DNA from: Maribacter luteus
Lineage (GTDB): Bacteria; Bacteroidota; Bacteroidia; Flavobacteriales; Flavobacteriaceae
Direction of reading: 5' to 3'
Length of the DNA: 64,000 nt
Assembly: GCF_009674825.1 (NCBI RefSeq)
Contig: NZ_WKJH01000001.1
Location: 1 to 64,000, forward strand
The position numbers and the translations under genes are program-made. The first letter of the stretch is position 1. Every line of letters starts with the position of its first letter. The notes beneath the pieces are model-generated. The model was not told the origin of the DNA and made no database searches. It was given only the letters and a program-made list of their open reading frames with translations. Positions 1-64,000 of the stretch are shown piece after piece.

Positions 1-129
1 GCCCGAAGACCTTTTTTACCCAACGACCTTAATCGTTTCGGGCTGCAAATCTACAACCATTTTCCTTCCAAACAAGACTTTTTTAAAAGGTTTTTTCAGT
101 TTTTAAAAAAAGGCTCACTAAAGTACTGA
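1..129 (+). CDS. C-terminal fragment of an unrecognised protein
   Basis: Frame 1 is open from the window edge to a TGA at 127-129, giving the last 42 residues of a protein that starts upstream of the window. The tail is basic and aromatic (QIYNHFPSKQDFFKRFFQFL) with no recognisable domain. Coding is inferred only from the open frame and its natural-looking composition, so the call is tentative. It runs towards the convergent porin gene. Confidence 0.45.
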   Translation, partial: ARRPFLPNDLNRFGLQIYNHFPSKQDFFKRFFQFLKKGSLKY

Positions 130-472
130 ATATCAAACAATGCCACAAGAAAAAAAATTGAAAATTTTCTTAAAACAAGTTTACATCCGAATCAGGCCAA
201 AAACCAAAAACTATTATAAACAAGTGAAAGCAGCACATCAAATACGCCCATTATGCAATATACATCACTGAATTTCAGCACTGTAACACAGTTTGCCCAA
301 CAAAATCCTTCCTGTTCATGAAATCCAAGGAGAATAACAACAGTCCTTTGCCTTATCTAAGGTTTCACCAAACCATACCACAATTGGACTGTACATTAAT
401 TAGCCATCGCAAAGAAGATATTGCCCTTAATTCTTATCCAAAAAATCTTAATTGCCCACTTTACCCGTTTAA
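130..472. other. Intergenic stretch without recognised feature
   Basis: About 340 bases between the end of the partial gene at 129 and the end of the convergent porin gene at 473. I see no open frame of convincing composition, no strong hairpin with a T-tract and no repeat. Confidence 0.5.
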
Positions 473-2461
473 TTAGGAAAAGAAATTCCATACCAATCCG
501 AATCGAATTACGAAATCACGATACGGATAGTTCGGTGCTGAATAAAAGTCATAACCTGAAAAGGACGAATTGAAGTGCTCCGCTTTTAGATAAATACGCG
601 TTTGTTTTACCCTAGCATTAATGAAAAAGTCTAACAAGGGATAACCACCCAACTCTTCCCTGTTCTGAATGTAGAACTCTCCTAGCAAGGGATTATAAGC
701 ATCCATATTATAGGAAGTGAAATATTTAAAGGTAATACCTGTTTGAAGGTACATGGCCTTTTTAAATACATCTGAAGAGAAATATAATGTATTCCGGGTT
801 ACCAATTGCGGTACATTGAGTACATCATTACTCTGGGAAACATTCTGGTACATTACCGTATTGTCGAGAGCAAACCTACCCAACTTGAACTCTTTCTTAT
901 ACTTCACCTTTAAATGCCCTACACTCCCGTTCTCCTGAAAAGGCTTTAGGGTTGCTTGCTCCTGGTCTTCAACCAATTCCTGCGCAGGATCTTCCCCGAA
1001 ATAGGTATAATTATCTATATTGGCATATTTAGCGGACAGATTGCCCCATTTTTTAGAATTAAAATGGAATTGTAGACTATTTACTTTCTGGTTCCCAAAC
1101 GTAGAAGTGTTCTGCCAGTTATAATTCTCATAATCGCTTTGGTACAACAAGAAATTAAAGTCTGGCATTCTTGCCGATGAATGTAACGAAAACACTAATT
1201 TATTATTCTCATTGAACCGATAGCTTGCCGATGCATCCAATATACTAGTGGTTAAATCGCCGGAAAGGTTGTATTTGGCATCCCCATTAATCATGAAACC
1301 TCCTATTTGTTTTGAATATTTGGCCCCTAGACTTATTTCATCACCTTCCAATCGGCTTTGGATCACTTCCTCATCAGCGGTAATCAACAGGCTGTTGAAA
1401 TAATAATCATAATGGTATAGACTAATGTTCCCTTGCAACCTTCCTAAAGTCGCATTATAGAATTCTGCATACAACTCATTGTACGTAGTCTTTAAGTTTG
1501 CCTTATCATCAATATCCGAATCAAAAACAGTACCGAAGTACTCATTGGAAGTTCCCTGCTGAAATTGATAGTATTTGGTCTCATAATCAAAAGTATGCCC
1601 TAAGGATAATGACGTTTTCTCGACTCTACTGGAATCCTTACTAGTTCTAAGCAACTTATATTGATGCTCTAAATGATACCGTTTACCCAAAATCTTGCTA
1701 TCCCCTGCATCTGAAGATGAAAACCGCGTGTCTACCCGCGACCGATCCACGAAATCTGGATCTCCGGATTCAAACTGTTCTTCTTTGTTACTTAACCCGC
1801 CATTTTCCTCAGCATCTATATTCTGAGCTGCAATATGTGCACGTAAGCTATACCGCCCATTTTCGGTAATATAATTTGCAGTGGCCCTGAAATTTCCCGA
1901 TTCAGCCTCATCCAGGTCATATTTACCCATAGATCTGAAACCTTTGAACGCCAAGGATACATTGAACCGTCTTGAAGTGTTCAACGTAAGTAAGGCATCT
2001 AAAAGCTGGCCTTCTTCGAAAGTGGTCTTAAAAAAAAGGTCGGTCATAGGAGTGGCCACATTATAATAGTCTATATCCTCAATCTCGTAATAATTAAAGT
2101 GTCGTGCCTTAGCTCCCAATCTCGGATACATTTGCTTTCGTTCAAAATCAACCCCCAACTTATTATAAGGTTGCCCCACATTGGCAAAAGGCATTAATTC
2201 AAAATCGTCTTTGCGTAAATAGTTGTACTTATATTCTTTTTGAATGGTAAGTGTAGTATCTAGATAGGTAGTATCCCTTTTATAAGAGATGATCTTATAA
2301 TCCTTAATTGTAATTTGGGGTCCATCCTTATCAGGCGCTTTCTTTTTGCCCATTTTCTTAAACTTGGTGGAGTCCATTTTTTTAACGGGCCTATTAGGCT
2401 CTACCTGTGCATGGAGCAAAGGGAAACTAATTACGAATAGCAGTAGGAAAAAGTATTTCAT
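473..2461 (-). CDS. Putative outer-membrane porin (Flavobacteriia 'putative porin' family)
   Basis: 662 residues with a clear signal peptide (MKYFFLLLFVISFPLLHAQ). The mature part begins with a Lys/Pro-rich linker and continues as alternating hydrophobic/polar strands rich in Tyr, Asn and Phe. It ends in an aromatic C-terminus (..FGLVWNFFS), typical of a beta-barrel recognised by the BAM machinery. This matches the large 'putative porin' family of Flavobacteriia. It is divergent from rnhB with about 150 bp between start codons. Substrate cannot be told from sequence. Confidence 0.75.
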   Translation of the reverse strand: MKYFFLLLFVISFPLLHAQVEPNRPVKKMDSTKFKKMGKKKAPDKDGPQITIKDYKIISYKRDTTYLDTTLTIQKEYKYNYLRKDDFELMPFANVGQPYNKLGVDFERKQMYPRLGAKARHFNYYEIEDIDYYNVATPMTDLFFKTTFEEGQLLDALLTLNTSRRFNVSLAFKGFRSMGKYDLDEAESGNFRATANYITENGRYSLRAHIAAQNIDAEENGGLSNKEEQFESGDPDFVDRSRVDTRFSSSDAGDSKILGKRYHLEHQYKLLRTSKDSSRVEKTSLSLGHTFDYETKYYQFQQGTSNEYFGTVFDSDIDDKANLKTTYNELYAEFYNATLGRLQGNISLYHYDYYFNSLLITADEEVIQSRLEGDEISLGAKYSKQIGGFMINGDAKYNLSGDLTTSILDASASYRFNENNKLVFSLHSSARMPDFNFLLYQSDYENYNWQNTSTFGNQKVNSLQFHFNSKKWGNLSAKYANIDNYTYFGEDPAQELVEDQEQATLKPFQENGSVGHLKVKYKKEFKLGRFALDNTVMYQNVSQSNDVLNVPQLVTRNTLYFSSDVFKKAMYLQTGITFKYFTSYNMDAYNPLLGEFYIQNREELGGYPLLDFFINARVKQTRIYLKAEHFNSSFSGYDFYSAPNYPYRDFVIRFGLVWNFFS

Positions 2462-2612
2462 ATATAAGGTTACCCCGCAAAGTTAATTTTTTTGTTTCGA
2501 ATAAAATGTGAAAGTTTTTACAACAAATGGGAATAATATTGCAGTTTAAGATTTACGCAACCGTGCTTTGACCCAAAAAAATTATCTTCGCATACCGTGA
2601 GACATTATTTAT

Positions 2613-3209
2613 ATGCTTAAAAGTTTCCACTATACATTTGATGAAGTCGGTACCGATGAAGCGGGTCGTGGCTGTCTTGCCGGACCGGTAACGGCAGCGG
2701 CAATAATTTTGCCCAAACATTTTAAAAATAATCTTCTCAACGACTCCAAACAACTCTCCGAAACAAAGCGTGATATTTTAAGGCCGATAATAGAGGAAGA
2801 TGCCCTATGTTATGGTGTCGCCCATATCTTCCCAGAGGAAATCGATAAAATCAATATCCTGAACGCCTCTATATTGGCAATGCACAAGGCCATTGACCAG
2901 CTCAATGAAAACCTAAAATTCATTATCGTAGACGGAAATAGATTCAAGCCCTATAAAAATGTTCCTTTTGAGTGTATCATAAAAGGTGACGGTAAATATA
3001 TGAGTATCGCTGCAGCTTCCGTTTTGGCAAAAACATACCGTGATGAATATATGGCCCAATTGCACGATGAATTTCCTATGTACAATTGGAAGAAAAACAA
3101 AGGTTACCCGACCAAAGAACATAGGGAGGCCATTCGAACTTACGGATTAACCAAATACCATAGAAAAAGCTTTAGACAATTACCTGAACAGTTGACACTA
3201 AAGCTATAA
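2613..3209 (+). CDS. rnhB: Ribonuclease HII
   Basis: 198 residues. Cleaves the RNA strand of RNA-DNA hybrids and initiates removal of misincorporated ribonucleotides. The N-terminus carries the family signature [14 protein letters not shown], with the metal-binding Asp15-Glu16. Further acidic residues lie in IIVDGN (about residue 106) and in the [14 protein letters not shown] block, with a Tyr-rich KGY-P-T-EHR segment near the end. Length is normal for bacterial RNase HII. The gene is followed after 30 nt by a lipoprotein gene on the same strand, probably co-transcribed. Confidence 0.97.
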
Positions 3210-3239
3210 AAAAGTAACTTCGCTTTTAAATCCCATGCA

Positions 3240-5702
3240 ATGAAATCCATACCTATAATCGGCCTTATACTTCTATTGACCATAGGCTGTTCCCAAAAAC
3301 AAAATACTACTGTTCCCCTATTGGATTTTATTCCTGAAAATGCCGCCATCGTTATTAAAATAAATAATCTGGATGGTTTTAAAAGCGATTTGAACAATAA
3401 TGAATTCTTGACCTTATCGGAATCATTTGAAACGTACAAAACCATTTCGAATGAAATAAAGCATTTGGATTTGGTCAAAACCCAATCAGAATCATTATTG
3501 GCTTTCTCCGCTTTGGGTGCCGATAATTTTGAATTTACGTTCGTTACTGCCGATAGCACCAATACTTTTGTCTTGGATAGCGTTCAAAACTTAAAAAGGG
3601 AATCCTTTTCCTTTGAAGGCCAAGAAATAGATAAATACGAGATTGATGGTGATATTTTATACGGAATGACATTCAAAGGCAATAACACCATTAGTTCCTC
3701 AAGGGTAATCTTGGAAAACATTCTTAAATATTCGGGCACAACAAAAGTTACCTCCAGCCTGAATAAACTCTATGAAGTTTCAAGTACCACCAAAAACGCA
3801 TCCATATTCTTTAATCTTGAAAATAGCGACCCACTGTTTAAACACCTCACAATTGGGGATACTGACCTAAAGCTTTCCAATTACGCTGATTGGGCACTTG
3901 TTGACATTAATGCCGAACAGAACCTTTTACATTTTAACGGAATAACGGTTACTGCCGATTCTACCCAAAAATTCCTCAACCTATTTAAAGACACCCATCC
4001 GCTAGCGGACAGAACTTCCACTTTTGCCCCTAGATCATCGGACGCGGTACTGTCATTCACCTTTGATGAGTACGGTATTTTTGCAAAAAACCAACAACGC
4101 TACCTAAAATTGGATACTCCTAAAGACTCCCTTCTAAACACCGTTGAAGAAATAGGAATAATCCTAAAAAATAATGAAAAAGCCGTTTTATTGAATACTT
4201 ATGGTTCTGAAAGGTTATCGGATTACTTATCGAATATCAAAAGCTCCGAAGCCGAATATCAAGGCACCCAACTCATTAAATTGGATTCACCCGATTTTTT
4301 GGTTTCTTATTTAAACCCGATAGTCAATGATTTTGATGCAAATTACTGTACCATTATAGAAAATGCATTTGTCTTTGGGGAGAACAAAGCCATTCTACAA
4401 GATATAATCCAGAGTTATAAAACTGGTTCCACTTTTGAAAAAACAGACGTTTATGCTTCTGCAAAAGATGCCTTGGCCAATGAATCATCGATCCTTTTCA
4501 TTTCCAATTCAAAAGGCATCCAAGATGCCTTAAAGAATGATTTCACCAAGGATTTTGTCAACGATTTCAAGAATGCCGGGTTCGACAAGAATACATTTGC
4601 AGCCCAGATTGTCGCAGACAAAGGGTTCTTTCACACCAACTTTACGGTACAACAAACAGCCAGAAAATCAAAGATTGCCAATGTTTCACCTTTGTTCTCA
4701 TTTGCATTTGACACCGATTTGGCCACCAACCCCCAATTCGTGACCAACCACAGGACCAATAAAAAGGAAATTGTGGTCCAAGACCAGGAAAATAATCTCT
4801 ACTTGATTTCGAGCAGTGGTAAATTATTATGGAAAAAACAGCTTGATGGACAAATACAAGGAAAGATACATCAGGTAGATATCTATAAAAACCGAAGATT
4901 GCAACTTGCTTTTACAACGAACAACCAATTTTTGATTCTAGATCGAAATGGAAAAGAGGTAGAACCGTTCACTAAAAAGTTCGAAGGTGGAAATCTTAAC
5001 GAACTGGCCGTTTTTGACTATGAAAAAAGAAAAGACTATCGGTTTGTGGTAACCCAAGGAGACAAGGTCTTTATGTACAACAACCAAGGTAAAATCGTTA
5101 AGGGCTTTAAGTACACCAAAGCGGAAAGTGCCATTGTGAGGGCACCGAAACATATACGAATAGGCAATAAGGACTATTTGGCATTTATGCTCGATAATGG
5201 AAGCTTAAAAATCCTAAACCGGGTAGGGAACATACGAACCAAAGTGGAAACTAAAATCGATTTCTCAAGGAATGATCTACAACTATATAAGAACAAGTTC
5301 GTTCTGACAGATAAAAAAGGGGTGCTTTACCAAATTGCCAGCAATGGGAAAATGAACACCACAAACCTTAGATTGAACGAAGATCATGGAATCGATGCCA
5401 CAAGCAATACATTCGTTTACATGAACGATAATGTGTTGAGCATAAAAGGTAAAAAGGTTGAGCTCGATTTCGGGGTGTACTCAAAACCAGAAATTTTCTA
5501 TATCTACGATAAAATCTACGTAGGTGTTACCGATATTCAAAATCAAAAGATTTACCTATACGACAGCCAGGCCAAACCAATAACCGGTTTTCCCGTTTAT
5601 GGTTCCTCCCCTGTTGATTTGACCGATATGGAGAATGACAGAAAGTTGGAAGTGGTTGCACAAGACCAGAAAAATTCAATAATCGTATATCAACTTAACT
5701 AA
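3240..5702 (+). CDS. Large lipoprotein with C-terminal beta-propeller-like repeats
   Basis: 820 residues. A lipoprotein signal (..LLLTIGCSQ) puts the mature N-terminus at Cys17. The first ~480 residues look like a DUF3352-type region with many short Ser/Thr/Asp segments. The last ~330 residues contain recurring strands such as NLYLISSSGKLLWKKQ, FLILDRNGKEV and VFMYNNQGKIVKGF, the pattern of PQQ/VCBS-type propeller blades. It lies 30 nt after rnhB. Probably exposed on the periplasmic or outer face of the envelope; function unknown. Confidence 0.7.
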   Translation: MKSIPIIGLILLLTIGCSQKQNTTVPLLDFIPENAAIVIKINNLDGFKSDLNNNEFLTLSESFETYKTISNEIKHLDLVKTQSESLLAFSALGADNFEFTFVTADSTNTFVLDSVQNLKRESFSFEGQEIDKYEIDGDILYGMTFKGNNTISSSRVILENILKYSGTTKVTSSLNKLYEVSSTTKNASIFFNLENSDPLFKHLTIGDTDLKLSNYADWALVDINAEQNLLHFNGITVTADSTQKFLNLFKDTHPLADRTSTFAPRSSDAVLSFTFDEYGIFAKNQQRYLKLDTPKDSLLNTVEEIGIILKNNEKAVLLNTYGSERLSDYLSNIKSSEAEYQGTQLIKLDSPDFLVSYLNPIVNDFDANYCTIIENAFVFGENKAILQDIIQSYKTGSTFEKTDVYASAKDALANESSILFISNSKGIQDALKNDFTKDFVNDFKNAGFDKNTFAAQIVADKGFFHTNFTVQQTARKSKIANVSPLFSFAFDTDLATNPQFVTNHRTNKKEIVVQDQENNLYLISSSGKLLWKKQLDGQIQGKIHQVDIYKNRRLQLAFTTNNQFLILDRNGKEVEPFTKKFEGGNLNELAVFDYEKRKDYRFVVTQGDKVFMYNNQGKIVKGFKYTKAESAIVRAPKHIRIGNKDYLAFMLDNGSLKILNRVGNIRTKVETKIDFSRNDLQLYKNKFVLTDKKGVLYQIASNGKMNTTNLRLNEDHGIDATSNTFVYMNDNVLSIKGKKVELDFGVYSKPEIFYIYDKIYVGVTDIQNQKIYLYDSQAKPITGFPVYGSSPVDLTDMENDRKLEVVAQDQKNSIIVYQLN

Positions 5703-5904
5703 GGCAGAATCGACCATTTATACGCTTATCAAGGCCGATTATACATTTCTATCATCCAAGTATATCAATAGGGATGAAAATCAATATTTTCATATTTAAA
5801 TTGTAGTTACTTTGAGTATGAAATAAATTCTTTGATTAATTACCGAAAGCTTTGATATTCATAACATTATGACTAACTTAATAAAGAATCAATACGACAC
5901 GATT

Positions 5905-6594
5905 ATGAAAAAAGCACTATTCCTATTTGGTATTTTCTTACTAATATCCACATTCATTACAGCCCAAGAATGTAGCAAATACTATCCCATGATAGAAGGT
6001 GCTACTTTTGAATACACCAATTACAACAAAAAAGGGAAGTCCCAAGGGGTTTCAAAATATCAGGTCACCAATGTGCAGACCTCAGGCGAAGTAACAAATG
6101 CAACAATGGCCATTGAATTAATAGACGAAAAAGGCAAGGAAATATATAAAACCGACTACAACTTCACATGCACGGGAAATATGGTTACTGTTGACTATAA
6201 ATCATTGATCCCCAGCAGCATGTTCGAACAATACGAAGGAATGGAGATGGATATTTCGGGTACCGATCTAGAATTACCCAATGACCTCAGCGTTGGTCAA
6301 CAATTATCTAATGCAAATGTAAGCGTAAAAATAAGTATGGGCGGAATGAACATGAACACTACGATCGACTTGATCAACAGAAAAGTCGAAAAAAAGGAAA
6401 GCGTCACCACCCCGGCAGGTACGTTTGATTGCTATGTTATCTATAGCGATAACAAAATGAAAGCCATGATGGTTAATCAGACATTCCCGTCGAGGGTTTG
6501 GTTTTCTGAGGGTGTCGGCATGATCAAGCAAGAGAGTTTTAATCAGAACGGAAAATCTATGGGAACTACGGTTCTTACGAAATATAGTAAGTAA
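5905..6594 (+). CDS. Exported TapB/DUF3108-like protein
   Basis: 229 residues from the ATG at 5905. An upstream in-frame ATG at 5869 would add 12 polar residues before the signal peptide, so the later start (MKKALFLFGIFLLISTFITAQ) is preferred. The mature protein begins EC-KYYPM-EGATFEY and contains TTPAGTFDCYVI and SRVWFSEGVGMIKQE, the pattern of TapB/DUF3108-like proteins that bind or transit the envelope in Bacteroidota. A strong terminator follows. Function is not established. Confidence 0.65.
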   Translation: MKKALFLFGIFLLISTFITAQECSKYYPMIEGATFEYTNYNKKGKSQGVSKYQVTNVQTSGEVTNATMAIELIDEKGKEIYKTDYNFTCTGNMVTVDYKSLIPSSMFEQYEGMEMDISGTDLELPNDLSVGQQLSNANVSVKISMGGMNMNTTIDLINRKVEKKESVTTPAGTFDCYVIYSDNKMKAMMVNQTFPSRVWFSEGVGMIKQESFNQNGKSMGTTVLTKYSK

Positions 6595-6612
6595 AGAACT
6601 CCATTTAAAAAA

Positions 6613-6646
6613 CAAAAAAAACCGAGGCCCACACCTCGGTTTTTTT
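6613..6646 (+). terminator. Rho-independent terminator after the TapB-like gene
   Basis: GC-rich inverted repeat ACCGAGG..CCTCGGT with a short loop, flanked by an A-tract and followed by seven T. It is nearly identical to the terminator at 19767-19795. Confidence 0.85.
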
Positions 6647-6811
6647 ATCTCTAAGAGATAGTTCTATAACTAAATGGTTGCAAACAAATCTAAACATCAA
6701 TCAAATGAAATCAATATTTGAATGAGGATTTGCTTTTTATCATAATGCTCTTATCACCAATTCTATGGATACTCAAATAAGAAATATCCCAGAAAATTAA
6801 AGATACCCACC

Positions 6812-6910
6812 TCATCCGACAATAACCTAATCAGGTTCCATCATTTAGTGAACGGAAGGCTTTATTTCTCCGAAAAGAAATTTTCAGTAATAATAAAACA
6901 CCCTCTTTTA
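6812..6910 (-). other. Possible decayed TPP-riboswitch-like segment
   Basis: Read on the minus strand, the segment has GAGGGTGTTTT, then CTGAAA, then GGAACCTGATTAGGTTATTG and GATGAGG. These resemble the GGGGUG, CUGAGA, GAACCUGA and CGUAGGG blocks of the thiamine pyrophosphate aptamer. Several conserved positions differ (CTGAAA for CUGAGA, no clear ACCC arm). No gene lies downstream on that strand: the next gene, ending at 6594, is convergent. It may be a remnant or chance. The rest of 6647-7074 shows nothing else. Confidence 0.2.
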
Positions 6911-7074
6911 AAAAAAGTTAAACCCTTCTACAATCAACATTTTCTTAAAAATCCCATCTGTTAGTTCTCTTCACGTATCAAATGGTCCAATAGTGAAATG
7001 CCATGTGTTATAACATTCCTGGTTCATGGTTCCTATTACAGGAAAATAATTTGCTTTTAATAAACCAATATGGT

Positions 7075-7103
7075 GTTAACCTTTTTAACCCAATAACATT
7101 AAA
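7075..7103 (+). promoter_or_regulatory. Bipartite promoter element, site 1 (GTTAACC-N15-CATTAAA)
   Basis: GTTAACC at 7075-7081 and CATTAAA at 7097-7103, separated by 15 nt. The second box ends 25 nt before the ATG at 7129. The same two boxes with the same spacing recur six more times in this locus, including upstream of the ECF sigma gene. I read it as the -35/-10 pair of that sigma factor. Confidence 0.75.
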
Positions 7104-7128
7104 AGGAAAACAATTAAAAAATAAACAT

Positions 7129-7845
7129 ATGGACTTTTCAAATAGCTCTTTAACGACAACGCAGAGAACCAACTTTAAACACACCACAATTCTATCCCTA
7201 TCACTTTTACTGTTAGCCCTACTATTTGGGGGCCATTTAAACGCCCAAAATGATGTGTACACTTTTGATTATATCTATCAATTAGAAATTGAAAACCCTA
7301 GGGGCAATAAAACAGTTATAGACTATTATTTACCCACCAATGGAGGCTATTTCTGTACAAAAACAGAAGGCGACATGATAACTGTTTTTGACAATGCTAG
7401 TAATAAGATGTATAGCTATATGGGTCGCGACGACAAAAAAATTTTGATGACGATGCCTTTTAGCTTCAAAAGTTTATTAAAAGAATACAATGATGCAGAA
7501 AATCCAGAGGTTCATGAGTCTGCAGGCTATGGCAGGCTATTAGGTCATGATTGTACATTATTTAGAATGACCAGTGATAACCTAACAAGCGAAGTGTGGG
7601 TGGCCGAAGGGGTAATCGATGGCTCTTTTGGCGAAAATTCAATGACCCCACAAATGTTCGGCTACATCTTGGCAAGAAGTTTAACCCTTGATGACGATTC
7701 CCTTAAAGCCATTTATTCGGGTTTGCCCTTAAAAATCGTAACCAATAAAAAAAGGGGTAGAAGAGAAAAAATAACAACAATGACATGTATAAAGTTTGAA
7801 AGGGAAAATTTTCAAATTGTTACCTCAGAATACGAACGCCTTTAA
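7129..7845 (+). CDS. Exported DUF4412-like protein, candidate sigma-regulon member
   Basis: 238 residues from the ATG at 7129. The frame is open further upstream, but an earlier start would lie across the promoter element. The N-terminus has a polar stretch then a hydrophobic signal segment (ILSLSLLLLALLFGG) ending at AQ. The mature part (TFDYIYQLEIENPRGNKTVIDYYLP..SEVWVAEGV) resembles DUF4412-type exported proteins. The OmpA-family gene follows after 29 nt, so the two are probably one operon under site 1. Confidence 0.6.
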   Translation: MDFSNSSLTTTQRTNFKHTTILSLSLLLLALLFGGHLNAQNDVYTFDYIYQLEIENPRGNKTVIDYYLPTNGGYFCTKTEGDMITVFDNASNKMYSYMGRDDKKILMTMPFSFKSLLKEYNDAENPEVHESAGYGRLLGHDCTLFRMTSDNLTSEVWVAEGVIDGSFGENSMTPQMFGYILARSLTLDDDSLKAIYSGLPLKIVTNKKRGRREKITTMTCIKFERENFQIVTSEYERL

Positions 7846-7874
7846 AGCGTAACTGTTTAATCTAAAAAAATATA

Positions 7875-9371
7875 ATGATGAAGCATTCCTATAAATCAAA
7901 GTTAGTACTAGCGCTCCTAGGATTTCTATTCTTAAACTCCTTACATTCCCAAGAAAAAAGGTTAAAACGGCCTTCCGGCCGCGTAGGAATCCATAGTGTG
8001 GATACATTCGTCAGGGAATCTTTTGACCTATATGATAAAGTTTACATCTACGATAATTATGCACAAGAAGGAAAACCATTGGAAGAAGATGATTATGAAG
8101 CCTTGATCGACACGGTTGAAGATGCACAAAGTGTTCTATCGAGTGCCCCAGATGCAGTGGTCGATATCAAAGGTGCCAGTATTCTTAAACAAGGAAAGGC
8201 AACATTACAAATGAACCGCGCAAAAAAAGCCTTGAAATACAGCATAAAAACGGCTAAAAAGTTATTGTCAGAAAAGAATGGAAAAGACGGCGAAACAAAA
8301 ACTGAAGATGATATTGCCAAAAATAGTACGGGCAATACAAATAGCTCTTTAGAACAAGAAAACAATGTAACGAATGAATTGGAGATCTACAGTACCTTCG
8401 ATTTTGTCCCTGGTGACAAAATACTAATGACAGATGATTTTTCATTGGATAATATGGGCGATTTTCCATCCAAATGGAATACTAATGGCACTGGTGAACT
8501 AGCTATGATTAACAATGAAAAGTGGTTTAAGCTGGCCGGGAAATCCATTTACATCCCCGATTTACCTTCCAATTTACCCAAAGACTATACTGTAGAGTTT
8601 GACATGCTTACCGTAGTTGATAAAAAAACAAGTTCACAGGCAAAGTTGGAAATATGGCTTGAGGATAATAATATGTTCAACCCCTCAAAAAATATGGCCA
8701 TGGTAGAAATACCCCTTTGTTTATTTATCAGCATAGGTTTTATAGTCGATAATAAGATTGATGGTAACCGTGTCATCAGAAATACAGTTGAAAAAGACAT
8801 AAGGAACATACTTTTACAAAAAAACCATGTTTCCATTGCCGTTAACGGTAAAAGGTTTAGAATGTGGATCAATGAAAATAAGGTGGTTGACGTACCTAGA
8901 CTGGTTCCCGACAACATTGTATCATTTAAATTGCACCCAAGGAACATTCGTGATGGTATTGATAACGTTTTTATTAATAATATTAAAATTGCCCAAGGCG
9001 GTCTGGACTTACGAAACCAATTATTGGAAAATGGTCGGTTTTCCACTACTGGCATATTGTTCAACTCGGGCTCGGACCAAATCAAGCCCGAATCCTTCGG
9101 CGTATTAAAACAGGTTGCAGAAACCTTGCAACAAGAAGCAACCTTAAACCTGAAGATCATCGGCCATACCGATGCAGATGGCAATGATAGCCTTAACTTG
9201 ACCCTGTCGGAAAAACGTGCATCATCCGTTAAGAACGCCTTGATTACACAATTCAATATTCAAAGTAATAGATTACAAACTGAGGGAAAAGGAGAAACAG
9301 AGCCCGTTGACAACAACACCACGACCGAAGGCAAGACCAACAATAGGCGCGTGGAATTCGTAAAAATATAG
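7875..9371 (+). CDS. OmpA-family envelope protein with LamG-like middle domain
   Basis: 498 residues: signal peptide (residues ~8-26), a helical region to about residue 120, a Ser/Asn/Glu linker, a LamG/3-keto-disaccharide-hydrolase-like beta domain (LMTDDFSLDNMGDFPSKWN onwards) and a C-terminal OmpA domain. The OmpA part shows F-N-SGSDQIKPESF, IIGHTDADGNDSLN--LSE-RA and NNRRVEF, including the Asp/Arg that bind peptidoglycan diaminopimelate. It probably tethers the outer membrane or a surface domain to the wall. Co-directional with the 7129 gene, 29 nt apart. Confidence 0.85.
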   Translation: MMKHSYKSKLVLALLGFLFLNSLHSQEKRLKRPSGRVGIHSVDTFVRESFDLYDKVYIYDNYAQEGKPLEEDDYEALIDTVEDAQSVLSSAPDAVVDIKGASILKQGKATLQMNRAKKALKYSIKTAKKLLSEKNGKDGETKTEDDIAKNSTGNTNSSLEQENNVTNELEIYSTFDFVPGDKILMTDDFSLDNMGDFPSKWNTNGTGELAMINNEKWFKLAGKSIYIPDLPSNLPKDYTVEFDMLTVVDKKTSSQAKLEIWLEDNNMFNPSKNMAMVEIPLCLFISIGFIVDNKIDGNRVIRNTVEKDIRNILLQKNHVSIAVNGKRFRMWINENKVVDVPRLVPDNIVSFKLHPRNIRDGIDNVFINNIKIAQGGLDLRNQLLENGRFSTTGILFNSGSDQIKPESFGVLKQVAETLQQEATLNLKIIGHTDADGNDSLNLTLSEKRASSVKNALITQFNIQSNRLQTEGKGETEPVDNNTTTEGKTNNRRVEFVKI

Positions 9372-9466
9372 TAAATACAATACTTTAATTATCAATTGTT
9401 TACATTTTTAAACTAAATTTATAATCCATGCCTTTCTAAAATCAAAGCATTATCAATTATTCATAC

Positions 9467-10300
9467 ATGTTCACTACCTATCCCGTCACAAAGAAACTAC
9501 AACCTTATGTCTCGTTCTATTATGACTTAAATTGGAAGCGTAAAGACTATGAAAATGATATCCGGGAGACCGTTTTACCAAGTGGCAAAGGCTTTATGGT
9601 CTTTCAATACAAGGGAAGGTTTAGGGGCATGATGGATACTAAAGAACAATTTGTGCCGAAATACTATACCATTGGCCAACAGACTAAAACCTATACGCTT
9701 TTCTCCGATCATGAAACCACGGCCTTGTCCGGAGTAGCTTTTAAACCCACCGGCCTTTACCATATGTTCGGGCAGAACATGGCATTACTAGCCAATTCCC
9801 CTATGGATTCAAAAACTGTTCTTGGTTCTGACCTAACCCATTTTGAAATCTCCTATGAAAAGGAATCAAGGACCGAAATGAAGGTGAATATGGTGGAAGG
9901 ATTACTTTTAAACCAATTGGAAGATAAAAAATACGTCCCCAGTTTTATAGACATTGCCATCGACATGATGAATCGTTCATTGGGGTGCGAGCCAATTACT
10001 AAAATCACCAAAAAACTAAATGTAAGTGAACGCTATTTTCAAAAGAAGTTTAAAGAAATGGTAGGTATTACACCTTCTGAATACAACCGTATCGTCCGCT
10101 TCAACAACTTATTCTCTCAATTCGATGCTGAAGACCAAAACAACTATAAAACCTTAGTAGCACTTTTCAACTACTATGACCTAGCGCATTTCAGTAAGGA
10201 TTTTAAAAAATATTGCGGTGAGACCCCAAAAAAGTTTCATTTGGATAAATTCAAATTTGTAAAAGAAGCCTTTATAAAGAACCCAATATTCCTAAAGTAA
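9467..10300 (+). CDS. AraC-family transcriptional regulator (DUF6597-type sensor domain)
   Basis: 277 residues. The N-terminal ~130 residues (YPVTKKLQPYVSFYY..VLPSGKGFMVFQY..FKPTGLYHMFG) match the DUF6597 domain placed before AraC HTHs in Bacteroidota. The C-terminal ~100 residues contain two helix-turn-helix motifs: ITKITKKLNVSERYFQKKFK and ALFNYYDLAHFSKDFKKYCG, ending with the usual TPKKF. It has no GTTAACC element, so it is probably expressed separately from its neighbours. Confidence 0.88.
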   Translation: MFTTYPVTKKLQPYVSFYYDLNWKRKDYENDIRETVLPSGKGFMVFQYKGRFRGMMDTKEQFVPKYYTIGQQTKTYTLFSDHETTALSGVAFKPTGLYHMFGQNMALLANSPMDSKTVLGSDLTHFEISYEKESRTEMKVNMVEGLLLNQLEDKKYVPSFIDIAIDMMNRSLGCEPITKITKKLNVSERYFQKKFKEMVGITPSEYNRIVRFNNLFSQFDAEDQNNYKTLVALFNYYDLAHFSKDFKKYCGETPKKFHLDKFKFVKEAFIKNPIFLK

Positions 10301-10323
10301 TTAAACTCCATTTACTTAAATAT

Positions 10324-10364
10324 CCCGTTTTTTTTATCCACTTTAACAAATAGGACGGGTTTTT
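10324..10364 (+). terminator. Weak terminator after the AraC-type gene
   Basis: Five-base inverted repeat CCCGT..ACGGG with a long T/A-rich loop, followed by TTTTT. The long loop makes it weak. Confidence 0.4.
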
Positions 10365-10465
10365 ACAATTTTGCAGCCAATCATTTTGTATCTTTTTTAC
10401 TTTCAAATTTCCCCCAAAGTATTGTTCCCCCACCAATTAAACAGGCAATAAAGTTTAAACACTGT

Positions 10466-10494
10466 GTTAACCTAGACCTTTTATGCCCATTAAA
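10466..10494 (+). promoter_or_regulatory. Bipartite promoter element, site 2 (GTTAACC-N15-CATTAAA)
   Basis: GTTAACC at 10466-10472 and CATTAAA at 10488-10494 with a 15-nt spacer, 30 nt before the ATG at 10525. Same element as at 7075. Confidence 0.75.
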
Positions 10495-10524
10495 TTAATA
10501 TAAGAAACCATTAATACACAAATT

Positions 10525-11097
10525 ATGAAAACAAAACTATTCATTACCATCGCATTTTTATCACTTCTTATGACCTCATGTATAAAGGATTACTTAGGTG
10601 ATACAGGCGGGGATAAAATAGAACTAAATTCTGAAAACTATCTTTATGATGGCGATTTGGAAAGGATTTTTTTAGAAGAACAAATTGATCGATTAACAGA
10701 TGAAATTGCCCAACTCGATGAAAATGACCCCAAAATAGAAAAACTAATTAAACAACGGGTCAACTTTAAAGACCGTTTGGCCCAAATTATAGATTTAAGT
10801 GCTGTAGGATTGGATCTTGTAATTCCGTGCGATACCCCAAATGGAAAATGTGTACCACGACTGTTGGAATACTTTGTTTTTTACAAAAATATTGAACAAG
10901 CAGTGGTTTATGTAAAAAACATAAACGGGGAGAGTATCGGGATCTCCGATAAACTAACACCGCTGCCTGAATTTAAGAATGAACTGCAATATATAAGAGT
11001 TCCGGTGGATTCCCATGCAAAGGGTATTATTATCGAGATTATTAAAAAAGACGATCAAGGCAACGAAATAACATCAACGGTCACTTTAAATAGATAG
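10525..11097 (+). CDS. Small lipoprotein of unknown function, candidate sigma-regulon member
   Basis: 190 residues with a lipobox (LLMTSC, Cys at residue 19). The mature protein has an acidic, helical coiled-coil-like stretch (residues ~45-90, IDRLTDEIAQLDENDPKIEK). After it comes a beta-rich domain with two cysteines (PCDTPNGKC). No family recognised. It lies directly downstream of promoter site 2. The TPR-CHAT protease gene follows on the same strand, but a hairpin terminator sits between them. Confidence 0.65.
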   Translation: MKTKLFITIAFLSLLMTSCIKDYLGDTGGDKIELNSENYLYDGDLERIFLEEQIDRLTDEIAQLDENDPKIEKLIKQRVNFKDRLAQIIDLSAVGLDLVIPCDTPNGKCVPRLLEYFVFYKNIEQAVVYVKNINGESIGISDKLTPLPEFKNELQYIRVPVDSHAKGIIIEIIKKDDQGNEITSTVTLNR

Positions 11098-11122
11098 TTG
11101 ACCTTATAACAATAAAATTAAC

Positions 11123-11145
11123 AAGCCTTCTTTTGAGGGCTTTTT
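11123..11145 (+). terminator. Hairpin terminator/attenuator just before the CHAT gene
   Basis: AAGCCTTC / GAGGGCTT form an eight-pair stem (one G-T) with a TTTT tetraloop, followed by TTT. It ends only about four bases before the ATG of the CHAT gene. CHAT expression from promoter site 2 would therefore need read-through. Confidence 0.7.
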
Positions 11146-11148
11146 GTA

Positions 11149-13923
11149 ATGAAGAAAGCCCTCATTTTCACAGTACTACTTTGCGGCCTGTTTTCATCAG
11201 CTCAAGATGAAAAACAAAGCACGGAAATCGTTGCCTTGAACAAAAAAGCAACTACGTTTTTTTACACCCAAAAGGACTCTGCCTATGTATATTTCAATAA
11301 AGTATACGACATAGCAAAAAAAAATAATGACTCGAAAAACCTGATTCAAACGCTGTTCAGTTTAACAGGAGTGGCCAACTACCATCGTGATATGAAAACG
11401 ATGGGTGCCAATTTGGAAAAATTGGACTCCCTTCTTGTTACGGAAAAAAAAGGACATACCAATTTTAGTTCAACCGATGACTATAATATTTACCTCTATT
11501 TTCGTGGTGCCTACCATTTTCAATTATCCGAAGATTCCGATGCCAGAAAAGCCTTTGAAGAAATTATTCTTAATGTAAACAATACGGCCGACTCTTTGCA
11601 AAGCAAAACTTTGCAAAGCCTAACTTCAGTAGCACATAGTTTTTTAGGGAAAATATACCTAAGCGAACGAAAATTTGAATTGGCCAAACAACTTTATAAC
11701 AAAAACATTAGGGAAATCCTGGCAAGTGAGGATGTTGACCAAGAAGCATTATACGGTAATTTCAACTTACTTGCAGAAGTATTGATGAACGAAAAAAAGT
11801 ATGATGAGGCCAGTACATATTGGATAAAGACCTTAAAATACAATCAACAGAAAAACAATTCGAATGCAGTGATTGCCAATTCCTTTTATGTAGCTCAAAA
11901 TTTTAATCAGTTGAACCAAAGGGATAGTGCATTATATTACCTTGAATACGCAAAATCGGTTTTAAACGACAACCCTGTTTTTTATCCAAAATACCACATA
12001 TTGAAATCCGATATTTTTGCTAAAAACGAAGAGTACGATGCTTCCCTTACCGAGCTTGAAAAGGCTGTGAACAAGATTCAAAATACCACAGGAAACACCA
12101 AAGCACTTTTTCTCGCATCGACATACATTGAAATGGGCAAGATCAATGATTTGAATGGCAACCCGGAAAAAGCTTTGTCCAATTTTAGGTATGCGGAAAA
12201 ACAATTCAAAAAAGTCGGGAACCGCTCCATTAACGAGTTAAAACTTTTAAAAAATAAGGCACATACCCTAAATGGGATTCATGAACCAAAGTACTTTTTG
12301 GCATCTTTGGAAACTGTCGATGAAGCCATTCACTTGCTGAACGATTTAAAGCCCACCTTTAAAAGTCAGCAAGACAAACTTCTATTAATCGAAGACGCAT
12401 TCCCGATTTTCGAATCAGGATTGGAGGCTATTTATATGCTACATGCATCCAAAGCAGATGATTCTTTATTAGACAAAGCTTTTTATTTCATGGAAAAAAG
12501 TAAATCAGTTCTGCTAATGGAAGCGCTACTTAACACAAAAGCAACGAAATTCGCCAACATACCCGATAATCTGTTACGGAAAGAAAGCCAACTAAAATCG
12601 GAAATCACATTCATTGAAAAACAACTCAATACTTCAAAAACAGGGAATTTTGAACTGGAAGGGGAGTTGTTCGCATTGAAGAACGACCATCTAAACCTTA
12701 TCCATAAAATTGAATCGGGTTACCCCTCCTATTACAATTTAAAATACCGAACCAAGGTCATATCACTGGAAAAGACCCAGGCATTATTGGACACGGATGA
12801 ACTTATGATTTCATTCTTCTTTGGCAATAATGACATTTACGCCATTAGCTTGGATAACAACTCAAAGAAAATAACAAGGATACCGATTGATTCGGAATTC
12901 GAGACAAAAATTAAAATGGCTTACAGGATGTTTTCCAATCCAAAATCGGATATAGTGGTTTTGGGCAAGGCCACCCATAACCTATATAAACATTTACTAG
13001 ACCCCATATTAAAGTCCGACCACCATAAAAAACTTATCATCACCACTGATGGACTTTTAAATTACATCCCTTTTGCAGCCTTGAACACCAACCCCGAGGG
13101 ATTAACTTATTTAGCCGAAAACCATGCCGTAAGTTATGTAAATTCAGCTACAATGCTTGCAGAATTGCGACAACGACAACCAAAAGAGCATACAATTTTG
13201 GCCTTTGCCCCCAGTTTTGACGGAACAGTTAACATTACCAATACAGATCGCGGAAAATTACTTCCATTGCCCAATAATAAAAAAGAGGTGGAGCAAATAT
13301 TGACTTCTTTCAATGGCAGTTCATATATCGATGAAGATGCGTCGCTCCTGAATTTTAAATCCCAACTATCCTCTTTTGGGATAGTACATTTGGCCACACA
13401 TGCCATTTTTGACGATGCAGCCCCGGAATATTCCTATTTGGCCTTTTCCCAAAAGGGTAATAAAACAGAGAATTTACTTTATGTGGCCGATCTTTATAAT
13501 TTACAAATTGATGCAGATTTGGTTACCTTAAGTGCCTGTGAAAGTGGTTTGGGCGATTTAAAACGAGGGGAAGGGTTTATGAGCTTGGCAAGAGGATTCT
13601 TTTATAGTGGGGCGGCAAGCATTGCCAGCACCTTATGGAAAATCAACGATGCCAGTTCCGCTACCTTAATGAGTGGTTTTTACAAAAATCTTTCCAGGGG
13701 AGATGCCAAGGATCTGGCCCTTCAACGAGCTCAGATAGAATTTTTGAATACTAATCGTGATAATGGCTTATCACATCCTTACTATTGGTCTGGTTTTGTG
13801 ATTTCAGGTAGCACTGTACCCTTGGCAACCTCCTATAATTGGGTTTATATTATAATTGGTACCATCATATTATTGACCGGTGGGTTTTACTACTTCATAG
13901 CGAGAAAAAAAAGAAGGGCTTAA
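11149..13923 (+). CDS. Secreted, membrane-anchored TPR-CHAT (caspase-like) protease
   Basis: 924 residues. Order: signal peptide (MKKALIFTVLLCGLFSSAQ), about ten helical TPR-like repeats to residue ~470, a coiled-coil region, then a CHAT domain (~640-890), a C-terminal TM (WVYIIIGTIILLTGGFYYF, ~898-916) and a basic tail RKKRRA. The caspase-type dyad is visible: His751 in IVHLATH and Cys797 in LVTLSACESGLG, followed by GEGFMSLARGFFYSGA and STLWKIND. Signal peptide plus positive tail places TPRs and protease in the periplasm. CHAT domains are caspase/separase relatives. The gene converges on the anti-sigma gene with overlapping stop codons. I infer it is the protease that triggers the neighbouring sigma factor. 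Confidence 0.88.
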   Translation: MKKALIFTVLLCGLFSSAQDEKQSTEIVALNKKATTFFYTQKDSAYVYFNKVYDIAKKNNDSKNLIQTLFSLTGVANYHRDMKTMGANLEKLDSLLVTEKKGHTNFSSTDDYNIYLYFRGAYHFQLSEDSDARKAFEEIILNVNNTADSLQSKTLQSLTSVAHSFLGKIYLSERKFELAKQLYNKNIREILASEDVDQEALYGNFNLLAEVLMNEKKYDEASTYWIKTLKYNQQKNNSNAVIANSFYVAQNFNQLNQRDSALYYLEYAKSVLNDNPVFYPKYHILKSDIFAKNEEYDASLTELEKAVNKIQNTTGNTKALFLASTYIEMGKINDLNGNPEKALSNFRYAEKQFKKVGNRSINELKLLKNKAHTLNGIHEPKYFLASLETVDEAIHLLNDLKPTFKSQQDKLLLIEDAFPIFESGLEAIYMLHASKADDSLLDKAFYFMEKSKSVLLMEALLNTKATKFANIPDNLLRKESQLKSEITFIEKQLNTSKTGNFELEGELFALKNDHLNLIHKIESGYPSYYNLKYRTKVISLEKTQALLDTDELMISFFFGNNDIYAISLDNNSKKITRIPIDSEFETKIKMAYRMFSNPKSDIVVLGKATHNLYKHLLDPILKSDHHKKLIITTDGLLNYIPFAALNTNPEGLTYLAENHAVSYVNSATMLAELRQRQPKEHTILAFAPSFDGTVNITNTDRGKLLPLPNNKKEVEQILTSFNGSSYIDEDASLLNFKSQLSSFGIVHLATHAIFDDAAPEYSYLAFSQKGNKTENLLYVADLYNLQIDADLVTLSACESGLGDLKRGEGFMSLARGFFYSGAASIASTLWKINDASSATLMSGFYKNLSRGDAKDLALQRAQIEFLNTNRDNGLSHPYYWSGFVISGSTVPLATSYNWVYIIIGTIILLTGGFYYFIARKKRRA

Positions 13924-14654
13924 TCCAACTCTTTTAGTAATGCTTCAGCTTTTTCCTTTTTATAATCGAAATTTTCGATGAGCCTTTTTAAAGTAGCTAT
14001 AGCATTTTCCTCATCTTTACTTTTAAGATAGGCCAAGGCAAGGTACCAATGGGCTTCTGCCTTAAATTCCCTGCCGTCTGCAATAACTCTTTTCAATACT
14101 TCAATGGCCTCTTTGTCCTTTCCTAAATTTAAATAAGATTGCGCTAAATAAAAGTCCACTTGAGCCGTTTCCCCTTTCGTTTTCAAATCTAAAAACGCAG
14201 CGACTGCCGTTTTATGGTCATTGGCCTCATAGGATGAAAAAGCGTGCCTTTCCAAGGATTGGTTACTATCACTTCTAGTAATCGTATAAACGGTATTGGG
14301 ATACGTTTCAAAATTCGAAGCGTATAATGCATCATAATCGGGTTTGGAAAAAGTGCTATAGGCCATCCATCCCAAAGCAATCAAAAGAGCGAAGGATGCG
14401 GCCACCGACCAAAACTTGAAATTGGTTTTAGTATTGGGTTTGGTATTATTACTCTTGATTTCATTTTCAAAACCGGCCAGTTTTTGCTTTAAGTTTTCGT
14501 TTTGTTTCTTTTTGATAACACGCTTTAGATTGTTTTCAAATTCGAATTGTGCTTTAAAATCCGGATCTTTTTCCAACAATTCATTAAAAAGCTTTTGCCC
14601 ATCCTTTGAGAGTTGGTTTGCAAAATATTGATATAATAAAAGTTCCTTATCCAT
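13920..14654 (-). CDS. Putative anti-sigma factor: cytoplasmic helical domain, one TM, periplasmic TPRs
   Basis: 244 residues from the ATG at 14654, two bases after the sigma stop; a TTG at 14660 in the same frame is less likely. Residues ~1-75 are charged and helical (LYQYFANQLSKDGQKLFNEL), like the N-terminal domains of Bacteroidota anti-sigma proteins. A TM follows (FWSVAASFALLIALGWMAY, ~81-100), then two to three TPR units (AFSSYEANDHKTAVAAFL, YLAQSYLNLGKDKEAIEVLK, YLALAYLKSKDEENAIATLK) that would be periplasmic. Immediate downstream partner of the ECF sigma gene, which supports an anti-sigma role by the usual operon logic. The catalogued zinc anti-sigma motif is absent. Confidence 0.7.
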   Translation of the reverse strand: MDKELLLYQYFANQLSKDGQKLFNELLEKDPDFKAQFEFENNLKRVIKKKQNENLKQKLAGFENEIKSNNTKPNTKTNFKFWSVAASFALLIALGWMAYSTFSKPDYDALYASNFETYPNTVYTITRSDSNQSLERHAFSSYEANDHKTAVAAFLDLKTKGETAQVDFYLAQSYLNLGKDKEAIEVLKRVIADGREFKAEAHWYLALAYLKSKDEENAIATLKRLIENFDYKKEKAEALLKELD

Positions 14655-14656
14655 AA

Positions 14657-15229
14657 TCAATCGGGATTATTAGCCTGTATACGTTCCCGCAATGTTTTCA
14701 TACAACGGGATTTAGCCGCTTTCACAACGTTTTCACTATTGTAATCGCGAGCCTCCATAATTTCCTGAATCGTATAGCCTTGGTAATAAAAGAGGGTCAA
14801 TAACTCTTGGCATTTTTGCCCTAGTCCCCCAAAATGTTTTTTCAATAATACCTGCTCTGGTGTCAACTCCTGTTCTTCCATTTCAAAACTCTCCACTAGT
14901 TCATCCTCTTTCCCCACTAATGTTAGGTCAAATTTTGAGCTTACCGTTTTTTTATTTTTCTTCATGCGTTCAAAAATCAAGTATTTACCAATACCGAAAA
15001 GATAAGTGGCAATACTACTGGTAAAGCGCTCTACTTTCCCGTTCATCACATTGTCATAAAAAATGACATAGGCATCTTGATAAATATCTATATTTTCCTC
15101 ATCCGACAAGTGGTACCTCCGTGCAAAATTCAGGAATTTTTCACGGTTATCTTCGTAAACCTGTTTCAACGCCATGTCCGAGCCTTGTCTTAAATCCTCG
15201 AGCGTAATTTCGGTTTTTGCTTCTTTCAC
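14657..15229 (-). CDS. ECF-type RNA polymerase sigma factor
   Basis: 190 residues as read from a GTG at 15229. Region sigma2 spans about 20-90 (IDIYQDAYVIFYDNVMNG, YLFGIGKYLIFERMKK). After an acidic linker, sigma4 spans ~130-182 (CQELLTLFYYQGYTIQEIME..ENVVKAAKSRCMKTLRE). No sigma3, hence ECF class. The start is uncertain: the GTG directly abuts the CATTAAA box of its own promoter element, so transcripts from it would begin inside this reading frame. ATG codon 19 (15175) is the next candidate. Followed at once by the putative anti-sigma gene. It probably directs RNA polymerase to the seven GTTAACC-N15-CATWAAA sites. Confidence 0.88.
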   Translation of the reverse strand: MKEAKTEITLEDLRQGSDMALKQVYEDNREKFLNFARRYHLSDEENIDIYQDAYVIFYDNVMNGKVERFTSSIATYLFGIGKYLIFERMKKNKKTVSSKFDLTLVGKEDELVESFEMEEQELTPEQVLLKKHFGGLGQKCQELLTLFYYQGYTIQEIMEARDYNSENVVKAAKSRCMKTLRERIQANNPD

Positions 15230-15258
15230 TTTAATGTAATAGGAAAATTAAGGTTAAC
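15230..15258 (-). promoter_or_regulatory. Bipartite promoter element, site 3, upstream of the sigma gene itself
   Basis: On the minus strand GTTAACC occupies 15258-15252 and CATTAAA 15236-15230, again with a 15-nt spacer. Presence upstream of the sigma gene suggests autoregulation. CATTAAA ends one base before the GTG at 15229. Confidence 0.7.
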
Positions 15259-15404
15259 GTTCTTGATGGCTAAATTTAGTCTTTTTCATTTTTTTAATCC
15301 TCTAAATTATAGAAAACTAGCCTAAACACAAGTAATGTAAGATTTAGCCTACCATTTTATTATTTCTAATGTTATCTACTTTATTTCATTAAAAAATAGA
15401 AGAT

Positions 15405-15433
15405 GTTAACCTTTTACTTCTTGGCTCATTAAA
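15405..15433 (+). promoter_or_regulatory. Bipartite promoter element, site 4 (GTTAACC-N15-CATTAAA)
   Basis: GTTAACC at 15405-15411 and CATTAAA at 15427-15433, 15-nt spacer, 35 nt before the ATG at 15469. Confidence 0.78.
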
Positions 15434-15468
15434 GGATAAGAATTTGTAAAAAAATTAAATCTATTATT

Positions 15469-16608
15469 ATGCAAAAAAGGAAGTATTACAATCCAGTTTT
15501 CATCTTCTCCATGTTATTATTAATAGTTTCATCTTGCAATCCTGAAGACGGTGAAGATGGCGCTATGGGAGCACAAGGGGAACAAGGAATACAGGGTGAA
15601 CAAGGACCTGCTGGCGATGACGCAACCTTAACAACACCTGCTGCATATGGCACATGGGAGGTTATTAGTGAAGTTGGTTCTGATGTAGCAAAATATGTTT
15701 ATATAAATGAAGATAACACCCTAGAAATTTTATCAGAAGATCAATTGGGTTTTAAAAGAGCAGAAAGAACAAACGTTACTGTTTCCGTAAATCAAATAAT
15801 AACAAATGATTTATATGGTAGTATTGGCATATTTGGGATAAATAATTATGAGGTTAGCGATGATATTTTAACCATTACAAGGTCTAATGATAGTGACCCT
15901 ATTATAATGCAACGTTCTACCACAGTACCAGCACCGTCTAATTGGATTAATGAACTTACAGTTTTAGACGAAGGAAATACAGCTTGGGACAGGGATGTTG
16001 ATATTGCTTTTGATGGCACCTATTTATTGGGTTTAAATTCTAACAGCTATAATATTGAACAAATTAATCCTATTGATTTTAATGTAGAAGGAATTATCCC
16101 TACAACCCATTCAGCCTATGCCGTAGAAATTGAAAAGTCAGATGCAGCAGATAAACAGCTTTTTCAAAGTAGTAATGGAAGTCAAATTTTTCATTCTTAC
16201 ATATATTCTTCCAATACTTTTAATTATACCTCTTTAGACTTAGGGGCTTGGATATATGGTATAGCTTCTATCGTACCAGGAGAATTATGGGCGGCTAGCG
16301 GAAGTGAAAAGACATTATATCACTATTGGGCCCATGAACCAATATCACCGGGAGAAATTCTTGGAAATATAACATTGGACTTTCAACCTCGTGGGTTAGA
16401 CTATCGAGATGGCTTTTTATATGTTACAGAAGGTAATAGGATACATAAATGCCAAACTTCTCCAGAATTCAAAGCCATCGAATCTTATGAATTAAGAAGA
16501 CATAATGTAACAGGTATTACCTACGACGGCACTAATTTTTGGTTGGCTGCTACAAGTTGGAATGATTATGATACCCAAAAACTAATAAAAGTAGACTTAA
16601 CCTTATAA
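15469..16608 (+). CDS. Collagen-like lipoprotein with C-terminal propeller-like domain
   Basis: 379 residues. Lipobox VSSC (Cys23), then eight Gly-X-Y triplets (GEDGAMGAQGEQGIQGEQG..GDD), a short beta domain (~55-150) and a C-terminal ~220 residues of strand repeats (DRDVDIAFDGTYLLGL.., GITYDGTNFWLAATSW) like a small beta-propeller. The Gly-X-Y segment is nearly the same as those in the lipoproteins at 18447 and 19156, pointing to a shared module. Transcribed away from the divergent sigma gene, with its own copy of the promoter element. Confidence 0.75.
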   Translation: MQKRKYYNPVFIFSMLLLIVSSCNPEDGEDGAMGAQGEQGIQGEQGPAGDDATLTTPAAYGTWEVISEVGSDVAKYVYINEDNTLEILSEDQLGFKRAERTNVTVSVNQIITNDLYGSIGIFGINNYEVSDDILTITRSNDSDPIIMQRSTTVPAPSNWINELTVLDEGNTAWDRDVDIAFDGTYLLGLNSNSYNIEQINPIDFNVEGIIPTTHSAYAVEIEKSDAADKQLFQSSNGSQIFHSYIYSSNTFNYTSLDLGAWIYGIASIVPGELWAASGSEKTLYHYWAHEPISPGEILGNITLDFQPRGLDYRDGFLYVTEGNRIHKCQTSPEFKAIESYELRRHNVTGITYDGTNFWLAATSWNDYDTQKLIKVDLTL

Positions 16609-16686
16609 TAATAACAATTTCCACATTTTTAAACCTGTCATCTTTTATAGTTGGGCAGGCTTTTCTTTATAAAAATTCTACATCAT

Positions 16687-16715
16687 GTTAACCTTTTAAA
16701 AAGTACAACATAAAA
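16687..16715 (+). promoter_or_regulatory. Bipartite promoter element, site 5 (GTTAACC-N15-CATAAAA)
   Basis: GTTAACC at 16687-16693 and CATAAAA at 16709-16715, 15-nt spacer, 27 nt before the ATG at 16743. The second box differs by one base (A for T) from sites 1-4. Confidence 0.72.
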
Positions 16716-16742
16716 GGAAAAGAATCTTATAAAACCATACTT

Positions 16743-17108
16743 ATGAAAACAAAAGCAACTTTATTAATCATATGTGCATTCGGCCTTTTCCCAACATGTC
16801 ATGCACAATCGAAAACAAAGCAAGATTCAAGCGCACAAATGAACTTATTGGACGAACAAACAAAAATGTTCAGTGGCATATTCAAACTAGCAGGGGCCGG
16901 AGAAGAGAACCCTTTGGCCGGAGCTCAAAATTACTTAGAACTAATTGAAAAAATGGATGCTCCGGAAGAACAAAAACAACAACTTAGGGATATGTACAAC
17001 GTCTATGACAGTAGTCTCGACCCTAAAAAGAAAGACTCTTTGAAGTTAGCAGTAGACAAGATGTTGAATAATGCCATGGAGAAAACCAAGAACGACCCCC
17101 AACAATAG
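16743..17108 (+). CDS. Small exported protein of unknown function
   Basis: 121 residues with a signal peptide (LLIICAFGLFPTCHAQ). The mature ~100 residues are Lys/Glu/Gln-rich and helical (MDAPEEQKQQLRDMYNVYDS..), without recognisable family. The cysteine before HAQ could also be read as a degenerate lipobox, but SPI cleavage after AQ fits better. It is preceded by promoter site 5 and followed after 31 nt by the propeller lipoprotein gene, probably one operon. Confidence 0.6.
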   Translation: MKTKATLLIICAFGLFPTCHAQSKTKQDSSAQMNLLDEQTKMFSGIFKLAGAGEENPLAGAQNYLELIEKMDAPEEQKQQLRDMYNVYDSSLDPKKKDSLKLAVDKMLNNAMEKTKNDPQQ

Positions 17109-17139
17109 AAAGCATTATTAACCTAAAATACTTTAGACA

Positions 17140-18327
17140 ATGAAGACCAATAAATCACTCTTGGGAATACTTATAGTGCTTATTGTTTCAATAAGCTGTA
17201 AAAAAGACGATGATAATAGTTTTGATGAAATAGTGGAGCCTACCAACAACATCGTAGGAAGTCTATGGATAAATAACAATAATGTCTTTACGGAATTGGA
17301 TTTAAAGGACAATCAGCAAATCAACACCTTCACTACCTTGTCTTCATTTCATTGTAATGAATTTAATGGCACATTCATATGCACCCAAGGGGAATACACG
17401 GGAACAAAAACAGTACAGCGAAAAGGTTCTTTCAACGGAGATCTCATGTGGTCCAAAGATTATGTAAAAGATAGTGAAAGGTATTTCCAAATCAATGCGA
17501 CGGCAATACATCAAAATTCGATTCTACTTAGTTATAGGATAGTCAATGCAACAACCTACACCTCCACTTATCATTTAGAAGCCTTGGAGCTTGACAACGG
17601 GGACGTCATTTGGAGCATTGAACTCGGTAATGAGGTAAAGAAGTTCACACCTTACAAAAACAAAATAATCACCGAATTGAGCGTAGGCTCTAGTACCGTG
17701 GAACTTTTGAGCATAAATCCGGATAATGGCCATATTGACACAAGAATACCTTTCACCGATAGAATCTCAAAATTAATTGGCGGTGCCTCCTCAATATTGA
17801 TAATGACTTGGAGTAATAGTATTGTTTCTATGGATGCCGAATTGAATGTGAATTGGACCTTTAACACCGGGAGTCCCAATATTCTAGGAGGTTATGAAAT
17901 TGGAAACCAATTTATTTTTTACTCTCGGGACCAGACCGTTTATAGCATTGATAAAAGTGAAGGTGACCTTATTTGGAATCACACCTATACAGGAAAATTC
18001 CCATTGGCCATAGATATATCCAATGATACGGTTTTCATTAGCCATAAAGAGGTGGGGGAATCAAACATTGTAACTAAAACCCTTGATATTTTTACCGGTG
18101 AGGAACTGGATTCCTATTCATACATGACTGCTGAAGAATGGAAAACCTCTGCAACAAAATATTACTTCTTTAACAATCACCTATTACTCTTCAACATCGT
18201 ACCTGATGACAACAAAGCAAATATCGCCTTGTTGAATCTTTCAGATAAAACCCTGCTATGGGAACGGGAATTGGACCAAATAGCTTATCCCCATTTAATA
18301 ATCACTCCAACGGGGTATTATCAATAG
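17140..18327 (+). CDS. PQQ-like beta-propeller lipoprotein
   Basis: 395 residues. Lipobox VSISC (Cys21) followed by acidic residues KKDDDN, a combination often seen in surface-exposed lipoproteins of Bacteroidota. The remainder has repeated propeller blades of the PQQ/quinoprotein type (GDLMWSKDYV.., NGDVIWSIELG.., EGDLIWNHTYTG.., DKTLLWERELD). Probably binds a ligand or scaffolds other envelope proteins; no catalytic residues visible. Second gene of the unit under promoter site 5. Confidence 0.75.
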   Translation: MKTNKSLLGILIVLIVSISCKKDDDNSFDEIVEPTNNIVGSLWINNNNVFTELDLKDNQQINTFTTLSSFHCNEFNGTFICTQGEYTGTKTVQRKGSFNGDLMWSKDYVKDSERYFQINATAIHQNSILLSYRIVNATTYTSTYHLEALELDNGDVIWSIELGNEVKKFTPYKNKIITELSVGSSTVELLSINPDNGHIDTRIPFTDRISKLIGGASSILIMTWSNSIVSMDAELNVNWTFNTGSPNILGGYEIGNQFIFYSRDQTVYSIDKSEGDLIWNHTYTGKFPLAIDISNDTVFISHKEVGESNIVTKTLDIFTGEELDSYSYMTAEEWKTSATKYYFFNNHLLLFNIVPDDNKANIALLNLSDKTLLWERELDQIAYPHLIITPTGYYQ

Positions 18328-18384
18328 GCTAACTATTCTTCAATTTATGTTGGGACCTAAACTTCTGTTTTTTTCCATTCCAAT

Positions 18385-18413
18385 GTTAACCTTTCCATTC
18401 TTTTACCATAAAA
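18385..18413 (+). promoter_or_regulatory. Bipartite promoter element, site 6 (GTTAACC-N15-CATAAAA)
   Basis: GTTAACC at 18385-18391 and CATAAAA at 18407-18413, 15-nt spacer, 33 nt before the ATG at 18447. Confidence 0.75.
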
Positions 18414-18446
18414 GAGCATTAAAAATCATATTATAAAAATTAAATT

Positions 18447-19067
18447 ATGAAACAATCATTAAAATTATTTGGATTTGCAATAATGGCTTTAAGCTTAACC
18501 CTTTCCTCTTGTGGCAAAGATGGCGAAGATGGTGAGGATGGTGCAATGGGATTACAAGGGGAACAAGGAATTGCTGGTATTGATGGCACTAATGGTCAAG
18601 ACGGCGCTGACGGAGCGAATGGTACCGATGGAGAAGATGGTAATGCGAATGTTTCTGCTTTCAAATATGATATTACCGAAGCAAGTGGAATAAGCCATCA
18701 ACTAAATAATACGACCCCTGCAAGTTTTGTGGAAGATGGGGCAGTGCTTTCATACGTAAGAGCTGGTGATACGTGGTACTATGTACCTAATCAACGTATT
18801 TTTACCAATGGTTTTGCTCTTATTGATATTGGTAGTGAATTTGTTCCAAATGGAAACACCTCTTATTATTTCAAATTAAATTTTTTAAGAGACGGTGAGC
18901 CTATAATAATAGGCGCTGGAGATTTAGATGAACTTCGTTTGGTAGTAATGTCACCATCTAATACAGGAAAATCTTCTAAATACAATACCCTAGATGCACT
19001 TTACGAAAAAGGAATAGACCCAACAGACTATTACCAAGTAATGAAGCATTTTAACTTAAAACACTAG
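18447..19067 (+). CDS. Collagen-like lipoprotein, paralogue A
   Basis: 206 residues. Lipobox LSSC (Cys22), then about fifteen Gly-X-Y triplets (GEDGEDGAMGLQGEQGIAG.. to GEDGNANV) and a ~130-residue beta-rich C-terminal domain ending in NTGKSSKYNTLDALYEKG..YQVMKHFNL. The Gly-X-Y stretch lacks proline, so any trimeric collagen helix would depend on charged X/Y residues. Close paralogue of the next gene; both carry their own promoter element, so the duplication included the upstream region. Confidence 0.78.
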   Translation: MKQSLKLFGFAIMALSLTLSSCGKDGEDGEDGAMGLQGEQGIAGIDGTNGQDGADGANGTDGEDGNANVSAFKYDITEASGISHQLNNTTPASFVEDGAVLSYVRAGDTWYYVPNQRIFTNGFALIDIGSEFVPNGNTSYYFKLNFLRDGEPIIIGAGDLDELRLVVMSPSNTGKSSKYNTLDALYEKGIDPTDYYQVMKHFNLKH

Positions 19068-19094
19068 GGAGTACCATCCAAATCCTATACTTGT

Positions 19095-19123
19095 GTTAAC
19101 CTTTTACATCAGTCTACATTAAA
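19095..19123 (+). promoter_or_regulatory. Bipartite promoter element, site 7 (GTTAACC-N15-CATTAAA)
   Basis: GTTAACC at 19095-19101 and CATTAAA at 19117-19123, 15-nt spacer, 32 nt before the ATG at 19156. Confidence 0.78.
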
Positions 19124-19155
19124 CATTAAATAATCACTTAAAAAATATTTTAATT

Positions 19156-19749
19156 ATGAAAACATCAATGAAACTATTTGGATTAGTAATTATGGCTTTT
19201 AGCCTTGTATTAACCTCTTGCGATGGGGAAGATGGGGAAGATGGAGCAATGGGTCTACAAGGAGAGCAAGGAATTGCCGGAGTTGACGGGGAAGATGGGG
19301 AAAATGGGGAAAATGGTAATGCGAATGTAATTGCATCTTCATGGACAGTAATTAACTTTCCTAATAGTTGGGATGCTACAAATGAAGCTAGATTTGAAAT
19401 CTCTGATTCTAGTATTACACAAGACGTAATAGATTCTTATGCTTTATTAAGCTTTATAAGATTCACTGGGTCAAATACTTCCGCAGTATCAACTCCATTT
19501 ATAAGTTTAGCAAGCAGGTATGAAATTCATGATGCAATGTCTATTGGAGAGTATGTAGCATTTGCCATAGTAAATGATATAGGAGCCCAGCCAGAACCAC
19601 CCACTAATCATGAGGTTAGGTATGTATTAATTGCCGCCACTAACCTAACGGGGAAAAGTGATGCGCGTTCTTTAGAAAATATGCTAGAAATTGGTATAAA
19701 AACAAGTAATTACAGAGATGTAATGGACTATTTAGGATTAGAATATTAA
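19156..19749 (+). CDS. Collagen-like lipoprotein, paralogue B
   Basis: 197 residues. Lipobox LTSC (Cys22), about eleven Gly-X-Y triplets (GEDGEDGAMGLQGEQGIAG.. then GEDGENGENG), then a beta-rich domain. Its end (TGKSDARSLENMLEIG..YRDVMDYLGLEY) aligns with paralogue A, while the middle is diverged. Ends at a strong terminator shared with the convergent lipB gene. Confidence 0.78.
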   Translation: MKTSMKLFGLVIMAFSLVLTSCDGEDGEDGAMGLQGEQGIAGVDGEDGENGENGNANVIASSWTVINFPNSWDATNEARFEISDSSITQDVIDSYALLSFIRFTGSNTSAVSTPFISLASRYEIHDAMSIGEYVAFAIVNDIGAQPEPPTNHEVRYVLIAATNLTGKSDARSLENMLEIGIKTSNYRDVMDYLGLEY

Positions 19750-19766
19750 GCTTATATTTAAATATA

Positions 19767-19795
19767 AAACCGAGGTCTACACCTCGGTTTTTTGT
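19767..19795 (+). terminator. Bidirectional terminator between the lipoprotein gene and lipB
   Basis: AAACCGAGGT / ACCTCGGTTT ten-pair stem with a four-base loop, followed by TTTTTT on the plus strand and A-rich on the other side. The last codons and TAG stop of lipB lie inside the hairpin. Confidence 0.88.
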
Positions 19796-20493
19796 TTTAT
19801 GATTTCCGCTTCAAACAAATCTGAGAAATGTTTGAGCAATTTTTCCTTAACCTCATCCATCGAAATTTCTTTTTGACCCAACTCCACATTCAAGGAAGTT
19901 ACGGCTTTACCTTTTATACCACATGGAATCATTAAATCAAAATATCCCAAATCTGCATTTACGTTCAAAGCAAAACCATGCATGGTAACCCAACGGCTGG
20001 CACGCACGCCCATCGCGCATATTTTACGTGCGAAAGGTGTACCTACATCTAACCAAACCCCGGTTTCCCCTTTAGATCGCTCTGCTTTCAACCCATATTC
20101 AGCCAATGTTAAAATTACCATTTCCTCTAAGAATCGAAGGTATTTATGAATATCGGTAAAGAAATTGTCCAGATCTAAAATAGGATACCCAACAATCTGA
20201 CCTGGTCCATGATAGGTAATATCCCCACCTCTATTGATCTTATAGAATTTTGCCCCTTTTTCATCCAACACTTTTTCATCGACCAGAAGATTTGCCATAT
20301 CTCCGCTTTTACCCAAAGTATATACATGAGGGTGCTCAACAAACAGAAAATGGTTAGGTGTCGGTAACAAGGAGCCTTCCCTCCTATTCTTGATTTTTAT
20401 ATCAAGCGTATTTTGAAATAGTTCCTCTTGATAGTCCCAAGTTTCCTTATAATCCTTAAGACCTAAATCCTGTAGCTCAATCTTCTTGTTCAT
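19777..20493 (-). CDS. lipB: Octanoyl-[ACP]:protein N-octanoyltransferase (lipoate biosynthesis)
   Basis: 238 residues from the ATG at 20493; the GTG at 20499 sits inside a -10-like box and is unlikely. Transfers octanoyl from ACP to lipoyl domains. Family signatures: RGGDITYHGPGQ, the catalytic lysine block ARKICAMGVRASRWVTMHGFALNVN and the catalytic cysteine in MIPCGI. TATCTTTG on the minus strand (20506-20499) is a good TANNTTTG -10 box, implying a very short or absent leader. The C-terminus ends within the terminator hairpin. Confidence 0.96.
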   Translation of the reverse strand: MNKKIELQDLGLKDYKETWDYQEELFQNTLDIKIKNRREGSLLPTPNHFLFVEHPHVYTLGKSGDMANLLVDEKVLDEKGAKFYKINRGGDITYHGPGQIVGYPILDLDNFFTDIHKYLRFLEEMVILTLAEYGLKAERSKGETGVWLDVGTPFARKICAMGVRASRWVTMHGFALNVNADLGYFDLMIPCGIKGKAVTSLNVELGQKEISMDEVKEKLLKHFSDLFEAEIIKQKTEV

Positions 20494-20524
20494 AAGCACA
20501 AAGATACGAAGTACAATGGCTAAA

Positions 20525-21262
20525 TCATTCCTCTAATAGCACTTCAATATTCAAGGTATCCGGATTTTTCATATAAGACAGAAAATCAACCTCATAATAC
20601 AAGGTCTTGCCATCCGCACTAAAGGTAGCGGCTTCAACTGATGCCGATTTAACACGTTTTGGAAAATGGTATTTTAGTTTATAGGTTGAACCGGACAGGA
20701 ACATTTCTGCCCCGGCCAAACTATCAATACTTTGTTTTAACAATGCACTATCTACGACCCGTGCCGTTCTTTTAAATGAATTGGCTTTAAAAGCATAATC
20801 TATCTCGGTAGCCTGGTTACTTAAATTCGAAGTGGGACTTTGTTTTTTTGACCCAGGACCTAAACTACTGGCATCCTGAAAAGCTTTGAAGATATCCGAA
20901 ATCTCATTCAAATCATCAAAATCCCGGTAAAGATCAAACTTCATCTCATTGGTTTCCGGGTTCATGACCATATGCATTTCAAAAGGTTCCAACTTTTTTA
21001 AATTGGCTTGGTTTTCTGCTGAAAGCGTAGCGATACTATCTTTCTTTTCCTCGAGAAACGATTTGAAAGAAATTACTGAATCAATAGCCTTCTCCCCGTT
21101 CTTGTTCAATTCCTCGCCCATCATTCCCATCATTTCAGAACCGTCAAAATTTATCGATATCTTCCCGGAACCATCTTCCTTTACATAAATTTCCTCAGTA
21201 AAATTGCATGCTGAAACGAGGGCCAAAACCAGAAGCAATGACCAAAAACGAAATTTGAACAT
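20525..21262 (-). CDS. Lipoprotein of unknown function
   Basis: 245 residues with lipobox LVSAC (Cys19) after MFKFRFWSLLLVLALVS. The mature protein has a beta-strand start (TEEIYVKEDGSGKISINFDGS), a Met-rich helix (EMMGMMGEEL) and Ser/Glu-rich helical segments. It lies 9 nt downstream of the YqaE-type gene and 31 nt upstream of lipB, so the three may share transcription. No family recognised. Confidence 0.65.
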   Translation of the reverse strand: MFKFRFWSLLLVLALVSACNFTEEIYVKEDGSGKISINFDGSEMMGMMGEELNKNGEKAIDSVISFKSFLEEKKDSIATLSAENQANLKKLEPFEMHMVMNPETNEMKFDLYRDFDDLNEISDIFKAFQDASSLGPGSKKQSPTSNLSNQATEIDYAFKANSFKRTARVVDSALLKQSIDSLAGAEMFLSGSTYKLKYHFPKRVKSASVEAATFSADGKTLYYEVDFLSYMKNPDTLNIEVLLEE

Positions 21263-21271
21263 AATTATGTC

Positions 21272-21427
21272 TTAATTAGGATTATTTAGAATGACCAAAG
21301 CCGCTATGACCCCAGGAACCCATCCACAGAAAGTCAAAAGTAAAACAATTAAGAACGAACCACAACCTTTACCGATAACGGATAAGGGCGGAAACAAAAT
21401 GGCCAAAAGCACACGAATTAAACTCAT
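21272..21427 (-). CDS. YqaE/Pmp3-family small membrane protein
   Basis: 51 residues from the ATG at 21427; the longer frame begins with a polar stretch atypical of the family. Two hydrophobic helices (LIRVLLAILFPPLSVIG and SFLIVLLLTFCGWVPGVIAAL) with the PPL and WVPG-I-A signatures of UPF0057/Pmp3 proteolipids, which in other organisms are linked to membrane potential and salt or cold stress. Confidence 0.88.
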   Translation of the reverse strand: MSLIRVLLAILFPPLSVIGKGCGSFLIVLLLTFCGWVPGVIAALVILNNPN

Positions 21428-21533
21428 AGATGTAGGATTTTTTTGATTGATGTACTTGTATGACGCAAAATTACCCATTTTGTTACATCAAAACCACCCT
21501 ATTTACTCAAAATCAATATTCCTAACCAATGGA

Positions 21534-21564
21534 TTGATAGATTTACCTAGACTACCTATATTTG
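21534..21564 (+). promoter_or_regulatory. Bacteroidota-type promoter of lysS
   Basis: TTG at 21534-21536 and TATATTTG (TANNTTTG consensus) at 21557-21564, 20 nt apart, with the ATG 19 nt beyond, giving a short leader. Confidence 0.65.
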
Positions 21565-21583
21565 CAGCCTTAATAACAACTTT

Positions 21584-23275
21584 ATGCAGCTTTCAGAACA
21601 AGAAGTAATCCGAAGAGAAAAATTGACCAAATTACGGGAATTGGGCATTAACCCATACCCCGCGGCCTTATACCCTGTCGATGCCAAATCCAAGGGTATT
21701 AAATCGAATTATGAAGAGGGCAAAAAAGTCGTTATCTCGGGTAGGTTAATGTCTCGCCGAATACAAGGAAAGGCTTCTTTTGCAGAACTGCAGGATAGCG
21801 AAGGCAGGATACAGGTTTATTTTAATCGGGACGAAATCTGTACCGGGGAAGACAAAACCATGTACAATGAAGTGTATAAAAAACTATTGGACATTGGTGA
21901 CATCATCGGTGTCGAAGGGGAATTGTTCACCACTAAAGTTGGTGAGATAACGGTGATGGTCAAAACCTTCACCATGTTAAGCAAGGCTTTACGCCCATTA
22001 CCTTTGCCAAAAAAAGATGCCGAAGGTCATGTTTTTGACGAATTCAACGATCCTGAACTTAGATATAGACAACGTTATGTAGACCTGATCGTAAACCCGT
22101 CTGTAAAAGAGACTTTCGTAAAACGAACCAAGATTACCAATAGCATTAGGGAATTCTATAACAGTAAGGGGTATCTAGAGGTTGAAACCCCGATTTTACA
22201 ACCTATCCCAGGAGGTGCTGCCGCAAGACCGTTCCTTACCCACCACAATGCATTGAACATTCCGTTATATTTGAGAATAGCCAATGAATTATATTTAAAA
22301 AGATTGATTGTCGGTGGTTTTGATGGGGTCTATGAGTTTTCCAAAGATTTTAGGAACGAAGGTATGGACCGTACCCACAATCCTGAATTTACGGTAATGG
22401 AACTCTATGTAGCCTACAAAGACTATAACTGGATGATGACCACCACCGAACAGCTTTTGGAAAAAGTGGCTACCGATGCCAATGGCACATCCAAGGTAAC
22501 TGTTGGAGACCATGAAATAGAATTCAAGGCTCCCTATGCAAGAGTACCTATTTTAGAAGCTATCAAAACACATACAGGTATAGATGTTGCCGATATGGAT
22601 GAAGTTCAGTTGCGGGAAACCGCAAAAGGATTGGGCATTGAGGTAGACGACACCATGGGAATAGGTAAATTGATCGATGAGATTTTCGGGGAGAAATGTG
22701 AGCACCACTATATTCAACCCACTTTTATTATCGATTATCCCAAGGAAATGAGTCCGTTAACAAAAGAACACAGGGAGAACCCTGCATTGACAGAGCGTTT
22801 TGAATTGATGGTGAACGGTAAGGAATTGGCAAATGCTTATTCCGAGTTGAACGACCCAATCGATCAACGCGAACGATTTGAGGACCAATTGAAACTTTCT
22901 GAAAAAGGGGACGACGAAGCCATGTTCATTGATCAGGATTTCTTGCGCGCCCTGGAATATGGAATGCCCCCAACTTCTGGTATCGGTATCGGTATCGATC
23001 GTTTAGTAATGCTTTTAACCAATAATTCCTCTATACAGGAAGTATTGTTCTTTCCTCAAATGCGACCTGAGAAAAAGCAAGTTGAATTATCGGTGGAAGA
23101 AAAATCACTGTTGGACTTATTGAAACCTGAAGGTCAAATGGATTTGGCAGCCCTAAAAAGTGCAGCTGGTTTAAGCGGGAAGAAATGGGACAAATCCATG
23201 AAAGCACTTTCTAAACATGATTTGATAAAAGTAGTGGTTGAAGGTGATTCCAAAACCGTTAAACTTAAATCCTAA
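21584..23275 (+). CDS. lysS: Lysyl-tRNA synthetase, class II
   Basis: 563 residues. Charges tRNA-Lys. An N-terminal OB-fold anticodon domain ([21 protein letters not shown]) precedes the class II core with motif 2 ([20 protein letters not shown]) and motif 3 ([14 protein letters not shown]). About 60 extra C-terminal residues ([20 protein letters not shown]..) form a small winged-helix-like appendix, common in Flavobacteriia LysS. Monocistronic between its own promoter and a terminator at 23349. Confidence 0.97.
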
Positions 23276-23348
23276 TTACAAACTCTTAGCAGTGTCGATT
23301 TTATAAGTAAATAGCTTTTACTTGCCTAAATTGGAATATAAAACGAAG

Positions 23349-23384
23349 CCCTAACTAGGTAAAATAACCCAGTTGGGGTTTTCT
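23349..23384 (+). terminator. Terminator of lysS
   Basis: CCCTAACT / AGTTGGGG eight-pair outer stem (one G-T) enclosing GGT/ACC, followed by TTTTCTGTTCTT. Confidence 0.7.
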
Positions 23385-23460
23385 GTTCTTTCCAGTATTT
23401 AATCTGGGTCATGTTATATGTTTAAAAAAAATCCTAGTTTAGGGGCTCTAATAAAATTCC

Positions 23461-24891
23461 ATGACACTAGGCAGAAAATTAGGACTCTTTCTTGGGCCGA
23501 TATTGTTTTTTGTTATCCTGAACTTTCCGGGAAACCTCATCTCAGAAAAGGGAGATATGGTCATTGCCGTTGCAATTTGGATGGTTATCTGGTGGATAAC
23601 GGAAGCTGTTTCGATATCGGTAACCGCTTTATTGCCCCTTATCCTCTTTCCAGTTTTGGATATTATGCCCATAGGCGATGTTGGGGCCAATTATGGTAGT
23701 CCGATCGTTTTTCTCTTCTTCGGTGGTTTTGTTATGGCCTTGGCTTTGGAAAAAGTGAACCTTCATAGAAGAATCGCTTTGAATATTATAAGATTAACGG
23801 GCACTACGCCCAATAAGGTAGTTCTTGGTTTTATGATTGCCACAGCAACCCTTAGTATGTGGATCAGTAATACGGCAAGCACCGTTGTAATGCTGCCTAT
23901 CGCCATGTCGGTCATTGGTTTATTGATCGATGATGCCGACGGATTTTCCAAGAATGACAAGAATTTTGCTTTAAGTGTAATGTTGGGTATCGCTTTCTCG
24001 GCCAATGCGGGCGGAATTGCCACGGTTATTGGCACTCCTCCGAATTCGGTTATGATCGGCCTGTTGGAGAATGAGTATAATATCGAGATCTCTTTTTTAA
24101 AATGGATGCTAATCGGTGTCCCATTTTCAGCGGTAATGATCACCATCATCTATTTTGTTCTTGTAAAATGGATGTTCCCGAACAAGGAACTGAAATTTTC
24201 GGCCTCAAAAGACGTAATTCAATCCGAACTGAAAAAACTGGGCCCTATGAGCGGTAAGGAAAAAATGGTATTGGTCATCTTCGGGATAACCGTGTCCCTT
24301 TGGATCTTTAGAACTTTGATCAATACTATTTTTCCAGAATTGGGACTTACAGATACCATCATTAGTATGCTTGCGGCGGTATCGCTATTTGCAGTCCCCT
24401 ACAACATCAATAAAGGGGACTTTATTATAGATTGGGTCGACACCCGAAAATTGGCCTGGGGTATTCTGGTTTTGTTCGGTGGCGGTTTGGCCCTGGCCAA
24501 AGGAATGTCGGTCAGTGGTATCGTTGATTTGGTTGCCCAAGCAATTGCCTCTAGTGAAATAAGTATCTTGTTTACGGCCATATTACTTATTTTCTTAATG
24601 CTGTTCATGACCGAATTAATGAGCAACGTTGCATTAGTCGCCGTGCTGGCCCCCGTAGTTGCCGGTATTGCCATTGGCCTTGATATCCCTATTCTTTATT
24701 TATTGATTCCCGTAACAATGGCGAGCAGTTGTGCCTTTATGCTGCCAATGGCGACCCCTCCGAACGCCATAGTCTTTGCAAGCGGTTATATAAAGGTACA
24801 TGAGATGGCCCGGATTGGGGTTATATTGAATTTGGTAGCGGTAGCCCTTTTATCCGTTATGTTCCAATTTGTGGTACCCCTATTATTTTAA
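23461..24891 (+). CDS. DASS/SLC13-family sodium:anion symporter
   Basis: 476 residues, about 11-12 TM segments. Both halves show the family hairpin signatures: WISNTASTVVMLPI with the SNT motif, AGGIATVIGTPPNSV, and in the second half FMTELMSNVALVAV and MLPMATPPNAIVFASG. DASS proteins couple Na+ to uptake of di- or tricarboxylates or sulfate; the exact substrate cannot be read. Transcribed alone, downstream of lysS. Confidence 0.9.
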   Translation: MTLGRKLGLFLGPILFFVILNFPGNLISEKGDMVIAVAIWMVIWWITEAVSISVTALLPLILFPVLDIMPIGDVGANYGSPIVFLFFGGFVMALALEKVNLHRRIALNIIRLTGTTPNKVVLGFMIATATLSMWISNTASTVVMLPIAMSVIGLLIDDADGFSKNDKNFALSVMLGIAFSANAGGIATVIGTPPNSVMIGLLENEYNIEISFLKWMLIGVPFSAVMITIIYFVLVKWMFPNKELKFSASKDVIQSELKKLGPMSGKEKMVLVIFGITVSLWIFRTLINTIFPELGLTDTIISMLAAVSLFAVPYNINKGDFIIDWVDTRKLAWGILVLFGGGLALAKGMSVSGIVDLVAQAIASSEISILFTAILLIFLMLFMTELMSNVALVAVLAPVVAGIAIGLDIPILYLLIPVTMASSCAFMLPMATPPNAIVFASGYIKVHEMARIGVILNLVAVALLSVMFQFVVPLLF

Positions 24892-24894
24892 AAA

Positions 24895-24922
24895 GAAAAA
24901 CCCCCGTAATTACGAGGGTTCA
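24895..24922 (-). terminator. Terminator of the minus-strand repeat protein gene
   Basis: On the minus strand AACCC..CGTAATTACG..GGGTT forms a stem (one mismatch) followed by TTTCTTTTT. The plus strand lacks a T-tract after the hairpin, so it mainly serves the gene at 24946. Confidence 0.75.
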
Positions 24923-24945
24923 CCATAAATCTATTTTAATGGATT

Positions 24946-25353
24946 CTATTTTGAATACGCATTGAAATTCTCCGGTAAATACTGTTTAGTATCAAAACCA
25001 AGATCAATGGGAGCATCCTCTTCCATATCAATAAAATTCAAACTTTGAACATCTGTCGGAAATGCATATGCATCAAAGTCTTGGGGTAGATATGTTTTGG
25101 TATCCACATCCAATATCATCGTTTCCTCTATATATTCGAGGCCATTGATATCAAAATAATGCTCATGAGCATTAAAATCTTCCGGTAAGTAGTCCGAGGT
25201 ATCAAAACCAAGTTCCACTTCAGTATCATCTTCGATATATACGATGGAATTAATATCGAAATTATCATCATCTCTTTTCGTATCATTTGCAAACAAGCCG
25301 TTTACAAATAGAAGTCCTGTTGTTAGACCCAATAAAATTGTTTTCTTATTCAT
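24946..25353 (-). CDS. Exported protein with three tandem YLPxDFxAY repeats
   Basis: 135 residues from the ATG at 25353 (MNKKTILLGLTTGLLFVNGLFA signal peptide). An earlier frame start would add 25 residues before the signal. The mature part consists of three imperfect ~35-residue repeats, each with a hydrophobic/acidic lead (INSIVYIEDD, INGLEYIEE, VQSLNFIDME) and a core (GFDTSDYLPEDFNAH, DVDTKTYLPQDFDAY, GFDTKQYLPENFNAY). Very acidic. Function unknown; the repeat design suggests a structural or binding role in the envelope. Confidence 0.65.
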   Translation of the reverse strand: MNKKTILLGLTTGLLFVNGLFANDTKRDDDNFDINSIVYIEDDTEVELGFDTSDYLPEDFNAHEHYFDINGLEYIEETMILDVDTKTYLPQDFDAYAFPTDVQSLNFIDMEEDAPIDLGFDTKQYLPENFNAYSK

Positions 25354-25979
25354 AACATTTGAGGTTAAATTCAATGCAAAGGTATAACAGCTTTGGACAA
25401 TTATTATTGTCCCAGATATTGTGGACAAGAGAAAAACGGCATAAGCATAAAATCAATTTCGCAAATACCATCTTCCCAAATTATCAAAATGATAATTTCA
25501 AATGATCCGATTTACTTGGCTCGCATGAATTTAATTGGAATTTTATGAAGGGAATAAATCGACTTGAAGATGTTATTTTTTTGTTAATCAACAAAAATTC
25601 AACTGTTTATCGATAAAAAACACGCTTCTAGCTTAAATAAAATAAAGCCATTGCAATGCAACAGCTTTATTTATTGACTAATTCAAATCCCGATAACCAT
25701 CGGTGAAGAAAATGAAAATTCTCTATTAATAGGACTCCTTAATTCCTTAAATGTTACACCCATATCATAATTCTTATCCAATTATTTTTAAATCCTACTG
25801 AAACTGCGCCCCCAAAAAAGAGGGCATTAGGCCAAATGCATATTTCTTCGATGAACTAAAATACCAAACCACATAAATAGAATATTTCACCATATAAAAT
25901 GTTCAATTGGCAACAATTCAAAATACCCAATAGTATCTATACATATCTTTGATGGTATAATCAAAAACCCCCACATATT
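25354..25979. other. Long AT-rich intergenic region
   Basis: About 620 bases without a convincing gene. One inverted repeat, AATAAAGC (25641-25648) / GCTTTATT (25664-25671), flanks a TTGCAA core and would give a T-tract only on the minus strand. TATCTTTG at 25944-25951 resembles a -10 box for the small frame at 25980. Confidence 0.45.
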
Positions 25980-26057
25980 ATGACCTATTTTATAGCCTTA
26001 GGAACCTACATGCTTTTAATGGTTCTTTTCAAAGTATATTTTCATTACAACCACTAA
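25980..26057 (+). CDS. Possible 25-residue single-TM small protein
   Basis: ATG to TAA encoding 25 residues, almost wholly hydrophobic (ALGTYMLLMVLFKVYF) with a His/Asn tail, a typical one-TM small protein. Supported by a TATCTTTG box about 30 nt upstream and a strong terminator about 60 nt downstream, which define a short transcription unit. No homologue recognised; it could instead be a leader of a small RNA. Confidence 0.4.
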   Translation: MTYFIALGTYMLLMVLFKVYFHYNH

Positions 26058-26119
26058 GAGATTAGTGGTAAAATTAAATCGGTCCATTTTACCCGATTTA
26101 AATTAAAGATTATAATACA

Positions 26120-26152
26120 GGGCAAGGAGACATCTTCTTGCCCTTTTCTTTT
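26120..26152 (+). terminator. Terminator of the short unit at 25980
   Basis: GGGCAAG / CTTGCCC seven-pair stem followed by TTTTCTTTT. It closes a transcript that contains no other gene than the 25-residue frame. Confidence 0.8.
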
Positions 26153-26249
26153 GCCTAAAATTGTTAAACCATTCACAAATTGAGTTGCTGGGTTAAACCT
26201 TAATGAACTTAACAGGTCTTACTATTAAAATTCATTAAAAACAAAACAC

Positions 26250-26687
26250 ATGAAAAAAGTAATAGTATTGATTGCCTTGATAGTAGGTACAACCGCTATG
26301 GCACAACAAAGAAAAGACGGAAAGAGAAATTCAATGAAGGATATGACCGCTGAACAAGTGGCGACCCTTCAGACCAAAAAAATGACATTGGATTTAGACT
26401 TGACCGATGCCCAACAAACCAAAATCCTTGCTTTAAACTTGGAAAATGCGAAAAAACGTAAGGCCAAGATGGATGAGCGTAAGGCTATGAGGGACTCTGG
26501 GGAACGTCCTAAAATGACTTCAGAAGAGAAATATGCGATGCAAGCAGAACGTTTGGATGCCGCTATTGCACATAAGGCTGCACTTAAGAAAATCCTGAAC
26601 GACGATCAATATGCCAAATGGGAAAAGACCCGAAAAAAAAGAGGTGACCGTGACCAGATGAAGGAAAAGCGATCAAAAAGAAAATAA
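26250..26687 (+). CDS. Periplasmic Spy/DUF4890-like basic helical protein
   Basis: 145 residues with signal peptide (MKKVIVLIALIVGTTAMAQ). The mature part is helical and very rich in Lys, Arg, Met and Glu, with TLDLDLTDAQQTKI and LKKILNDDQYAKWEK. This is the LTxxQ-type pattern of Spy/CpxP and DUF4890 proteins, which act in E. coli as periplasmic chaperones. The tail is strongly basic (KRGDRDQMKEKRSKRK). Followed by a terminator. Confidence 0.7.
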   Translation: MKKVIVLIALIVGTTAMAQQRKDGKRNSMKDMTAEQVATLQTKKMTLDLDLTDAQQTKILALNLENAKKRKAKMDERKAMRDSGERPKMTSEEKYAMQAERLDAAIAHKAALKKILNDDQYAKWEKTRKKRGDRDQMKEKRSKRK

Positions 26688-26707
26688 TACGATCGGGTAG
26701 AAATATA

Positions 26708-26736
26708 AAAGGCGCTTTTAAAGCGCCTTTTTTTAT
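26708..26736 (+). terminator. Terminator between the Spy-like gene and hemL
   Basis: AAAGGCGC / GCGCCTTT stem with an AT-rich loop, followed by seven T on the plus strand and preceded by A-rich sequence, so it can serve both convergent genes. Confidence 0.85.
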
Positions 26737-28022
26737 TTTAATTCATCTACGATATTCTCAAGAGCCTTTATGGTAAAATCCAAATCGTTATACGAAAGGG
26801 CATCGTTAAGAAAATAACTTTCAAAAGCACTTGGTGGCAAATATACTCCTTCACGTAACATACCGTGGAAATATTTTTTGAATGTTTCGTTGTTCCCCTT
26901 GGCCGAAGAGTTAAAGTCAACAACAGGTTCATCGGTAAAATGTACCGACATCATACTACCAAATCTATTTATTTGATGTGGAATCCCGTTTTTCACCAAA
27001 ACATCTTCTATTCCTTTATGTAAGTAGGCGGTTTTATCGGCCAAACTCTTGAACACTTCCGGCTTGGCATCCAATTCTGTCAACATAGCCAATCCTGCAC
27101 TCATTGCTAAAGGATTACCGCTTAAAGTCCCTGCTTGGTATACAGGACCATCAGGAGCTAAGTGATCCATTATTTCTTCCTTAGCGGCAAAAGCCCCAAC
27201 GGGCAAACCACCACCTATAACCTTTCCGAAGGTCACAATATCCGCTTCTATTCCCAAAGCTTCTTGAGCACCTCCTTTTCCAAGACGAAATCCGGTCATT
27301 ACCTCATCAAAAATAAGTAAGATCCCTTCTTGTGTACAAAGTTCCCGTAAGCCTTTTATAAAATCTTCTGAAGGAATTATGCATCCCATATTCCCTGCAA
27401 TAGGTTCTATGATCACTGCTGCTATATCCCCTTTATTGGCATTGGTCAGTTCTCTTACACTTTGTAAATCGTTATAGTTGGCCAATAGGGTATCCTTAGC
27501 CGTACCTTGGGTAACTCCAGGACTATTTGGACTACCGAATGTTACTGCCCCACTACCTGCTTGTATCAAGAAAGAATCGGAATGTCCATGATAACAGCCG
27601 GCGAATTTGATGATCTTATCCTTACCGGTATAACCGCGGGCCAACCGCACTGCACTCATACAAGCCTCCGTACCACTATTTACAAAACGGATTTTATCTA
27701 TATCCGGAACCATGGACACGGCCAATTTGGCCAATGCCGTTTCGACTTCTGTCGGCATGCCGAATGAGGTTCCTTTCCTTGCTTTTTCAATTACCGCCTC
27801 TATTACAGGTTCATAGGCATGGCCTAAAATCAAAGGGCCCCATGATGCTATATAATCTATAAGCTTATTGCCGTCCTCATCATATAAATAAGCGCCTTTG
27901 GCACTCTTTACGAAAACGGGATCGCCACCAACGGCATTAAACGCCCTAACCGGTGAATTAACACCTCCGGGAATGTACTTCTTGGCCTCTGCGAACAAGG
28001 CACTACTTCTTTGATAAATCAT
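26733..28022 (-). CDS. hemL: Glutamate-1-semialdehyde 2,1-aminomutase
   Basis: 429 residues, full length. Converts glutamate-1-semialdehyde to 5-aminolevulinate in the C5 route to haem. PLP-dependent class III aminotransferase fold: [19 protein letters not shown], the aspartate in [12 protein letters not shown], the PLP lysine in [16 protein letters not shown] and [11 protein letters not shown]. Three nucleotides downstream of the glucosaminidase-LysM gene on the same strand, so probably the last gene of a four-gene run. Confidence 0.97.
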
Positions 28023-28024
28023 TA

Positions 28025-28867
28025 TTATTTTTTGCTCAATTCGGTTTTGACAGTAATTTTCTGCCCTATCGCCAAATTATTGGAATTCATATTGTTAATT
28101 CTTTTAATCTCATCTACAGAGATAAAATATCTTCTTGAAAGGGAATATAAGGTATCACCCTTTTGCACAACGTGAACACTGTTCTCATAAATTTTGGGTT
28201 CTGAATTGGCAATTGCATCATTCAATTGAACTCCCTTATCGAATTTATAGAGCTTGTGTTTTTCAATTAAGTAAATCAATTTTTGCGGATATCTATGATC
28301 CGTCGCGTAACCTGCCTGGCGAAGTCCTTTCGCCCATCGTTTATAGTCCGTACTACTATAATTGAACAAGAATGAATATCGGGCCCTTTTTGACAAAAAC
28401 TCACTATGGTCCCTATAAGAATACATGGGGTGGTTGTATTTTCGGAAACATTCCCCTTTTTCATCATCATCATGAAAATCATAATCACCTTGCCAACCTT
28501 TATGGCATTTTATTCCAAAATGGTTGTTTGTCCTTACTGCCAAATCCCCTTTTCCAAATCCACTTTCTAGTAGGCCTTGGGCCAAGGTAATACTTGCCGG
28601 TATACCATAGGCTTTCATTTCGTATTGTGCTATTTCGGAAAACGTATCTATATATTCTTCAACGGAACCAATAGAAAATCTTTGAAATTTACCGGTATCC
28701 GCAGGAAGGGGGTAAAGCCCTGTAGATTCATAATCCATCTGGGTATTTTTATTACCTCCCAATGTACTTTCCTGTTTGGAACTATCGGAAGAAACAGTTC
28801 GTTTCTTTGCTTTACAGCCAAGAAGTAAAATTCCTAAAATCGATATGAAAACCAGTCTTTTTATCAT
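28025..28867 (-). CDS. Glucosaminidase-LysM cell-wall lipoprotein
   Basis: 280 residues. Lipobox GILLLGC (Cys18), Ser/Lys-rich linker, then a mannosyl-glycoprotein endo-beta-N-acetylglucosaminidase domain (~70-215) with the catalytic-type glutamate in [13 protein letters not shown] and the [15 protein letters not shown] block. A C-terminal LysM domain follows ([34 protein letters not shown]). Cleaves peptidoglycan glycan strands, probably from the outer-membrane inner leaflet. Overlaps the upstream deaminase gene by four bases (ATGA). Confidence 0.93.
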
Positions 28868-29769
28868 AGATCTATCAATGGTAAGTTTTTCTTTTTCAAG
28901 GTAACATTCATCCCTTTAATTCCTTGCAACCCTCCTGTATGAATGGCCAATATTCTAGTTCCCGGCAAAAAACGATCGTTTTTGACCATATCCATCAGGC
29001 CATACATCATTTTTCCCGTATATACCGGATCCAAAGGAATTTGGGTACAACGCTTAAATTCATTTATGAAATTTATATACTCAGAGGTTACTTTGGCATA
29101 ACCACCAAAATGGTACGTCGTTTGTAATTCCCAATTTTCTTTTGCGGTAAATTTACGAATACTTTCTTTTAAAAAATCCCCTTTTAACGCTGGAAACCCC
29201 AATACCTTTTGATGATTGCCCGTGGCATTGATCATACCCGCTATGGTCCCACCCGTGCCTACACAGCCACAAATAATATCGAAAACCGTATCGTCCTCGG
29301 TCAAAATCTCTTCACAACCCTTAACCGCCAAATCATTTGAACCTCCTTCAGGCAAAAGATAAAATCTTCCGAATTCCGATTTCAAATGCCCAAGGAACTC
29401 TTCACTGTTTTTCTCCCTATATAAATTACGGGGAACGAATTGTAACTGCATTCCCATATCTGCGGCTGTTGCCAACGTAGGATTGTCCTTCCATTTATAG
29501 GCCAATTCCTCTCCGCGTATTATACCTATGCTCCGTAACCCACTTTCCTGTGCGGCACAAGCCGCTGCCGCAATATGATTGGAAAAAGCACCTCCGAAGG
29601 TCAAAAGGGTATCATAATTATCCTGTAAGGCCTTTTGCACGTTGTATTTTAGCTTTCGGTATTTATTCCCTGAAACAAAAGGGTGTATCTTATCTTCCCT
29701 TTTAATGGAAAGAGTCACCTTTTTTTCTTCTAATATTGGAAGGTTTATTTTTTGATTTTCAGTTTGCAC
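28864..29769 (-). CDS. ACC deaminase/D-cysteine desulfhydrase-family PLP enzyme
   Basis: 301 residues, fold type II PLP enzyme. The PLP lysine lies in FVSGNKYRKLKYN, followed by LTFGGAFSNHIAAAA and the glycine-rich phosphate loop CGCVGTGGTIAGM. Length and motifs fit the 1-aminocyclopropane-1-carboxylate deaminase/D-cysteine desulfhydrase family. In bacteria without ethylene metabolism the D-cysteine activity is likelier, but substrate is not decided by sequence. Confidence 0.88.
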   Translation of the reverse strand: MQTENQKINLPILEEKKVTLSIKREDKIHPFVSGNKYRKLKYNVQKALQDNYDTLLTFGGAFSNHIAAAACAAQESGLRSIGIIRGEELAYKWKDNPTLATAADMGMQLQFVPRNLYREKNSEEFLGHLKSEFGRFYLLPEGGSNDLAVKGCEEILTEDDTVFDIICGCVGTGGTIAGMINATGNHQKVLGFPALKGDFLKESIRKFTAKENWELQTTYHFGGYAKVTSEYINFINEFKRCTQIPLDPVYTGKMMYGLMDMVKNDRFLPGTRILAIHTGGLQGIKGMNVTLKKKNLPLIDL

Positions 29770-29780
29770 TTATCATGTTT

Positions 29781-30110
29781 TCAGCGCCAAAGATATCTAA
29801 TAAAGCTGAATTTGGAACGATTTGCAATGTAATCAAGATTCTTTTCGTTGCGATAGGCCTCTCTTTCAAAGCTTAGGTTTTGGTATGCTTTATAACTATC
29901 AAAATAACACAAAGACCTTATGGCCCACTCGGTTACATACAACATATAAAAAGGAACGATCAATAATTCCTTTTGCTGTTCAAGGTGTATTTTCTCATGG
30001 TTGATAAGATAGCTATCCTTCTTTAGGTCTTCATTTTTCAAGATTATGAAAGGCCAAAGAGATAGGCCCACGTAATTTTTGTAAAAAAAATGTTTAAAGA
30101 CTAAAATCAT
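29781..30110 (-). CDS. Small HExxH putative metalloprotein
   Basis: 109 residues. Contains NHEKIHLEQQKE, a zincin HExxH motif, followed by a hydrophobic helix (LLIVPFYMLYVTEWAIRSL) and a second acidic motif FEREAYRNE about 35 residues later that could give the third zinc ligand. This resembles the catalytic helix pair of BlaR1/M56-type peptidases in a minimal form. No signal peptide. It lies 11 nt upstream of the deaminase gene. Protease activity is an inference. Confidence 0.65.
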   Translation of the reverse strand: MILVFKHFFYKNYVGLSLWPFIILKNEDLKKDSYLINHEKIHLEQQKELLIVPFYMLYVTEWAIRSLCYFDSYKAYQNLSFEREAYRNEKNLDYIANRSKFSFIRYLWR

Positions 30111-30317
30111 AACTCAGATAAATAACGCCCCTATTCAAAGATAATTGTTAAAATTCGACCAATTGCAGTCATCGGGGAATCGTTACCAATAAATTGGTAC
30201 GGCACAACAATATATCCAAAATCTCGATAAAAAATGGATCATCACAATAAATCAAAAGGCTTTTCAATAGAAAACCTTTAATTTTACAGATTCAGAACAA
30301 ATACCATTCCGATCCCG

Positions 30318-30476
30318 ATGAAAAAAATATTAAAGCCAGAAGAAGGCGATTACTATCTCTCCGAATCTGGCTACAGGGTCTTTACTGAACAGTACCACCT
30401 TAAGCGCGGTTATTGCTGTGAGAGTGGTTGCAGACACTGCCCATACGGGTACGAAGCGAAAACAAATTCTCAATGA
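30318..30476 (+). CDS. DUF5522-family Cys-rich small protein
   Basis: 52 residues from ATG 30318 to TGA 30476. The C-terminal half is GYCCESGCRHCPYGY, the conserved four-cysteine-plus-histidine signature of DUF5522 proteins of Bacteroidota, probably a metal-binding knuckle. The N-terminal half (YYLSESGYRVFTEQYHL) also matches that family. Transcribed towards the DUF4136 lipoprotein. Confidence 0.85.
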   Translation: MKKILKPEEGDYYLSESGYRVFTEQYHLKRGYCCESGCRHCPYGYEAKTNSQ

Positions 30477-30549
30477 TTTCCAGCCCTTTCGGCACGATTT
30501 TTGAGCTTTTTCATTTAGTGATACTGCATTAATTCCTAAAAAATAAGTT

Positions 30550-31113
30550 ATGAAAACAATGAAAATTCTCGCGTTACCGATTATGGCCCTACTTTTTTTA
30601 AGTTCCTGTGTTTCTGTTCGCGTTCTATCGGATTATGATAGGGAAGCGGATTTTAATGGGTACAAATCCTATGCCTTCTACAAAACGGGTATTGACAAGG
30701 CCCATATTTCGGACTTGGATAAAAAGAGGATATTAAAAGCCATAGATGCCGAATTAAGTTCTCGAGGTATGGTTAAATCTGAAAACCCCGATGTTTTGGT
30801 CAGTATTTTCACCAAAGAACAAGAACAGGTTGATGTATACAACAACTACTGGGGCGGTGGTTGGGGATGGAGTCCTTATTACTGGGGCGGTTTTGGTCCT
30901 GGATGGGGATGGAACAGTCCTGCTGTAAGCACTCGTACACAAGGCTCCCTCTATATTGATTTGATTGATGCCCAAAACAAGGAATTGGTTTGGCAAGGCA
31001 AAGGGGTCGGCTCCTTGAACAATACGAGGGACATCGAAAAGAAAGAAGCTCGTATCAAGGAATTCGTGTATGAAATATTACAACAATATCCTCCGGGAAA
31101 TACTTCAAAATAA
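30550..31113 (+). CDS. DUF4136 lipoprotein
   Basis: 187 residues. Lipobox LSSC (Cys20), then the DUF4136 pattern: VRVLSDYDREADFNGYKSYAFY, IDAELSSRGMVKSENPDVLV, a Trp/Gly/Tyr-rich loop (YWGGGWGWSPYYWGGFGPGW) and GSLYIDLIDAQNKELVWQG. The family occurs in many Bacteroidota and Proteobacteria envelopes; function unknown. Followed by a strong terminator. Confidence 0.9.
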   Translation: MKTMKILALPIMALLFLSSCVSVRVLSDYDREADFNGYKSYAFYKTGIDKAHISDLDKKRILKAIDAELSSRGMVKSENPDVLVSIFTKEQEQVDVYNNYWGGGWGWSPYYWGGFGPGWGWNSPAVSTRTQGSLYIDLIDAQNKELVWQGKGVGSLNNTRDIEKKEARIKEFVYEILQQYPPGNTSK

Positions 31114-31120
31114 TGACTCA

Positions 31121-31147
31121 AAACCGCCTTTTAAAACGGCGGTTTTT
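31121..31147 (+). terminator. Terminator of the DUF4136 gene
   Basis: AAACCGCC / GGCGGTTT stem-loop followed by TTTTT. The T-tract lies just before an in-frame ATG at 31150, which argues against that ATG as the start of the next gene. Confidence 0.87.
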
Positions 31148-31218
31148 GTATGCCTTACCCTAAATTTCCCATAAAATACTGTTTTCGTAACTTTAAGTCG
31201 AACATAAACCCAAGAAAG

Positions 31219-32982
31219 GTGCCATACGAAAGCAATCCCATACTGGACAAACTGCCAAAGCATTTACGGCAATACATAAAACCTCAGGATTATGGGGGTT
31301 ATTCGGCAATAGATCAGGCCGTGTGGCGCTATGTAATGCGAAAAAATGTAGATTACCTTGGCCATGTTGCCCATGAATCTTATTTAGAAGGATTGAAAAA
31401 AACAGGGATTTCGATAGAACAGATTCCCAATATGTACGGCATGAACCGAATCCTTAAAGATATCGGATGGGCAGCTGTTGCAGTAGATGGTTTTATTCCC
31501 CCTTCTGCCTTTATGGAGTTTCAAGCTTATAATGTCTTGGTCATTGCCTCGGACATACGTCAACTGGAACATATAGAATATACCCCTGCTCCGGATATTA
31601 TCCACGAAGGTGCAGGCCACGCCCCTATTATCGCCAATCCGGAATATGCCGAGTATCTGAGACGCTTTGGAGAAATAGGAAGTAAAGCCATATCAAGCGC
31701 CAAAGACTTTGAGTTGTATGAGGCCGTACGACATTTATCCATTATCAAGGAAGCAATCGGAACTGCTGAAAGTGAAATAAAAAAAGCAGAAGACCATATT
31801 TCAGAGCTTCAACGAAACATGGGCGAACCCAGTGAAATGGCCCTCATTCGAAATTTACATTGGTGGACAGTTGAATATGGCCTGATCGGCACTCCGGAGA
31901 ACCCGAAAATATATGGTGCAGGCCTTTTGTCTTCTATTGGGGAAAGTGCTTGGTGCATGACCAACAAAGTGGACAAAATACCATATTCACTAAAGGCCGC
32001 CCACACTTCATTTGATATTACCAAACCGCAACCGCAATTGTTCGTTACCCCCGATTTTGCATTTCTTAGCCAAGTATTGGAGGAATTTGCCAGCACAATG
32101 GCCTTGCGGCAAGGAGGACTGAAGGGCATTGACAAACTGATCAATTCGAAAGAATTGGGAACTATAGAACTTAGTACAGGATTGCAGATTTCAGGAAACT
32201 TCGAAAAAGTCATATCATATGACGGCAAACCTGTTTTCTTTAAAACCAACGGGGCCACTGCTTTGGCATATCGCGAAAAGGAATTGATAGGACATGGAAT
32301 CGAAAAGCATCCATCAGGTTTCGGTAGTCCGCTTGGGAAACTAAAAGGCATTAACCTGGCCATTGAAGATATGAGCCCTCGGGATCTTAAGGCCTATAAT
32401 ATTTATGAAGGGGAAAGGGTTTCCATAGAATTTGAAGGAGAAGTCAACGTAACTGGTCTTATTATTACAGGAACCAGAAATCTGGGGGGACAAATCATTT
32501 TAGTTACATTAAAAGATTGCACCGTAACTTGCCAAGGCAAGATTCTTTTCCAATCCCATGAAAACCTTTATCATATGGCCATAGGGGAACGAATTGTTTC
32601 TGCCTTTAATGGCCCGGCAGATATGAACAGTTTCAATTTACTTTCCCATGATATACAAACCACAACGGTAAAACCTAAGAAAAACGAACAAAGAATTAAA
32701 TTGGAGCAACTTTACCAACAAGTCCGTGATTTTAGGGAAGGAAAAAACACGACAATCTCACGGAACAAGGTCTTTGCTGAAATTAAGGCCAACCACCCTG
32801 AAGATTGGCTGTTGTCCGTTGAACTTTATGAACTTGCCAAATCCAACAACGATTTCATATTTGCAGGAGATATACGTGACCATTTGGAAAATGTAAAACT
32901 AGACAACCCAACAGTAGGTCATTTGATCGATGACGGGGTTGCATTGGTCAATGAAAATTTCCATACACATCGCGCCAAATGA
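31219..32982 (+). CDS. Aromatic amino acid hydroxylase (phenylalanine 4-monooxygenase-like), long form
   Basis: 587 residues from a GTG at 31219 (VPYESNPILDKLPKHL). The frame reaches back to an ATG at 31150, but that codon sits on the T-tract of a terminator, and homologues start near ESNPILDKLP. The biopterin-dependent hydroxylase domain shows IIHEGAGHAPIIANPEYAEYL, with the two iron-ligand histidines, and LEEFASTMALRQGG with a candidate third ligand. The C-terminal ~250 residues are an extra domain typical of Bacteroidota long forms. Converts Phe to Tyr or a related reaction. Confidence 0.85.
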   Translation: MPYESNPILDKLPKHLRQYIKPQDYGGYSAIDQAVWRYVMRKNVDYLGHVAHESYLEGLKKTGISIEQIPNMYGMNRILKDIGWAAVAVDGFIPPSAFMEFQAYNVLVIASDIRQLEHIEYTPAPDIIHEGAGHAPIIANPEYAEYLRRFGEIGSKAISSAKDFELYEAVRHLSIIKEAIGTAESEIKKAEDHISELQRNMGEPSEMALIRNLHWWTVEYGLIGTPENPKIYGAGLLSSIGESAWCMTNKVDKIPYSLKAAHTSFDITKPQPQLFVTPDFAFLSQVLEEFASTMALRQGGLKGIDKLINSKELGTIELSTGLQISGNFEKVISYDGKPVFFKTNGATALAYREKELIGHGIEKHPSGFGSPLGKLKGINLAIEDMSPRDLKAYNIYEGERVSIEFEGEVNVTGLIITGTRNLGGQIILVTLKDCTVTCQGKILFQSHENLYHMAIGERIVSAFNGPADMNSFNLLSHDIQTTTVKPKKNEQRIKLEQLYQQVRDFREGKNTTISRNKVFAEIKANHPEDWLLSVELYELAKSNNDFIFAGDIRDHLENVKLDNPTVGHLIDDGVALVNENFHTHRAK

Positions 32983-33013
32983 AAATGAATCACCAACCTT
33001 ACCATCCAATACT

Positions 33014-34270
33014 ATGAGAATCTATATCTTAATCGCTATTTTATTTTTTACCTCCCTAGGCCTTGCACAATCGCAGGCCAATTACGATGAATCAAAAGTT
33101 CCCAAATTTACACTTCCGGATGTATTGACTTCTTTTAGTGGCAATCCCATCACCAATCAAACCGAATGGGAAGAAAACAGGCGCCGTGAGATTTTGCAAT
33201 TCTTTGAAAAGCAAGTTTATGGAAAGGTTCCCGATCGGTTGGATGAGTATGGCTTTAAACTTTTGGAAGAAAGCAATGACGCCTATGGTGGAAAAGCAAG
33301 GCGCAAACAGATTGCCATTACCTTAAAGAAGAACAAAAAAACCATTACCTATTACATGCTTATTTATCTTCCAAAGGGAAATCCAACAGCACCCGTTTTC
33401 CTTGGTTATAATTTTTACGGCAACCATACGGTGACCGCTGACCCAAATGTTGCTATCACCAAAGCTTGGGTAAAGAACAATGAAGCTTTTGGCATAACGG
33501 ACAACAAAGCGTCGGAGAGCAGTAGAGGGATACGAACACATCGATGGGCCATAGAAAAAATGCTCGACAATGGGTTTGGCCTTGCTACGATTTACTATGG
33601 CGAAATAGACCCAGATAAAAACGATTTTTCAGATGGTGTACATTCCCTATTTTATAGGGACGGACAAACCAAGCCCAAAACGAATGAGTGGGGCAGTATC
33701 TCGGCTTGGGCCTTTGGCTTGAGCAAGGCGATGAACTACCTCGAAAGCGATGTCAATATCTCCAAAGTATTTGTTTTTGGACACTCGCGCTTAGGCAAAG
33801 CCGCGCTATGGGCCGGGGCCACAGATAAAAGGTTTGCCGGGGTCATAAGCAATAATTCCGGTTGTGGCGGTGCTGCCTTGAGTAGGCGGCAATTTGGTGA
33901 AACTGTAGCACAAATCAACACTTCTTTTCCGCATTGGTTTGCAGATAGCTTTTTAAAATACGACAACAATGAAAGAACGCTTCCTGTCGACCAACATCAA
34001 TTGTTGGCCTTGATAGCACCAAGACCTTTATACATCGCCAGTGCAGAAGAGGATAAATGGGCCGATCCAAAGGGTGAGTTCCTTTCTACCTATTATGCAT
34101 CTTCTGTTTATGGATTATACGGTAGGAAGGGAATTACATCCAAGGAAATGCCCAAGACCAATGCCCCCATTCAAAACACGGTAGCTTACCACATTCGCAC
34201 GGGCATTCACGATGTGATGGATTACGATTGGGAAAACTATATAAAGTGGGCCAATACCTTTGTGAAATAG
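33014..34270 (+). CDS. CE15-type glucuronoyl methylesterase/acetylxylan esterase-like hydrolase
   Basis: 418 residues from the ATG at 33014, which begins a signal peptide (MRIYILIAILFFTSLGLAQ); a longer frame overlaps the previous gene by 53 bases. Alpha/beta-hydrolase fold with the nucleophile in GHSRLGKAALWAGATD, the GxSRxGK signature of CE15 glucuronoyl esterases, then NNSGCGGAALSRR and the catalytic histidine in RTGIHDVMDYDW. CE15 enzymes split lignin-glucuronoxylan or related esters in plant or algal matter. Exported. Confidence 0.88.
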   Translation: MRIYILIAILFFTSLGLAQSQANYDESKVPKFTLPDVLTSFSGNPITNQTEWEENRRREILQFFEKQVYGKVPDRLDEYGFKLLEESNDAYGGKARRKQIAITLKKNKKTITYYMLIYLPKGNPTAPVFLGYNFYGNHTVTADPNVAITKAWVKNNEAFGITDNKASESSRGIRTHRWAIEKMLDNGFGLATIYYGEIDPDKNDFSDGVHSLFYRDGQTKPKTNEWGSISAWAFGLSKAMNYLESDVNISKVFVFGHSRLGKAALWAGATDKRFAGVISNNSGCGGAALSRRQFGETVAQINTSFPHWFADSFLKYDNNERTLPVDQHQLLALIAPRPLYIASAEEDKWADPKGEFLSTYYASSVYGLYGRKGITSKEMPKTNAPIQNTVAYHIRTGIHDVMDYDWENYIKWANTFVK

Positions 34271-34283
34271 CAAGCTACCCCAC

Positions 34284-34910
34284 CTAATCCGCAGAAATTT
34301 CATCCAACATCCGTAAACCTTCCATGTTCTCGATATCCCTATCCCGGTAAACCAAAGTCCAACCCATGGAATTGGTCAAGATATAAAATTTTGAAAGCTC
34401 ACTGAACAATCTGTTCCCTGCATTTGATATTAAGGATGAGGCTTCGACCTTTTTCATAAGTGATGCGTTTACGTTACGTTTTATCTTATTATAGTCAGAA
34501 GCTTTGAACGGATTCAAATAATCGGCGGTTACATCATAATATTCAAAATCGGGATTTATCTTAATCTCAGGCTCCGGAATACTATTTATTCGTAATGTTC
34601 TGGTTTCCTCAATAACTTCAAAATCAATTTTAGTTAAATCATAAGTCACCAAAACCTCGGCATTCACGACTACTAAAGCCTTTTTATCGGCCGTGATTAA
34701 TGCACCGAATAATTCTTGGGAATCTTTATAGTTATAAACTTCCGCAAAATGCCCTTCGGTTACGATCAGTTTGGAAACATTATTGATCTGCTGTTGTATC
34801 AACATAGAGTTTTCCTGTAGAATGGATTTCTCTTTTTTATCTTCCCAACAAGATCTAAATACTAAAATTATTGCCAATGTGATCAAGGCTCCTATTAATA
34901 TTCTTTTCAT
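34284..34910 (-). CDS. DUF4230 membrane-anchored protein
   Basis: 208 residues. One N-terminal TM (RILIGALITLAIILVF), then the DUF4230 pattern: LIVTEGHFAEVYNY, ALVVVNAEVLVTYDLTKIDFEV, and RTLRINSIPEPEI. The rest projects to the periplasm. Function unknown. It ends 13 bases before the convergent esterase gene. Confidence 0.87.
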   Translation of the reverse strand: MKRILIGALITLAIILVFRSCWEDKKEKSILQENSMLIQQQINNVSKLIVTEGHFAEVYNYKDSQELFGALITADKKALVVVNAEVLVTYDLTKIDFEVIEETRTLRINSIPEPEIKINPDFEYYDVTADYLNPFKASDYNKIKRNVNASLMKKVEASSLISNAGNRLFSELSKFYILTNSMGWTLVYRDRDIENMEGLRMLDEISAD

Positions 34911-34947
34911 TAATGAAATTTATAAAATACGATGATATTTTGACGCA

Positions 34948-35910
34948 TTAGACCGTGAAATCAATAAATGGATGATTTTGCCGTACTTTCTCCATCTTTC
35001 GTTCTAACGATTCCACGAATTTACGATGCTGTTCCGATTCAGGATAAAAAGGGCGATGTTGCAGTCCTTTCCGTATCTCTTCAACGGAAGCCATCGTATT
35101 CTTTGCATTTTCTGAAATCCAAACCGAACTGAATTTTTCCCAAATATATTCCACTGCCAAATCATTGGGATGTACCAAATCGTTCTTATAAAAACGATAG
35201 TCCCTGAGTTCGTCCATGACAAGCTCATAACTTTCAAAATAACTTATTTCGGCTTCAAGTTTGGAATCTTCAAGCACTTCATGCATAGCCGCTATTAAAT
35301 GAGCCTTACTCCGTTGATTTTCCACAAATCCGTCCTTTAGATGCCTAACCGGTGATATCGTAAACACACATTGTATTTTAGGATCTTCAGCTTGTATCAA
35401 ATCTATTGTCCTCCTTAAACTTTCAGCGATTTCTGTCACCGAAAGTAATTCCTTGTAAAAGCTCTTTTGAGGAACCTTATGGCAATTGGCCACTATTGTA
35501 TCCGATTCTTTATGCCGATATACCCATGCCGTTCCCAAAGTAATCAAAACATGGGTCGCAACTGAAAGTTGTTCCTTGGTTTGGGCCAAGGCGTTATTCA
35601 GATTCAATAGCAAATTTTCTTTGGATGGATCACTTAAGTCTGAATGTGCATCAAAACAATGCCATCTTTCATTCTGATGAAAAATATCATCCACCGAATA
35701 AACCTCCCCTTTTATAACCTTAGAAATAAGCTTCTCAATAGCTTTAGGGTGAAACAAAATCCCAAAAGGATTCTGCATTGTCCTAAACTTAAAATATTCC
35801 AATTTTGCCCCTATATTCTCAACAAAACATGACCCCAGCAACAACAACCGGCTCTGATAATCAATTTGTTTTTTCGCCTTCTTTAAAGATACTTGGGTTT
35901 GGAGCTTCAT
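34948..35910 (-). CDS. GSCFA-domain protein
   Basis: 320 residues from the ATG at 35910, where the protein starts MKLQTQVSLKKAKKQIDY; an upstream frame extension overlaps alaS. The signature LLLGSCFVENIG opens the GSCFA domain, a SGNH-hydrolase-like fold, with VLITLGTAWVYRH, CVFTISPVRHLKDG and NDLVHPNDLAVEY (Asp/His). A cytoplasmic hydrolase of unknown substrate, standard in Flavobacteriia. It lies 4 nt downstream of alaS. Confidence 0.92.
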   Translation of the reverse strand: MKLQTQVSLKKAKKQIDYQSRLLLLGSCFVENIGAKLEYFKFRTMQNPFGILFHPKAIEKLISKVIKGEVYSVDDIFHQNERWHCFDAHSDLSDPSKENLLLNLNNALAQTKEQLSVATHVLITLGTAWVYRHKESDTIVANCHKVPQKSFYKELLSVTEIAESLRRTIDLIQAEDPKIQCVFTISPVRHLKDGFVENQRSKAHLIAAMHEVLEDSKLEAEISYFESYELVMDELRDYRFYKNDLVHPNDLAVEYIWEKFSSVWISENAKNTMASVEEIRKGLQHRPFYPESEQHRKFVESLERKMEKVRQNHPFIDFTV

Positions 35911-35914
35911 GATT

Positions 35915-38530
35915 TTAGTTAAGATACTCTTTTGCCTTGGCCAATGCCTCATCTATACCTGCAGGGTTTTTACCACCTGCTGTAGCAAAGAAGGGTTGTC
36001 CGCCGCCACCTCCTAGGATAAATTTGCCGAGTTCCCGAACGATCGTGCCCGCATTCAGGTTTTTTTCCGATACCAATTCTTTGGAAATATAGCACGAAAG
36101 CAATGCTTTGCCATTCTGCTCCGTACCGAAGAGTAAAAACAGATTGTTATGGCTATTCCCCATTTCAAAGGAAAGGTCTTTGATCCCGGCAGCATCCAAA
36201 TCCAATTTTTTGGCCATGAAATTTATCCCATTCACTTCTTCCAATTCGGACAATAATTCTCCTTTTAGGTTTTTTGCCTTGTCTTTCAACAAAACTTCAA
36301 CCTCTTTCTTTAATCTAATATTTTCTGCCTGTAGGGCCTCTACCGCCTTAACAGGGTCTTGGGCATTGTTCAGCAGGTCCTTGATTTCAAAAAGGCTGCG
36401 ATTATTCTGATAATAGAAATCCTTGACGGCATCTAAGGTAATGGCCTCTATCCTGCGTACTCCAGCAGCGACAGCTCCTTCCGATTTAATTTTAAAATGC
36501 CAAATATCGGCAGTGTTCTTCACATGGGTACCTCCACACAATTCTATGGATTGCCCAAAACGTATTGTACGAACGGCATCACCATATTTTTCCCCAAAAA
36601 GGGCCATTGCCCCTTCCTTCATGGCATCTTCCATAGGCACATTGCGGTTCTCCTGTAATGGTAATTGGCCATCAATTCGTGCATTTACGAAATTCTCAAC
36701 AGCCCTTAGCTCTTCGACCGTTAACTTGGCAAAGTGGGAAAAATCAAAACGCAGGTATTTAGAATGGACCGCGGAACCTTTTTGTTCTACATGTGTGCCC
36801 AAAATCTCCCGAAGTGCTTGATGCAACAAATGTGTTGCCGTATGGTTGGCGGCCGTTCGCTGACGTTGTTTTTTATCGACCACTGCCTTAAACGTTTCAG
36901 AAGTGTTCTTAGGCAAGTGCTTCGCAAAATGAACAATTTCATTGTTCTCCTTTTTCGTATCGACAATATAGAATACATCGCCATTGGGAGCCTCCAAATA
37001 TCCTTTATCACCAACTTGCCCCCCTCCTTCAGGGTAAAAAGGCGTTAAATTAAATACCACTTGATATTGTTCACCTTCTTTCTTAGAGGTAACCTTTCGA
37101 TATTTCACTAATTTCACCTTGGTCTCTAAAACATCATAACCCACAAATTCCTGCTCGGAGTCGTTCATCAAGATTTCCCAATCGGCTTTGGCCACCTCGG
37201 AAGCAGACCTAGACCGATTTTTCTGTTCTTGCATGGCTTCATGAAAACCTTTTTCATCTAACGTATAGCCTTTTTCCTCTAAAATCAATCCCGTTAAATC
37301 TATCGGAAAACCATAAGTATCGTATAATTCAAAGGCTTTTCTACCTGAAATCTCTTTGCCGTTGGACTGTTTTACCACATTATCCAATAAAACCAACCCT
37401 TGCTCCAAAGTATGTAAAAACGAATGTTCCTCTTCCTTGACCACGTTCTCGATCAATTGTCGTTGTTCTTTCAACTCTGGAAACGCAGTTCCCATATTCT
37501 CTGTTAGTACATTGACCAAACGGTACATAAAAGGCTCCTTTGTATTTAAGAACGTAAACCCATAACGAATGGCCCTTCTAAGAATCCTACGTATAACATA
37601 GCCTGCTCCGGTATTACTGGGCAATTGTCCGTCCGCTATTGAAAAGGCCACAGCGCGAATATGATCGGCGATTACACGAATGGCAATATCGGTTTCTTCT
37701 TTTTTACCATAATCCTTCCCGGTAATGGCTTCAATCTCACGGATGATCGGGGTAAAAACATCGGTATCGTAATTGGACTGTACCCCTTGCAATACCATGC
37801 ACAAACGTTCAAATCCCATTCCCGTATCTACATGTTTCTCTGGTAAGGGCTCCAAACTTCCGTCCGCCTTACGATTGTATTGCATAAAAACCAAGTTCCA
37901 AATCTCTACGACTAGCGGGTGATCTTTATTGACCAAAGAAGCCCCTGAAATTTTAGCTTTTTCTTCCGCCGAGCGAATATCTACATGAATTTCCGAACAA
38001 GGACCACATGGACCTTGATCTCCCATTTCCCAAAAATTATCCTTTTTATTGCCCATTATGATACGGTCCTTGGGCACAATGGCGCTCCATAAATCATACG
38101 CTTCCGTATCCATTCCAAGTTTATCGGCATCATCACTACCCTCAAAGACCGATACATATAAACTGTCTTTATCGATTTTAAGGATATCGGTCAATAATTC
38201 CCATGCCCAAGCTATTGCTTCAGTTTTAAAATAATCACCAAAGCTCCAGTTACCCAACATTTCGAACATGGTGTGGTGATAAGTATCTTTACCTACCTCT
38301 TCCAAATCATTGTGTTTACCACTTACCCGTAAACATTTCTGTGTATCGGAAACACGTTTGTTCTTGACCACACTATTCCCCAAAAAGAATTCCTTAAACT
38401 GGTTCATGCCCGCATTGGTAAACATCAATGTCGGATCATCTTTTATGACCATGGGCGCAGAGGGTACTATCTTATGGTTCTTTTCCTTAAAAAAGTTCAA
38501 AAATTGGGTCCTAATATCCTTGGAATTCAT
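35915..38530 (-). CDS. alaS: Alanyl-tRNA synthetase
   Basis: 871 residues, full length. Class II core ([40 protein letters not shown]), editing domain with [11 protein letters not shown] (zinc-binding HxxxH) and ELCGGTHV, and C-terminal Gly-rich oligomerisation/DHHA1 domain ([15 protein letters not shown]). Divergent from the M23 peptidase gene. Confidence 0.98.
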
Positions 38531-38634
38531 CTAAAATGGTAAGGTTTTAATAATTTTAAGTAATTGTGCGAAACAATTTTTATATTTGTTTGTTTCGAAA
38601 AATCGAATGCACAAAAATAGGATAAAATCCATTC

Positions 38635-39612
38635 ATGTCTAAAGTAAAGTATTATTACGATCCGGACACACTTTCATATCGAAAGATAGAGCCAAAAAAA
38701 ACTAAGCGATTCCGCAATATTGCTTTGTTTATCCTAGGCTCATTTCTTTTTGGGCTACTTTCCTTGGTGCTCTTGCTGAACACCAATCTGATAAATACCC
38801 CAAGGGAACTTTCCCTACAACGGGAAGTCAAGAACTACGAATTGCAATTTGAGCTTCTAAACAAAAAAATGGAGCAGATTGAAGATGTTCTGGCCAATGT
38901 AGAAGATCGCGACAACAACATATATAGGTTGTATTTTGAGGCGAACCCTATTCCTGATGAGCAGCGACGCGCTGGTTTTGGTGGGGTAAACAGGTATAAG
39001 GCACTAGAAGGCTTCAATAATTCGGAAATGGTCATTGCCACGACCAAAAGAATGGATATCATCAAAAAACAACTGGCCATACAATCCAAGTCCTTGGACG
39101 AGATCACCAAATTGGCCGAGGAGAAAGAAAAATTATTGGCGGCCATACCGGCGATTCAACCAGTGAACAACGAAGACCTTACCCGAATGGCTTCTGGCTA
39201 TGGGTGGCGAACCGACCCTTTTACAAAGGCACGTAAAAAACATTGGGGAATGGATTTCACCGCCCCGAAAGGAACCCCCATTTATGCTTCGGGAGATGGT
39301 ACGGTCACTAGAGCGGACAATAATTCTTCGGGTTACGGGAAGCACATTCGTATTGATCACGGCTATGGCTATTTAAGCCTATATGCACATATGAGTCAAT
39401 ACAACGTAAAGAAAGGGCAGAAAGTAAAACGAGGAGATCTTATTGGATTCGTTGGTAACACCGGACGATCACAAGGACCCCATTTACATTATGAGGTTTG
39501 GAAGGACAACGAAAGAATAAATCCTATCAACTTCTATTATGGCAGTTTAACCCCCGAGGAATTCAAGAACATGTTGAAATACGCCAATCAAGAAAACCAA
39601 TCCTTGGATTAA
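38635..39612 (+). CDS. M23-family membrane-anchored peptidase
   Basis: 325 residues. N-terminal cytoplasmic stub, one TM (IALFILGSFLFGLLSLVLLL), a coiled coil (~60-160) and a LytM/M23 domain (~190-300). The zinc ligands lie in KKHWGMDFTAPKGTPIYASG (His, Asp) and GPHLHYEVW (HxH). Likely a DD-endopeptidase or a divisome activator cleaving or sensing peptidoglycan. A TATATTTG box at 38581-38588 is a candidate -10. The stop codon overlaps the next start (TAATG). Confidence 0.94.
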   Translation: MSKVKYYYDPDTLSYRKIEPKKTKRFRNIALFILGSFLFGLLSLVLLLNTNLINTPRELSLQREVKNYELQFELLNKKMEQIEDVLANVEDRDNNIYRLYFEANPIPDEQRRAGFGGVNRYKALEGFNNSEMVIATTKRMDIIKKQLAIQSKSLDEITKLAEEKEKLLAAIPAIQPVNNEDLTRMASGYGWRTDPFTKARKKHWGMDFTAPKGTPIYASGDGTVTRADNNSSGYGKHIRIDHGYGYLSLYAHMSQYNVKKGQKVKRGDLIGFVGNTGRSQGPHLHYEVWKDNERINPINFYYGSLTPEEFKNMLKYANQENQSLD

Positions 39613-39941
39613 TGCATATAGACTTGCCCGAGAAAAGATATTATGGTATTGGCGAGGTTGCCAAGGCATTCGGTGTAAACACCTCCTTAATACGTTTTTG
39701 GGAAAAAGAATTCGATGCTTTAAAGCCTAAAAAGAACGCTAAAGGCAATCGTAAATTCACTCCACAGGATATAAAAAACCTTCAATTAATCTATCATTTG
39801 GTGAAAGAAAGGGGATTTACGCTTGAAGGGGCTAAAACACATTTAAAAGAGGAAAAGCAAAAAACCTTATCTAGTTTTGAAATCATCCAAAAATTGGAAC
39901 GGGTAAAAAGTGAGCTTATAAAAATTAAAGATCAACTATAA
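39612..39941 (+). CDS. MerR-family transcriptional regulator
   Basis: 109 residues from the ATG at 39612, sharing its first base with the stop of the M23 gene. A MerR HTH: RYYGIGEVAKAFGVNTSLIRFWEKEF, then NRKFTPQDIKNLQLIYHLVKERGFTLEGAK, ending in a short dimerisation helix. No effector domain, so probably a constitutive or protein-regulated DNA binder. Position in an operon with a peptidase, LemA and TPM genes is typical for Flavobacteriia. Confidence 0.93.
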   Translation: MHIDLPEKRYYGIGEVAKAFGVNTSLIRFWEKEFDALKPKKNAKGNRKFTPQDIKNLQLIYHLVKERGFTLEGAKTHLKEEKQKTLSSFEIIQKLERVKSELIKIKDQL

Positions 39942-39963
39942 ATAACTATAAACACAGACGAAC

Positions 39964-40563
39964 ATGAAAAAATGGTTAATTCCCTTGATTATACTGGCCG
40001 TAGTAGCCTTTGGACTGTACCAATGGGGTGTAGGTTTTAACAATACAGCCATAAAACTGAAAGAAACATCAACAAAAACCTGGGCCAATGTAGAGAGTGC
40101 CTACCAACGTAGAAATGACCTTATAGATAACTTGGTGAAGACGGTACAAGGAGCAGCGGATTTTGAAAGGGGAACACTAACAGATGTTATCGAAGCAAGG
40201 GCTAAAGCTACATCGGTCTCTATTGACCCAACCAATATCACCCCTGAACAATTGGCAAAATTCAATGAAGTGCAAGGAGGTTTAAGTGGAGCTTTAAAAA
40301 GTCTCTTGGTTACCGTTGAAAGGTATCCCGACTTAAAGGCCAACCAAAACTTTTTGGAATTGCAATCCCAGCTAGAAGGAACTGAAAACCGAATCAATGT
40401 TGCTCGGGATCGTTTCAATGCCACGGTTGAACCCTATAACAATCACATAAAGACCTTCCCTAATTCCTTATTGTCAGGGTTATTCAATTTTGAAGAACTA
40501 TCTTACTTCAAATCAGAAGCTGGGGCAGAACAAGCACCAGACGTGAATTTCGATTTTAAATAG
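39964..40563 (+). CDS. LemA-family membrane protein
   Basis: 199 residues. N-terminal TM (WLIPLIILAVVAFGLYQWGV) then the long helical LemA domain: TWANVESAYQRRNDLIDNLVKTVQGAADFE, ENRINVARDRFNATVEPYNNHIKTFPNSLL. Four-helix bundle exposed outside the membrane. LemA genes commonly sit beside TPM genes, as here; function not fixed. Confidence 0.95.
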   Translation: MKKWLIPLIILAVVAFGLYQWGVGFNNTAIKLKETSTKTWANVESAYQRRNDLIDNLVKTVQGAADFERGTLTDVIEARAKATSVSIDPTNITPEQLAKFNEVQGGLSGALKSLLVTVERYPDLKANQNFLELQSQLEGTENRINVARDRFNATVEPYNNHIKTFPNSLLSGLFNFEELSYFKSEAGAEQAPDVNFDFK

Positions 40564-40571
40564 ACCTTACC

Positions 40572-41009
40572 ATGTCTAAAGTAGAAGATTTATTAACGGC
40601 GGAAGAAGAGCAGGAAATTATCCAGGCCATTGTAGATGCCGAAAAGAAAACTTCTGGGGAAATTCGTGTTCATTTGGAATCCAGAACGAAAATCGATCTA
40701 CTTGACCGGGCCAAGGAGGTATTCCATTTACTGAAGATGGATAACACCAAGGAAGAAAACGGAGTACTTATTTATGTTGCGGTAAATGACAAAAAGTTTG
40801 CCATCTATGGCGACCGTGGCATAAACAATGCTGTTCCTGAGGATTTCTGGAAATCTACAAAGGATATAATTGAGGCCCATTTTAAAAACGGAAGATTCAA
40901 AGAAGGGCTTATAGAAGGTATAACAAAAGCAGGAAAGGAGTTGGAAGTACATTTCCCATGGCATCATGGAGATGTAAATGAGCTGAGCAATGAAATATCT
41001 AAAAACTAG
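40572..41009 (+). CDS. TPM-domain protein, soluble form
   Basis: 145 residues, no signal peptide or TM. TPM (TLP18.3/Psb32/MOLO-1) fold: LTAEEEQEIIQAIVDAEKKT SGEIRVHLE, then NGVLIYVAVNDKKFAIYGDRGIN and FKEGLIEGITKAGKELEVHFP. Second of three co-directional genes (LemA-TPM-TPM). Its 3' end overlaps the next gene by 20 bases. Confidence 0.9.
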   Translation: MSKVEDLLTAEEEQEIIQAIVDAEKKTSGEIRVHLESRTKIDLLDRAKEVFHLLKMDNTKEENGVLIYVAVNDKKFAIYGDRGINNAVPEDFWKSTKDIIEAHFKNGRFKEGLIEGITKAGKELEVHFPWHHGDVNELSNEISKN

Positions 41010-41784
41010 TTTACTTGTATTGTTTTTGTTCTGGGGATTGGGTTCTTACTGCCAATTCCAGATACCCGAAAAACCTAAAAAAGAAACGAGTGTTTACGAC
41101 TACATAGGTCTATTAGGTGAAAACCAAAAAAATAACCTAGAACAAAAACTCATACGATATTCAGATAGTACCTCTACCCAAATAGTCGTAGCCATTATCA
41201 GTTCTACCGAAGGTGAGGAAATAAAATACTTGGCAACACAATGGGGACATTCCTGGGGAATTGGCCAAAAAGGCAAGGACAACGGTATTTTCATTTTATT
41301 AGCTAAAGACGATAGACATATAACCATACAAACAGGTTATGGGGTTGAAGGTTCATTGACAGATGCCATGTCTAGAAGAATCATAGAAAATGTCATTATA
41401 CCCCAATTTAAACAAAATGATTTTTATGGTGGACTGAACAACGGGGCCGATGCCATTTTTCAGGTTTTGAGTGGAGAATTCAAAGAAGAACGAACCTTAA
41501 ACGACAACCCGGGCATACCGTTTGATACCTTTTTACCCATCATTATTTTCATAGTGATCATGATCATACTTTCCAGTCGTAACCGAAGAAACGGAGGTGG
41601 CAAAGGTGGTGGCAGAAAATCCGGACTCGACCTATGGGATGTTATCATCCTTAGTAATATGGGGCGCGGAGGCCGTTCCAGTGGCGGATTTGGTTCCGGT
41701 GGTGGCTTTGGTAGTGGCGGTGGTTTCAGTGGTGGCTTTGGCGGAGGCGGCTTTGGCGGAGGCGGGGCTTCCGGTGGTTGGTAA
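40990..41784 (+). CDS. TPM-domain exported membrane protein with Gly-rich tail
   Basis: 264 residues. Signal peptide (LLVLFLFWGLGSYCQ), TPM domain (~30-160: VYDYIGLLGENQKNNLEQKL, NGIFILLAKDDRHITIQTGYGVEG), a TM (FLPIIIFIVIMIIL), then a tail of Gly/Ser/Phe (RSSGGFGSGGGFGSGGGF..). This is the usual architecture of the YgcG-like TPM proteins beside LemA. Translationally coupled to the previous gene. Confidence 0.93.
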   Translation: MKYLKTSLLVLFLFWGLGSYCQFQIPEKPKKETSVYDYIGLLGENQKNNLEQKLIRYSDSTSTQIVVAIISSTEGEEIKYLATQWGHSWGIGQKGKDNGIFILLAKDDRHITIQTGYGVEGSLTDAMSRRIIENVIIPQFKQNDFYGGLNNGADAIFQVLSGEFKEERTLNDNPGIPFDTFLPIIIFIVIMIILSSRNRRNGGGKGGGRKSGLDLWDVIILSNMGRGGRSSGGFGSGGGFGSGGGFSGGFGGGGFGGGGASGGW

Positions 41785-41859
41785 TCAAAACTTTTGTTTT
41801 TCCTTTAGGATGAAAAGCAACCCTTTCCTCATTTGTTTATCTTCTCAATAAAAATACAT

Positions 41860-42324
41860 ATGGTTTTAAAGAAGATTTTTATTGGTTTACTCTTTTTATC
41901 TTTTATATTTTCTTGTGAGGACGATAAAACCGATTGTTCCGCAGTTTTATGTTTAGGCTCTCCTTCTATAGGTTTTGATATTCTGGCTAATGGCACTACT
42001 ATTTTTTCCAATGGAGATTATACTTTAGATAATATCACCATTGAGGGCGAAACAGCCATGGAAACCAATATTTCCCTTGTGTCGGATTTAGATTCTACCC
42101 AAAATCCCATTCTTTTTATTCAAAATCCTAATTGGACCGAAGGCGAGTATGTATATACCGTGCACTTAGGAAATGAAGAACTATTTCAAATGAAAGCAAC
42201 CTTCATTAAATCAGAGGCCCAAAACAATTCTTGCTGTGGTAATGTGGCAATAGTACAAAGTCTGGAGATTAACGGAAGTCCACTTGAAAAAACCAACGGA
42301 TTCTACATTATTTCCCTAGACTAA
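41860..42324 (+). CDS. Lipoprotein of unknown function
   Basis: 154 residues from the ATG at 41860, which begins MVLKKIFIGLLFLSFIFSC (lipobox, Cys19); an earlier ATG at 41833 adds only a few residues. The mature part is acidic at first (EDDKTDC) and then beta-rich with a further Cys pair (NNSCCGNV). The pattern resembles small immunoglobulin-like lipoproteins of Flavobacteriia, but no family is certain. Converges on der. Confidence 0.62.
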   Translation: MVLKKIFIGLLFLSFIFSCEDDKTDCSAVLCLGSPSIGFDILANGTTIFSNGDYTLDNITIEGETAMETNISLVSDLDSTQNPILFIQNPNWTEGEYVYTVHLGNEELFQMKATFIKSEAQNNSCCGNVAIVQSLEINGSPLEKTNGFYIISLD

Positions 42325-42335
42325 AGTTGATTTGA

Positions 42336-43640
42336 CTACTTTTTTCTCATAAAGACCTTGATCGGTACTCCAGAGAAATCAAAATTCTCCCTCAGTTTAT
42401 TCTCCAAATACCTCTTATAAGGCTCACGCACATATTGCGGTAGATTGCAAAAAAATGCAAATTGCGGATATGGCGTTGGCAATTGGGTACAAAACTTGAT
42501 TTTCACAAACTTTCCTTTATACGCAGGAGGCGGATAATTTTCAATGATTGGCAGCATAATATCATTGAACTTACGGGTAGGTATTTTTGTATTTCTGTTA
42601 TTATACACCTGCACCGCTGTTTCTATTGCCTTATAAATACGCTGTTTGGTCAGTGCAGAAATAAAAAGAATAGGAACATCTGTAAAAGGTTCAATAGCCT
42701 TTTTTATCTTTTCAGTGTACTGTTTCATGGTATTGGTCTCTTTATCCTCTACCAAATCCCATTTATTGACCAATATCACGATACCTTTATTATTTCTATG
42801 TGCCAACCAAAAGATATTGGCGACCTGACCGTCAAAACCCCTTGTAGCATCCATAACCAACAGGCAAACATCACTATGCTCAATGGCCCGAACGGAACGC
42901 ATGACCGAGTAGAACTCAAGATCTTCCTTTACTTTGGATTTTCTACGGATGCCGGCAGTATCGACCAAATTGAATTCAAATCCAAAACGATTGTATTTAG
43001 TATCGATACTATCACGTGTAGTACCTGCTATATCGGTAACAATATAACGTTCTTCCCCGATCAACGCATTTATAAATGATGATTTACCTGCATTGGGCCT
43101 ACCTACCACGGCAAATCTTGGCAATTCACTTTCTTCCTCCTCAATTTCCGGTAACACCTCAACCAACGCATCCAATAACTCACCTGTGCCACTACCATTG
43201 ATACTCGATAGCGGATAATATTCCCCTAATCCCAGTCCGTAAAATTCTACGGCATCTTCTGCCCTTTTGGCGTTATCAACCTTATTCACGGCTAAAAAAA
43301 CCGGTTTTTTCACCCTACGTAATAATTTGGCGACATCTTCGTCCATACCGGTAACACCAGTCTCAACATCAACCATAAAAATTAGGGCATCGGCCTCCTC
43401 AATAGCCAACTCAACCTGTTTATCTATCTGCTGTTCAAAGATATCATCACTACCAACCACGTAACCTCCAGTATCGATCAATGAGAACTCTTTGCCGTTC
43501 CAATCGCTCTTACCATAATGTCTGTCACGAGTTACGCCACTTACAGCATCAACAATAGCTTCCCTCCTTTGGATCAAACGATTAAAAAAGGTAGATTTCC
43601 CAACATTTGGCCTTCCAACAATAGCGACTATAGCACTCAT
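42336..43640 (-). CDS. der: Ribosome biogenesis GTPase Der (EngA)
   Basis: 434 residues. Two GTPase domains in tandem: [12 protein letters not shown] (residues ~8-19) with NKVD, and [14 protein letters not shown] with [11 protein letters not shown] and NKWD. A C-terminal KH-like domain follows ([39 protein letters not shown]). Required for 50S assembly. A minus-strand TACCTTTG at 43665-43658 fits a TANNTTTG -10 box for this gene. Confidence 0.97.
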
Positions 43641-43911
43641 ACAACTTTATTTTGGCGCAAAGGTAATATTAATTAATATGCCAAAAAGTATAACTTAGGC
43701 CAAAAGGTTTTAGATGTCAGTAGATTGATGAAGAAGCTGATCAACCAAAACTACTTGCAATTGATTTTACAACAGGATATGGAATTTTAAATTTTCCAAA
43801 TATGCGTGGATTTAATTGATTCAAATCAATAAGGCAAATGATTGGTTTCACTTGAATAAAAAGGCATGATTGAAGTGCCACCAAAATATGACGCATTGAT
43901 ATCAGCCTTCA

Positions 43912-44787
43912 TTAGCTACAACACGAAGAATATTCCTGCACCATCTTTCTAACGAACTTAGCTGGATTTCCAACCCACAGTTCTCCGTCAGGTATATTTT
44001 TAGAAACAACACTACCTGCCCCTATCATGGCATTTTCACCAATAGTTATTCCCCCTAGGACAGTAGCATTTGCACCAATTGATGCTCCTTTCTTTATTAT
44101 GGTTTCCTGGAACTTCTTTGGATAACTCTTTGACCTAGGATATTTATCGTTCGTAAAAGTAACATTAGGTCCAATGAAGACATCATCTTCAATCCTCATT
44201 CCGTCCCAAAGATAAACTCCACATTTAACCGTAACATTATCCCCTACAACAACATTATTTTCAATAAAGGTATGACTATTAATATTGCAATTTTCTCCAA
44301 TTCGGGCATTCTTTAGAATTACACTGAATTGCCATACTTTGGTTTTGACACCAATATTACTGGTCTGCACATCGGCCAATCTGTGTATAAAAATCTTATT
44401 TTCAGGTGTTTGATCTTTGAATGAATGAAGATAATCATTTTGCACTACCATTCTACCATTACTTACCGACAAATTTCTTTCTGTATTCAATGTTGGCAGA
44501 TAAGAGGATATAAAATTAAAATCGGGTATAATCTTTAAGACCCTGTCAACGACCATACTTTTCTCCCGATCGTCTTTAATTGCTACTATTCCTCCATAAA
44601 TATTATGCTTATCAATAAGATAAGGAAGATCTGATTCATTCCCAAGAACAGGGAATCCATTATGCTTTCTACCTTTTTTTTTAAAAGAATCTACATAGCC
44701 AATAAATTCGTAATTCTCTTTACCAACTACAGAATCCAAAACTCTACAATGCTCTCCTGATGCTCCAATTATGACAATATTTTTCAT
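43912..44787 (-). CDS. NeuD/PglD-like acyltransferase with extended left-handed beta-helix
   Basis: 291 residues from the ATG at 44787 ([20 protein letters not shown]). N-terminal PglD-type sugar-binding domain, then a long hexapeptide-repeat region ([52 protein letters not shown]) ending in [15 protein letters not shown]. The second half resembles WbpD/FdtC N-acetyltransferases of amino-sugar pathways. Unlike a surface-sugar cluster, it stands alone between der and a membrane protein. Substrate unknown. Confidence 0.82.
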
Positions 44788-44919
44788 TCCAAATGGGGGT
44801 TTTGGTATTTCATCGATGATATTAACCACTTAATCGATTACTCAAATATAGAAAAAAAAGGGCATAAGCAGTATCTTTTGGCTTTTTTTGTTAAATTCCA
44901 GAATACTTAAAAGTCAAAC

Positions 44920-45411
44920 ATGAGCATTTTACCGAATGAGATAGTCCTGCGTCCTAGGTTTCAAATTGAAATGGCCAAATCCAAAGATTCAATTTTAAAT
45001 TCCTTTGAAAAAGCAGACCTACCACCCTTTTTGGTGAAGCGAATAGATGACCACGTATTCATAAAGTTCAATAGGAAAAAAGTCCATTTTTGGTCACCAC
45101 AATTACATTTGGAAATAAATGATTTGAATGAAGGTGGCAGTAAAATTTATGGTCTGTTTGGGCCAAACCCTACGCTATGGACCTTTTTTATGTTCCTTCA
45201 TTTTGGGGTAGCCACCATTTTTATAGGATTAGGTGTTTGGGCCTATTCGAGTGCCTCATTAGGTAGGCCATTGACCCTTCAAATCGGATTAATGGTTTTT
45301 ATGGTTCTACTCTGGTTTGTTTTATACGCCTTTGGAAGAGCCGGAAGAAGTAAAGGAAAACCTCAAATGCATGAATTGCACCAGTTTATGAATCGTATTT
45401 TGGAAATATGA
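44920..45411 (+). CDS. Two-TM membrane protein of unknown function
   Basis: 163 residues. A cytoplasmic N-terminal ~85 residues with a beta-rich pattern (VFIKFNRKKVHFWSPQLHLEI) precedes two TM helices (FFMFLHFGVATIFIGLGVWAY and LQIGLMVFMVLLWFVLYAFG) and a basic tail. Such proteins next to era are seen in Flavobacteriia, without assigned function. Converges on era with 3 bases between stops. Confidence 0.65.
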   Translation: MSILPNEIVLRPRFQIEMAKSKDSILNSFEKADLPPFLVKRIDDHVFIKFNRKKVHFWSPQLHLEINDLNEGGSKIYGLFGPNPTLWTFFMFLHFGVATIFIGLGVWAYSSASLGRPLTLQIGLMVFMVLLWFVLYAFGRAGRSKGKPQMHELHQFMNRILEI

Positions 45412-45414
45412 CCT

Positions 45415-46302
45415 TTATTTTTTATTGTAACCAAAACGTTTCAATTGTCGGGCATCATTTCTCCAATTCTTATTTACCTTAACATACAACTCTAAATGTA
45501 CCTGTTTGCCGAAAAACTTTTCCAAATCCTTACGGGCCTCAATTCCGACCCGTTTTAGCGCACTACCTTTATGGCCGATGATGATTCCTTTTTGGGACTC
45601 ACGCTCAACCATAATTACTGCTCTCATGCGAATGATTTCAGGCTCTTCAAAAAATTCCTCGGTTTCTATTTCAACGGAATATGGAATTTCTTTCTTGTAA
45701 AAAAGAAGTATTTTTTCCCGTATGGTCTCATTTACGAAAAACCGCTCAGGCTTATCGGTAAGTTGATCTTTGGGGTAATAGGCGGGAGATACGGGGAGTA
45801 ATTCAAGAATACGCTCAAACACCCCCTTAACGTTAAAGTTGTTCAATGCCGAAATTGGATGTATCTCAACTGATGGCAATTGTTCTTGCCAATATTGCAC
45901 CTGTTCTTCCAGTTCTTCTTGGGTGGAAGCATCGATTTTATTCAACAAAAGTAAAACAGGTATTTTACTGTTTTCTATTTTCTTGAAGAACTGCTCATCT
46001 TTTAATGCCTTTTCCCCTATTTCGACCATATATAGTAATACATCCGCATCTTCAAAGGCCGACTTTACAAAATCCATCATGGACGATTGTAATTCGTAGG
46101 CTGGTTTTATGATTCCAGGTGTATCGGATAAAATCATTTGAAAATCGTCTCCGTTCACAATACCCAAGATGCGATGACGGGTAGTCTGTGCTTTAGAGGT
46201 GATAATGGAAAGCTTCTCACCAACGAATGCATTCATTAATGTAGATTTACCCACATTGGGGTTTCCTATTATATTTACGAATCCTGCTTTATGCTCCTCC
46301 AT
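45415..46302 (-). CDS. era: GTPase Era
   Basis: 295 residues. GTPase domain with GNPNVGKSTLMNAFVG, SDTPGI and LLLNKID, then a C-terminal KH domain (GHKGSALKRVGIEARKDLEKFFGKQVHLELYVKV). Binds 16S rRNA 3' end and helps 30S maturation. Its start overlaps the symporter gene's 3' end by 14 bases, so it is the second gene of that unit. Confidence 0.97.
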   Translation of the reverse strand: MEEHKAGFVNIIGNPNVGKSTLMNAFVGEKLSIITSKAQTTRHRILGIVNGDDFQMILSDTPGIIKPAYELQSSMMDFVKSAFEDADVLLYMVEIGEKALKDEQFFKKIENSKIPVLLLLNKIDASTQEELEEQVQYWQEQLPSVEIHPISALNNFNVKGVFERILELLPVSPAYYPKDQLTDKPERFFVNETIREKILLFYKKEIPYSVEIETEEFFEEPEIIRMRAVIMVERESQKGIIIGHKGSALKRVGIEARKDLEKFFGKQVHLELYVKVNKNWRNDARQLKRFGYNKK

Positions 46303-47653
46303 TCTTCAACTTTTTAAAATATTCATTTGCAGCCTTATTCACTTTTGGTGCCAACAATAAGACTGCTATCATATTGGGAATCACCATTAAAGCATACGAT
46401 AAATCGATAAGGTTCTTTACCAAATCCAACGAGGCAACCGCTGCGAATACGATCATGACCACAAAGTACCAATTATAGAATTTACCGATTTTCGCATTCG
46501 TAAGAAACGACAAACACTTAACACCATAATACGAATAGGTGAATAATGTAGATAGCGCAAATGCGGTTACGATCAACATCAATAAATCATCACCAAAACC
46601 ATAAAGCGTCTTTTCAAAAGCGGAAAGCGTCATTACAATACCACTTTGATCTTCAAGATACGCTCCACTGAGAATAATAACAACAGCGGTAAAGGTACAA
46701 ACCATAATCGTATCTATAAAAGGCCCCAACATGGCGACAAGCCCTTCCTTTATCGGGTTATCCGTTTTTGATTGCCCGTGGTACATTGGCGCACTACCCA
46801 GACCGGCCTCATTCGAGAACATGGCCCTACGAACCCCTATGATCACCAACCCCCAAAAACCTCCGGTTACTATGGTATTGAAATTCCAGGCTTCGGTTAT
46901 TATCATTTTTAGAGCAGGCATAATCTCAGAGGCATTCAATGCCATTACCACAACTACTGCAATCAAATAAACAGCCACCATAAAAGGTACTATGGCAGAA
47001 GCCACTTTGGCTATTTTGGTTAAACCCCCGAAAATCACAATAGAGGTTACCCCTGCCAATACAAAGCCTATAGTCCATTTCCAATTAACATCACTCATCG
47101 CATAAATCGTCTGTGATGGCTCTATGACACTCATAAAAGTTTCAGTAAATTGATTGGCCGTAAATACCCCCAAAAAACCAAAAAGTCCGCAAATAGCAAA
47201 AAATATAGCCAAGGGCCTTGCTTTTTCACCCAAACCTTTGGTAATATAATACATGGGACCTCCTTGCAGATTACCATCGGCATCGGTTCCCCTGAACATT
47301 ATTGATAGACTACAGGAATAAAATTTGATGCACATTCCTATAAGGGCGGTCATCCAAATCCAAAAAACCACGCCTGGCCCACCATCGTGAATGGCAATAG
47401 CAACTCCAGAAATATTACCTAAACCCACAGTGGCCGCTACCGCGGCAGAAAGGGCCTGAAAGGAACTCACATCCCCTTTAGCATCTTTCTTATCATGTTT
47501 ACCCATAGTGATGGCTATGGCATGACCAAAATACCGATAGGGTAAAAGCTTGGAATAAAAAACAAGAAAAAGTCCGCCTAAAATAAGTAGAATGAACATG
47601 GGCCATTCTGTATAAGGTAACATCTTTGCAATAAAATCATTGATAAGGTCCAT
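46289..47653 (-). CDS. Alanine/glycine:cation symporter (AGCS family)
   Basis: 454 residues, about 11 TM segments. AGCS signatures: AAVAATVGLGNISGVAIAI, the PMYYITKGLG loop and RRAMFSNEAGLGSAPMYHG. Na+- or H+-coupled uptake of alanine or glycine. Upstream gene of era; the two overlap. Confidence 0.93.
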   Translation of the reverse strand: MDLINDFIAKMLPYTEWPMFILLILGGLFLVFYSKLLPYRYFGHAIAITMGKHDKKDAKGDVSSFQALSAAVAATVGLGNISGVAIAIHDGGPGVVFWIWMTALIGMCIKFYSCSLSIMFRGTDADGNLQGGPMYYITKGLGEKARPLAIFFAICGLFGFLGVFTANQFTETFMSVIEPSQTIYAMSDVNWKWTIGFVLAGVTSIVIFGGLTKIAKVASAIVPFMVAVYLIAVVVVMALNASEIMPALKMIITEAWNFNTIVTGGFWGLVIIGVRRAMFSNEAGLGSAPMYHGQSKTDNPIKEGLVAMLGPFIDTIMVCTFTAVVIILSGAYLEDQSGIVMTLSAFEKTLYGFGDDLLMLIVTAFALSTLFTYSYYGVKCLSFLTNAKIGKFYNWYFVVMIVFAAVASLDLVKNLIDLSYALMVIPNMIAVLLLAPKVNKAANEYFKKLKNGGA

Positions 47654-47731
47654 GGGCTATAAAAATTCGAAGATATGGAATTTTAAGAGTTTTAACTTAA
47701 GTGGGTTCTTAAAAAGATTATCGCAACAAGT

Positions 47732-47763
47732 TTTGATTATACCAAGAAACCGTTGTATATTTG
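47732..47763 (+). promoter_or_regulatory. Bacteroidota-type promoter of the tRNA-fMet gene
   Basis: TTTG at 47732-47735 and TATATTTG (TANNTTTG) at 47756-47763, 20 nt apart. Gives a leader of about 70 nt before the tRNA. Confidence 0.75.
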
Positions 47764-47842
47764 TCGCCCGTTACAAATAGTAGCGCTCATCTTGTCAGGG
47801 TAATGAACTGAAGTTTCACAACAAGAAAGATGAAACCCATAT

Positions 47843-47915
<73 letters not shown>

Positions 47916-47938
47916 CTAAGGCGTAACCGCTATAAACA

Positions 47939-47969
47939 AACGGATTGTGAACTACAATCCGTTTTTTTT
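47939..47969 (+). terminator. Strong terminator after the tRNA
   Basis: AACGGATTGT / ACAATCCGTT ten-pair perfect stem, five-base loop, then eight T. It ends where an in-frame ATG at 47970 begins, so the integrase start further in (48027) is preferred. Confidence 0.92.
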
Positions 47970-48026
47970 ATGCCTTGTATTTCCGTAATATTACGTTCAG
48001 TAAACAAAAACGTAAACACTTTTTCC

Positions 48027-49409
48027 ATGAAACCGAACTATATCGAGCCAAAAATCTATACTGGTGGAATCGATATTTCAAAGTGGTCCTCCCTAACTAA
48101 AACGCAACAAAACGATGCGTTGAAAAAACAGTGGTTCGTCTATTTTTCCTTCCGCGATCCCAAGACCGGTAAACAAAAAAGGCAACCTTATATAAAAGGT
48201 GGGGCCAACAGGTATAAAGACAAGACAAAGCGATTGCAATTTCTGAAGGTCCTTCAGCGCAACCTGCTCCTTTTGCTAGAAGCAGGCTTTGACCCGTACA
48301 AAGACAATTCGGAACTTGAGGCCAAATTTCTTGGAAAGCCGAACGAACCAAAACTAGGCACTGTTCCTAAACAAGTATCCAAAGCTCCTGCAAAAGAGGT
48401 GATCGCCCCCTTAACCTCCCCTCCCACAAGGACAACGTGTAATAGTATGGTGAACGACCCCGTACATGAAGAGAAATCGAAACCAGAAGAAAAAGTTTCC
48501 GTGGAAGAAGCTTTCGAAATCGGGCTACGAATCAAAAAAAACACCCTGAACGACAATTCCTATCCCAAGTACAAAAGCCGTATCAATAGATTCCAGCGAT
48601 GGCTTGAAGAAAACAAAAAGGAGATTGACAACATTAAAAGCATCAACAAGAAAACCGTGATTCAATACCTGAACTCCGTACTTGAAAAAACAAGTCCCCG
48701 CAACCGTAACAATGCACGTACGGCTTTAAGTTCGCTCTTTACAACATTGGTAGACAACGAACTGATACCGGAGAACTTTATCCTTAGAATAAATGTAGAA
48801 AAGTCCATTCCTGAACGGAACAAGACCTACACACCCAAGCTAGTCGAGGACATTGACCGATATCTAAAAGAACACGACCCCATACTGCGATTATTCATAC
48901 AATTCATTTCCTATAATTTATTGAGGCCCATAGAGGTATGTCGATTAAAGGTCGGCGACCTTGATATATCCGATCGCAGAATATATGTACGCGCAAAGAA
49001 CAAACCGGTCAAGATAAAGATCATTCCAGAGATCTTATTGGACGAATTACCCGACATCTCTAAAATGAATAAGGAAAACCCACTATTCACCCCTAATGGT
49101 TTAGGAGACTTGTGGAACGTTTCCGAAACAGAAAAACGCAATTACTTTACTAAACGGTTCAGAAAGGTCAAGAATCATTTCAATTTAGGTAAGGATTATG
49201 GGCTCTATAGTTTCAGACATACCTATATCACCAGAATGTTCAGGAAAATGGAACGGACAGCCACCCCGTTAGAGGTAAAAAGTAGATTGATGCTCATTAC
49301 AGGCCATACGACACTGACCGCACTTGAAAAATATTTACGGGATATCGATGCAGCCTTGCCCGAAGATTATTCACAACTTTTAAAACCAACGAAAACTTCC
49401 AATAGCTAA
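48027..49409 (+). CDS. Tyrosine recombinase (integrase)
   Basis: 460 residues from the ATG at 48027. The N-terminal ~150 residues are an arm-type/AP2-like region with a Lys/Pro-rich linker, then a SAM-like core-binding domain (~155-245) and the catalytic domain. Catalytic set: Arg300 in LLRPIEVC, Arg397 in YSFRHTYIT, His427 in LITGHTTL and nucleophile Tyr436 in EKYLRD. The usual His of HxxR is a Tyr here. A perfect 12-bp palindrome CGTAATATTACG lies at 47984-47995. Probably catalyses integration at the adjacent tRNA. Confidence 0.93.
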   Translation: MKPNYIEPKIYTGGIDISKWSSLTKTQQNDALKKQWFVYFSFRDPKTGKQKRQPYIKGGANRYKDKTKRLQFLKVLQRNLLLLLEAGFDPYKDNSELEAKFLGKPNEPKLGTVPKQVSKAPAKEVIAPLTSPPTRTTCNSMVNDPVHEEKSKPEEKVSVEEAFEIGLRIKKNTLNDNSYPKYKSRINRFQRWLEENKKEIDNIKSINKKTVIQYLNSVLEKTSPRNRNNARTALSSLFTTLVDNELIPENFILRINVEKSIPERNKTYTPKLVEDIDRYLKEHDPILRLFIQFISYNLLRPIEVCRLKVGDLDISDRRIYVRAKNKPVKIKIIPEILLDELPDISKMNKENPLFTPNGLGDLWNVSETEKRNYFTKRFRKVKNHFNLGKDYGLYSFRHTYITRMFRKMERTATPLEVKSRLMLITGHTTLTALEKYLRDIDAALPEDYSQLLKPTKTSNS

Positions 49410-49417
49410 ATATTTTT

Positions 49418-50209
49418 ATGAATTATCTTGGACTTTTAGAAAAACTTGATCTTCTTTCACTTTCTGAGAAAGAACGCACCGCACTATATATTTCTAAAGG
49501 AATTTTTGTGGAAGAGAATAAAATATCGCTTCAAATAGGCGGATTGAGCGAAATGGCCCTCCAAAACAGTACAAAGGTCCAAGTCCCTTCAACAAATCTT
49601 GTTATTGCTTTCCATAATTTTATATTGGCCAACTATGCCAATCTATCCACAGATATATTTATCGATTTCTTCTACGGTTATAACAATCAAACATTCGGAC
49701 TTGAACCGTTGGAAATTAAAAGAATAGCCAGGGATCACTATCTATCCATATCCAACAATATCCTTAAGACCCGGTTAGACCTGGTTAGGCTGGAAAACAC
49801 TCCGAGTGGCGATCATGTCGTAAAGAATGCCGAAAAACTGGAGCTCTTCGCATTACACCGGGATGTTCTACCAAGAAACCTAATAAAAATGTTCCCGGAA
49901 GGACTGGCCCACTTCCTTATGGGTGACACCGGGTATTTCAACAACGCCCTTGTTGACAAAGCACCTATACTTAAGGAAATCGTTACATTCGAAGGCTACC
50001 TAAAGGTATTGCTGGACCTCAACAAGAAGTTTGGGTTCGAAAAAAGCAGTCCTCTTAATGTTAAAAATGAGGATGTACCTAAAAATAACCCCATTCGAGA
50101 TGATAAAGAGATATCCAAACAAAAATCCAATAAGGTCAGACGGTCAGTGCTGAGCGATGAAGAGGCCATCCATTATCTGATTAATAATATATTCAAAAAA
50201 AAAAAATAA
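49418..50209 (+). CDS. Unknown protein encoded directly after the integrase
   Basis: 263 residues, not recognised. It starts 8 nt after the integrase stop, so the two are probably co-transcribed. Mostly helical, with a Leu-rich start (MNYLGLLEKLDLLSLSEKER), no TM, and a basic low-complexity tail ending in a run of lysines (poly-A in the DNA, 50197-50208). Position suggests a helper of integration, excision or element replication, but no domain supports this. Confidence 0.65.
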   Translation: MNYLGLLEKLDLLSLSEKERTALYISKGIFVEENKISLQIGGLSEMALQNSTKVQVPSTNLVIAFHNFILANYANLSTDIFIDFFYGYNNQTFGLEPLEIKRIARDHYLSISNNILKTRLDLVRLENTPSGDHVVKNAEKLELFALHRDVLPRNLIKMFPEGLAHFLMGDTGYFNNALVDKAPILKEIVTFEGYLKVLLDLNKKFGFEKSSPLNVKNEDVPKNNPIRDDKEISKQKSNKVRRSVLSDEEAIHYLINNIFKKKK

Positions 50210-50898
50210 CCAAAAATCGACCAAAACAGCTAGGGTAGTTATATAAGGTAGGACAGGGTAGTTCAATCAGGGTAGGCCAAGGGTAGCCTTAGGGTAAATA
50301 ACAGGGTAGCCTTTTTGGTATTAACAAGGTAAAAACTACCTATATTATTGATTATAAGCATTTTAAGAGCCTACCCGTAAAATATACACAGGGTAATACG
50401 AGGCCTGTTTTGATCAACTACCCCTACCCTAATAGATTAATTTTTAAGTTCTTAAGTACCCTAGGTAATATTACAATTCAGCAAGAAATACTGGGAAAAT
50501 CACCTGAAATGAAGGGTATCTTACTACCCTTATATAAAGAAGTAAGGATAGGATAAATGATAGGGAATACGAAAATCTGTAATGAAAACAACTAAAAAAG
50601 TCTTCATTGCATGGGTATAGCAAACAAGGAATCAAAGCCGTTTACAAGATTTTAAGTTCAATGAAATTACAGACGACCTCCTCCCATAATTAGGCACCCC
50701 ATAACAATCATTATCAGCAAACAAAAACGGATAACTACCTAACTTCTATATAATTCATGGTTTGACAATAAACCACCCTATTTATGCTACTTTTTCTTCA
50801 AATAAAAATCTAATTTTATTCTAAGAAATGAATATAAACCAAGCTTCATAAGCTTTAAATAAAAATTACCCTACGCTAATTATAATCAAATTGTAATC
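50210..50898. other. Long non-coding region holding the AGGGTAG repeats
   Basis: About 690 bases without a convincing gene. The first 100 bases carry the direct-repeat cluster. Further scattered copies of the same core occur on both strands (AGGGTAA near 50394, CTACCCC/CTACCCT near 50420, GAAGGGTA near 50513). The rest is very AT-rich, compatible with an origin or a regulatory region. Confidence 0.5.
50232..50309 (+). repeat. Cluster of seven AGGGTAG-type direct repeats
   Basis: AGGGTAG or one-base variants start at 50232, 50245, 50255, 50269, 50280, 50291 and 50303. Spacing is 10-14 bases (mean near 12), close to one helical turn. The units are too short and closely spaced for a CRISPR array. 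The arrangement is that of iterons or an arrayed operator. Same-strand orientation throughout the cluster. Confidence 0.7.
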
Positions 50899-51084
50899 AT
50901 GGACAACCCTTATGAAATCATAGACAAACGATTAGAGCGCATTGAGTTATTACTAGAAAATCTAGTTTTTCAAACCAAGAAAAAGAATATCAAAAAGAAC
51001 AATACAACTAAAACCAAAATGCCTACCGAAGATGAAATGGATGCTTATATATTGAAAACCGTTTTTAGCGAAAAAAAATCATGA
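50899..51084 (+). CDS. Small coiled-coil protein, HTH-less relative of the next gene
   Basis: 61 residues. The first 22 (DNPYEIIDKRLERIELLLE) match the N-terminal helix of the gene at 51131 (ENPFEIINERLNRIEALLE). Where that protein continues into an HTH domain, this one has a Lys/Thr-rich linker and a short acidic tail. It could form mixed coiled coils with its neighbour and modulate it. It has no SD sequence beyond AT-rich leader, and the frame alone supports it. Confidence 0.6.
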   Translation: MDNPYEIIDKRLERIELLLENLVFQTKKKNIKKNNTTKTKMPTEDEMDAYILKTVFSEKKS

Positions 51085-51130
51085 TTAAATAGTATTTCAT
51101 ACAAAGTTGCGCAAACTTTAAAACCTGAAT

Positions 51131-51454
51131 ATGGAAAATCCATTTGAAATCATTAATGAACGCCTAAACCGGATTGAAGCATTGCTAGAAAAGCTAGTAT
51201 CACAGCAAGAAGGAGATATAGGTAAAGCCCGAAGTAAACCCATGACAAGTTTAGAACTCAGCACTTATTTAAATCTGTCAGTTTACACCATTTACGGACT
51301 TGTGCATAAACGTTCTTTACCATTCATCAAAAAGGGTAGGCGTTTATATTTTGAAAAGAAAGAAATTGACAAATGGTTAATGCAGGGTAGGCAAATGACT
51401 AAAGAAGATCTTAACCTAAAGGTTGATGAGTATCTAATGAGAAATCCTCGTTAA
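51131..51454 (+). CDS. Helix-turn-helix (excisionase-type HTH_17) protein
   Basis: 107 residues. An N-terminal coiled-coil helix (NPFEIINERLNRIEALLEKL) is followed by an HTH_17/excisionase-type DNA-binding domain: MTSLELSTYLNLSVYTIYGLVHKRSLPFIKKG, then RRLYFEKKEIDKWL. Proteins of this kind act as excisionases or regulators on Bacteroidota mobile elements. The adjacent AGGGTAG cluster is a candidate target. Confidence 0.85.
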   Translation: MENPFEIINERLNRIEALLEKLVSQQEGDIGKARSKPMTSLELSTYLNLSVYTIYGLVHKRSLPFIKKGRRLYFEKKEIDKWLMQGRQMTKEDLNLKVDEYLMRNPR

Positions 51455-51518
51455 GGAATTACCACCATTTTTATGAAATAGTCTTTTTACTATACTCTTC
51501 TATGTAAAATGTGAAGTG

Positions 51519-53480
51519 TCAAACATAAAGATCATACTTAAAATGCTCATAGATCATGACCATGGCCAAGGTATCCAATTCGCAATATTTCAACAAGGCG
51601 TTGGTGATTTCATCACGTTCTTTTTGGTCCATGTCGGTGTATTGTAATTTGGCATAAGCGGTTAAAGCCGCACCACCATCGGCAATACCTTCCAATTCGG
51701 AAATGGTGTCATCCAATTCGAGCATACTCCAGCCCTCAAACAAAGGAGGTAACATTTTATACGGATTAACAACTCCCTCATTGTTTTTTTGGAGCCAAAC
51801 ATGATCTGCTTCAAAATTGGTGCTACCGACTCTTATTGTTCCAATAGGTTGGCTATACTTTTCCTGTAAAAAAGTACTGGTGTCCAAACTAGCGGGCAAA
51901 ACGGCTTTAATGCTATTTGAGCCTTTGGTCAACGGATTATAATAGTGGTCTTTGACCACTTTGTTCAAATCCACCATGCTTCGCCGACCGATCCATTGAT
52001 CCACATTGTTTTTAGTCGAAGTTGAAATGGATTTCAAAAAGGCAATTAATTCGGTGGCATCTTCCTCTGTACCTGCCTGTAATTGGGATATAATAGCATT
52101 GACAATTGTGTTTTCATGAGCTGCGAACCTGAAAATTGTTCCTTCATCTTCGGATAGGGCTTTTTTCAGAGCACGGGCAAATTCGAAATTGGGAAATTCC
52201 CCAGGGGTGTTATTGATGTATTCATTTCTATGCTCAATACTTCCATCTTCGTGTAATTGATGATGGGAGAATTGGAAAGCTACTTGCTCATAAGGATTTC
52301 TATCTTTGGTGAAAGGCAAGGCTACGGTGCTGGTTTCAAAATCTATGAAATGTAATGGAAAATTCCATTTAGCCATTTCTTCTTTCAGTTCCTCTTTTAA
52401 AACAAAAATGGAATCGTCCTTTTGTTGGGCTTTTTCAATTTGGACCCATTGCCGTTCGGAAGATGATAACCTTCCCGCTTCCACTTTTATATTGATGTCT
52501 TCCTCGGTAAGGTCATCCATAAGCAGGCGGTTCTCTTCAACAAGGTTCTTGCCCCTAAAATTCCATATCTCAAATGCATTCGATTTTTCAAAGTCCTGAT
52601 CCTGCCATTGATGTTGTTTTTTAAAGCAATATTTAAAACCGGATTTCAACCCTTCCTTTGCTTGCTCTGGAGTGGTTTTAAATTCACAACCTTTACAACT
52701 GCTGAAATTCGTAGGCCAATTTAAGTACTCGTTATTTTGATAAGCGCCTTTAAACAAAGTAATGGACTCCAAAAAAGAAAGATTGTCAAAATAAGGGTGC
52801 TCGTTTGCAATAATACCATTGATTAGGGTATCCACATTGATTTCCGAAAGCACGGAGCCCCCAATTTCGTCTATAGAGGATATACTCCTAACCACATCGG
52901 TTCTTGGGTTTCCCTCTTTGGGTACCCTAAATAATTGATTTAGGCCATTGACTTTGGAGGTTTTTGTTTTATCCGCCATCAAGAGATAGGCTTCAAATGT
53001 AAATTGGGGATACGCTTTCTGTGCCACATACTTTTGAAAAGCCAAATCGAAAAGGTATGATTTCCATCCTTTATTGATTCCCCCTCGTTTTCCCAAGAAT
53101 AAATATTCATCATTGGGGTCAAATGATTTAGCCTTTACCTCAATGAGCTTAATGTGGTTTCCTTTTTTAGAAAGAACGTCTGTTCGGATGAAAAGTCCTT
53201 CGTGTTCAAAGGCTGCTTCATATATGGAAATAGCATCTTTTCCCAGCTGTACACGAGTAAGATTTATTGCCCGGTCATATTCATGGTTTTCCGTATCAAT
53301 AAATACGCCTCCCGGGTAATGCAAACGCGCCAAAGCCTCTACCTGAAATCCTCCTTTTGCCAATGCCACCAAAAACGAATCGTCAAGACTTTGATTGGCA
53401 TATTCTTTTTTAGATGTAAAATACAGTTTGTTAGGGCATTCCAGTCCAAGTTTAAAGCGGGATTTGGTTAGGGGTTTCAT
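51519..53480 (-). CDS. DUF2779-family protein: PD-(D/E)XK plus DEDD-type exonuclease-like domains
   Basis: 653 residues. N-terminal PD-(D/E)XK-like fold with Asp101 (IRTDVL) and Glu114-Val-Lys116 (LIEVKAK). A Cys-rich patch follows (C-GCEF..YCFKK), possibly a metal or Fe-S cluster like RecB/Cas4-type nucleases. The C-terminal half has an RNase H-like domain, Asp380/Glu382 in HFIDFETS and later LKYCELDTLAM, as in DUF2779. Probably acts on nucleic acid. Last gene of the minus-strand operon, 1 nt after the PD-(D/E)XK-like gene. Confidence 0.85.
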   Translation of the reverse strand: MKPLTKSRFKLGLECPNKLYFTSKKEYANQSLDDSFLVALAKGGFQVEALARLHYPGGVFIDTENHEYDRAINLTRVQLGKDAISIYEAAFEHEGLFIRTDVLSKKGNHIKLIEVKAKSFDPNDEYLFLGKRGGINKGWKSYLFDLAFQKYVAQKAYPQFTFEAYLLMADKTKTSKVNGLNQLFRVPKEGNPRTDVVRSISSIDEIGGSVLSEINVDTLINGIIANEHPYFDNLSFLESITLFKGAYQNNEYLNWPTNFSSCKGCEFKTTPEQAKEGLKSGFKYCFKKQHQWQDQDFEKSNAFEIWNFRGKNLVEENRLLMDDLTEEDINIKVEAGRLSSSERQWVQIEKAQQKDDSIFVLKEELKEEMAKWNFPLHFIDFETSTVALPFTKDRNPYEQVAFQFSHHQLHEDGSIEHRNEYINNTPGEFPNFEFARALKKALSEDEGTIFRFAAHENTIVNAIISQLQAGTEEDATELIAFLKSISTSTKNNVDQWIGRRSMVDLNKVVKDHYYNPLTKGSNSIKAVLPASLDTSTFLQEKYSQPIGTIRVGSTNFEADHVWLQKNNEGVVNPYKMLPPLFEGWSMLELDDTISELEGIADGGAALTAYAKLQYTDMDQKERDEITNALLKYCELDTLAMVMIYEHFKYDLYV

Positions 53481-53481
53481 T

Positions 53482-54264
53482 TTAATTCAGAATTTTCATC
53501 TTATTGTCGCCTACCATTTCAAATTCTAATGTATCTCCAATTTCAAAGTTTTGCTGTATATAATCCTTCAATTCGAGGTTACTTAAAATTCTTTTATTGG
53601 GGTTATTGACTAGATTACAAATTATTTCTTTTTTATTCCTAGGTCTAAGAATAATACGAGTTCCCTCCGGGGGTAAAGATGATAAGGCTTTTTTGGGAGG
53701 AGTGAGATAACCTTTTTCCCAATAGTCCTTTCCTATTTTTATTTTGTAAGTTTTACACTCTATTTTAGAATCATCGTCATCGGTGAAAAATATAGACAGA
53801 ATATCCATTTGTCTTTTATTCCATTTATAGGAGCGTAAAATATCATAATTTTCTAATTTGCTCCATAAAATGACACTACCTTTATTTCTATTTTCAATTA
53901 ATTTCTTTTCAAATATCTCCGATTTTGAAATTTGGAAAATGTTTTTGAGTTTAAATTCTTCATTAAAGACTACAATAACAAATACATCTAGTTCCGAGTT
54001 CATATTGTAATTGAAATCGGTATCCCTTCTTTTTGAAGTTTTGGATTTGGCATGTCCTTTCACTTGATATTTTAGATTATCAGCTATTAAATCCCAATCT
54101 TTTTGTTTACCATTTTCTGCTAAAGTTCCATTATATAATTCTGCAATTAACCATTCCGCAATTTGACCAGTAAAGTCTTTTTGATTTTTAATAACACCTT
54201 CTTCTTTTAATTGTTTCCAACTGTAAATAAATTGACTGATCAATTCTCTCTTTTTCTGATGCAT
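53482..54264 (-). CDS. PD-(D/E)XK-like putative restriction endonuclease
   Basis: 260 residues. The N-terminal ~120 residues show a restriction-enzyme-like order: Glu37 in TGQIAEWLIAEL, Asp58 in DWDLIADN and Gln67-Val-Lys69 in KYQVKGHAKS, close to the E..D..(E/Q)xK catalytic set. The C-terminal part (~165-260) has beta-strand repeats and may bind DNA or partner proteins. Start 5 nt after the upstream gene. No methyltransferase is visible nearby, so a modification partner is missing or the enzyme is otherwise restrained. Confidence 0.65.
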   Translation of the reverse strand: MHQKKRELISQFIYSWKQLKEEGVIKNQKDFTGQIAEWLIAELYNGTLAENGKQKDWDLIADNLKYQVKGHAKSKTSKRRDTDFNYNMNSELDVFVIVVFNEEFKLKNIFQISKSEIFEKKLIENRNKGSVILWSKLENYDILRSYKWNKRQMDILSIFFTDDDDSKIECKTYKIKIGKDYWEKGYLTPPKKALSSLPPEGTRIILRPRNKKEIICNLVNNPNKRILSNLELKDYIQQNFEIGDTLEFEMVGDNKMKILN

Positions 54265-54269
54265 ATTAT

Positions 54270-54965
54270 TTATTTTCTCGTTAAACTCTCCAAAACCTCT
54301 TGTAGTTGTCCACTCCAGAAGAACTGTTCGCCATCTTCTTTTCTATAAAGCGAAAAACCCATTAAGAGGTGTTTTTTATAATATAATTTAGTGACCCTGA
54401 AATCTTTCATGGCCACCACCGTATTCCATTTTTTTGAATACCCGTTTTTTATTCGTTTAAAATATCGTGTCTCACATAAATGATATAATCGCAGGTCCGA
54501 AAAACCAGAACTGTCTATACTGTAGATATTGTTCATAAAATCAGAATCCGGCAAATCCAGTACATGGCTTTTGATTGTTTCGAACTTTTGAGGGGAAATA
54601 ATGGAGTTCTTTTCTTTGACAATTTTATCGACTACTCCCTTTATCAGGTGTTCTAAATTATCCGTAGAAGAAAGTATTGGTGCTTTTTGAACGAGTTTTG
54701 TATAATTAGATGATATTTTTAGTTTCAGAACATTGTCCCCAAAAAGTAGGCCCATCAGACGCTCATTTTCAAGAATAGCATATATTTTTTTTACTTTATC
54801 CTTTTCATTTGATCGTTCATGCTCAACTATATTGCTAAGGGTAGTCTTTAACTCTAGGTCATCTTGGTCTAATAGGTGAATTAAAGCCAATGCACGCTCT
54901 TGGGAAACATTAAATAAATCCACTTTTTCAATTCCGATAATGGAGTCATACAATAATCGCCACAT
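54270..54965 (-). CDS. Unknown protein in the nuclease/AAA operon
   Basis: 231 residues, not recognised. No signal peptide or TM. N-terminal helical region (VDLFNVSQERALALIHLLDQ..) and a mixed C-terminal part (WNTVVAMKDFRVTKLYYKKH..EDGEQFFWSGQL). It starts one base after the stop of the 59-residue membrane protein and ends 5 nt before the PD-(D/E)XK-like gene, so co-translation is likely. Tight coupling suggests it is an obligate component of the system. Confidence 0.65.
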   Translation of the reverse strand: MWRLLYDSIIGIEKVDLFNVSQERALALIHLLDQDDLELKTTLSNIVEHERSNEKDKVKKIYAILENERLMGLLFGDNVLKLKISSNYTKLVQKAPILSSTDNLEHLIKGVVDKIVKEKNSIISPQKFETIKSHVLDLPDSDFMNNIYSIDSSGFSDLRLYHLCETRYFKRIKNGYSKKWNTVVAMKDFRVTKLYYKKHLLMGFSLYRKEDGEQFFWSGQLQEVLESLTRK

Positions 54966-54966
54966 T

Positions 54967-55146
54967 TTATTTTTTTAGTTTATACATGAGATAAAAAATA
55001 ATGACCGGCCAAAGGAGAATGTAGATGACCTTGTCAGTATGGGTCATTATATCCTGATTACCATCTTCTGATGGCATCTTGTCTATTTCAGAAGCCGTAA
55101 TACTAAAGACCAAACCGATAAGTAGATAAATCGAAATTATTTGCAT
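54967..55146 (-). CDS. 59-residue two-helix membrane protein
   Basis: ATG at 55146 to TAA at 54967. Two hydrophobic segments (IISIYLLIGLVFSIT and VIYILLWPVIIFYLMYKL) flank an acidic hydrophilic loop (SEIDKMPSEDGNQDIM). Its stop codon lies one base before the start of the next gene. A small membrane protein in an operon with an ATPase and nucleases resembles effector or anchor components in abortive-infection systems, but that is inference. Confidence 0.65.
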   Translation of the reverse strand: MQIISIYLLIGLVFSITASEIDKMPSEDGNQDIMTHTDKVIYILLWPVIIFYLMYKLKK

Positions 55147-55283
55147 GATGTCGATTCTTTAAAATTGTGAAGATTTGAAGATTTATTTATAACGAAAACA
55201 ATGTGTGAAAATTACTTGAGTTCATTGTTTCTTTTCATTTTTAAGACATTGAGTTTATAGTACCCACTTAGCTCCATAACGTC

Positions 55284-56936
55284 TTAAAAATTAAAACCTA
55301 TTCTTGTACGTTGATTCCTTTCATCAAACCGTTCCGACTGACACAACTGAACCAGCTTTTCCTTTATATCAATTTCTGGGTTTAATACTCTTGCCATTTT
55401 AAATTTTCGAATCACATTTTCAATCTCCCCACCAGTAAGGTCAAAGTTGGTGGCCAAATAATTGGATGTTGTTTTAGAAATACCATGAAGCCCATTGTTC
55501 CAAATTTTACTTTGAGACATCTTATTTGGTTTGTTAAACCGAACTTTAAACAAAAACCTTCTTTCAAATGCTTCATCCAGACTTTCCTCTAGATTGGTCG
55601 TGGCAAAAAGAATCCCCTCAAAATTTTCAAGACAATCCAGGAAGATATTTTGAATGGCATTATCTTCCTTCTCTACCCCACTTCGGTTTTGGGCTATTCT
55701 TTTACCTAGAATAGCGTCTGCCTCGTTCAACAATAAAATAGGAGTTACTTTTTCCTTTCTACAAAGTGCTTCATAGTTCTTGAATAAAGCTTTTACCAGT
55801 TTTTGACTTTCTCCGTACCACATGGATTTCAATTCACTCAATTCCACTTTCCACATAGGTCGGCCAGAAGCTTTGGCAATTTGGTATACCCCTTCCGTTT
55901 TACCTGTACCTGGATCACCGTAAAAAAGTGTGCAAATACCTGTTCTCAAACCTTCAGACTTTAATGAATTGATAATCTTCTTATATTTGATCGGCTTTAG
56001 ACTTCTGGTTATTGAGTCCATTTCCTTATCAGTAACACTATCAAAGAATAATTTCTTTTTAAAAACCTGGTTCGGATAAATCAATTGCACATTTTTTTCC
56101 TGGTTTTTTAATCGAATGGGGATTTTGAACGGCTCTAATTCCTTACTACTCCTTTCTGTAAGAGAAACACTTGCAGAAGAATAAAAACTATCATCGTTAA
56201 GAACAAAGTAGTCCAATTTGATAAGCTGGTTCTTCTTATCCAAAATTTCTTTTTCATAAAACAATTGATCGGTTATATCCTGAAAGAATCCTTTGGAAAA
56301 CCTTTGCAGCTCACAATCTCGGTTGCCCTGTACATTATGTGCAATGACATATAAATATGCCATTAGGTTTTTCGTGTTGAATTTTAGTCCATTCAAATAT
56401 TTAATGAAATCCGTTTCCTTATAATCCATGAAGATCTTACGGAATTCGACCCTTAGCTCAAGAATATTACCGTCCTCGAGCCTACGTGCTTCGATCAAAT
56501 CCTTAACCCAAACTACAATTTGTATTGGGGTCATCTTTGTTGGTTCAGGAGGAGAGAAGGGCTTGTTTTCAATAATGGCATTTTTCACCCTTTCTGATAT
56601 TTTGAACCGGGTGTTGTTTATTCTTGAAAAAACAATTCTGGATTCATTCTCTAAAATCCCCTTATCATACATTGCTTCAATTTCTTTTTTAAAGACGAAC
56701 AATTCTATTGCCGAGCATTTTAGGAAAGTAGCTAGTTCGGCATAATCCGGATAGTTATCTTCACTGTTCAATTCAAAAACAGCCACTAATATTAGAGATT
56801 GAAACCGGGTTGTCCGGAAATAATCATCTATCCTTGATAAGAAATCCTCTTCACTATCCAACAGCTGTTTTTTCAGTTTACATCCTTTTACCCTTTTTGA
56901 GAACTTGATGATGTCCTTTAATATGATATGTTCCAT
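55284..56936 (-). CDS. AAA+ ATPase with N-terminal helical/winged regions
   Basis: 550 residues. The N-terminal ~300 residues have a winged-helix-like region (YAELATFLKCSAIELFVFKK) and helices. The classic AAA module follows: Walker A GDPGTGKT (340-347), Walker B with an unusual Asn in LLLNEAD (404-407; the usual Asp before Glu is Asn), sensor/arginine-finger region ATTNLEESLDEAFERRF and a C-terminal lid (LTGGEIENVIRKFKMA). First gene of the minus-strand operon, divergent from the WYL regulator with 120 bp between. Confidence 0.87.
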   Translation of the reverse strand: MEHIILKDIIKFSKRVKGCKLKKQLLDSEEDFLSRIDDYFRTTRFQSLILVAVFELNSEDNYPDYAELATFLKCSAIELFVFKKEIEAMYDKGILENESRIVFSRINNTRFKISERVKNAIIENKPFSPPEPTKMTPIQIVVWVKDLIEARRLEDGNILELRVEFRKIFMDYKETDFIKYLNGLKFNTKNLMAYLYVIAHNVQGNRDCELQRFSKGFFQDITDQLFYEKEILDKKNQLIKLDYFVLNDDSFYSSASVSLTERSSKELEPFKIPIRLKNQEKNVQLIYPNQVFKKKLFFDSVTDKEMDSITRSLKPIKYKKIINSLKSEGLRTGICTLFYGDPGTGKTEGVYQIAKASGRPMWKVELSELKSMWYGESQKLVKALFKNYEALCRKEKVTPILLLNEADAILGKRIAQNRSGVEKEDNAIQNIFLDCLENFEGILFATTNLEESLDEAFERRFLFKVRFNKPNKMSQSKIWNNGLHGISKTTSNYLATNFDLTGGEIENVIRKFKMARVLNPEIDIKEKLVQLCQSERFDERNQRTRIGFNF

Positions 56937-57010
56937 GATCGGTGATATTTTTAGACAAAATTAAAGTTGCACTCCGCCAAACCATGTCGAACTAAATTTT
57001 TAACTTACAT

Positions 57011-57025
57011 CGTCATTAAATGACG
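57011..57025. promoter_or_regulatory. Perfect palindrome, candidate WYL operator
   Basis: CGTCATT-A-AATGACG (7+1+7), the only perfect inverted repeat in the 120-bp region between the divergent AAA operon and the WYL gene. A TATCCTTTG box follows at about 57034. Placement fits an operator that could control both directions. Confidence 0.55.
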
Positions 57026-57056
57026 GAGTAAAGTCTATCCTTTGTAAACACGAATC

Positions 57057-57968
57057 ATGGCGAATTACAAACTTTTGAAACGATTGGAGCGCAGTATTTA
57101 CCTTATAAAGAATTTACCGGGCATTTCTAAAGGGGAGATATTGGAACGTTTGAGAAATGACTACGACCAAGAGATAAGCGACCGTACGCTTGAGCGTGAT
57201 TTCGAGATATTAAAAACTGATTTTGGTTTGGAAATACAATACGATAGAAGCAAAAGAGGGTATGTCTTGGATGATGACCCTGAGCGTATCGCTACCTTTT
57301 TCAAGTTTGCCGAATTATCATCCTTGGCCGAAATCTATGAAACGGGTTTAAAGGATTATAAAACCTTCCAAAAATGGGTGATACCCGATGACAGCTCTGG
57401 GTTCTATGGTTTACAGAATATGAAACCTATTTTGAAAGGGATTACCCTTGCTCAAAAAATAAGGTTCACAAAGATGAATTTCTTTCATGATGATTCCAAA
57501 GAATACATAGTTAGTCCGTTTCGCCTAAAGGAATTTCTAAATAGATGGTATTTGATAGCTGTCCCGGATGGTATGGAGGAAATTCGAACTTTTGGACTCG
57601 ACCGAATACGTAATGTTCATATCTTAAAAAAGAAAGGCTCAAAATTTAAGAATATAGAAATCCAGTTAAATCAGTTTAGGGAGGTAGTTGGTTTAACCTA
57701 CAGCCTAGAACCACTACAGAAAATAGTATTAAAGGTAACCAATGAACAGATAAAATATTTGAGGAGCCTGCCTTTACACCATTCACAGGTCTGTATTGAT
57801 GATCATTATAAAGATGGCTGGGGGAGAGTAAATTATGAATTAAAACCCAATTATGAATTTATGGCCGAAATTTTAAAATTAGGGGCCTCTGCGGTCATTT
57901 TGGAACCCTTGGCCTTACGGGAGAAAATAACTGAACAAATAACTATTATGCATAAATTATATGAGTAA
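57057..57968 (+). CDS. WYL-domain transcriptional regulator
   Basis: 303 residues. N-terminal HTH (ISKGEILERLRNDYDQEISDRTLERDFEILK) with a DeoR-like wing, then the WYL domain. Its signature lies at ~152-168 (SPFRLKEFLNRWYLIAV) with FGLDRIRNV after it, and a C-terminal WCX domain. WYL proteins sense nucleic-acid or nucleotide ligands and very often control phage-defence operons. It is three bases upstream of the nuclease gene and divergent from the AAA operon. Confidence 0.93.
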   Translation: MANYKLLKRLERSIYLIKNLPGISKGEILERLRNDYDQEISDRTLERDFEILKTDFGLEIQYDRSKRGYVLDDDPERIATFFKFAELSSLAEIYETGLKDYKTFQKWVIPDDSSGFYGLQNMKPILKGITLAQKIRFTKMNFFHDDSKEYIVSPFRLKEFLNRWYLIAVPDGMEEIRTFGLDRIRNVHILKKKGSKFKNIEIQLNQFREVVGLTYSLEPLQKIVLKVTNEQIKYLRSLPLHHSQVCIDDHYKDGWGRVNYELKPNYEFMAEILKLGASAVILEPLALREKITEQITIMHKLYE

Positions 57969-57971
57969 GTT

Positions 57972-59135
57972 ATGATTGAATTATACAAAAGAATCAATGA
58001 AGTTGCCAGGCAACTTCCCGAGTTACCTAAAAAGCAAAAGAAAAACTTTTTTGACATTCTTGGGGTACAAAGAAAAGAGACAATAAATTCAAAGTTGTTA
58101 GCCTATTTTTTTGACCCTGAAGAAGATCATGGATTTGGCACTTTGTTTATTGATGCCTTGGTAAGTATTTTAGATTTAAAACTGGATAAGGTAAATGCTT
58201 TTGAAAAGTTTACAGGACAATTTGAAGTGTCTACCGAGGTGACTACTTCAAATGCAGTTGCTCCGGAAGACCAATCTAAAAGAATAGACCTGTTACTTAC
58301 AGGTATCGATTGGAGTATAATTATTGAGAACAAATTATATCATTATCTCTCCAATCCTTTAGATGTATACTTTCAACATGTAAATAACAGCCCCCATAAT
58401 AAAGAAGAAAATATTATAGGAGTTGTTTTGTCCCTTGAGCCAATAATCGAAGAACCCAATACCCAAAGGAAACCTTACTTTATCAATATCACACATCGAG
58501 AATTGATAACAAAAGTTCAACAGAAACTGATATTGAGCCATATTGAAAGTGACATAGATGTATTTTATTTACGAGAATACGCAAAAACGATTAATTCACA
58601 TTATAGAAACAAAATGAACGAACCTGAATTAAATAAATTAATTGGATCTTTGATCGAACAAAAAGAAGCAATAAACGAAATCTTTGAGAAAAGAAAAGCT
58701 GCTATTACATTTCTCGACAAGGAGATAGAAGAAGTTTTTACCGAAAGAGACTACAAAAGTGTAAAATCATGGTATTGTCACAAAAAAAACGAAAACCTTT
58801 GTTTCTGTATAAACCCAACAGATGAAATTTTAAAATACAATAAAATCAGTGTCGGCTTTGAATTATGGAATGATCTTTTAAAAAAGGTGGGTAGGGAGAA
58901 CTTGGCACAGATACAATCAACCATACAAAATGGAAAAATGGAAAAAACACATCTTAACTTTGATGTAAATAACGATCATGCTCATATGAACAGAATTGTC
59001 ACCTATAGAAAAGATGATTTTTTATCTGAAAACCGCAGTCTCAAATCAGAGTTAGGGAGTATTTTAGATTCTTATTTTTTTAATGAAAATGGAATTGAAG
59101 ATGTTGTGTTAAAACAAATAGGTGATGCTTTGTAA
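57972..59135 (+). CDS. PD-(D/E)XK nuclease-family protein (PDDEXK_4 type)
   Basis: 387 residues. N-terminal PDDEXK_4 domain: FFDILGVQRKETINSKLLAYFFDP, then KRIDLLL with Asp106 and IIIENKLY with Glu119 and Lys121, followed by a conserved Q-Y (FQHVNN). The C-terminal ~200 residues are not recognised. Co-transcribed with the WYL regulator (3-nt gap), a pairing seen in defence islands. Probably a DNA- or RNA-cleaving effector. Confidence 0.85.
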   Translation: MIELYKRINEVARQLPELPKKQKKNFFDILGVQRKETINSKLLAYFFDPEEDHGFGTLFIDALVSILDLKLDKVNAFEKFTGQFEVSTEVTTSNAVAPEDQSKRIDLLLTGIDWSIIIENKLYHYLSNPLDVYFQHVNNSPHNKEENIIGVVLSLEPIIEEPNTQRKPYFINITHRELITKVQQKLILSHIESDIDVFYLREYAKTINSHYRNKMNEPELNKLIGSLIEQKEAINEIFEKRKAAITFLDKEIEEVFTERDYKSVKSWYCHKKNENLCFCINPTDEILKYNKISVGFELWNDLLKKVGRENLAQIQSTIQNGKMEKTHLNFDVNNDHAHMNRIVTYRKDDFLSENRSLKSELGSILDSYFFNENGIEDVVLKQIGDAL

Positions 59136-59832
59136 TTAACTGCTATTTTTTTTGTTGTCAATACGGTTACAATTAAATGAACCAGTGGTTCATCCCTAGA
59201 GCAATGGATTAACTATGTTTATTATATACTTATATATTTCCATAAAACCTTTGATTCTTATTGCCAAGACCCCCTTTAATTACGTATAAGGGCAAATCAC
59301 AAACAATTGGGACCCTAATTATCTTATATGGTTTCATTAGGGAACAAGATTAACTATTCTCCTGTTATCGAAAAAAACCATCCTTAAATCGAAGTATTTT
59401 GGAGGTGCGCTACCCTACCCCTATTTTCGCTTCATATATACATCAAGAACCCTTTATGGGTACCAACCGAGCACAAAAGCCACGGTGGTTCAGAATGTGG
59501 ACAGACTGTCAAAACAAATGATTTCAACTTCATTTATATTCTGATCATGATGCATCAACCTTAAAAAGGATGTGTTATGTACTATTTGTTTATTTCACGA
59601 AATGGAAACTCCGGGACTTTTAAAAAATTCCTAGAAGGTCTTAAATCGCTACTTATCAAAACTTCACTTGCCCGACACATCGGACAAGTTGATATTTATA
59701 CTATTGACCTACGAATGCAAATCTTAAAACTCCTGGTTTTACGAAAGACATTTATATAGTACAAAAGTATTTTACCCCTATAGCAATCAGGATTAATAAT
59801 CATTGGATATACATAAATAAATATACAGGAAT
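59136..59832. other. AT-rich region without supported gene
   Basis: About 700 bases. A 60-codon frame at 59577-59759 has unnatural composition and no good start context. A 21-codon frame at 59455-59517 (GTNRAQKPRWFRMWTD) looks protein-like but is too short to call and may be a remnant. CTACCCTACCCC near 59410 echoes the AGGGTAG repeats on the other strand. Confidence 0.45.
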
Positions 59833-60303
59833 ATGAATGCAATAAAAGAAAAAAGTAAAAATGGTCTTCAAGAATATTTTACGGTCGAGACCACAAAAAC
59901 CTTCCAAATTGATATGGACAAGGCCCTAAAAACCATGGAACCTACCGAGGTGTTGCAAGTGCTTTTAAAATATGATATCACTTCTAAACCCGAAGGAAAG
60001 GAGTTCTTGGAAATTTATTCCCAAATGATGGGCGGGTGGAAGAAGGAAAACCAAGGGTCAAAGGTAGTTAGTGAAGTAACAACATCCAAAAGTCGATGTA
60101 GTGCCTGTTTCTTGGGAAAATGTATGACCGTATATGAATTTGAATACAAACATTCAAAAGCGCACGTACCCTATAACCGTGTCATCTATCGTTATGATTT
60201 CGGGATGATGTATGATGTTCGTGATGGCATACTGTACGATCTTACCATCTGCAATTCCTTTTTATCAAAGGGTGAGTTGCAGGAATTGAATAAACCTTGT
60301 TAA
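59833..60303 (+). CDS. Unknown Cys-containing protein
   Basis: 156 residues, not recognised. Cytoplasmic, with a Cys cluster in the middle (SRCSACFLGKC: C-x2-C-x4-C) followed by a beta-rich segment (MTVYEFEYKHSKAHVPYNRVIYRYDFGMMYDV) and two more Cys near the end. A metal-binding role is possible. Followed after 40 nt by an exported protein gene. Confidence 0.55.
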   Translation: MNAIKEKSKNGLQEYFTVETTKTFQIDMDKALKTMEPTEVLQVLLKYDITSKPEGKEFLEIYSQMMGGWKKENQGSKVVSEVTTSKSRCSACFLGKCMTVYEFEYKHSKAHVPYNRVIYRYDFGMMYDVRDGILYDLTICNSFLSKGELQELNKPC

Positions 60304-60343
60304 GACAAATAGAATAGTTACCCTAATCATAAAACCTACTACT

Positions 60344-60877
60344 ATGTACAAACAATTATTTTTCCTTTTCTTGATCCTAATGGTTACCCCTCAAATTTCA
60401 AAGGCACAAAAAAGTGATAGTCCTATTTGGGCGAAATTCAACATTACAAGAGCGATAACAGGGAACAAGGATTCCTCGAAAGAATTAGTCAGGGCCGGTG
60501 CATATACTGCATTTTATACCAAAAAAAATAACGATACACTTTATATGGCCAATGTTTTCTCAAAGCGAAGTTCCGAAAGTTATGGACCCATTGACAATAT
60601 TAAGATCATTCGAAAAAGTAACGGGAAGGAATTTAAGTATGAAGGGGTTGTTTTTTCTTTTGAGTGGCATTATAAAAACTCCTATGATGATGAACAAGGG
60701 GTGGCAAGGGTCAATGTAATTTTGGTGAAGGACAAACCAAAAGGTTCTGCTTTTGCCATGAAATTACTTACCGAGGACAATCAATTTTTGGAGTATGAAG
60801 GTGAAGTTGAAGGCGTAGTTAATGACCGTATATTCGAATACCTTGAAGAGAAAAACCATAGTGCTGAAAATCTCTAA
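60344..60877 (+). CDS. Exported protein of unknown function
   Basis: 177 residues with a signal peptide (LFFLFLILMVTPQISKAQ). The mature part is beta-rich (LVRAGAYTAFYTKKNNDTLYMANVF.., GVVFSFEWHYKNSYDDEQGVARVN). No family recognised. Same strand as the gene at 59833, 40 nt apart. Confidence 0.6.
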   Translation: MYKQLFFLFLILMVTPQISKAQKSDSPIWAKFNITRAITGNKDSSKELVRAGAYTAFYTKKNNDTLYMANVFSKRSSESYGPIDNIKIIRKSNGKEFKYEGVVFSFEWHYKNSYDDEQGVARVNVILVKDKPKGSAFAMKLLTEDNQFLEYEGEVEGVVNDRIFEYLEEKNHSAENL

Positions 60878-61478
60878 AATATCCATAAACATACCCCAAA
60901 TTAGCTAAACCTCCTTTTTCCAATTAAATGTATGTGGGTTGGGTTGACTAAAGTCCCATCACGGGGGAACCTAATTCAGCACTGTAATTACACAGTAGTA
61001 ATGATTTCCTCTACATACGAAAAAGTTTTAAAAGAACCATTACGGAAATCTGTAAAGGATATAAATAAAAAGGGCCTAAGTTATCTGAAGGATTATAAAT
61101 ATAAAGTGTATGCTTCATAAAATATGGAGAATAGTTATTTCGTTGTGTTTTTATCCAGGACCATGCAATGAGTAATAAATTGATTTCAATTCTATTTTGA
61201 AATACAAGTTGCTTATATATAAAAATGGAATTTAATAACTTAATAATGCACCATCTGGAAGGTATCGTTACAAAATGTTTATGGATACTGGTTTTAATTG
61301 GCTTTTCCAATTATTAGTTAGATATGAGATATACTATATGCTGTCAAGAATCACAGGTAAGAATGGTATTATATTACAACCATATAGTAGTGTGCACATT
61401 TACTGCACACATGCCACCTAAATTTGAAGTATTATTTTAAAAACCTTTTTCAACTGATTACATTTTAAAATACAACTT
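60878..61478. other. Intergenic region upstream of the large right-edge gene
   Basis: About 600 bases. A 62-codon frame at 60932-61120 is weak. Otherwise AT-rich, with the inverted repeat at 61390-61410 as the only structure. Confidence 0.45.
61390..61410. promoter_or_regulatory. Inverted repeat GTGTGCA..TGCACAC
   Basis: Perfect 7+7 inverted repeat with a seven-base spacer, about 70 bases before the ATG at 61479, where an operator would lie. No T-tract follows, so not a terminator. Confidence 0.45.
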
Positions 61479-64000
61479 ATGAATTTTTTCCCTTACTTAC
61501 TCAATGCACGTAGTATAGACAAGCATGATGGCAGAGCTTTGTGGAAATACTTTTTAAATGAGTATGAACTAAGCTTGTTGAAAAAAAATCTGCAATTTGC
61601 CAATCCATTATCCATTGACCCTCGTGACGTGACACTATATTATGCAGAGTGGTGGAGAAACAACTATAAAGGAGGGAAACCTAGTAATGAAGAAATATTC
61701 AATTCCATAGGGGGCAATATTAAATTTTATTTTAATAAAAATGATTTTTATAAACTTGCCAAACAGGGGGCTCAAATGCTAAGGGTAAAATGGATTTCAA
61801 AACGAAACACTCTTTATTTTAGAACCTTACTTTTACAAGGCGGTCTTCCTTTAGCCAACATATCCGAAAACCAAGGGAAATATCAAGATTTTTTACTGGC
61901 CGTTCTCGACGAGCAACCTGAGACTCTAGAGGATTTCATGTTCAAGCCCCATATAATTAATTTACTACCATCATCTAGCCAGAATGACATTATCTATGAA
62001 AATTGTTTTGAGATTGTAAGATCAATCCTAAACAAAGAAGATGATTATGAAGATTTATTTAATTCTAATGAAGCACTAAAGAATATTTCAACTACCCTAA
62101 AGGTCAAGGAAAAAACCTTAGTGAGGAAACAACGGTTATCCAAACCCCAAAACTATTGGCTTTTGCGTTTCAAAGAAGGTGAAACCAATATTAATTTAAG
62201 AATTGGATTTGCCAATAGTTACGATTTTGAATCAATGTCTAATATTTTAGGGTTTGAGGCAAAGGGAAAAGAATACCAATTTTACTTGAATGAAAAATTA
62301 ATATGTGTATTCCGTAAAATGCTTAACGGGAAATTTAAAACATACTGGTATCAGCACCAAAATGAAACATGGGATGGTGAAAGTAATTTGCCTTATGCAT
62401 ATGTCCTGTCAGAAGGTGAAAAAATCATAGTAAAAGATTTCATACAAACAGTCCCTAATTTATCGGAGCCAAGCCTATGGACTAAATTCTCTGATAATGA
62501 ATGGAGATTGATTAAAGGATATGGAACACCGGATAAAGAAGCTGCAATACTTTTTCCAAAAGAATGGAAATGCCACCTTCCCTATTTGGAAGTGTCAATG
62601 TTTGGTGAACAACTTGCCTGGTTAACCTTTGAAGGAGAAATGGAAATCAATTTAGATGCCGATTATAGAACCTACCATAGTGAAGTTAATTCTTTTGATT
62701 GGACAATTGAAAGTCAAAGACCTTACTGGATGCAAAAGACCAATATGCCAGTGGTCCAAAAAAAACCAAGTATAATTATTTGGGACGACAATAATAGGAA
62801 GCTACCAAAAGATAAATTTAAAACTTGGGTTAAACCACATAATTCAAAAGAAACTTGGCAGGAATTAAAGAGGTTGAGCTATATCCCAATAGGATGTGTT
62901 GACCTTAAAATAGAATATCAAGGTCTTATTACTTATGACGAGTTTTTTAATTTAGGAAGCCTTCAAGTTGATTATTTGAATAAGTCTATTGACAAGGCTC
63001 AATTAAGCATAAAAAACCTGAATACATTTGATTTCAAGCTGGAGGAAACCCCAATATTGGATATAGAAAATCATAATAATGTTTTTTCATTAAGTGTCCG
63101 GACGAAATTTTCCAAGATACCCACAGGAATCAAAGGTTCAGTTGGTCTCAGGGGCCAGAAGAAGCTTTATTTTGAAATGGAATCACCCTTCGAAGGGATG
63201 GCCATAATAGATAAGAACGGGACAATTATAAGAGAAGAGGCTCCCTTATCATTGGCCAACCTTTACGGCTTAAGAATTTTAAGTTCTCGCACAAAGGAGA
63301 CTCTTCTTAAAATAAAGAATAGTATAAAACCTGATGTGAAAATCACAGTGCCACTTAAAGAAACTTCCCAACCGTTAATTGCATTAAAGGATGAAATTGT
63401 CAGGCTTTTTTATTTGGCAGACGCAATGGATTACAGAAATAAGGTTTATCTGGAAATAGCAGAAGGAAAGTCATATATAACATATGAAATTTCAGGCTTT
63501 AGCCATTCATTAAATATTGATCAACAACTAGAATATAAGGTGTGTTTGAATAATTCTGAAGATGATTTGGACTTATATGCCGTTCCTTTGAATTGCTCCG
63601 AGGAAAACATAGAAATAATTCCACTTGTTAAGGACAACAATTACTATATGATTCCCAAAACCTGTGTTACCCAACAATTTATTGTTATTTCTTCTAAGGA
63701 AAATGGCAATCAATTAATGCCACGATATGTCAATACAGACGAGCATTATACAGGTTTGGAAAAAGAGGAGCGAATCAATTCTTATCACCAAGAACTACAT
63801 CACAAAAACTTTGAAAGTGGTATATGGAAACAAGTGCTTTCCTATTTTAATATATGTATCCAAGAAGATATTCCTTTTTCAACATTCGACCAATTACGGG
63901 CTATTTCAAGAAGTTCACAAGTTGCCAGTAGGGCATTTTTTTATTTAGGGGTACATCAATATGAACGGGAAACATTTATTCATAGGTCCATTCCTGAAAT
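61479..64000 (+). CDS. STY4851/ECs_5259 (YjiT)-like protein, 3' end beyond window
   Basis: The frame is open from ATG 61479 to the window edge, at least 840 residues, with no stop. The N-terminus (NARSIDKHDGRALWKYFLNE, then DPRDVTLYYAEWWRNNYKGG) has the DGRxLxxY..DPRD..YxAEWWRxxYxGG pattern I associate with the STY4851/ECs_5259 family. To my knowledge that family corresponds to DruH of type III Druantia defence and is paired with a DUF1998 helicase. The rest is beta-rich with no catalytic motif visible. Identification rests on memory of the N-terminal pattern, so the family call is moderate while the coding call is firm. Confidence 0.72.
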   Translation, partial: MNFFPYLLNARSIDKHDGRALWKYFLNEYELSLLKKNLQFANPLSIDPRDVTLYYAEWWRNNYKGGKPSNEEIFNSIGGNIKFYFNKNDFYKLAKQGAQMLRVKWISKRNTLYFRTLLLQGGLPLANISENQGKYQDFLLAVLDEQPETLEDFMFKPHIINLLPSSSQNDIIYENCFEIVRSILNKEDDYEDLFNSNEALKNISTTLKVKEKTLVRKQRLSKPQNYWLLRFKEGETNINLRIGFANSYDFESMSNILGFEAKGKEYQFYLNEKLICVFRKMLNGKFKTYWYQHQNETWDGESNLPYAYVLSEGEKIIVKDFIQTVPNLSEPSLWTKFSDNEWRLIKGYGTPDKEAAILFPKEWKCHLPYLEVSMFGEQLAWLTFEGEMEINLDADYRTYHSEVNSFDWTIESQRPYWMQKTNMPVVQKKPSIIIWDDNNRKLPKDKFKTWVKPHNSKETWQELKRLSYIPIGCVDLKIEYQGLITYDEFFNLGSLQVDYLNKSIDKAQLSIKNLNTFDFKLEETPILDIENHNNVFSLSVRTKFSKIPTGIKGSVGLRGQKKLYFEMESPFEGMAIIDKNGTIIREEAPLSLANLYGLRILSSRTKETLLKIKNSIKPDVKITVPLKETSQPLIALKDEIVRLFYLADAMDYRNKVYLEIAEGKSYITYEISGFSHSLNIDQQLEYKVCLNNSEDDLDLYAVPLNCSEENIEIIPLVKDNNYYMIPKTCVTQQFIVISSKENGNQLMPRYVNTDEHYTGLEKEERINSYHQELHHKNFESGIWKQVLSYFNICIQEDIPFSTFDQLRAISRSSQVASRAFFYLGVHQYERETFIHRSIPE

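Follow-up and report, generated by a model that had tools for sequence, protein, structure and literature searches.

The locus described here raises the question of which regulator reads a repeated two-box DNA motif and how that regulator is itself held in check. The sequence analysed was a 64,000-nt stretch of Maribacter luteus DNA (GCF_009674825.1, contig NZ_WKJH01000001.1, positions 1-64,000, forward strand), called the window below, with the motif in its region 7,075-19,123. A sequence-only reading had reported seven exact copies of GTTAACC-N15-CATWAAA and had taken them as the own promoter of a neighbouring ECF sigma factor. The locus looks like a self-contained stress switch of a marine bacterium, made of an ECF sigma factor, a membrane inhibitor, and a caspase-like protease, which would control six neighbouring sets of surface-protein genes via one common promoter. 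The site pattern, its tie to the sigma factor, the conserved module, and the geometry at the sigma gene are established; the explanation as a whole, combining the promoter, an anti-sigma factor, release by the CHAT protein, and a limiting seventh site, is considered likely. The features are listed in Table 1.

The window scan returned all seven sites at the positions reported by the earlier reading. Its view that a spacing of exactly 15 nt at seven sites is improbable by chance was borne out, as 100 dinucleotide shuffles of the window gave a mean of 0.01 matches and none held seven. The genome-wide scan it had called for found the same seven sites in 4.65 Mb, all in the cluster, with no others and with 0 for the reversed-pattern control. 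A chance origin of the cluster is ruled out by the shuffles and the whole-genome scan. With one mismatch allowed, only two additional genome sites appeared whereas the control gave 23, which lends no support to a wider regulon in the species' own genome. Freeing the spacer to 5-30 nt gave 11 genome matches (seven with N15, four with spacers of 7, 13, 14, and 27 nt), and the control also gave 11. Six sites had been placed 25-35 nt before starts of exported proteins or lipoproteins, and the distances to the ATG are 25, 30, 35, 27, 33, and 32 nt along the window; signal-peptide or lipoprotein N-termini are predicted for the targets of all six. An alternative ATG ORF from 7003 would enclose the site at 7075, and orthologues in two Maribacter genomes favour ATG 7129. 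The seventh site (copy 3 in Table 1) had been described as abutting the ECF sigma gene, and its last base indeed adjoins the GTG. Two of the seven sites belong to the switch's own genes (CHAT unit and sigma).

Table 1. Motif sites and genes of the cluster (window coordinates).
Feature	Position	Strand	Evidence
Promoter copy 1	7075..7103	+	Exact motif; 25 nt to ATG 7129; counterparts in L050, L051
Exported DUF4412 protein, target	7129..7845	+	Pfam PF14371 5e-09
OmpA-domain exported protein, probable operon partner of DUF4412 gene	7875..9371	+	PF00691 1.2e-20; 29-nt gap
AraC-family regulator gene	at 9467		Within cluster
Promoter copy 2, before lipoprotein and TPR-CHAT genes	10466..10494	+	Exact motif; 30 nt to ATG 10525
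Lipoprotein, target	10525..11097	+	Lipobox LMTSC; no Pfam family
TPR-CHAT protein, proposed anti-sigma protease	11149..13923	+	CHAT PF12770 5.7e-65
Proposed anti-sigma	13920..14660	-	Directly after sigma; in-frame ATG at 14654
ECF sigma factor, GTG start 15229	14657..15229	-	TIGR02937 48.3 bits, cutoff 42.9
Promoter copy 3, -10 box abuts sigma start codon	15230..15258	-	Exact motif; geometry in 35/45 loci
TAAATTTAG, possible primary-sigma -7 element, upstream of sigma site	15270..15278	-	Assignment inferred
Promoter copy 4	15405..15433	+	Exact motif; 35 nt to ATG 15469
Collagen-like lipoprotein, target	15469..16608	+	Lipobox, GXX repeats; Collagen match 0.0016, below cutoff
Promoter copy 5	16687..16715	+	Exact motif; 27 nt to ATG 16743
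Small exported protein, target	16743..17108	+	Signal-like N-terminus
Lipoprotein, PQQ/BamB-like repeats, probable operon partner of 16743 gene	17140..18327	+	PF13360 9e-06, below cutoff; 31-nt gap
Promoter copy 6	18385..18413	+	Exact motif; 33 nt to ATG 18447
Collagen-like lipoprotein, target	18447..19067	+	PF01391 2.3e-08; lipobox
Promoter copy 7	19095..19123	+	Exact motif; 32 nt to ATG 19156
Collagen-like lipoprotein, target	19156..19749	+	PF01391 1.2e-05, just below cutoff; lipobox

Within the genus, the sigma gene is present in 4 of 12 genomes, and 23 exact sites occur in exactly those four (reversed control, 4 sites); the eight sigma-less genomes, five of them at least 90% complete, hold none. 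For the family, sigma-bearing genomes were defined by an E cut of 1e-50. The 14 genomes so defined hold 54 exact sites, 41 of them no more than 15 kb from sigma, with a density of 98 per Mb near sigma versus 0.22 elsewhere. Near sigma, two of the 14 (G171 and G091) lack an exact site, as does G177, whose sigma (49% identical, E 1.4e-49) falls just outside the cut. Chance occurrence or another role also accounts for some copies of the motif, since 30 exact sites were found in the 185 family genomes that do not belong to the sigma-bearing set, and 13 sites within that set lie away from sigma. Fourteen exact far sites in 13 loci (these 13 and one of G202) were read by eye: nine precede a signal-like or lipoprotein ORF, one (the first of L094) a membrane-like ORF, and four (L099, L101, L104, and L106) neither. 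In other species the regulon may reach beyond the sigma locus.

The 61 exact sites in 20 loci include 11 at the sigma start, or 12 once L066 is counted, its start having been misassigned by the script; another 43 are followed at 10-60 nt by an ATG ORF whose N-terminus is signal-like. Signal-like N-termini were found for 65 of 69 ORFs behind a site and 146 of 237 others, a comparison favouring the former set, whose starts were picked with knowledge of the site. No ORF of 60 codons lies within 150 nt of 9 of the 100 sites having at most one mismatch (25 loci). When five of the seven sites were compared with two Maribacter genomes, the boxes were identical at 136 of 140 positions and the spacers at 113 of 150; the sites at 18385 and 19095 were excluded, the orthology of their collagen-like genes being unclear, and their nearest counterparts in L050 and L051 have one mismatch (CATTAAG). 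Sigma and target boxes are more alike within a locus than after swapping loci (0.74% of 5000 permutations; 13 distant loci, of 20 considered, in which the rule of this comparison found a sigma site as well as a target site). A promoter read by the neighbouring sigma is well supported by the exact local cluster, the co-presence and co-absence in the genus, and the clustering round sigma in the family, and further by sites preceding exported proteins in other species, stronger conservation of the boxes than of the spacers, and joint variation of the boxes between sigma and target sites. Judged from the sequence, the motif is in all likelihood a promoter with GTTAACC(TTTT) as the -35 and CATWAAA as the -10 element, and its binding by this sigma factor is very probable.

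The sigma factor has only the sigma2 and sigma4 regions and matched the ECF model (TIGR02937), the Pfam r2 and r4 matches being below cutoffs. The AAC expected in an ECF -35 box is present in GTTAACC at all seven sites. The CGT-type -10 of classical ECF promoters is replaced by CATWAAA at all seven, and CGT is described as belonging to the first, classical ECF definition and as dropped from later ones (PMC8103513). Positive autoregulation is another part of the classical definition; the sigma gene here does have a site, but one that overlaps its start codon. Homologous loci were picked from the best sigma matches and so lean to close relatives (closest sigma pairs about 90% identical). Sigma is followed directly by the anti-sigma gene in 45 of 45 loci, and the CHAT gene is convergent with the latter at a distance of at most 125 bp in 40. 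The model of the protein following sigma has an N-terminal helical domain (helices 5-70), one membrane helix (82-104), and TPRs at 136-245. Its residues 122-129 form a conserved NTVxxITR segment. No Pfam anti-sigma family was matched by its N-terminal domain, which thus lacks the recognisable domain of an ASDI, and a fold search gave only TPR structures among the 50 matches listed. The protein is a probable anti-sigma candidate by its place after sigma, and an anti-sigma role for it is strongly favoured.

The CHAT domain (PF12770) was found in all 42 aligned proteins, with H747, H751, and C797 invariant, so that a His/Cys dyad is present throughout. The predicted layout comprises a signal-like N-terminus, TPRs, the caspase-like CHAT domain, and a C-terminal membrane helix; protease activity, export, and the cut site are likewise predictions. 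The best fold match of the CHAT model was Csx29 (E 5e-18, 14% identity, TM-scores 0.37 to 0.45). With the CHAT part as query, phmmer returned no match up to E 1 from a library of solved structures that contains Csx29. A profile of the whole protein matched 228 chains, and TPR-type chains were among the 60 listed. In the proposed mechanism, sigma would be held by the membrane anti-sigma with its periplasmic TPR domain, the exported, membrane-anchored TPR-CHAT protease would probably sense an envelope signal and cut the anti-sigma, and the released sigma would activate six nearby transcription units, which encode lipoproteins and exported proteins and include the CHAT unit. Cleavage of the anti-sigma by CHAT is favoured by a little. 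A smaller but real chance is given to CHAT being an effector or scaffold, with the anti-sigma freed by other proteases or by ligand binding: the topology is predicted and CHAT does not adjoin the anti-sigma in 5 of 45 loci, whereas the adjacency in the other 40, the invariant His/Cys, the Csx29-like fold, and the described Csx29-Csx30-sigma precedent (PMC10028731) argue for CHAT as the anti-sigma protease.

At the sigma gene, a -35-like box stands 26-29 nt before the start in 35 of the 45 loci, a count that, given their relatedness, does not represent 35 independent events. The ten loci with no such box (L067, L069-L071, L075, L080, L082, and L084-L086) still carry sigma, anti-sigma, and CHAT. 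At 17 of the 18 sigma sites counted, the -10 box has an offset of 0 or -1 and so either adjoins the start codon or shares one base with it, and L066 agrees if the ATG is taken as its start; target sites leave 25-35 nt to the start codon, whereas none is left here. This start codon is the only one common to all 19 close loci, 8 of which have no other in the first 30 codons, and it is directly preceded by an in-frame stop codon in 10. An internal start that would rescue a shortened sigma was considered and rejected, none past the first being common to all 19. The first 25 sigma codons, a sample too small to be informative and given no weight, were compared with L050 and L051, giving 21 identical, 1 synonymous, and 3 nonsynonymous codons in each. 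The sigma site is preceded by a TAnnTT(T)HG-like element in 22 of 35 loci (shuffle mean 1.2) and by a perfect TAnnTTTG in 5 of 35 (shuffle maximum 4); the TAAATTTAG of the window is a variant. By its sequence context, the sigma-gene box would often closely follow a promoter of the primary type.

Besides overlapping the sigma start, the seventh site would lie within the leader of a probable primary-sigma promoter. With the transcript start placed by the usual distance from the -10 box, sigma-directed transcripts would begin past the sigma start codon and should not raise sigma, and the feedback is therefore probably negative rather than the usual positive loop, the chances that it is negative being put as about even. 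The site would probably limit sigma through an anti-sigma-only mRNA or through a block of the primary promoter; with the former, more active sigma would give more inhibitor and less new sigma. Ordinary positive autoregulation, with the site driving sigma via a very short start distance or leaderless translation, is unlikely. Most ECF operons are described as positively autoregulated (PMC8103513) and the sigma-gene box matches the target boxes exactly, but no transcript start fits between this -10 box and the start codon, the upstream stops and sole common start also count against it, and leaderless mRNAs are given as just 5.5% in Flavobacterium psychrophilum (PMC9723704). The earlier notion of the sigma factor's own promoter therefore stands as regards reading by the neighbouring ECF sigma, given the clustering and co-occurrence, and is doubtful as ordinary positive autoregulation, given the overlap with the sigma start. 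That the boxes instead form a bipartite operator for a different DNA-binding protein, such as the AraC-type regulator at 9467, is very improbable. In its favour are the AraC-family gene inside the cluster and the palindromic GTTAAC. Against it, the two boxes differ from each other and keep a fixed spacing of 15 nt, most sites stand 20-36 nt ahead of a start codon (61 of the 73 non-sigma sites that have an ORF), and the presence of the motif tracks sigma in the genus.

Only 6% of Bacteroidetes ECF sigma factors are described as having a recognised class I anti-sigma nearby (PMC7406223). The module is a recurrent three-gene candidate for ECF control in Bacteroidetes, with a promoter sequence and a target list, and it yields a specific feedback prediction that is decidable at one transcript start. 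Tentatively, sigma may limit itself via a promoter over its own start codon, whose mRNA would encode the anti-sigma and not sigma; the system would then be a widespread relative of the Craspase circuit, situated in the envelope, where a caspase-like protease of the periplasm frees an ECF sigma. Literature searches by title and abstract gave nothing relevant on autoregulation overlapping a start codon, among the matches listed, or on collagen-like targets.

RseA/DegS and RsiW resemble the present locus in having a membrane anti-sigma with an outer sensor part that is released by cutting, as is proposed here; the anti-sigma domain here differs in lacking Pfam recognition. The cutting enzymes of RseA/RsiW-type systems are of the DegS or PrsW kind, and a caspase-like enzyme is proposed here instead. 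The transmembrane anti-sigma DdvA (8rw5, 8rot) came up at ranks 5 and 12 when folds were searched with the CHAT model, at low TM-scores of 0.25-0.27, and DdvA is itself the named anti-sigma, whereas the matching model here is CHAT. The SM6 promoters of F. psychrophilum are of ECF type and from the same bacterial family; as described, they have a CGT -10 and targets including T9SS genes, whereas CATWAAA and local lipoproteins and exported proteins are found here (PMC9723704). ECF54 is described with a CHAT protein adjoining the ECF sigma and proposed proteolytic control, as here, and, comparing by description, without an anti-sigma, whereas a conserved candidate is present here (PMC8999054).

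A literature search joining CHAT with ECF and anti-sigma led to a single paper, that on Craspase (PMC10028731). Craspase (CASP; Csx29, Csx30, and CASP-sigma of type III-E CRISPR) differs in several respects: no Cas-like protein, and no Cas7-11/gRAMP or CRISPR genes beside TPR-CHAT, were found among the 16 window proteins scanned with Pfam (the module's three included), and the CHAT protein here is outside the Csx29 sequence family (no PADLOC or phmmer match), so that the likeness is in fold only. It has a signal-like N-terminus and a membrane-like C-terminus, and the proposed inhibitor here is a one-pass membrane TPR protein. The candidate module is thus offered as a non-CRISPR, envelope-located counterpart of the Craspase protease-inhibitor-sigma circuit. 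Both combine a TPR-CHAT fold with an inhibitor of an ECF-like sigma, a proposed one here and one that Csx29 is described as cleaving in Craspase, and in both the sigma motifs lie within the system's own locus (PMC10028731).

Exact copies of GTTAACC-N15-CATWAAA (-35 and -10 boxes) number seven in the window, against 0.01 expected, and none of 100 shuffles reached seven; the coordinates and the improbability of chance claimed by the sequence-only reading were thus borne out. The genome-wide scan that it had proposed (4,651,603 bases, 30 contigs) returned no exact site beyond these seven, and none at all for the reversed control pattern. With one mismatch allowed, 2 further sites were found vs 23 in the control. 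With the spacer left free at 5-30 nt there were 11 matches, equally many in the control, and the spacer was 15 nt in 7 of the 11. As had been noted, 25-35 nt separate each of the six target sites from the ATG codon of an exported protein or lipoprotein, and the seventh ends on the base adjoining the GTG of the ECF sigma gene. The finding is real and, within what sequence can show, its interpretation as the promoter of this sigma factor holds.

Features of the module and its surroundings in the window
Feature	Position	Strand	Description
Motif copies	7075, 10466, 15258, 15405, 16687, 18385, 19095	minus at 15258	GTTAACC-N15-CATWAAA
TPR-CHAT protein	11149-13923	plus	924 residues; faces the anti-sigma gene, 4 bp end overlap
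Anti-sigma candidate	13920-14660	minus	behind sigma gene; 246 residues: helical N-terminal domain, one membrane helix, TPR domain
ECF sigma factor	14657-15229	minus	TIGR02937 above cutoff
Collagen-like lipoproteins	within 15469-19749		GXX repeats
lipB	within 19777-23275

We take the membrane TPR protein encoded behind the sigma gene as its anti-sigma factor. With the CHAT gene 51 nt downstream of a lipoprotein gene, the two are probably driven together from the site at 10466. Besides this lipoprotein-CHAT unit, the targets in the window are collagen-like lipoproteins, a DUF4412 protein with an OmpA-domain gene, and a small exported protein with a BamB-like lipoprotein. The collagen-like lipoproteins recur as targets in L050-L068 (homologous loci from other genomes), with copy numbers and sequences varying by species.

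The motif follows the sigma gene among relatives. Of 12 genomes of the genus, four carry the gene (E below 1e-30), and 23 exact sites (5, 5, 6 and 7) occur in exactly those four, 22 of them within 15 kb of sigma by listed coordinates; the other eight genomes, five of them at least 90% complete, have no exact site, and the reversed control gave 4 sites in all. At five of the seven sites, comparison with the close named relatives Maribacter polysiphoniae (91%) and M. aquimaris (89%) gave 136/140 identical positions in the boxes vs 113/150 in the spacers. Across 199 genomes of the family, a sigma match (E 1e-50 or better, identity 47-99%) was obtained in 14, the window's own genome included. Of the 54 exact sites in these 14 genomes, 41 fall within 15 kb of sigma, a density of 98 per Mb near sigma vs 0.22 elsewhere; two of the genomes (G171, G091) have no exact site within 15 kb. 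G177, with a 49% match just outside the cut (E 1.4e-49), has no exact sites. The other 185 genomes hold 30 in all; near-identical exact sites are common to G154 and G007 and to G049 and G061, perhaps as conserved coding sequence.

The module was surveyed in 45 loci (the window and L050-L093; sigma identity to the window 36-91%). The anti-sigma gene directly follows sigma in all 45, and CHAT is convergent with it, within 125 bp, in 40; CHAT lies within 2 kb in L055 and L073 and further away in L088, L090 and L093. Alignment of the 42 CHAT proteins without these last three shows H747, H751 and C797 to be invariant, and each of the 42 matched the CHAT model. By a simple hydropathy rule, a signal-like N-terminus was found in 38 and a membrane-like C-terminus in 39 of the 42 CHAT proteins, a set that includes the window's, and a membrane-like stretch in 45/45 anti-sigma proteins. 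Just outside the membrane helix, residues 122-129 of the anti-sigma vary little (consensus YPNTVxPITRG), and N122 and R129 are the same in all 42 aligned sequences; as a guess, this stretch is a candidate protease recognition or cleavage site. A sample of 196 genomes from the order yielded anti-sigma relatives (E 1e-10 or better) in 28, and in 15 of the 72 genera. In 14 of 24 loci (L050-L073) the same 20-kb stretch also contains lipB, usually with lysS, which suggests that the module's chromosomal position is old. A second copy of the whole module, more distant and with related but different boxes, is present in several genomes (L075-L080, L092), and G172 has an exact site 4 kb from its second sigma.

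Among 61 exact sites in 20 close loci, 12 coincide with the sigma start (the script counted 11 and misassigned the start in L066, the twelfth), 43 lie 10-60 nt upstream of an ATG ORF whose product has a signal-like N-terminus, and the other 6 precede short ORFs, stand at longer distance or lack a clear gene. With up to one mismatch in the site, signal-like N-termini were found in 65/69 ORFs behind a site vs 146/237 other ORFs, and a lipobox in 38/69 vs 54/237. One recurrent target, divergent from sigma in several loci, has a signal peptide, next a short QFLKKL-like stretch and then an E- and R-rich run (L055, L058, L059, L064-L066, L070, L075, L083, L087, L088, L090, L093). Outside the main sigma locus, 14 exact sites were read by eye (L094-L106), and 9 of them precede signal-like or lipoprotein ORFs, so the regulon may reach beyond the locus in some sigma-bearing genomes.

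The most surprising part is the geometry at the sigma start codon. Sites with up to one mismatch number 100 in 25 loci (the window and L050-L073): 18 are placed at the sigma start, with zero bases between box and start codon; 73 have an ORF of at least 60 codons within 150 nt (65 at 16-45 nt, 61 at 20-36 nt), and 9 have no such ORF. The sequence at the sigma start is CATTAAATG, CATTAAAGTG or differs little from these. The box-adjoining start is the only start codon common to all of 19 close loci, and an in-frame stop codon directly precedes it in 10. A GTT[ATG]AC box precedes an in-frame sigma start by 26-29 nt in 35/45 loci, L087 and L089 being weakest as they rest on the 26-nt distance; the remaining distances of 8-69 nt combined gave 22 hits against 36. 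This spacing is kept in sigmas of 36-40% identity with differing boxes, e.g., GTTTACC with CACTAA. In 13 distant loci, sigma-site boxes are closer to targets of their own locus than to those of other loci (12.3 vs 11.4; 0.74% of 5000 permutations), and in L091 an unusual GTATGAAT -10 is common to sigma and target sites.

Just upstream, TAnnTT[TAC]G was found at 18/35 sigma sites (shuffle mean 0.8), at 22/35, the window among them, with one optional extra T (mean 1.2), and as perfect TAnnTTTG at 5/35 (mean 0.4, maximum 4). TAnnTTTG, spanning -12 to -5, is described as the -7 consensus for the primary sigma (PMC9723704). A primary transcript would then begin slightly upstream of the GTTAACC box, by a few nt, at most of these sites, and the ECF site would fall in the leader of that transcript. 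The anti-sigma ATG follows 2 nt behind the sigma stop. Transcripts usually start 5-9 nt past the -10 box, so sigma-directed transcripts of the sigma operon would begin after the sigma start codon; they would be unable to yield whole sigma but would retain the anti-sigma gene, and the anti-sigma would possibly be translated from such an mRNA. In addition, sigma bound at its start-codon site would obstruct the primary promoter. By either route, sigma would limit itself.

The predicted CHAT structure (mean pLDDT 87.6) was compared with the PDB; the first four matches were Csx29 and other Craspase (type III-E CRISPR) TPR-CHAT chains, the fifth was the anti-sigma factor DdvA, and separases came next, at identities of 9-14% and TM-scores below 0.6; the likeness to Craspase is one of predicted fold. 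Within Craspase, Csx29 cuts Csx30, which in turn inhibits an ECF-like sigma; the locus contains three sigma motifs (PMC10028731). Group ECF54 likewise has a CHAT neighbour but is described without an anti-sigma (PMC8999054), and EACC2 systems are reported to combine caspase, ECF sigma and TPR genes (PMC8195603). Because of these reports, the association of CHAT or caspase proteins with ECF sigma factors is already known in kind. Searches of open-licence papers gave no case of an exported CHAT protein that faces a membrane TPR anti-sigma and goes with a local regulon. The module is a variant on known kinds (ECF regulon, protease-released anti-sigma, TPR-CHAT).
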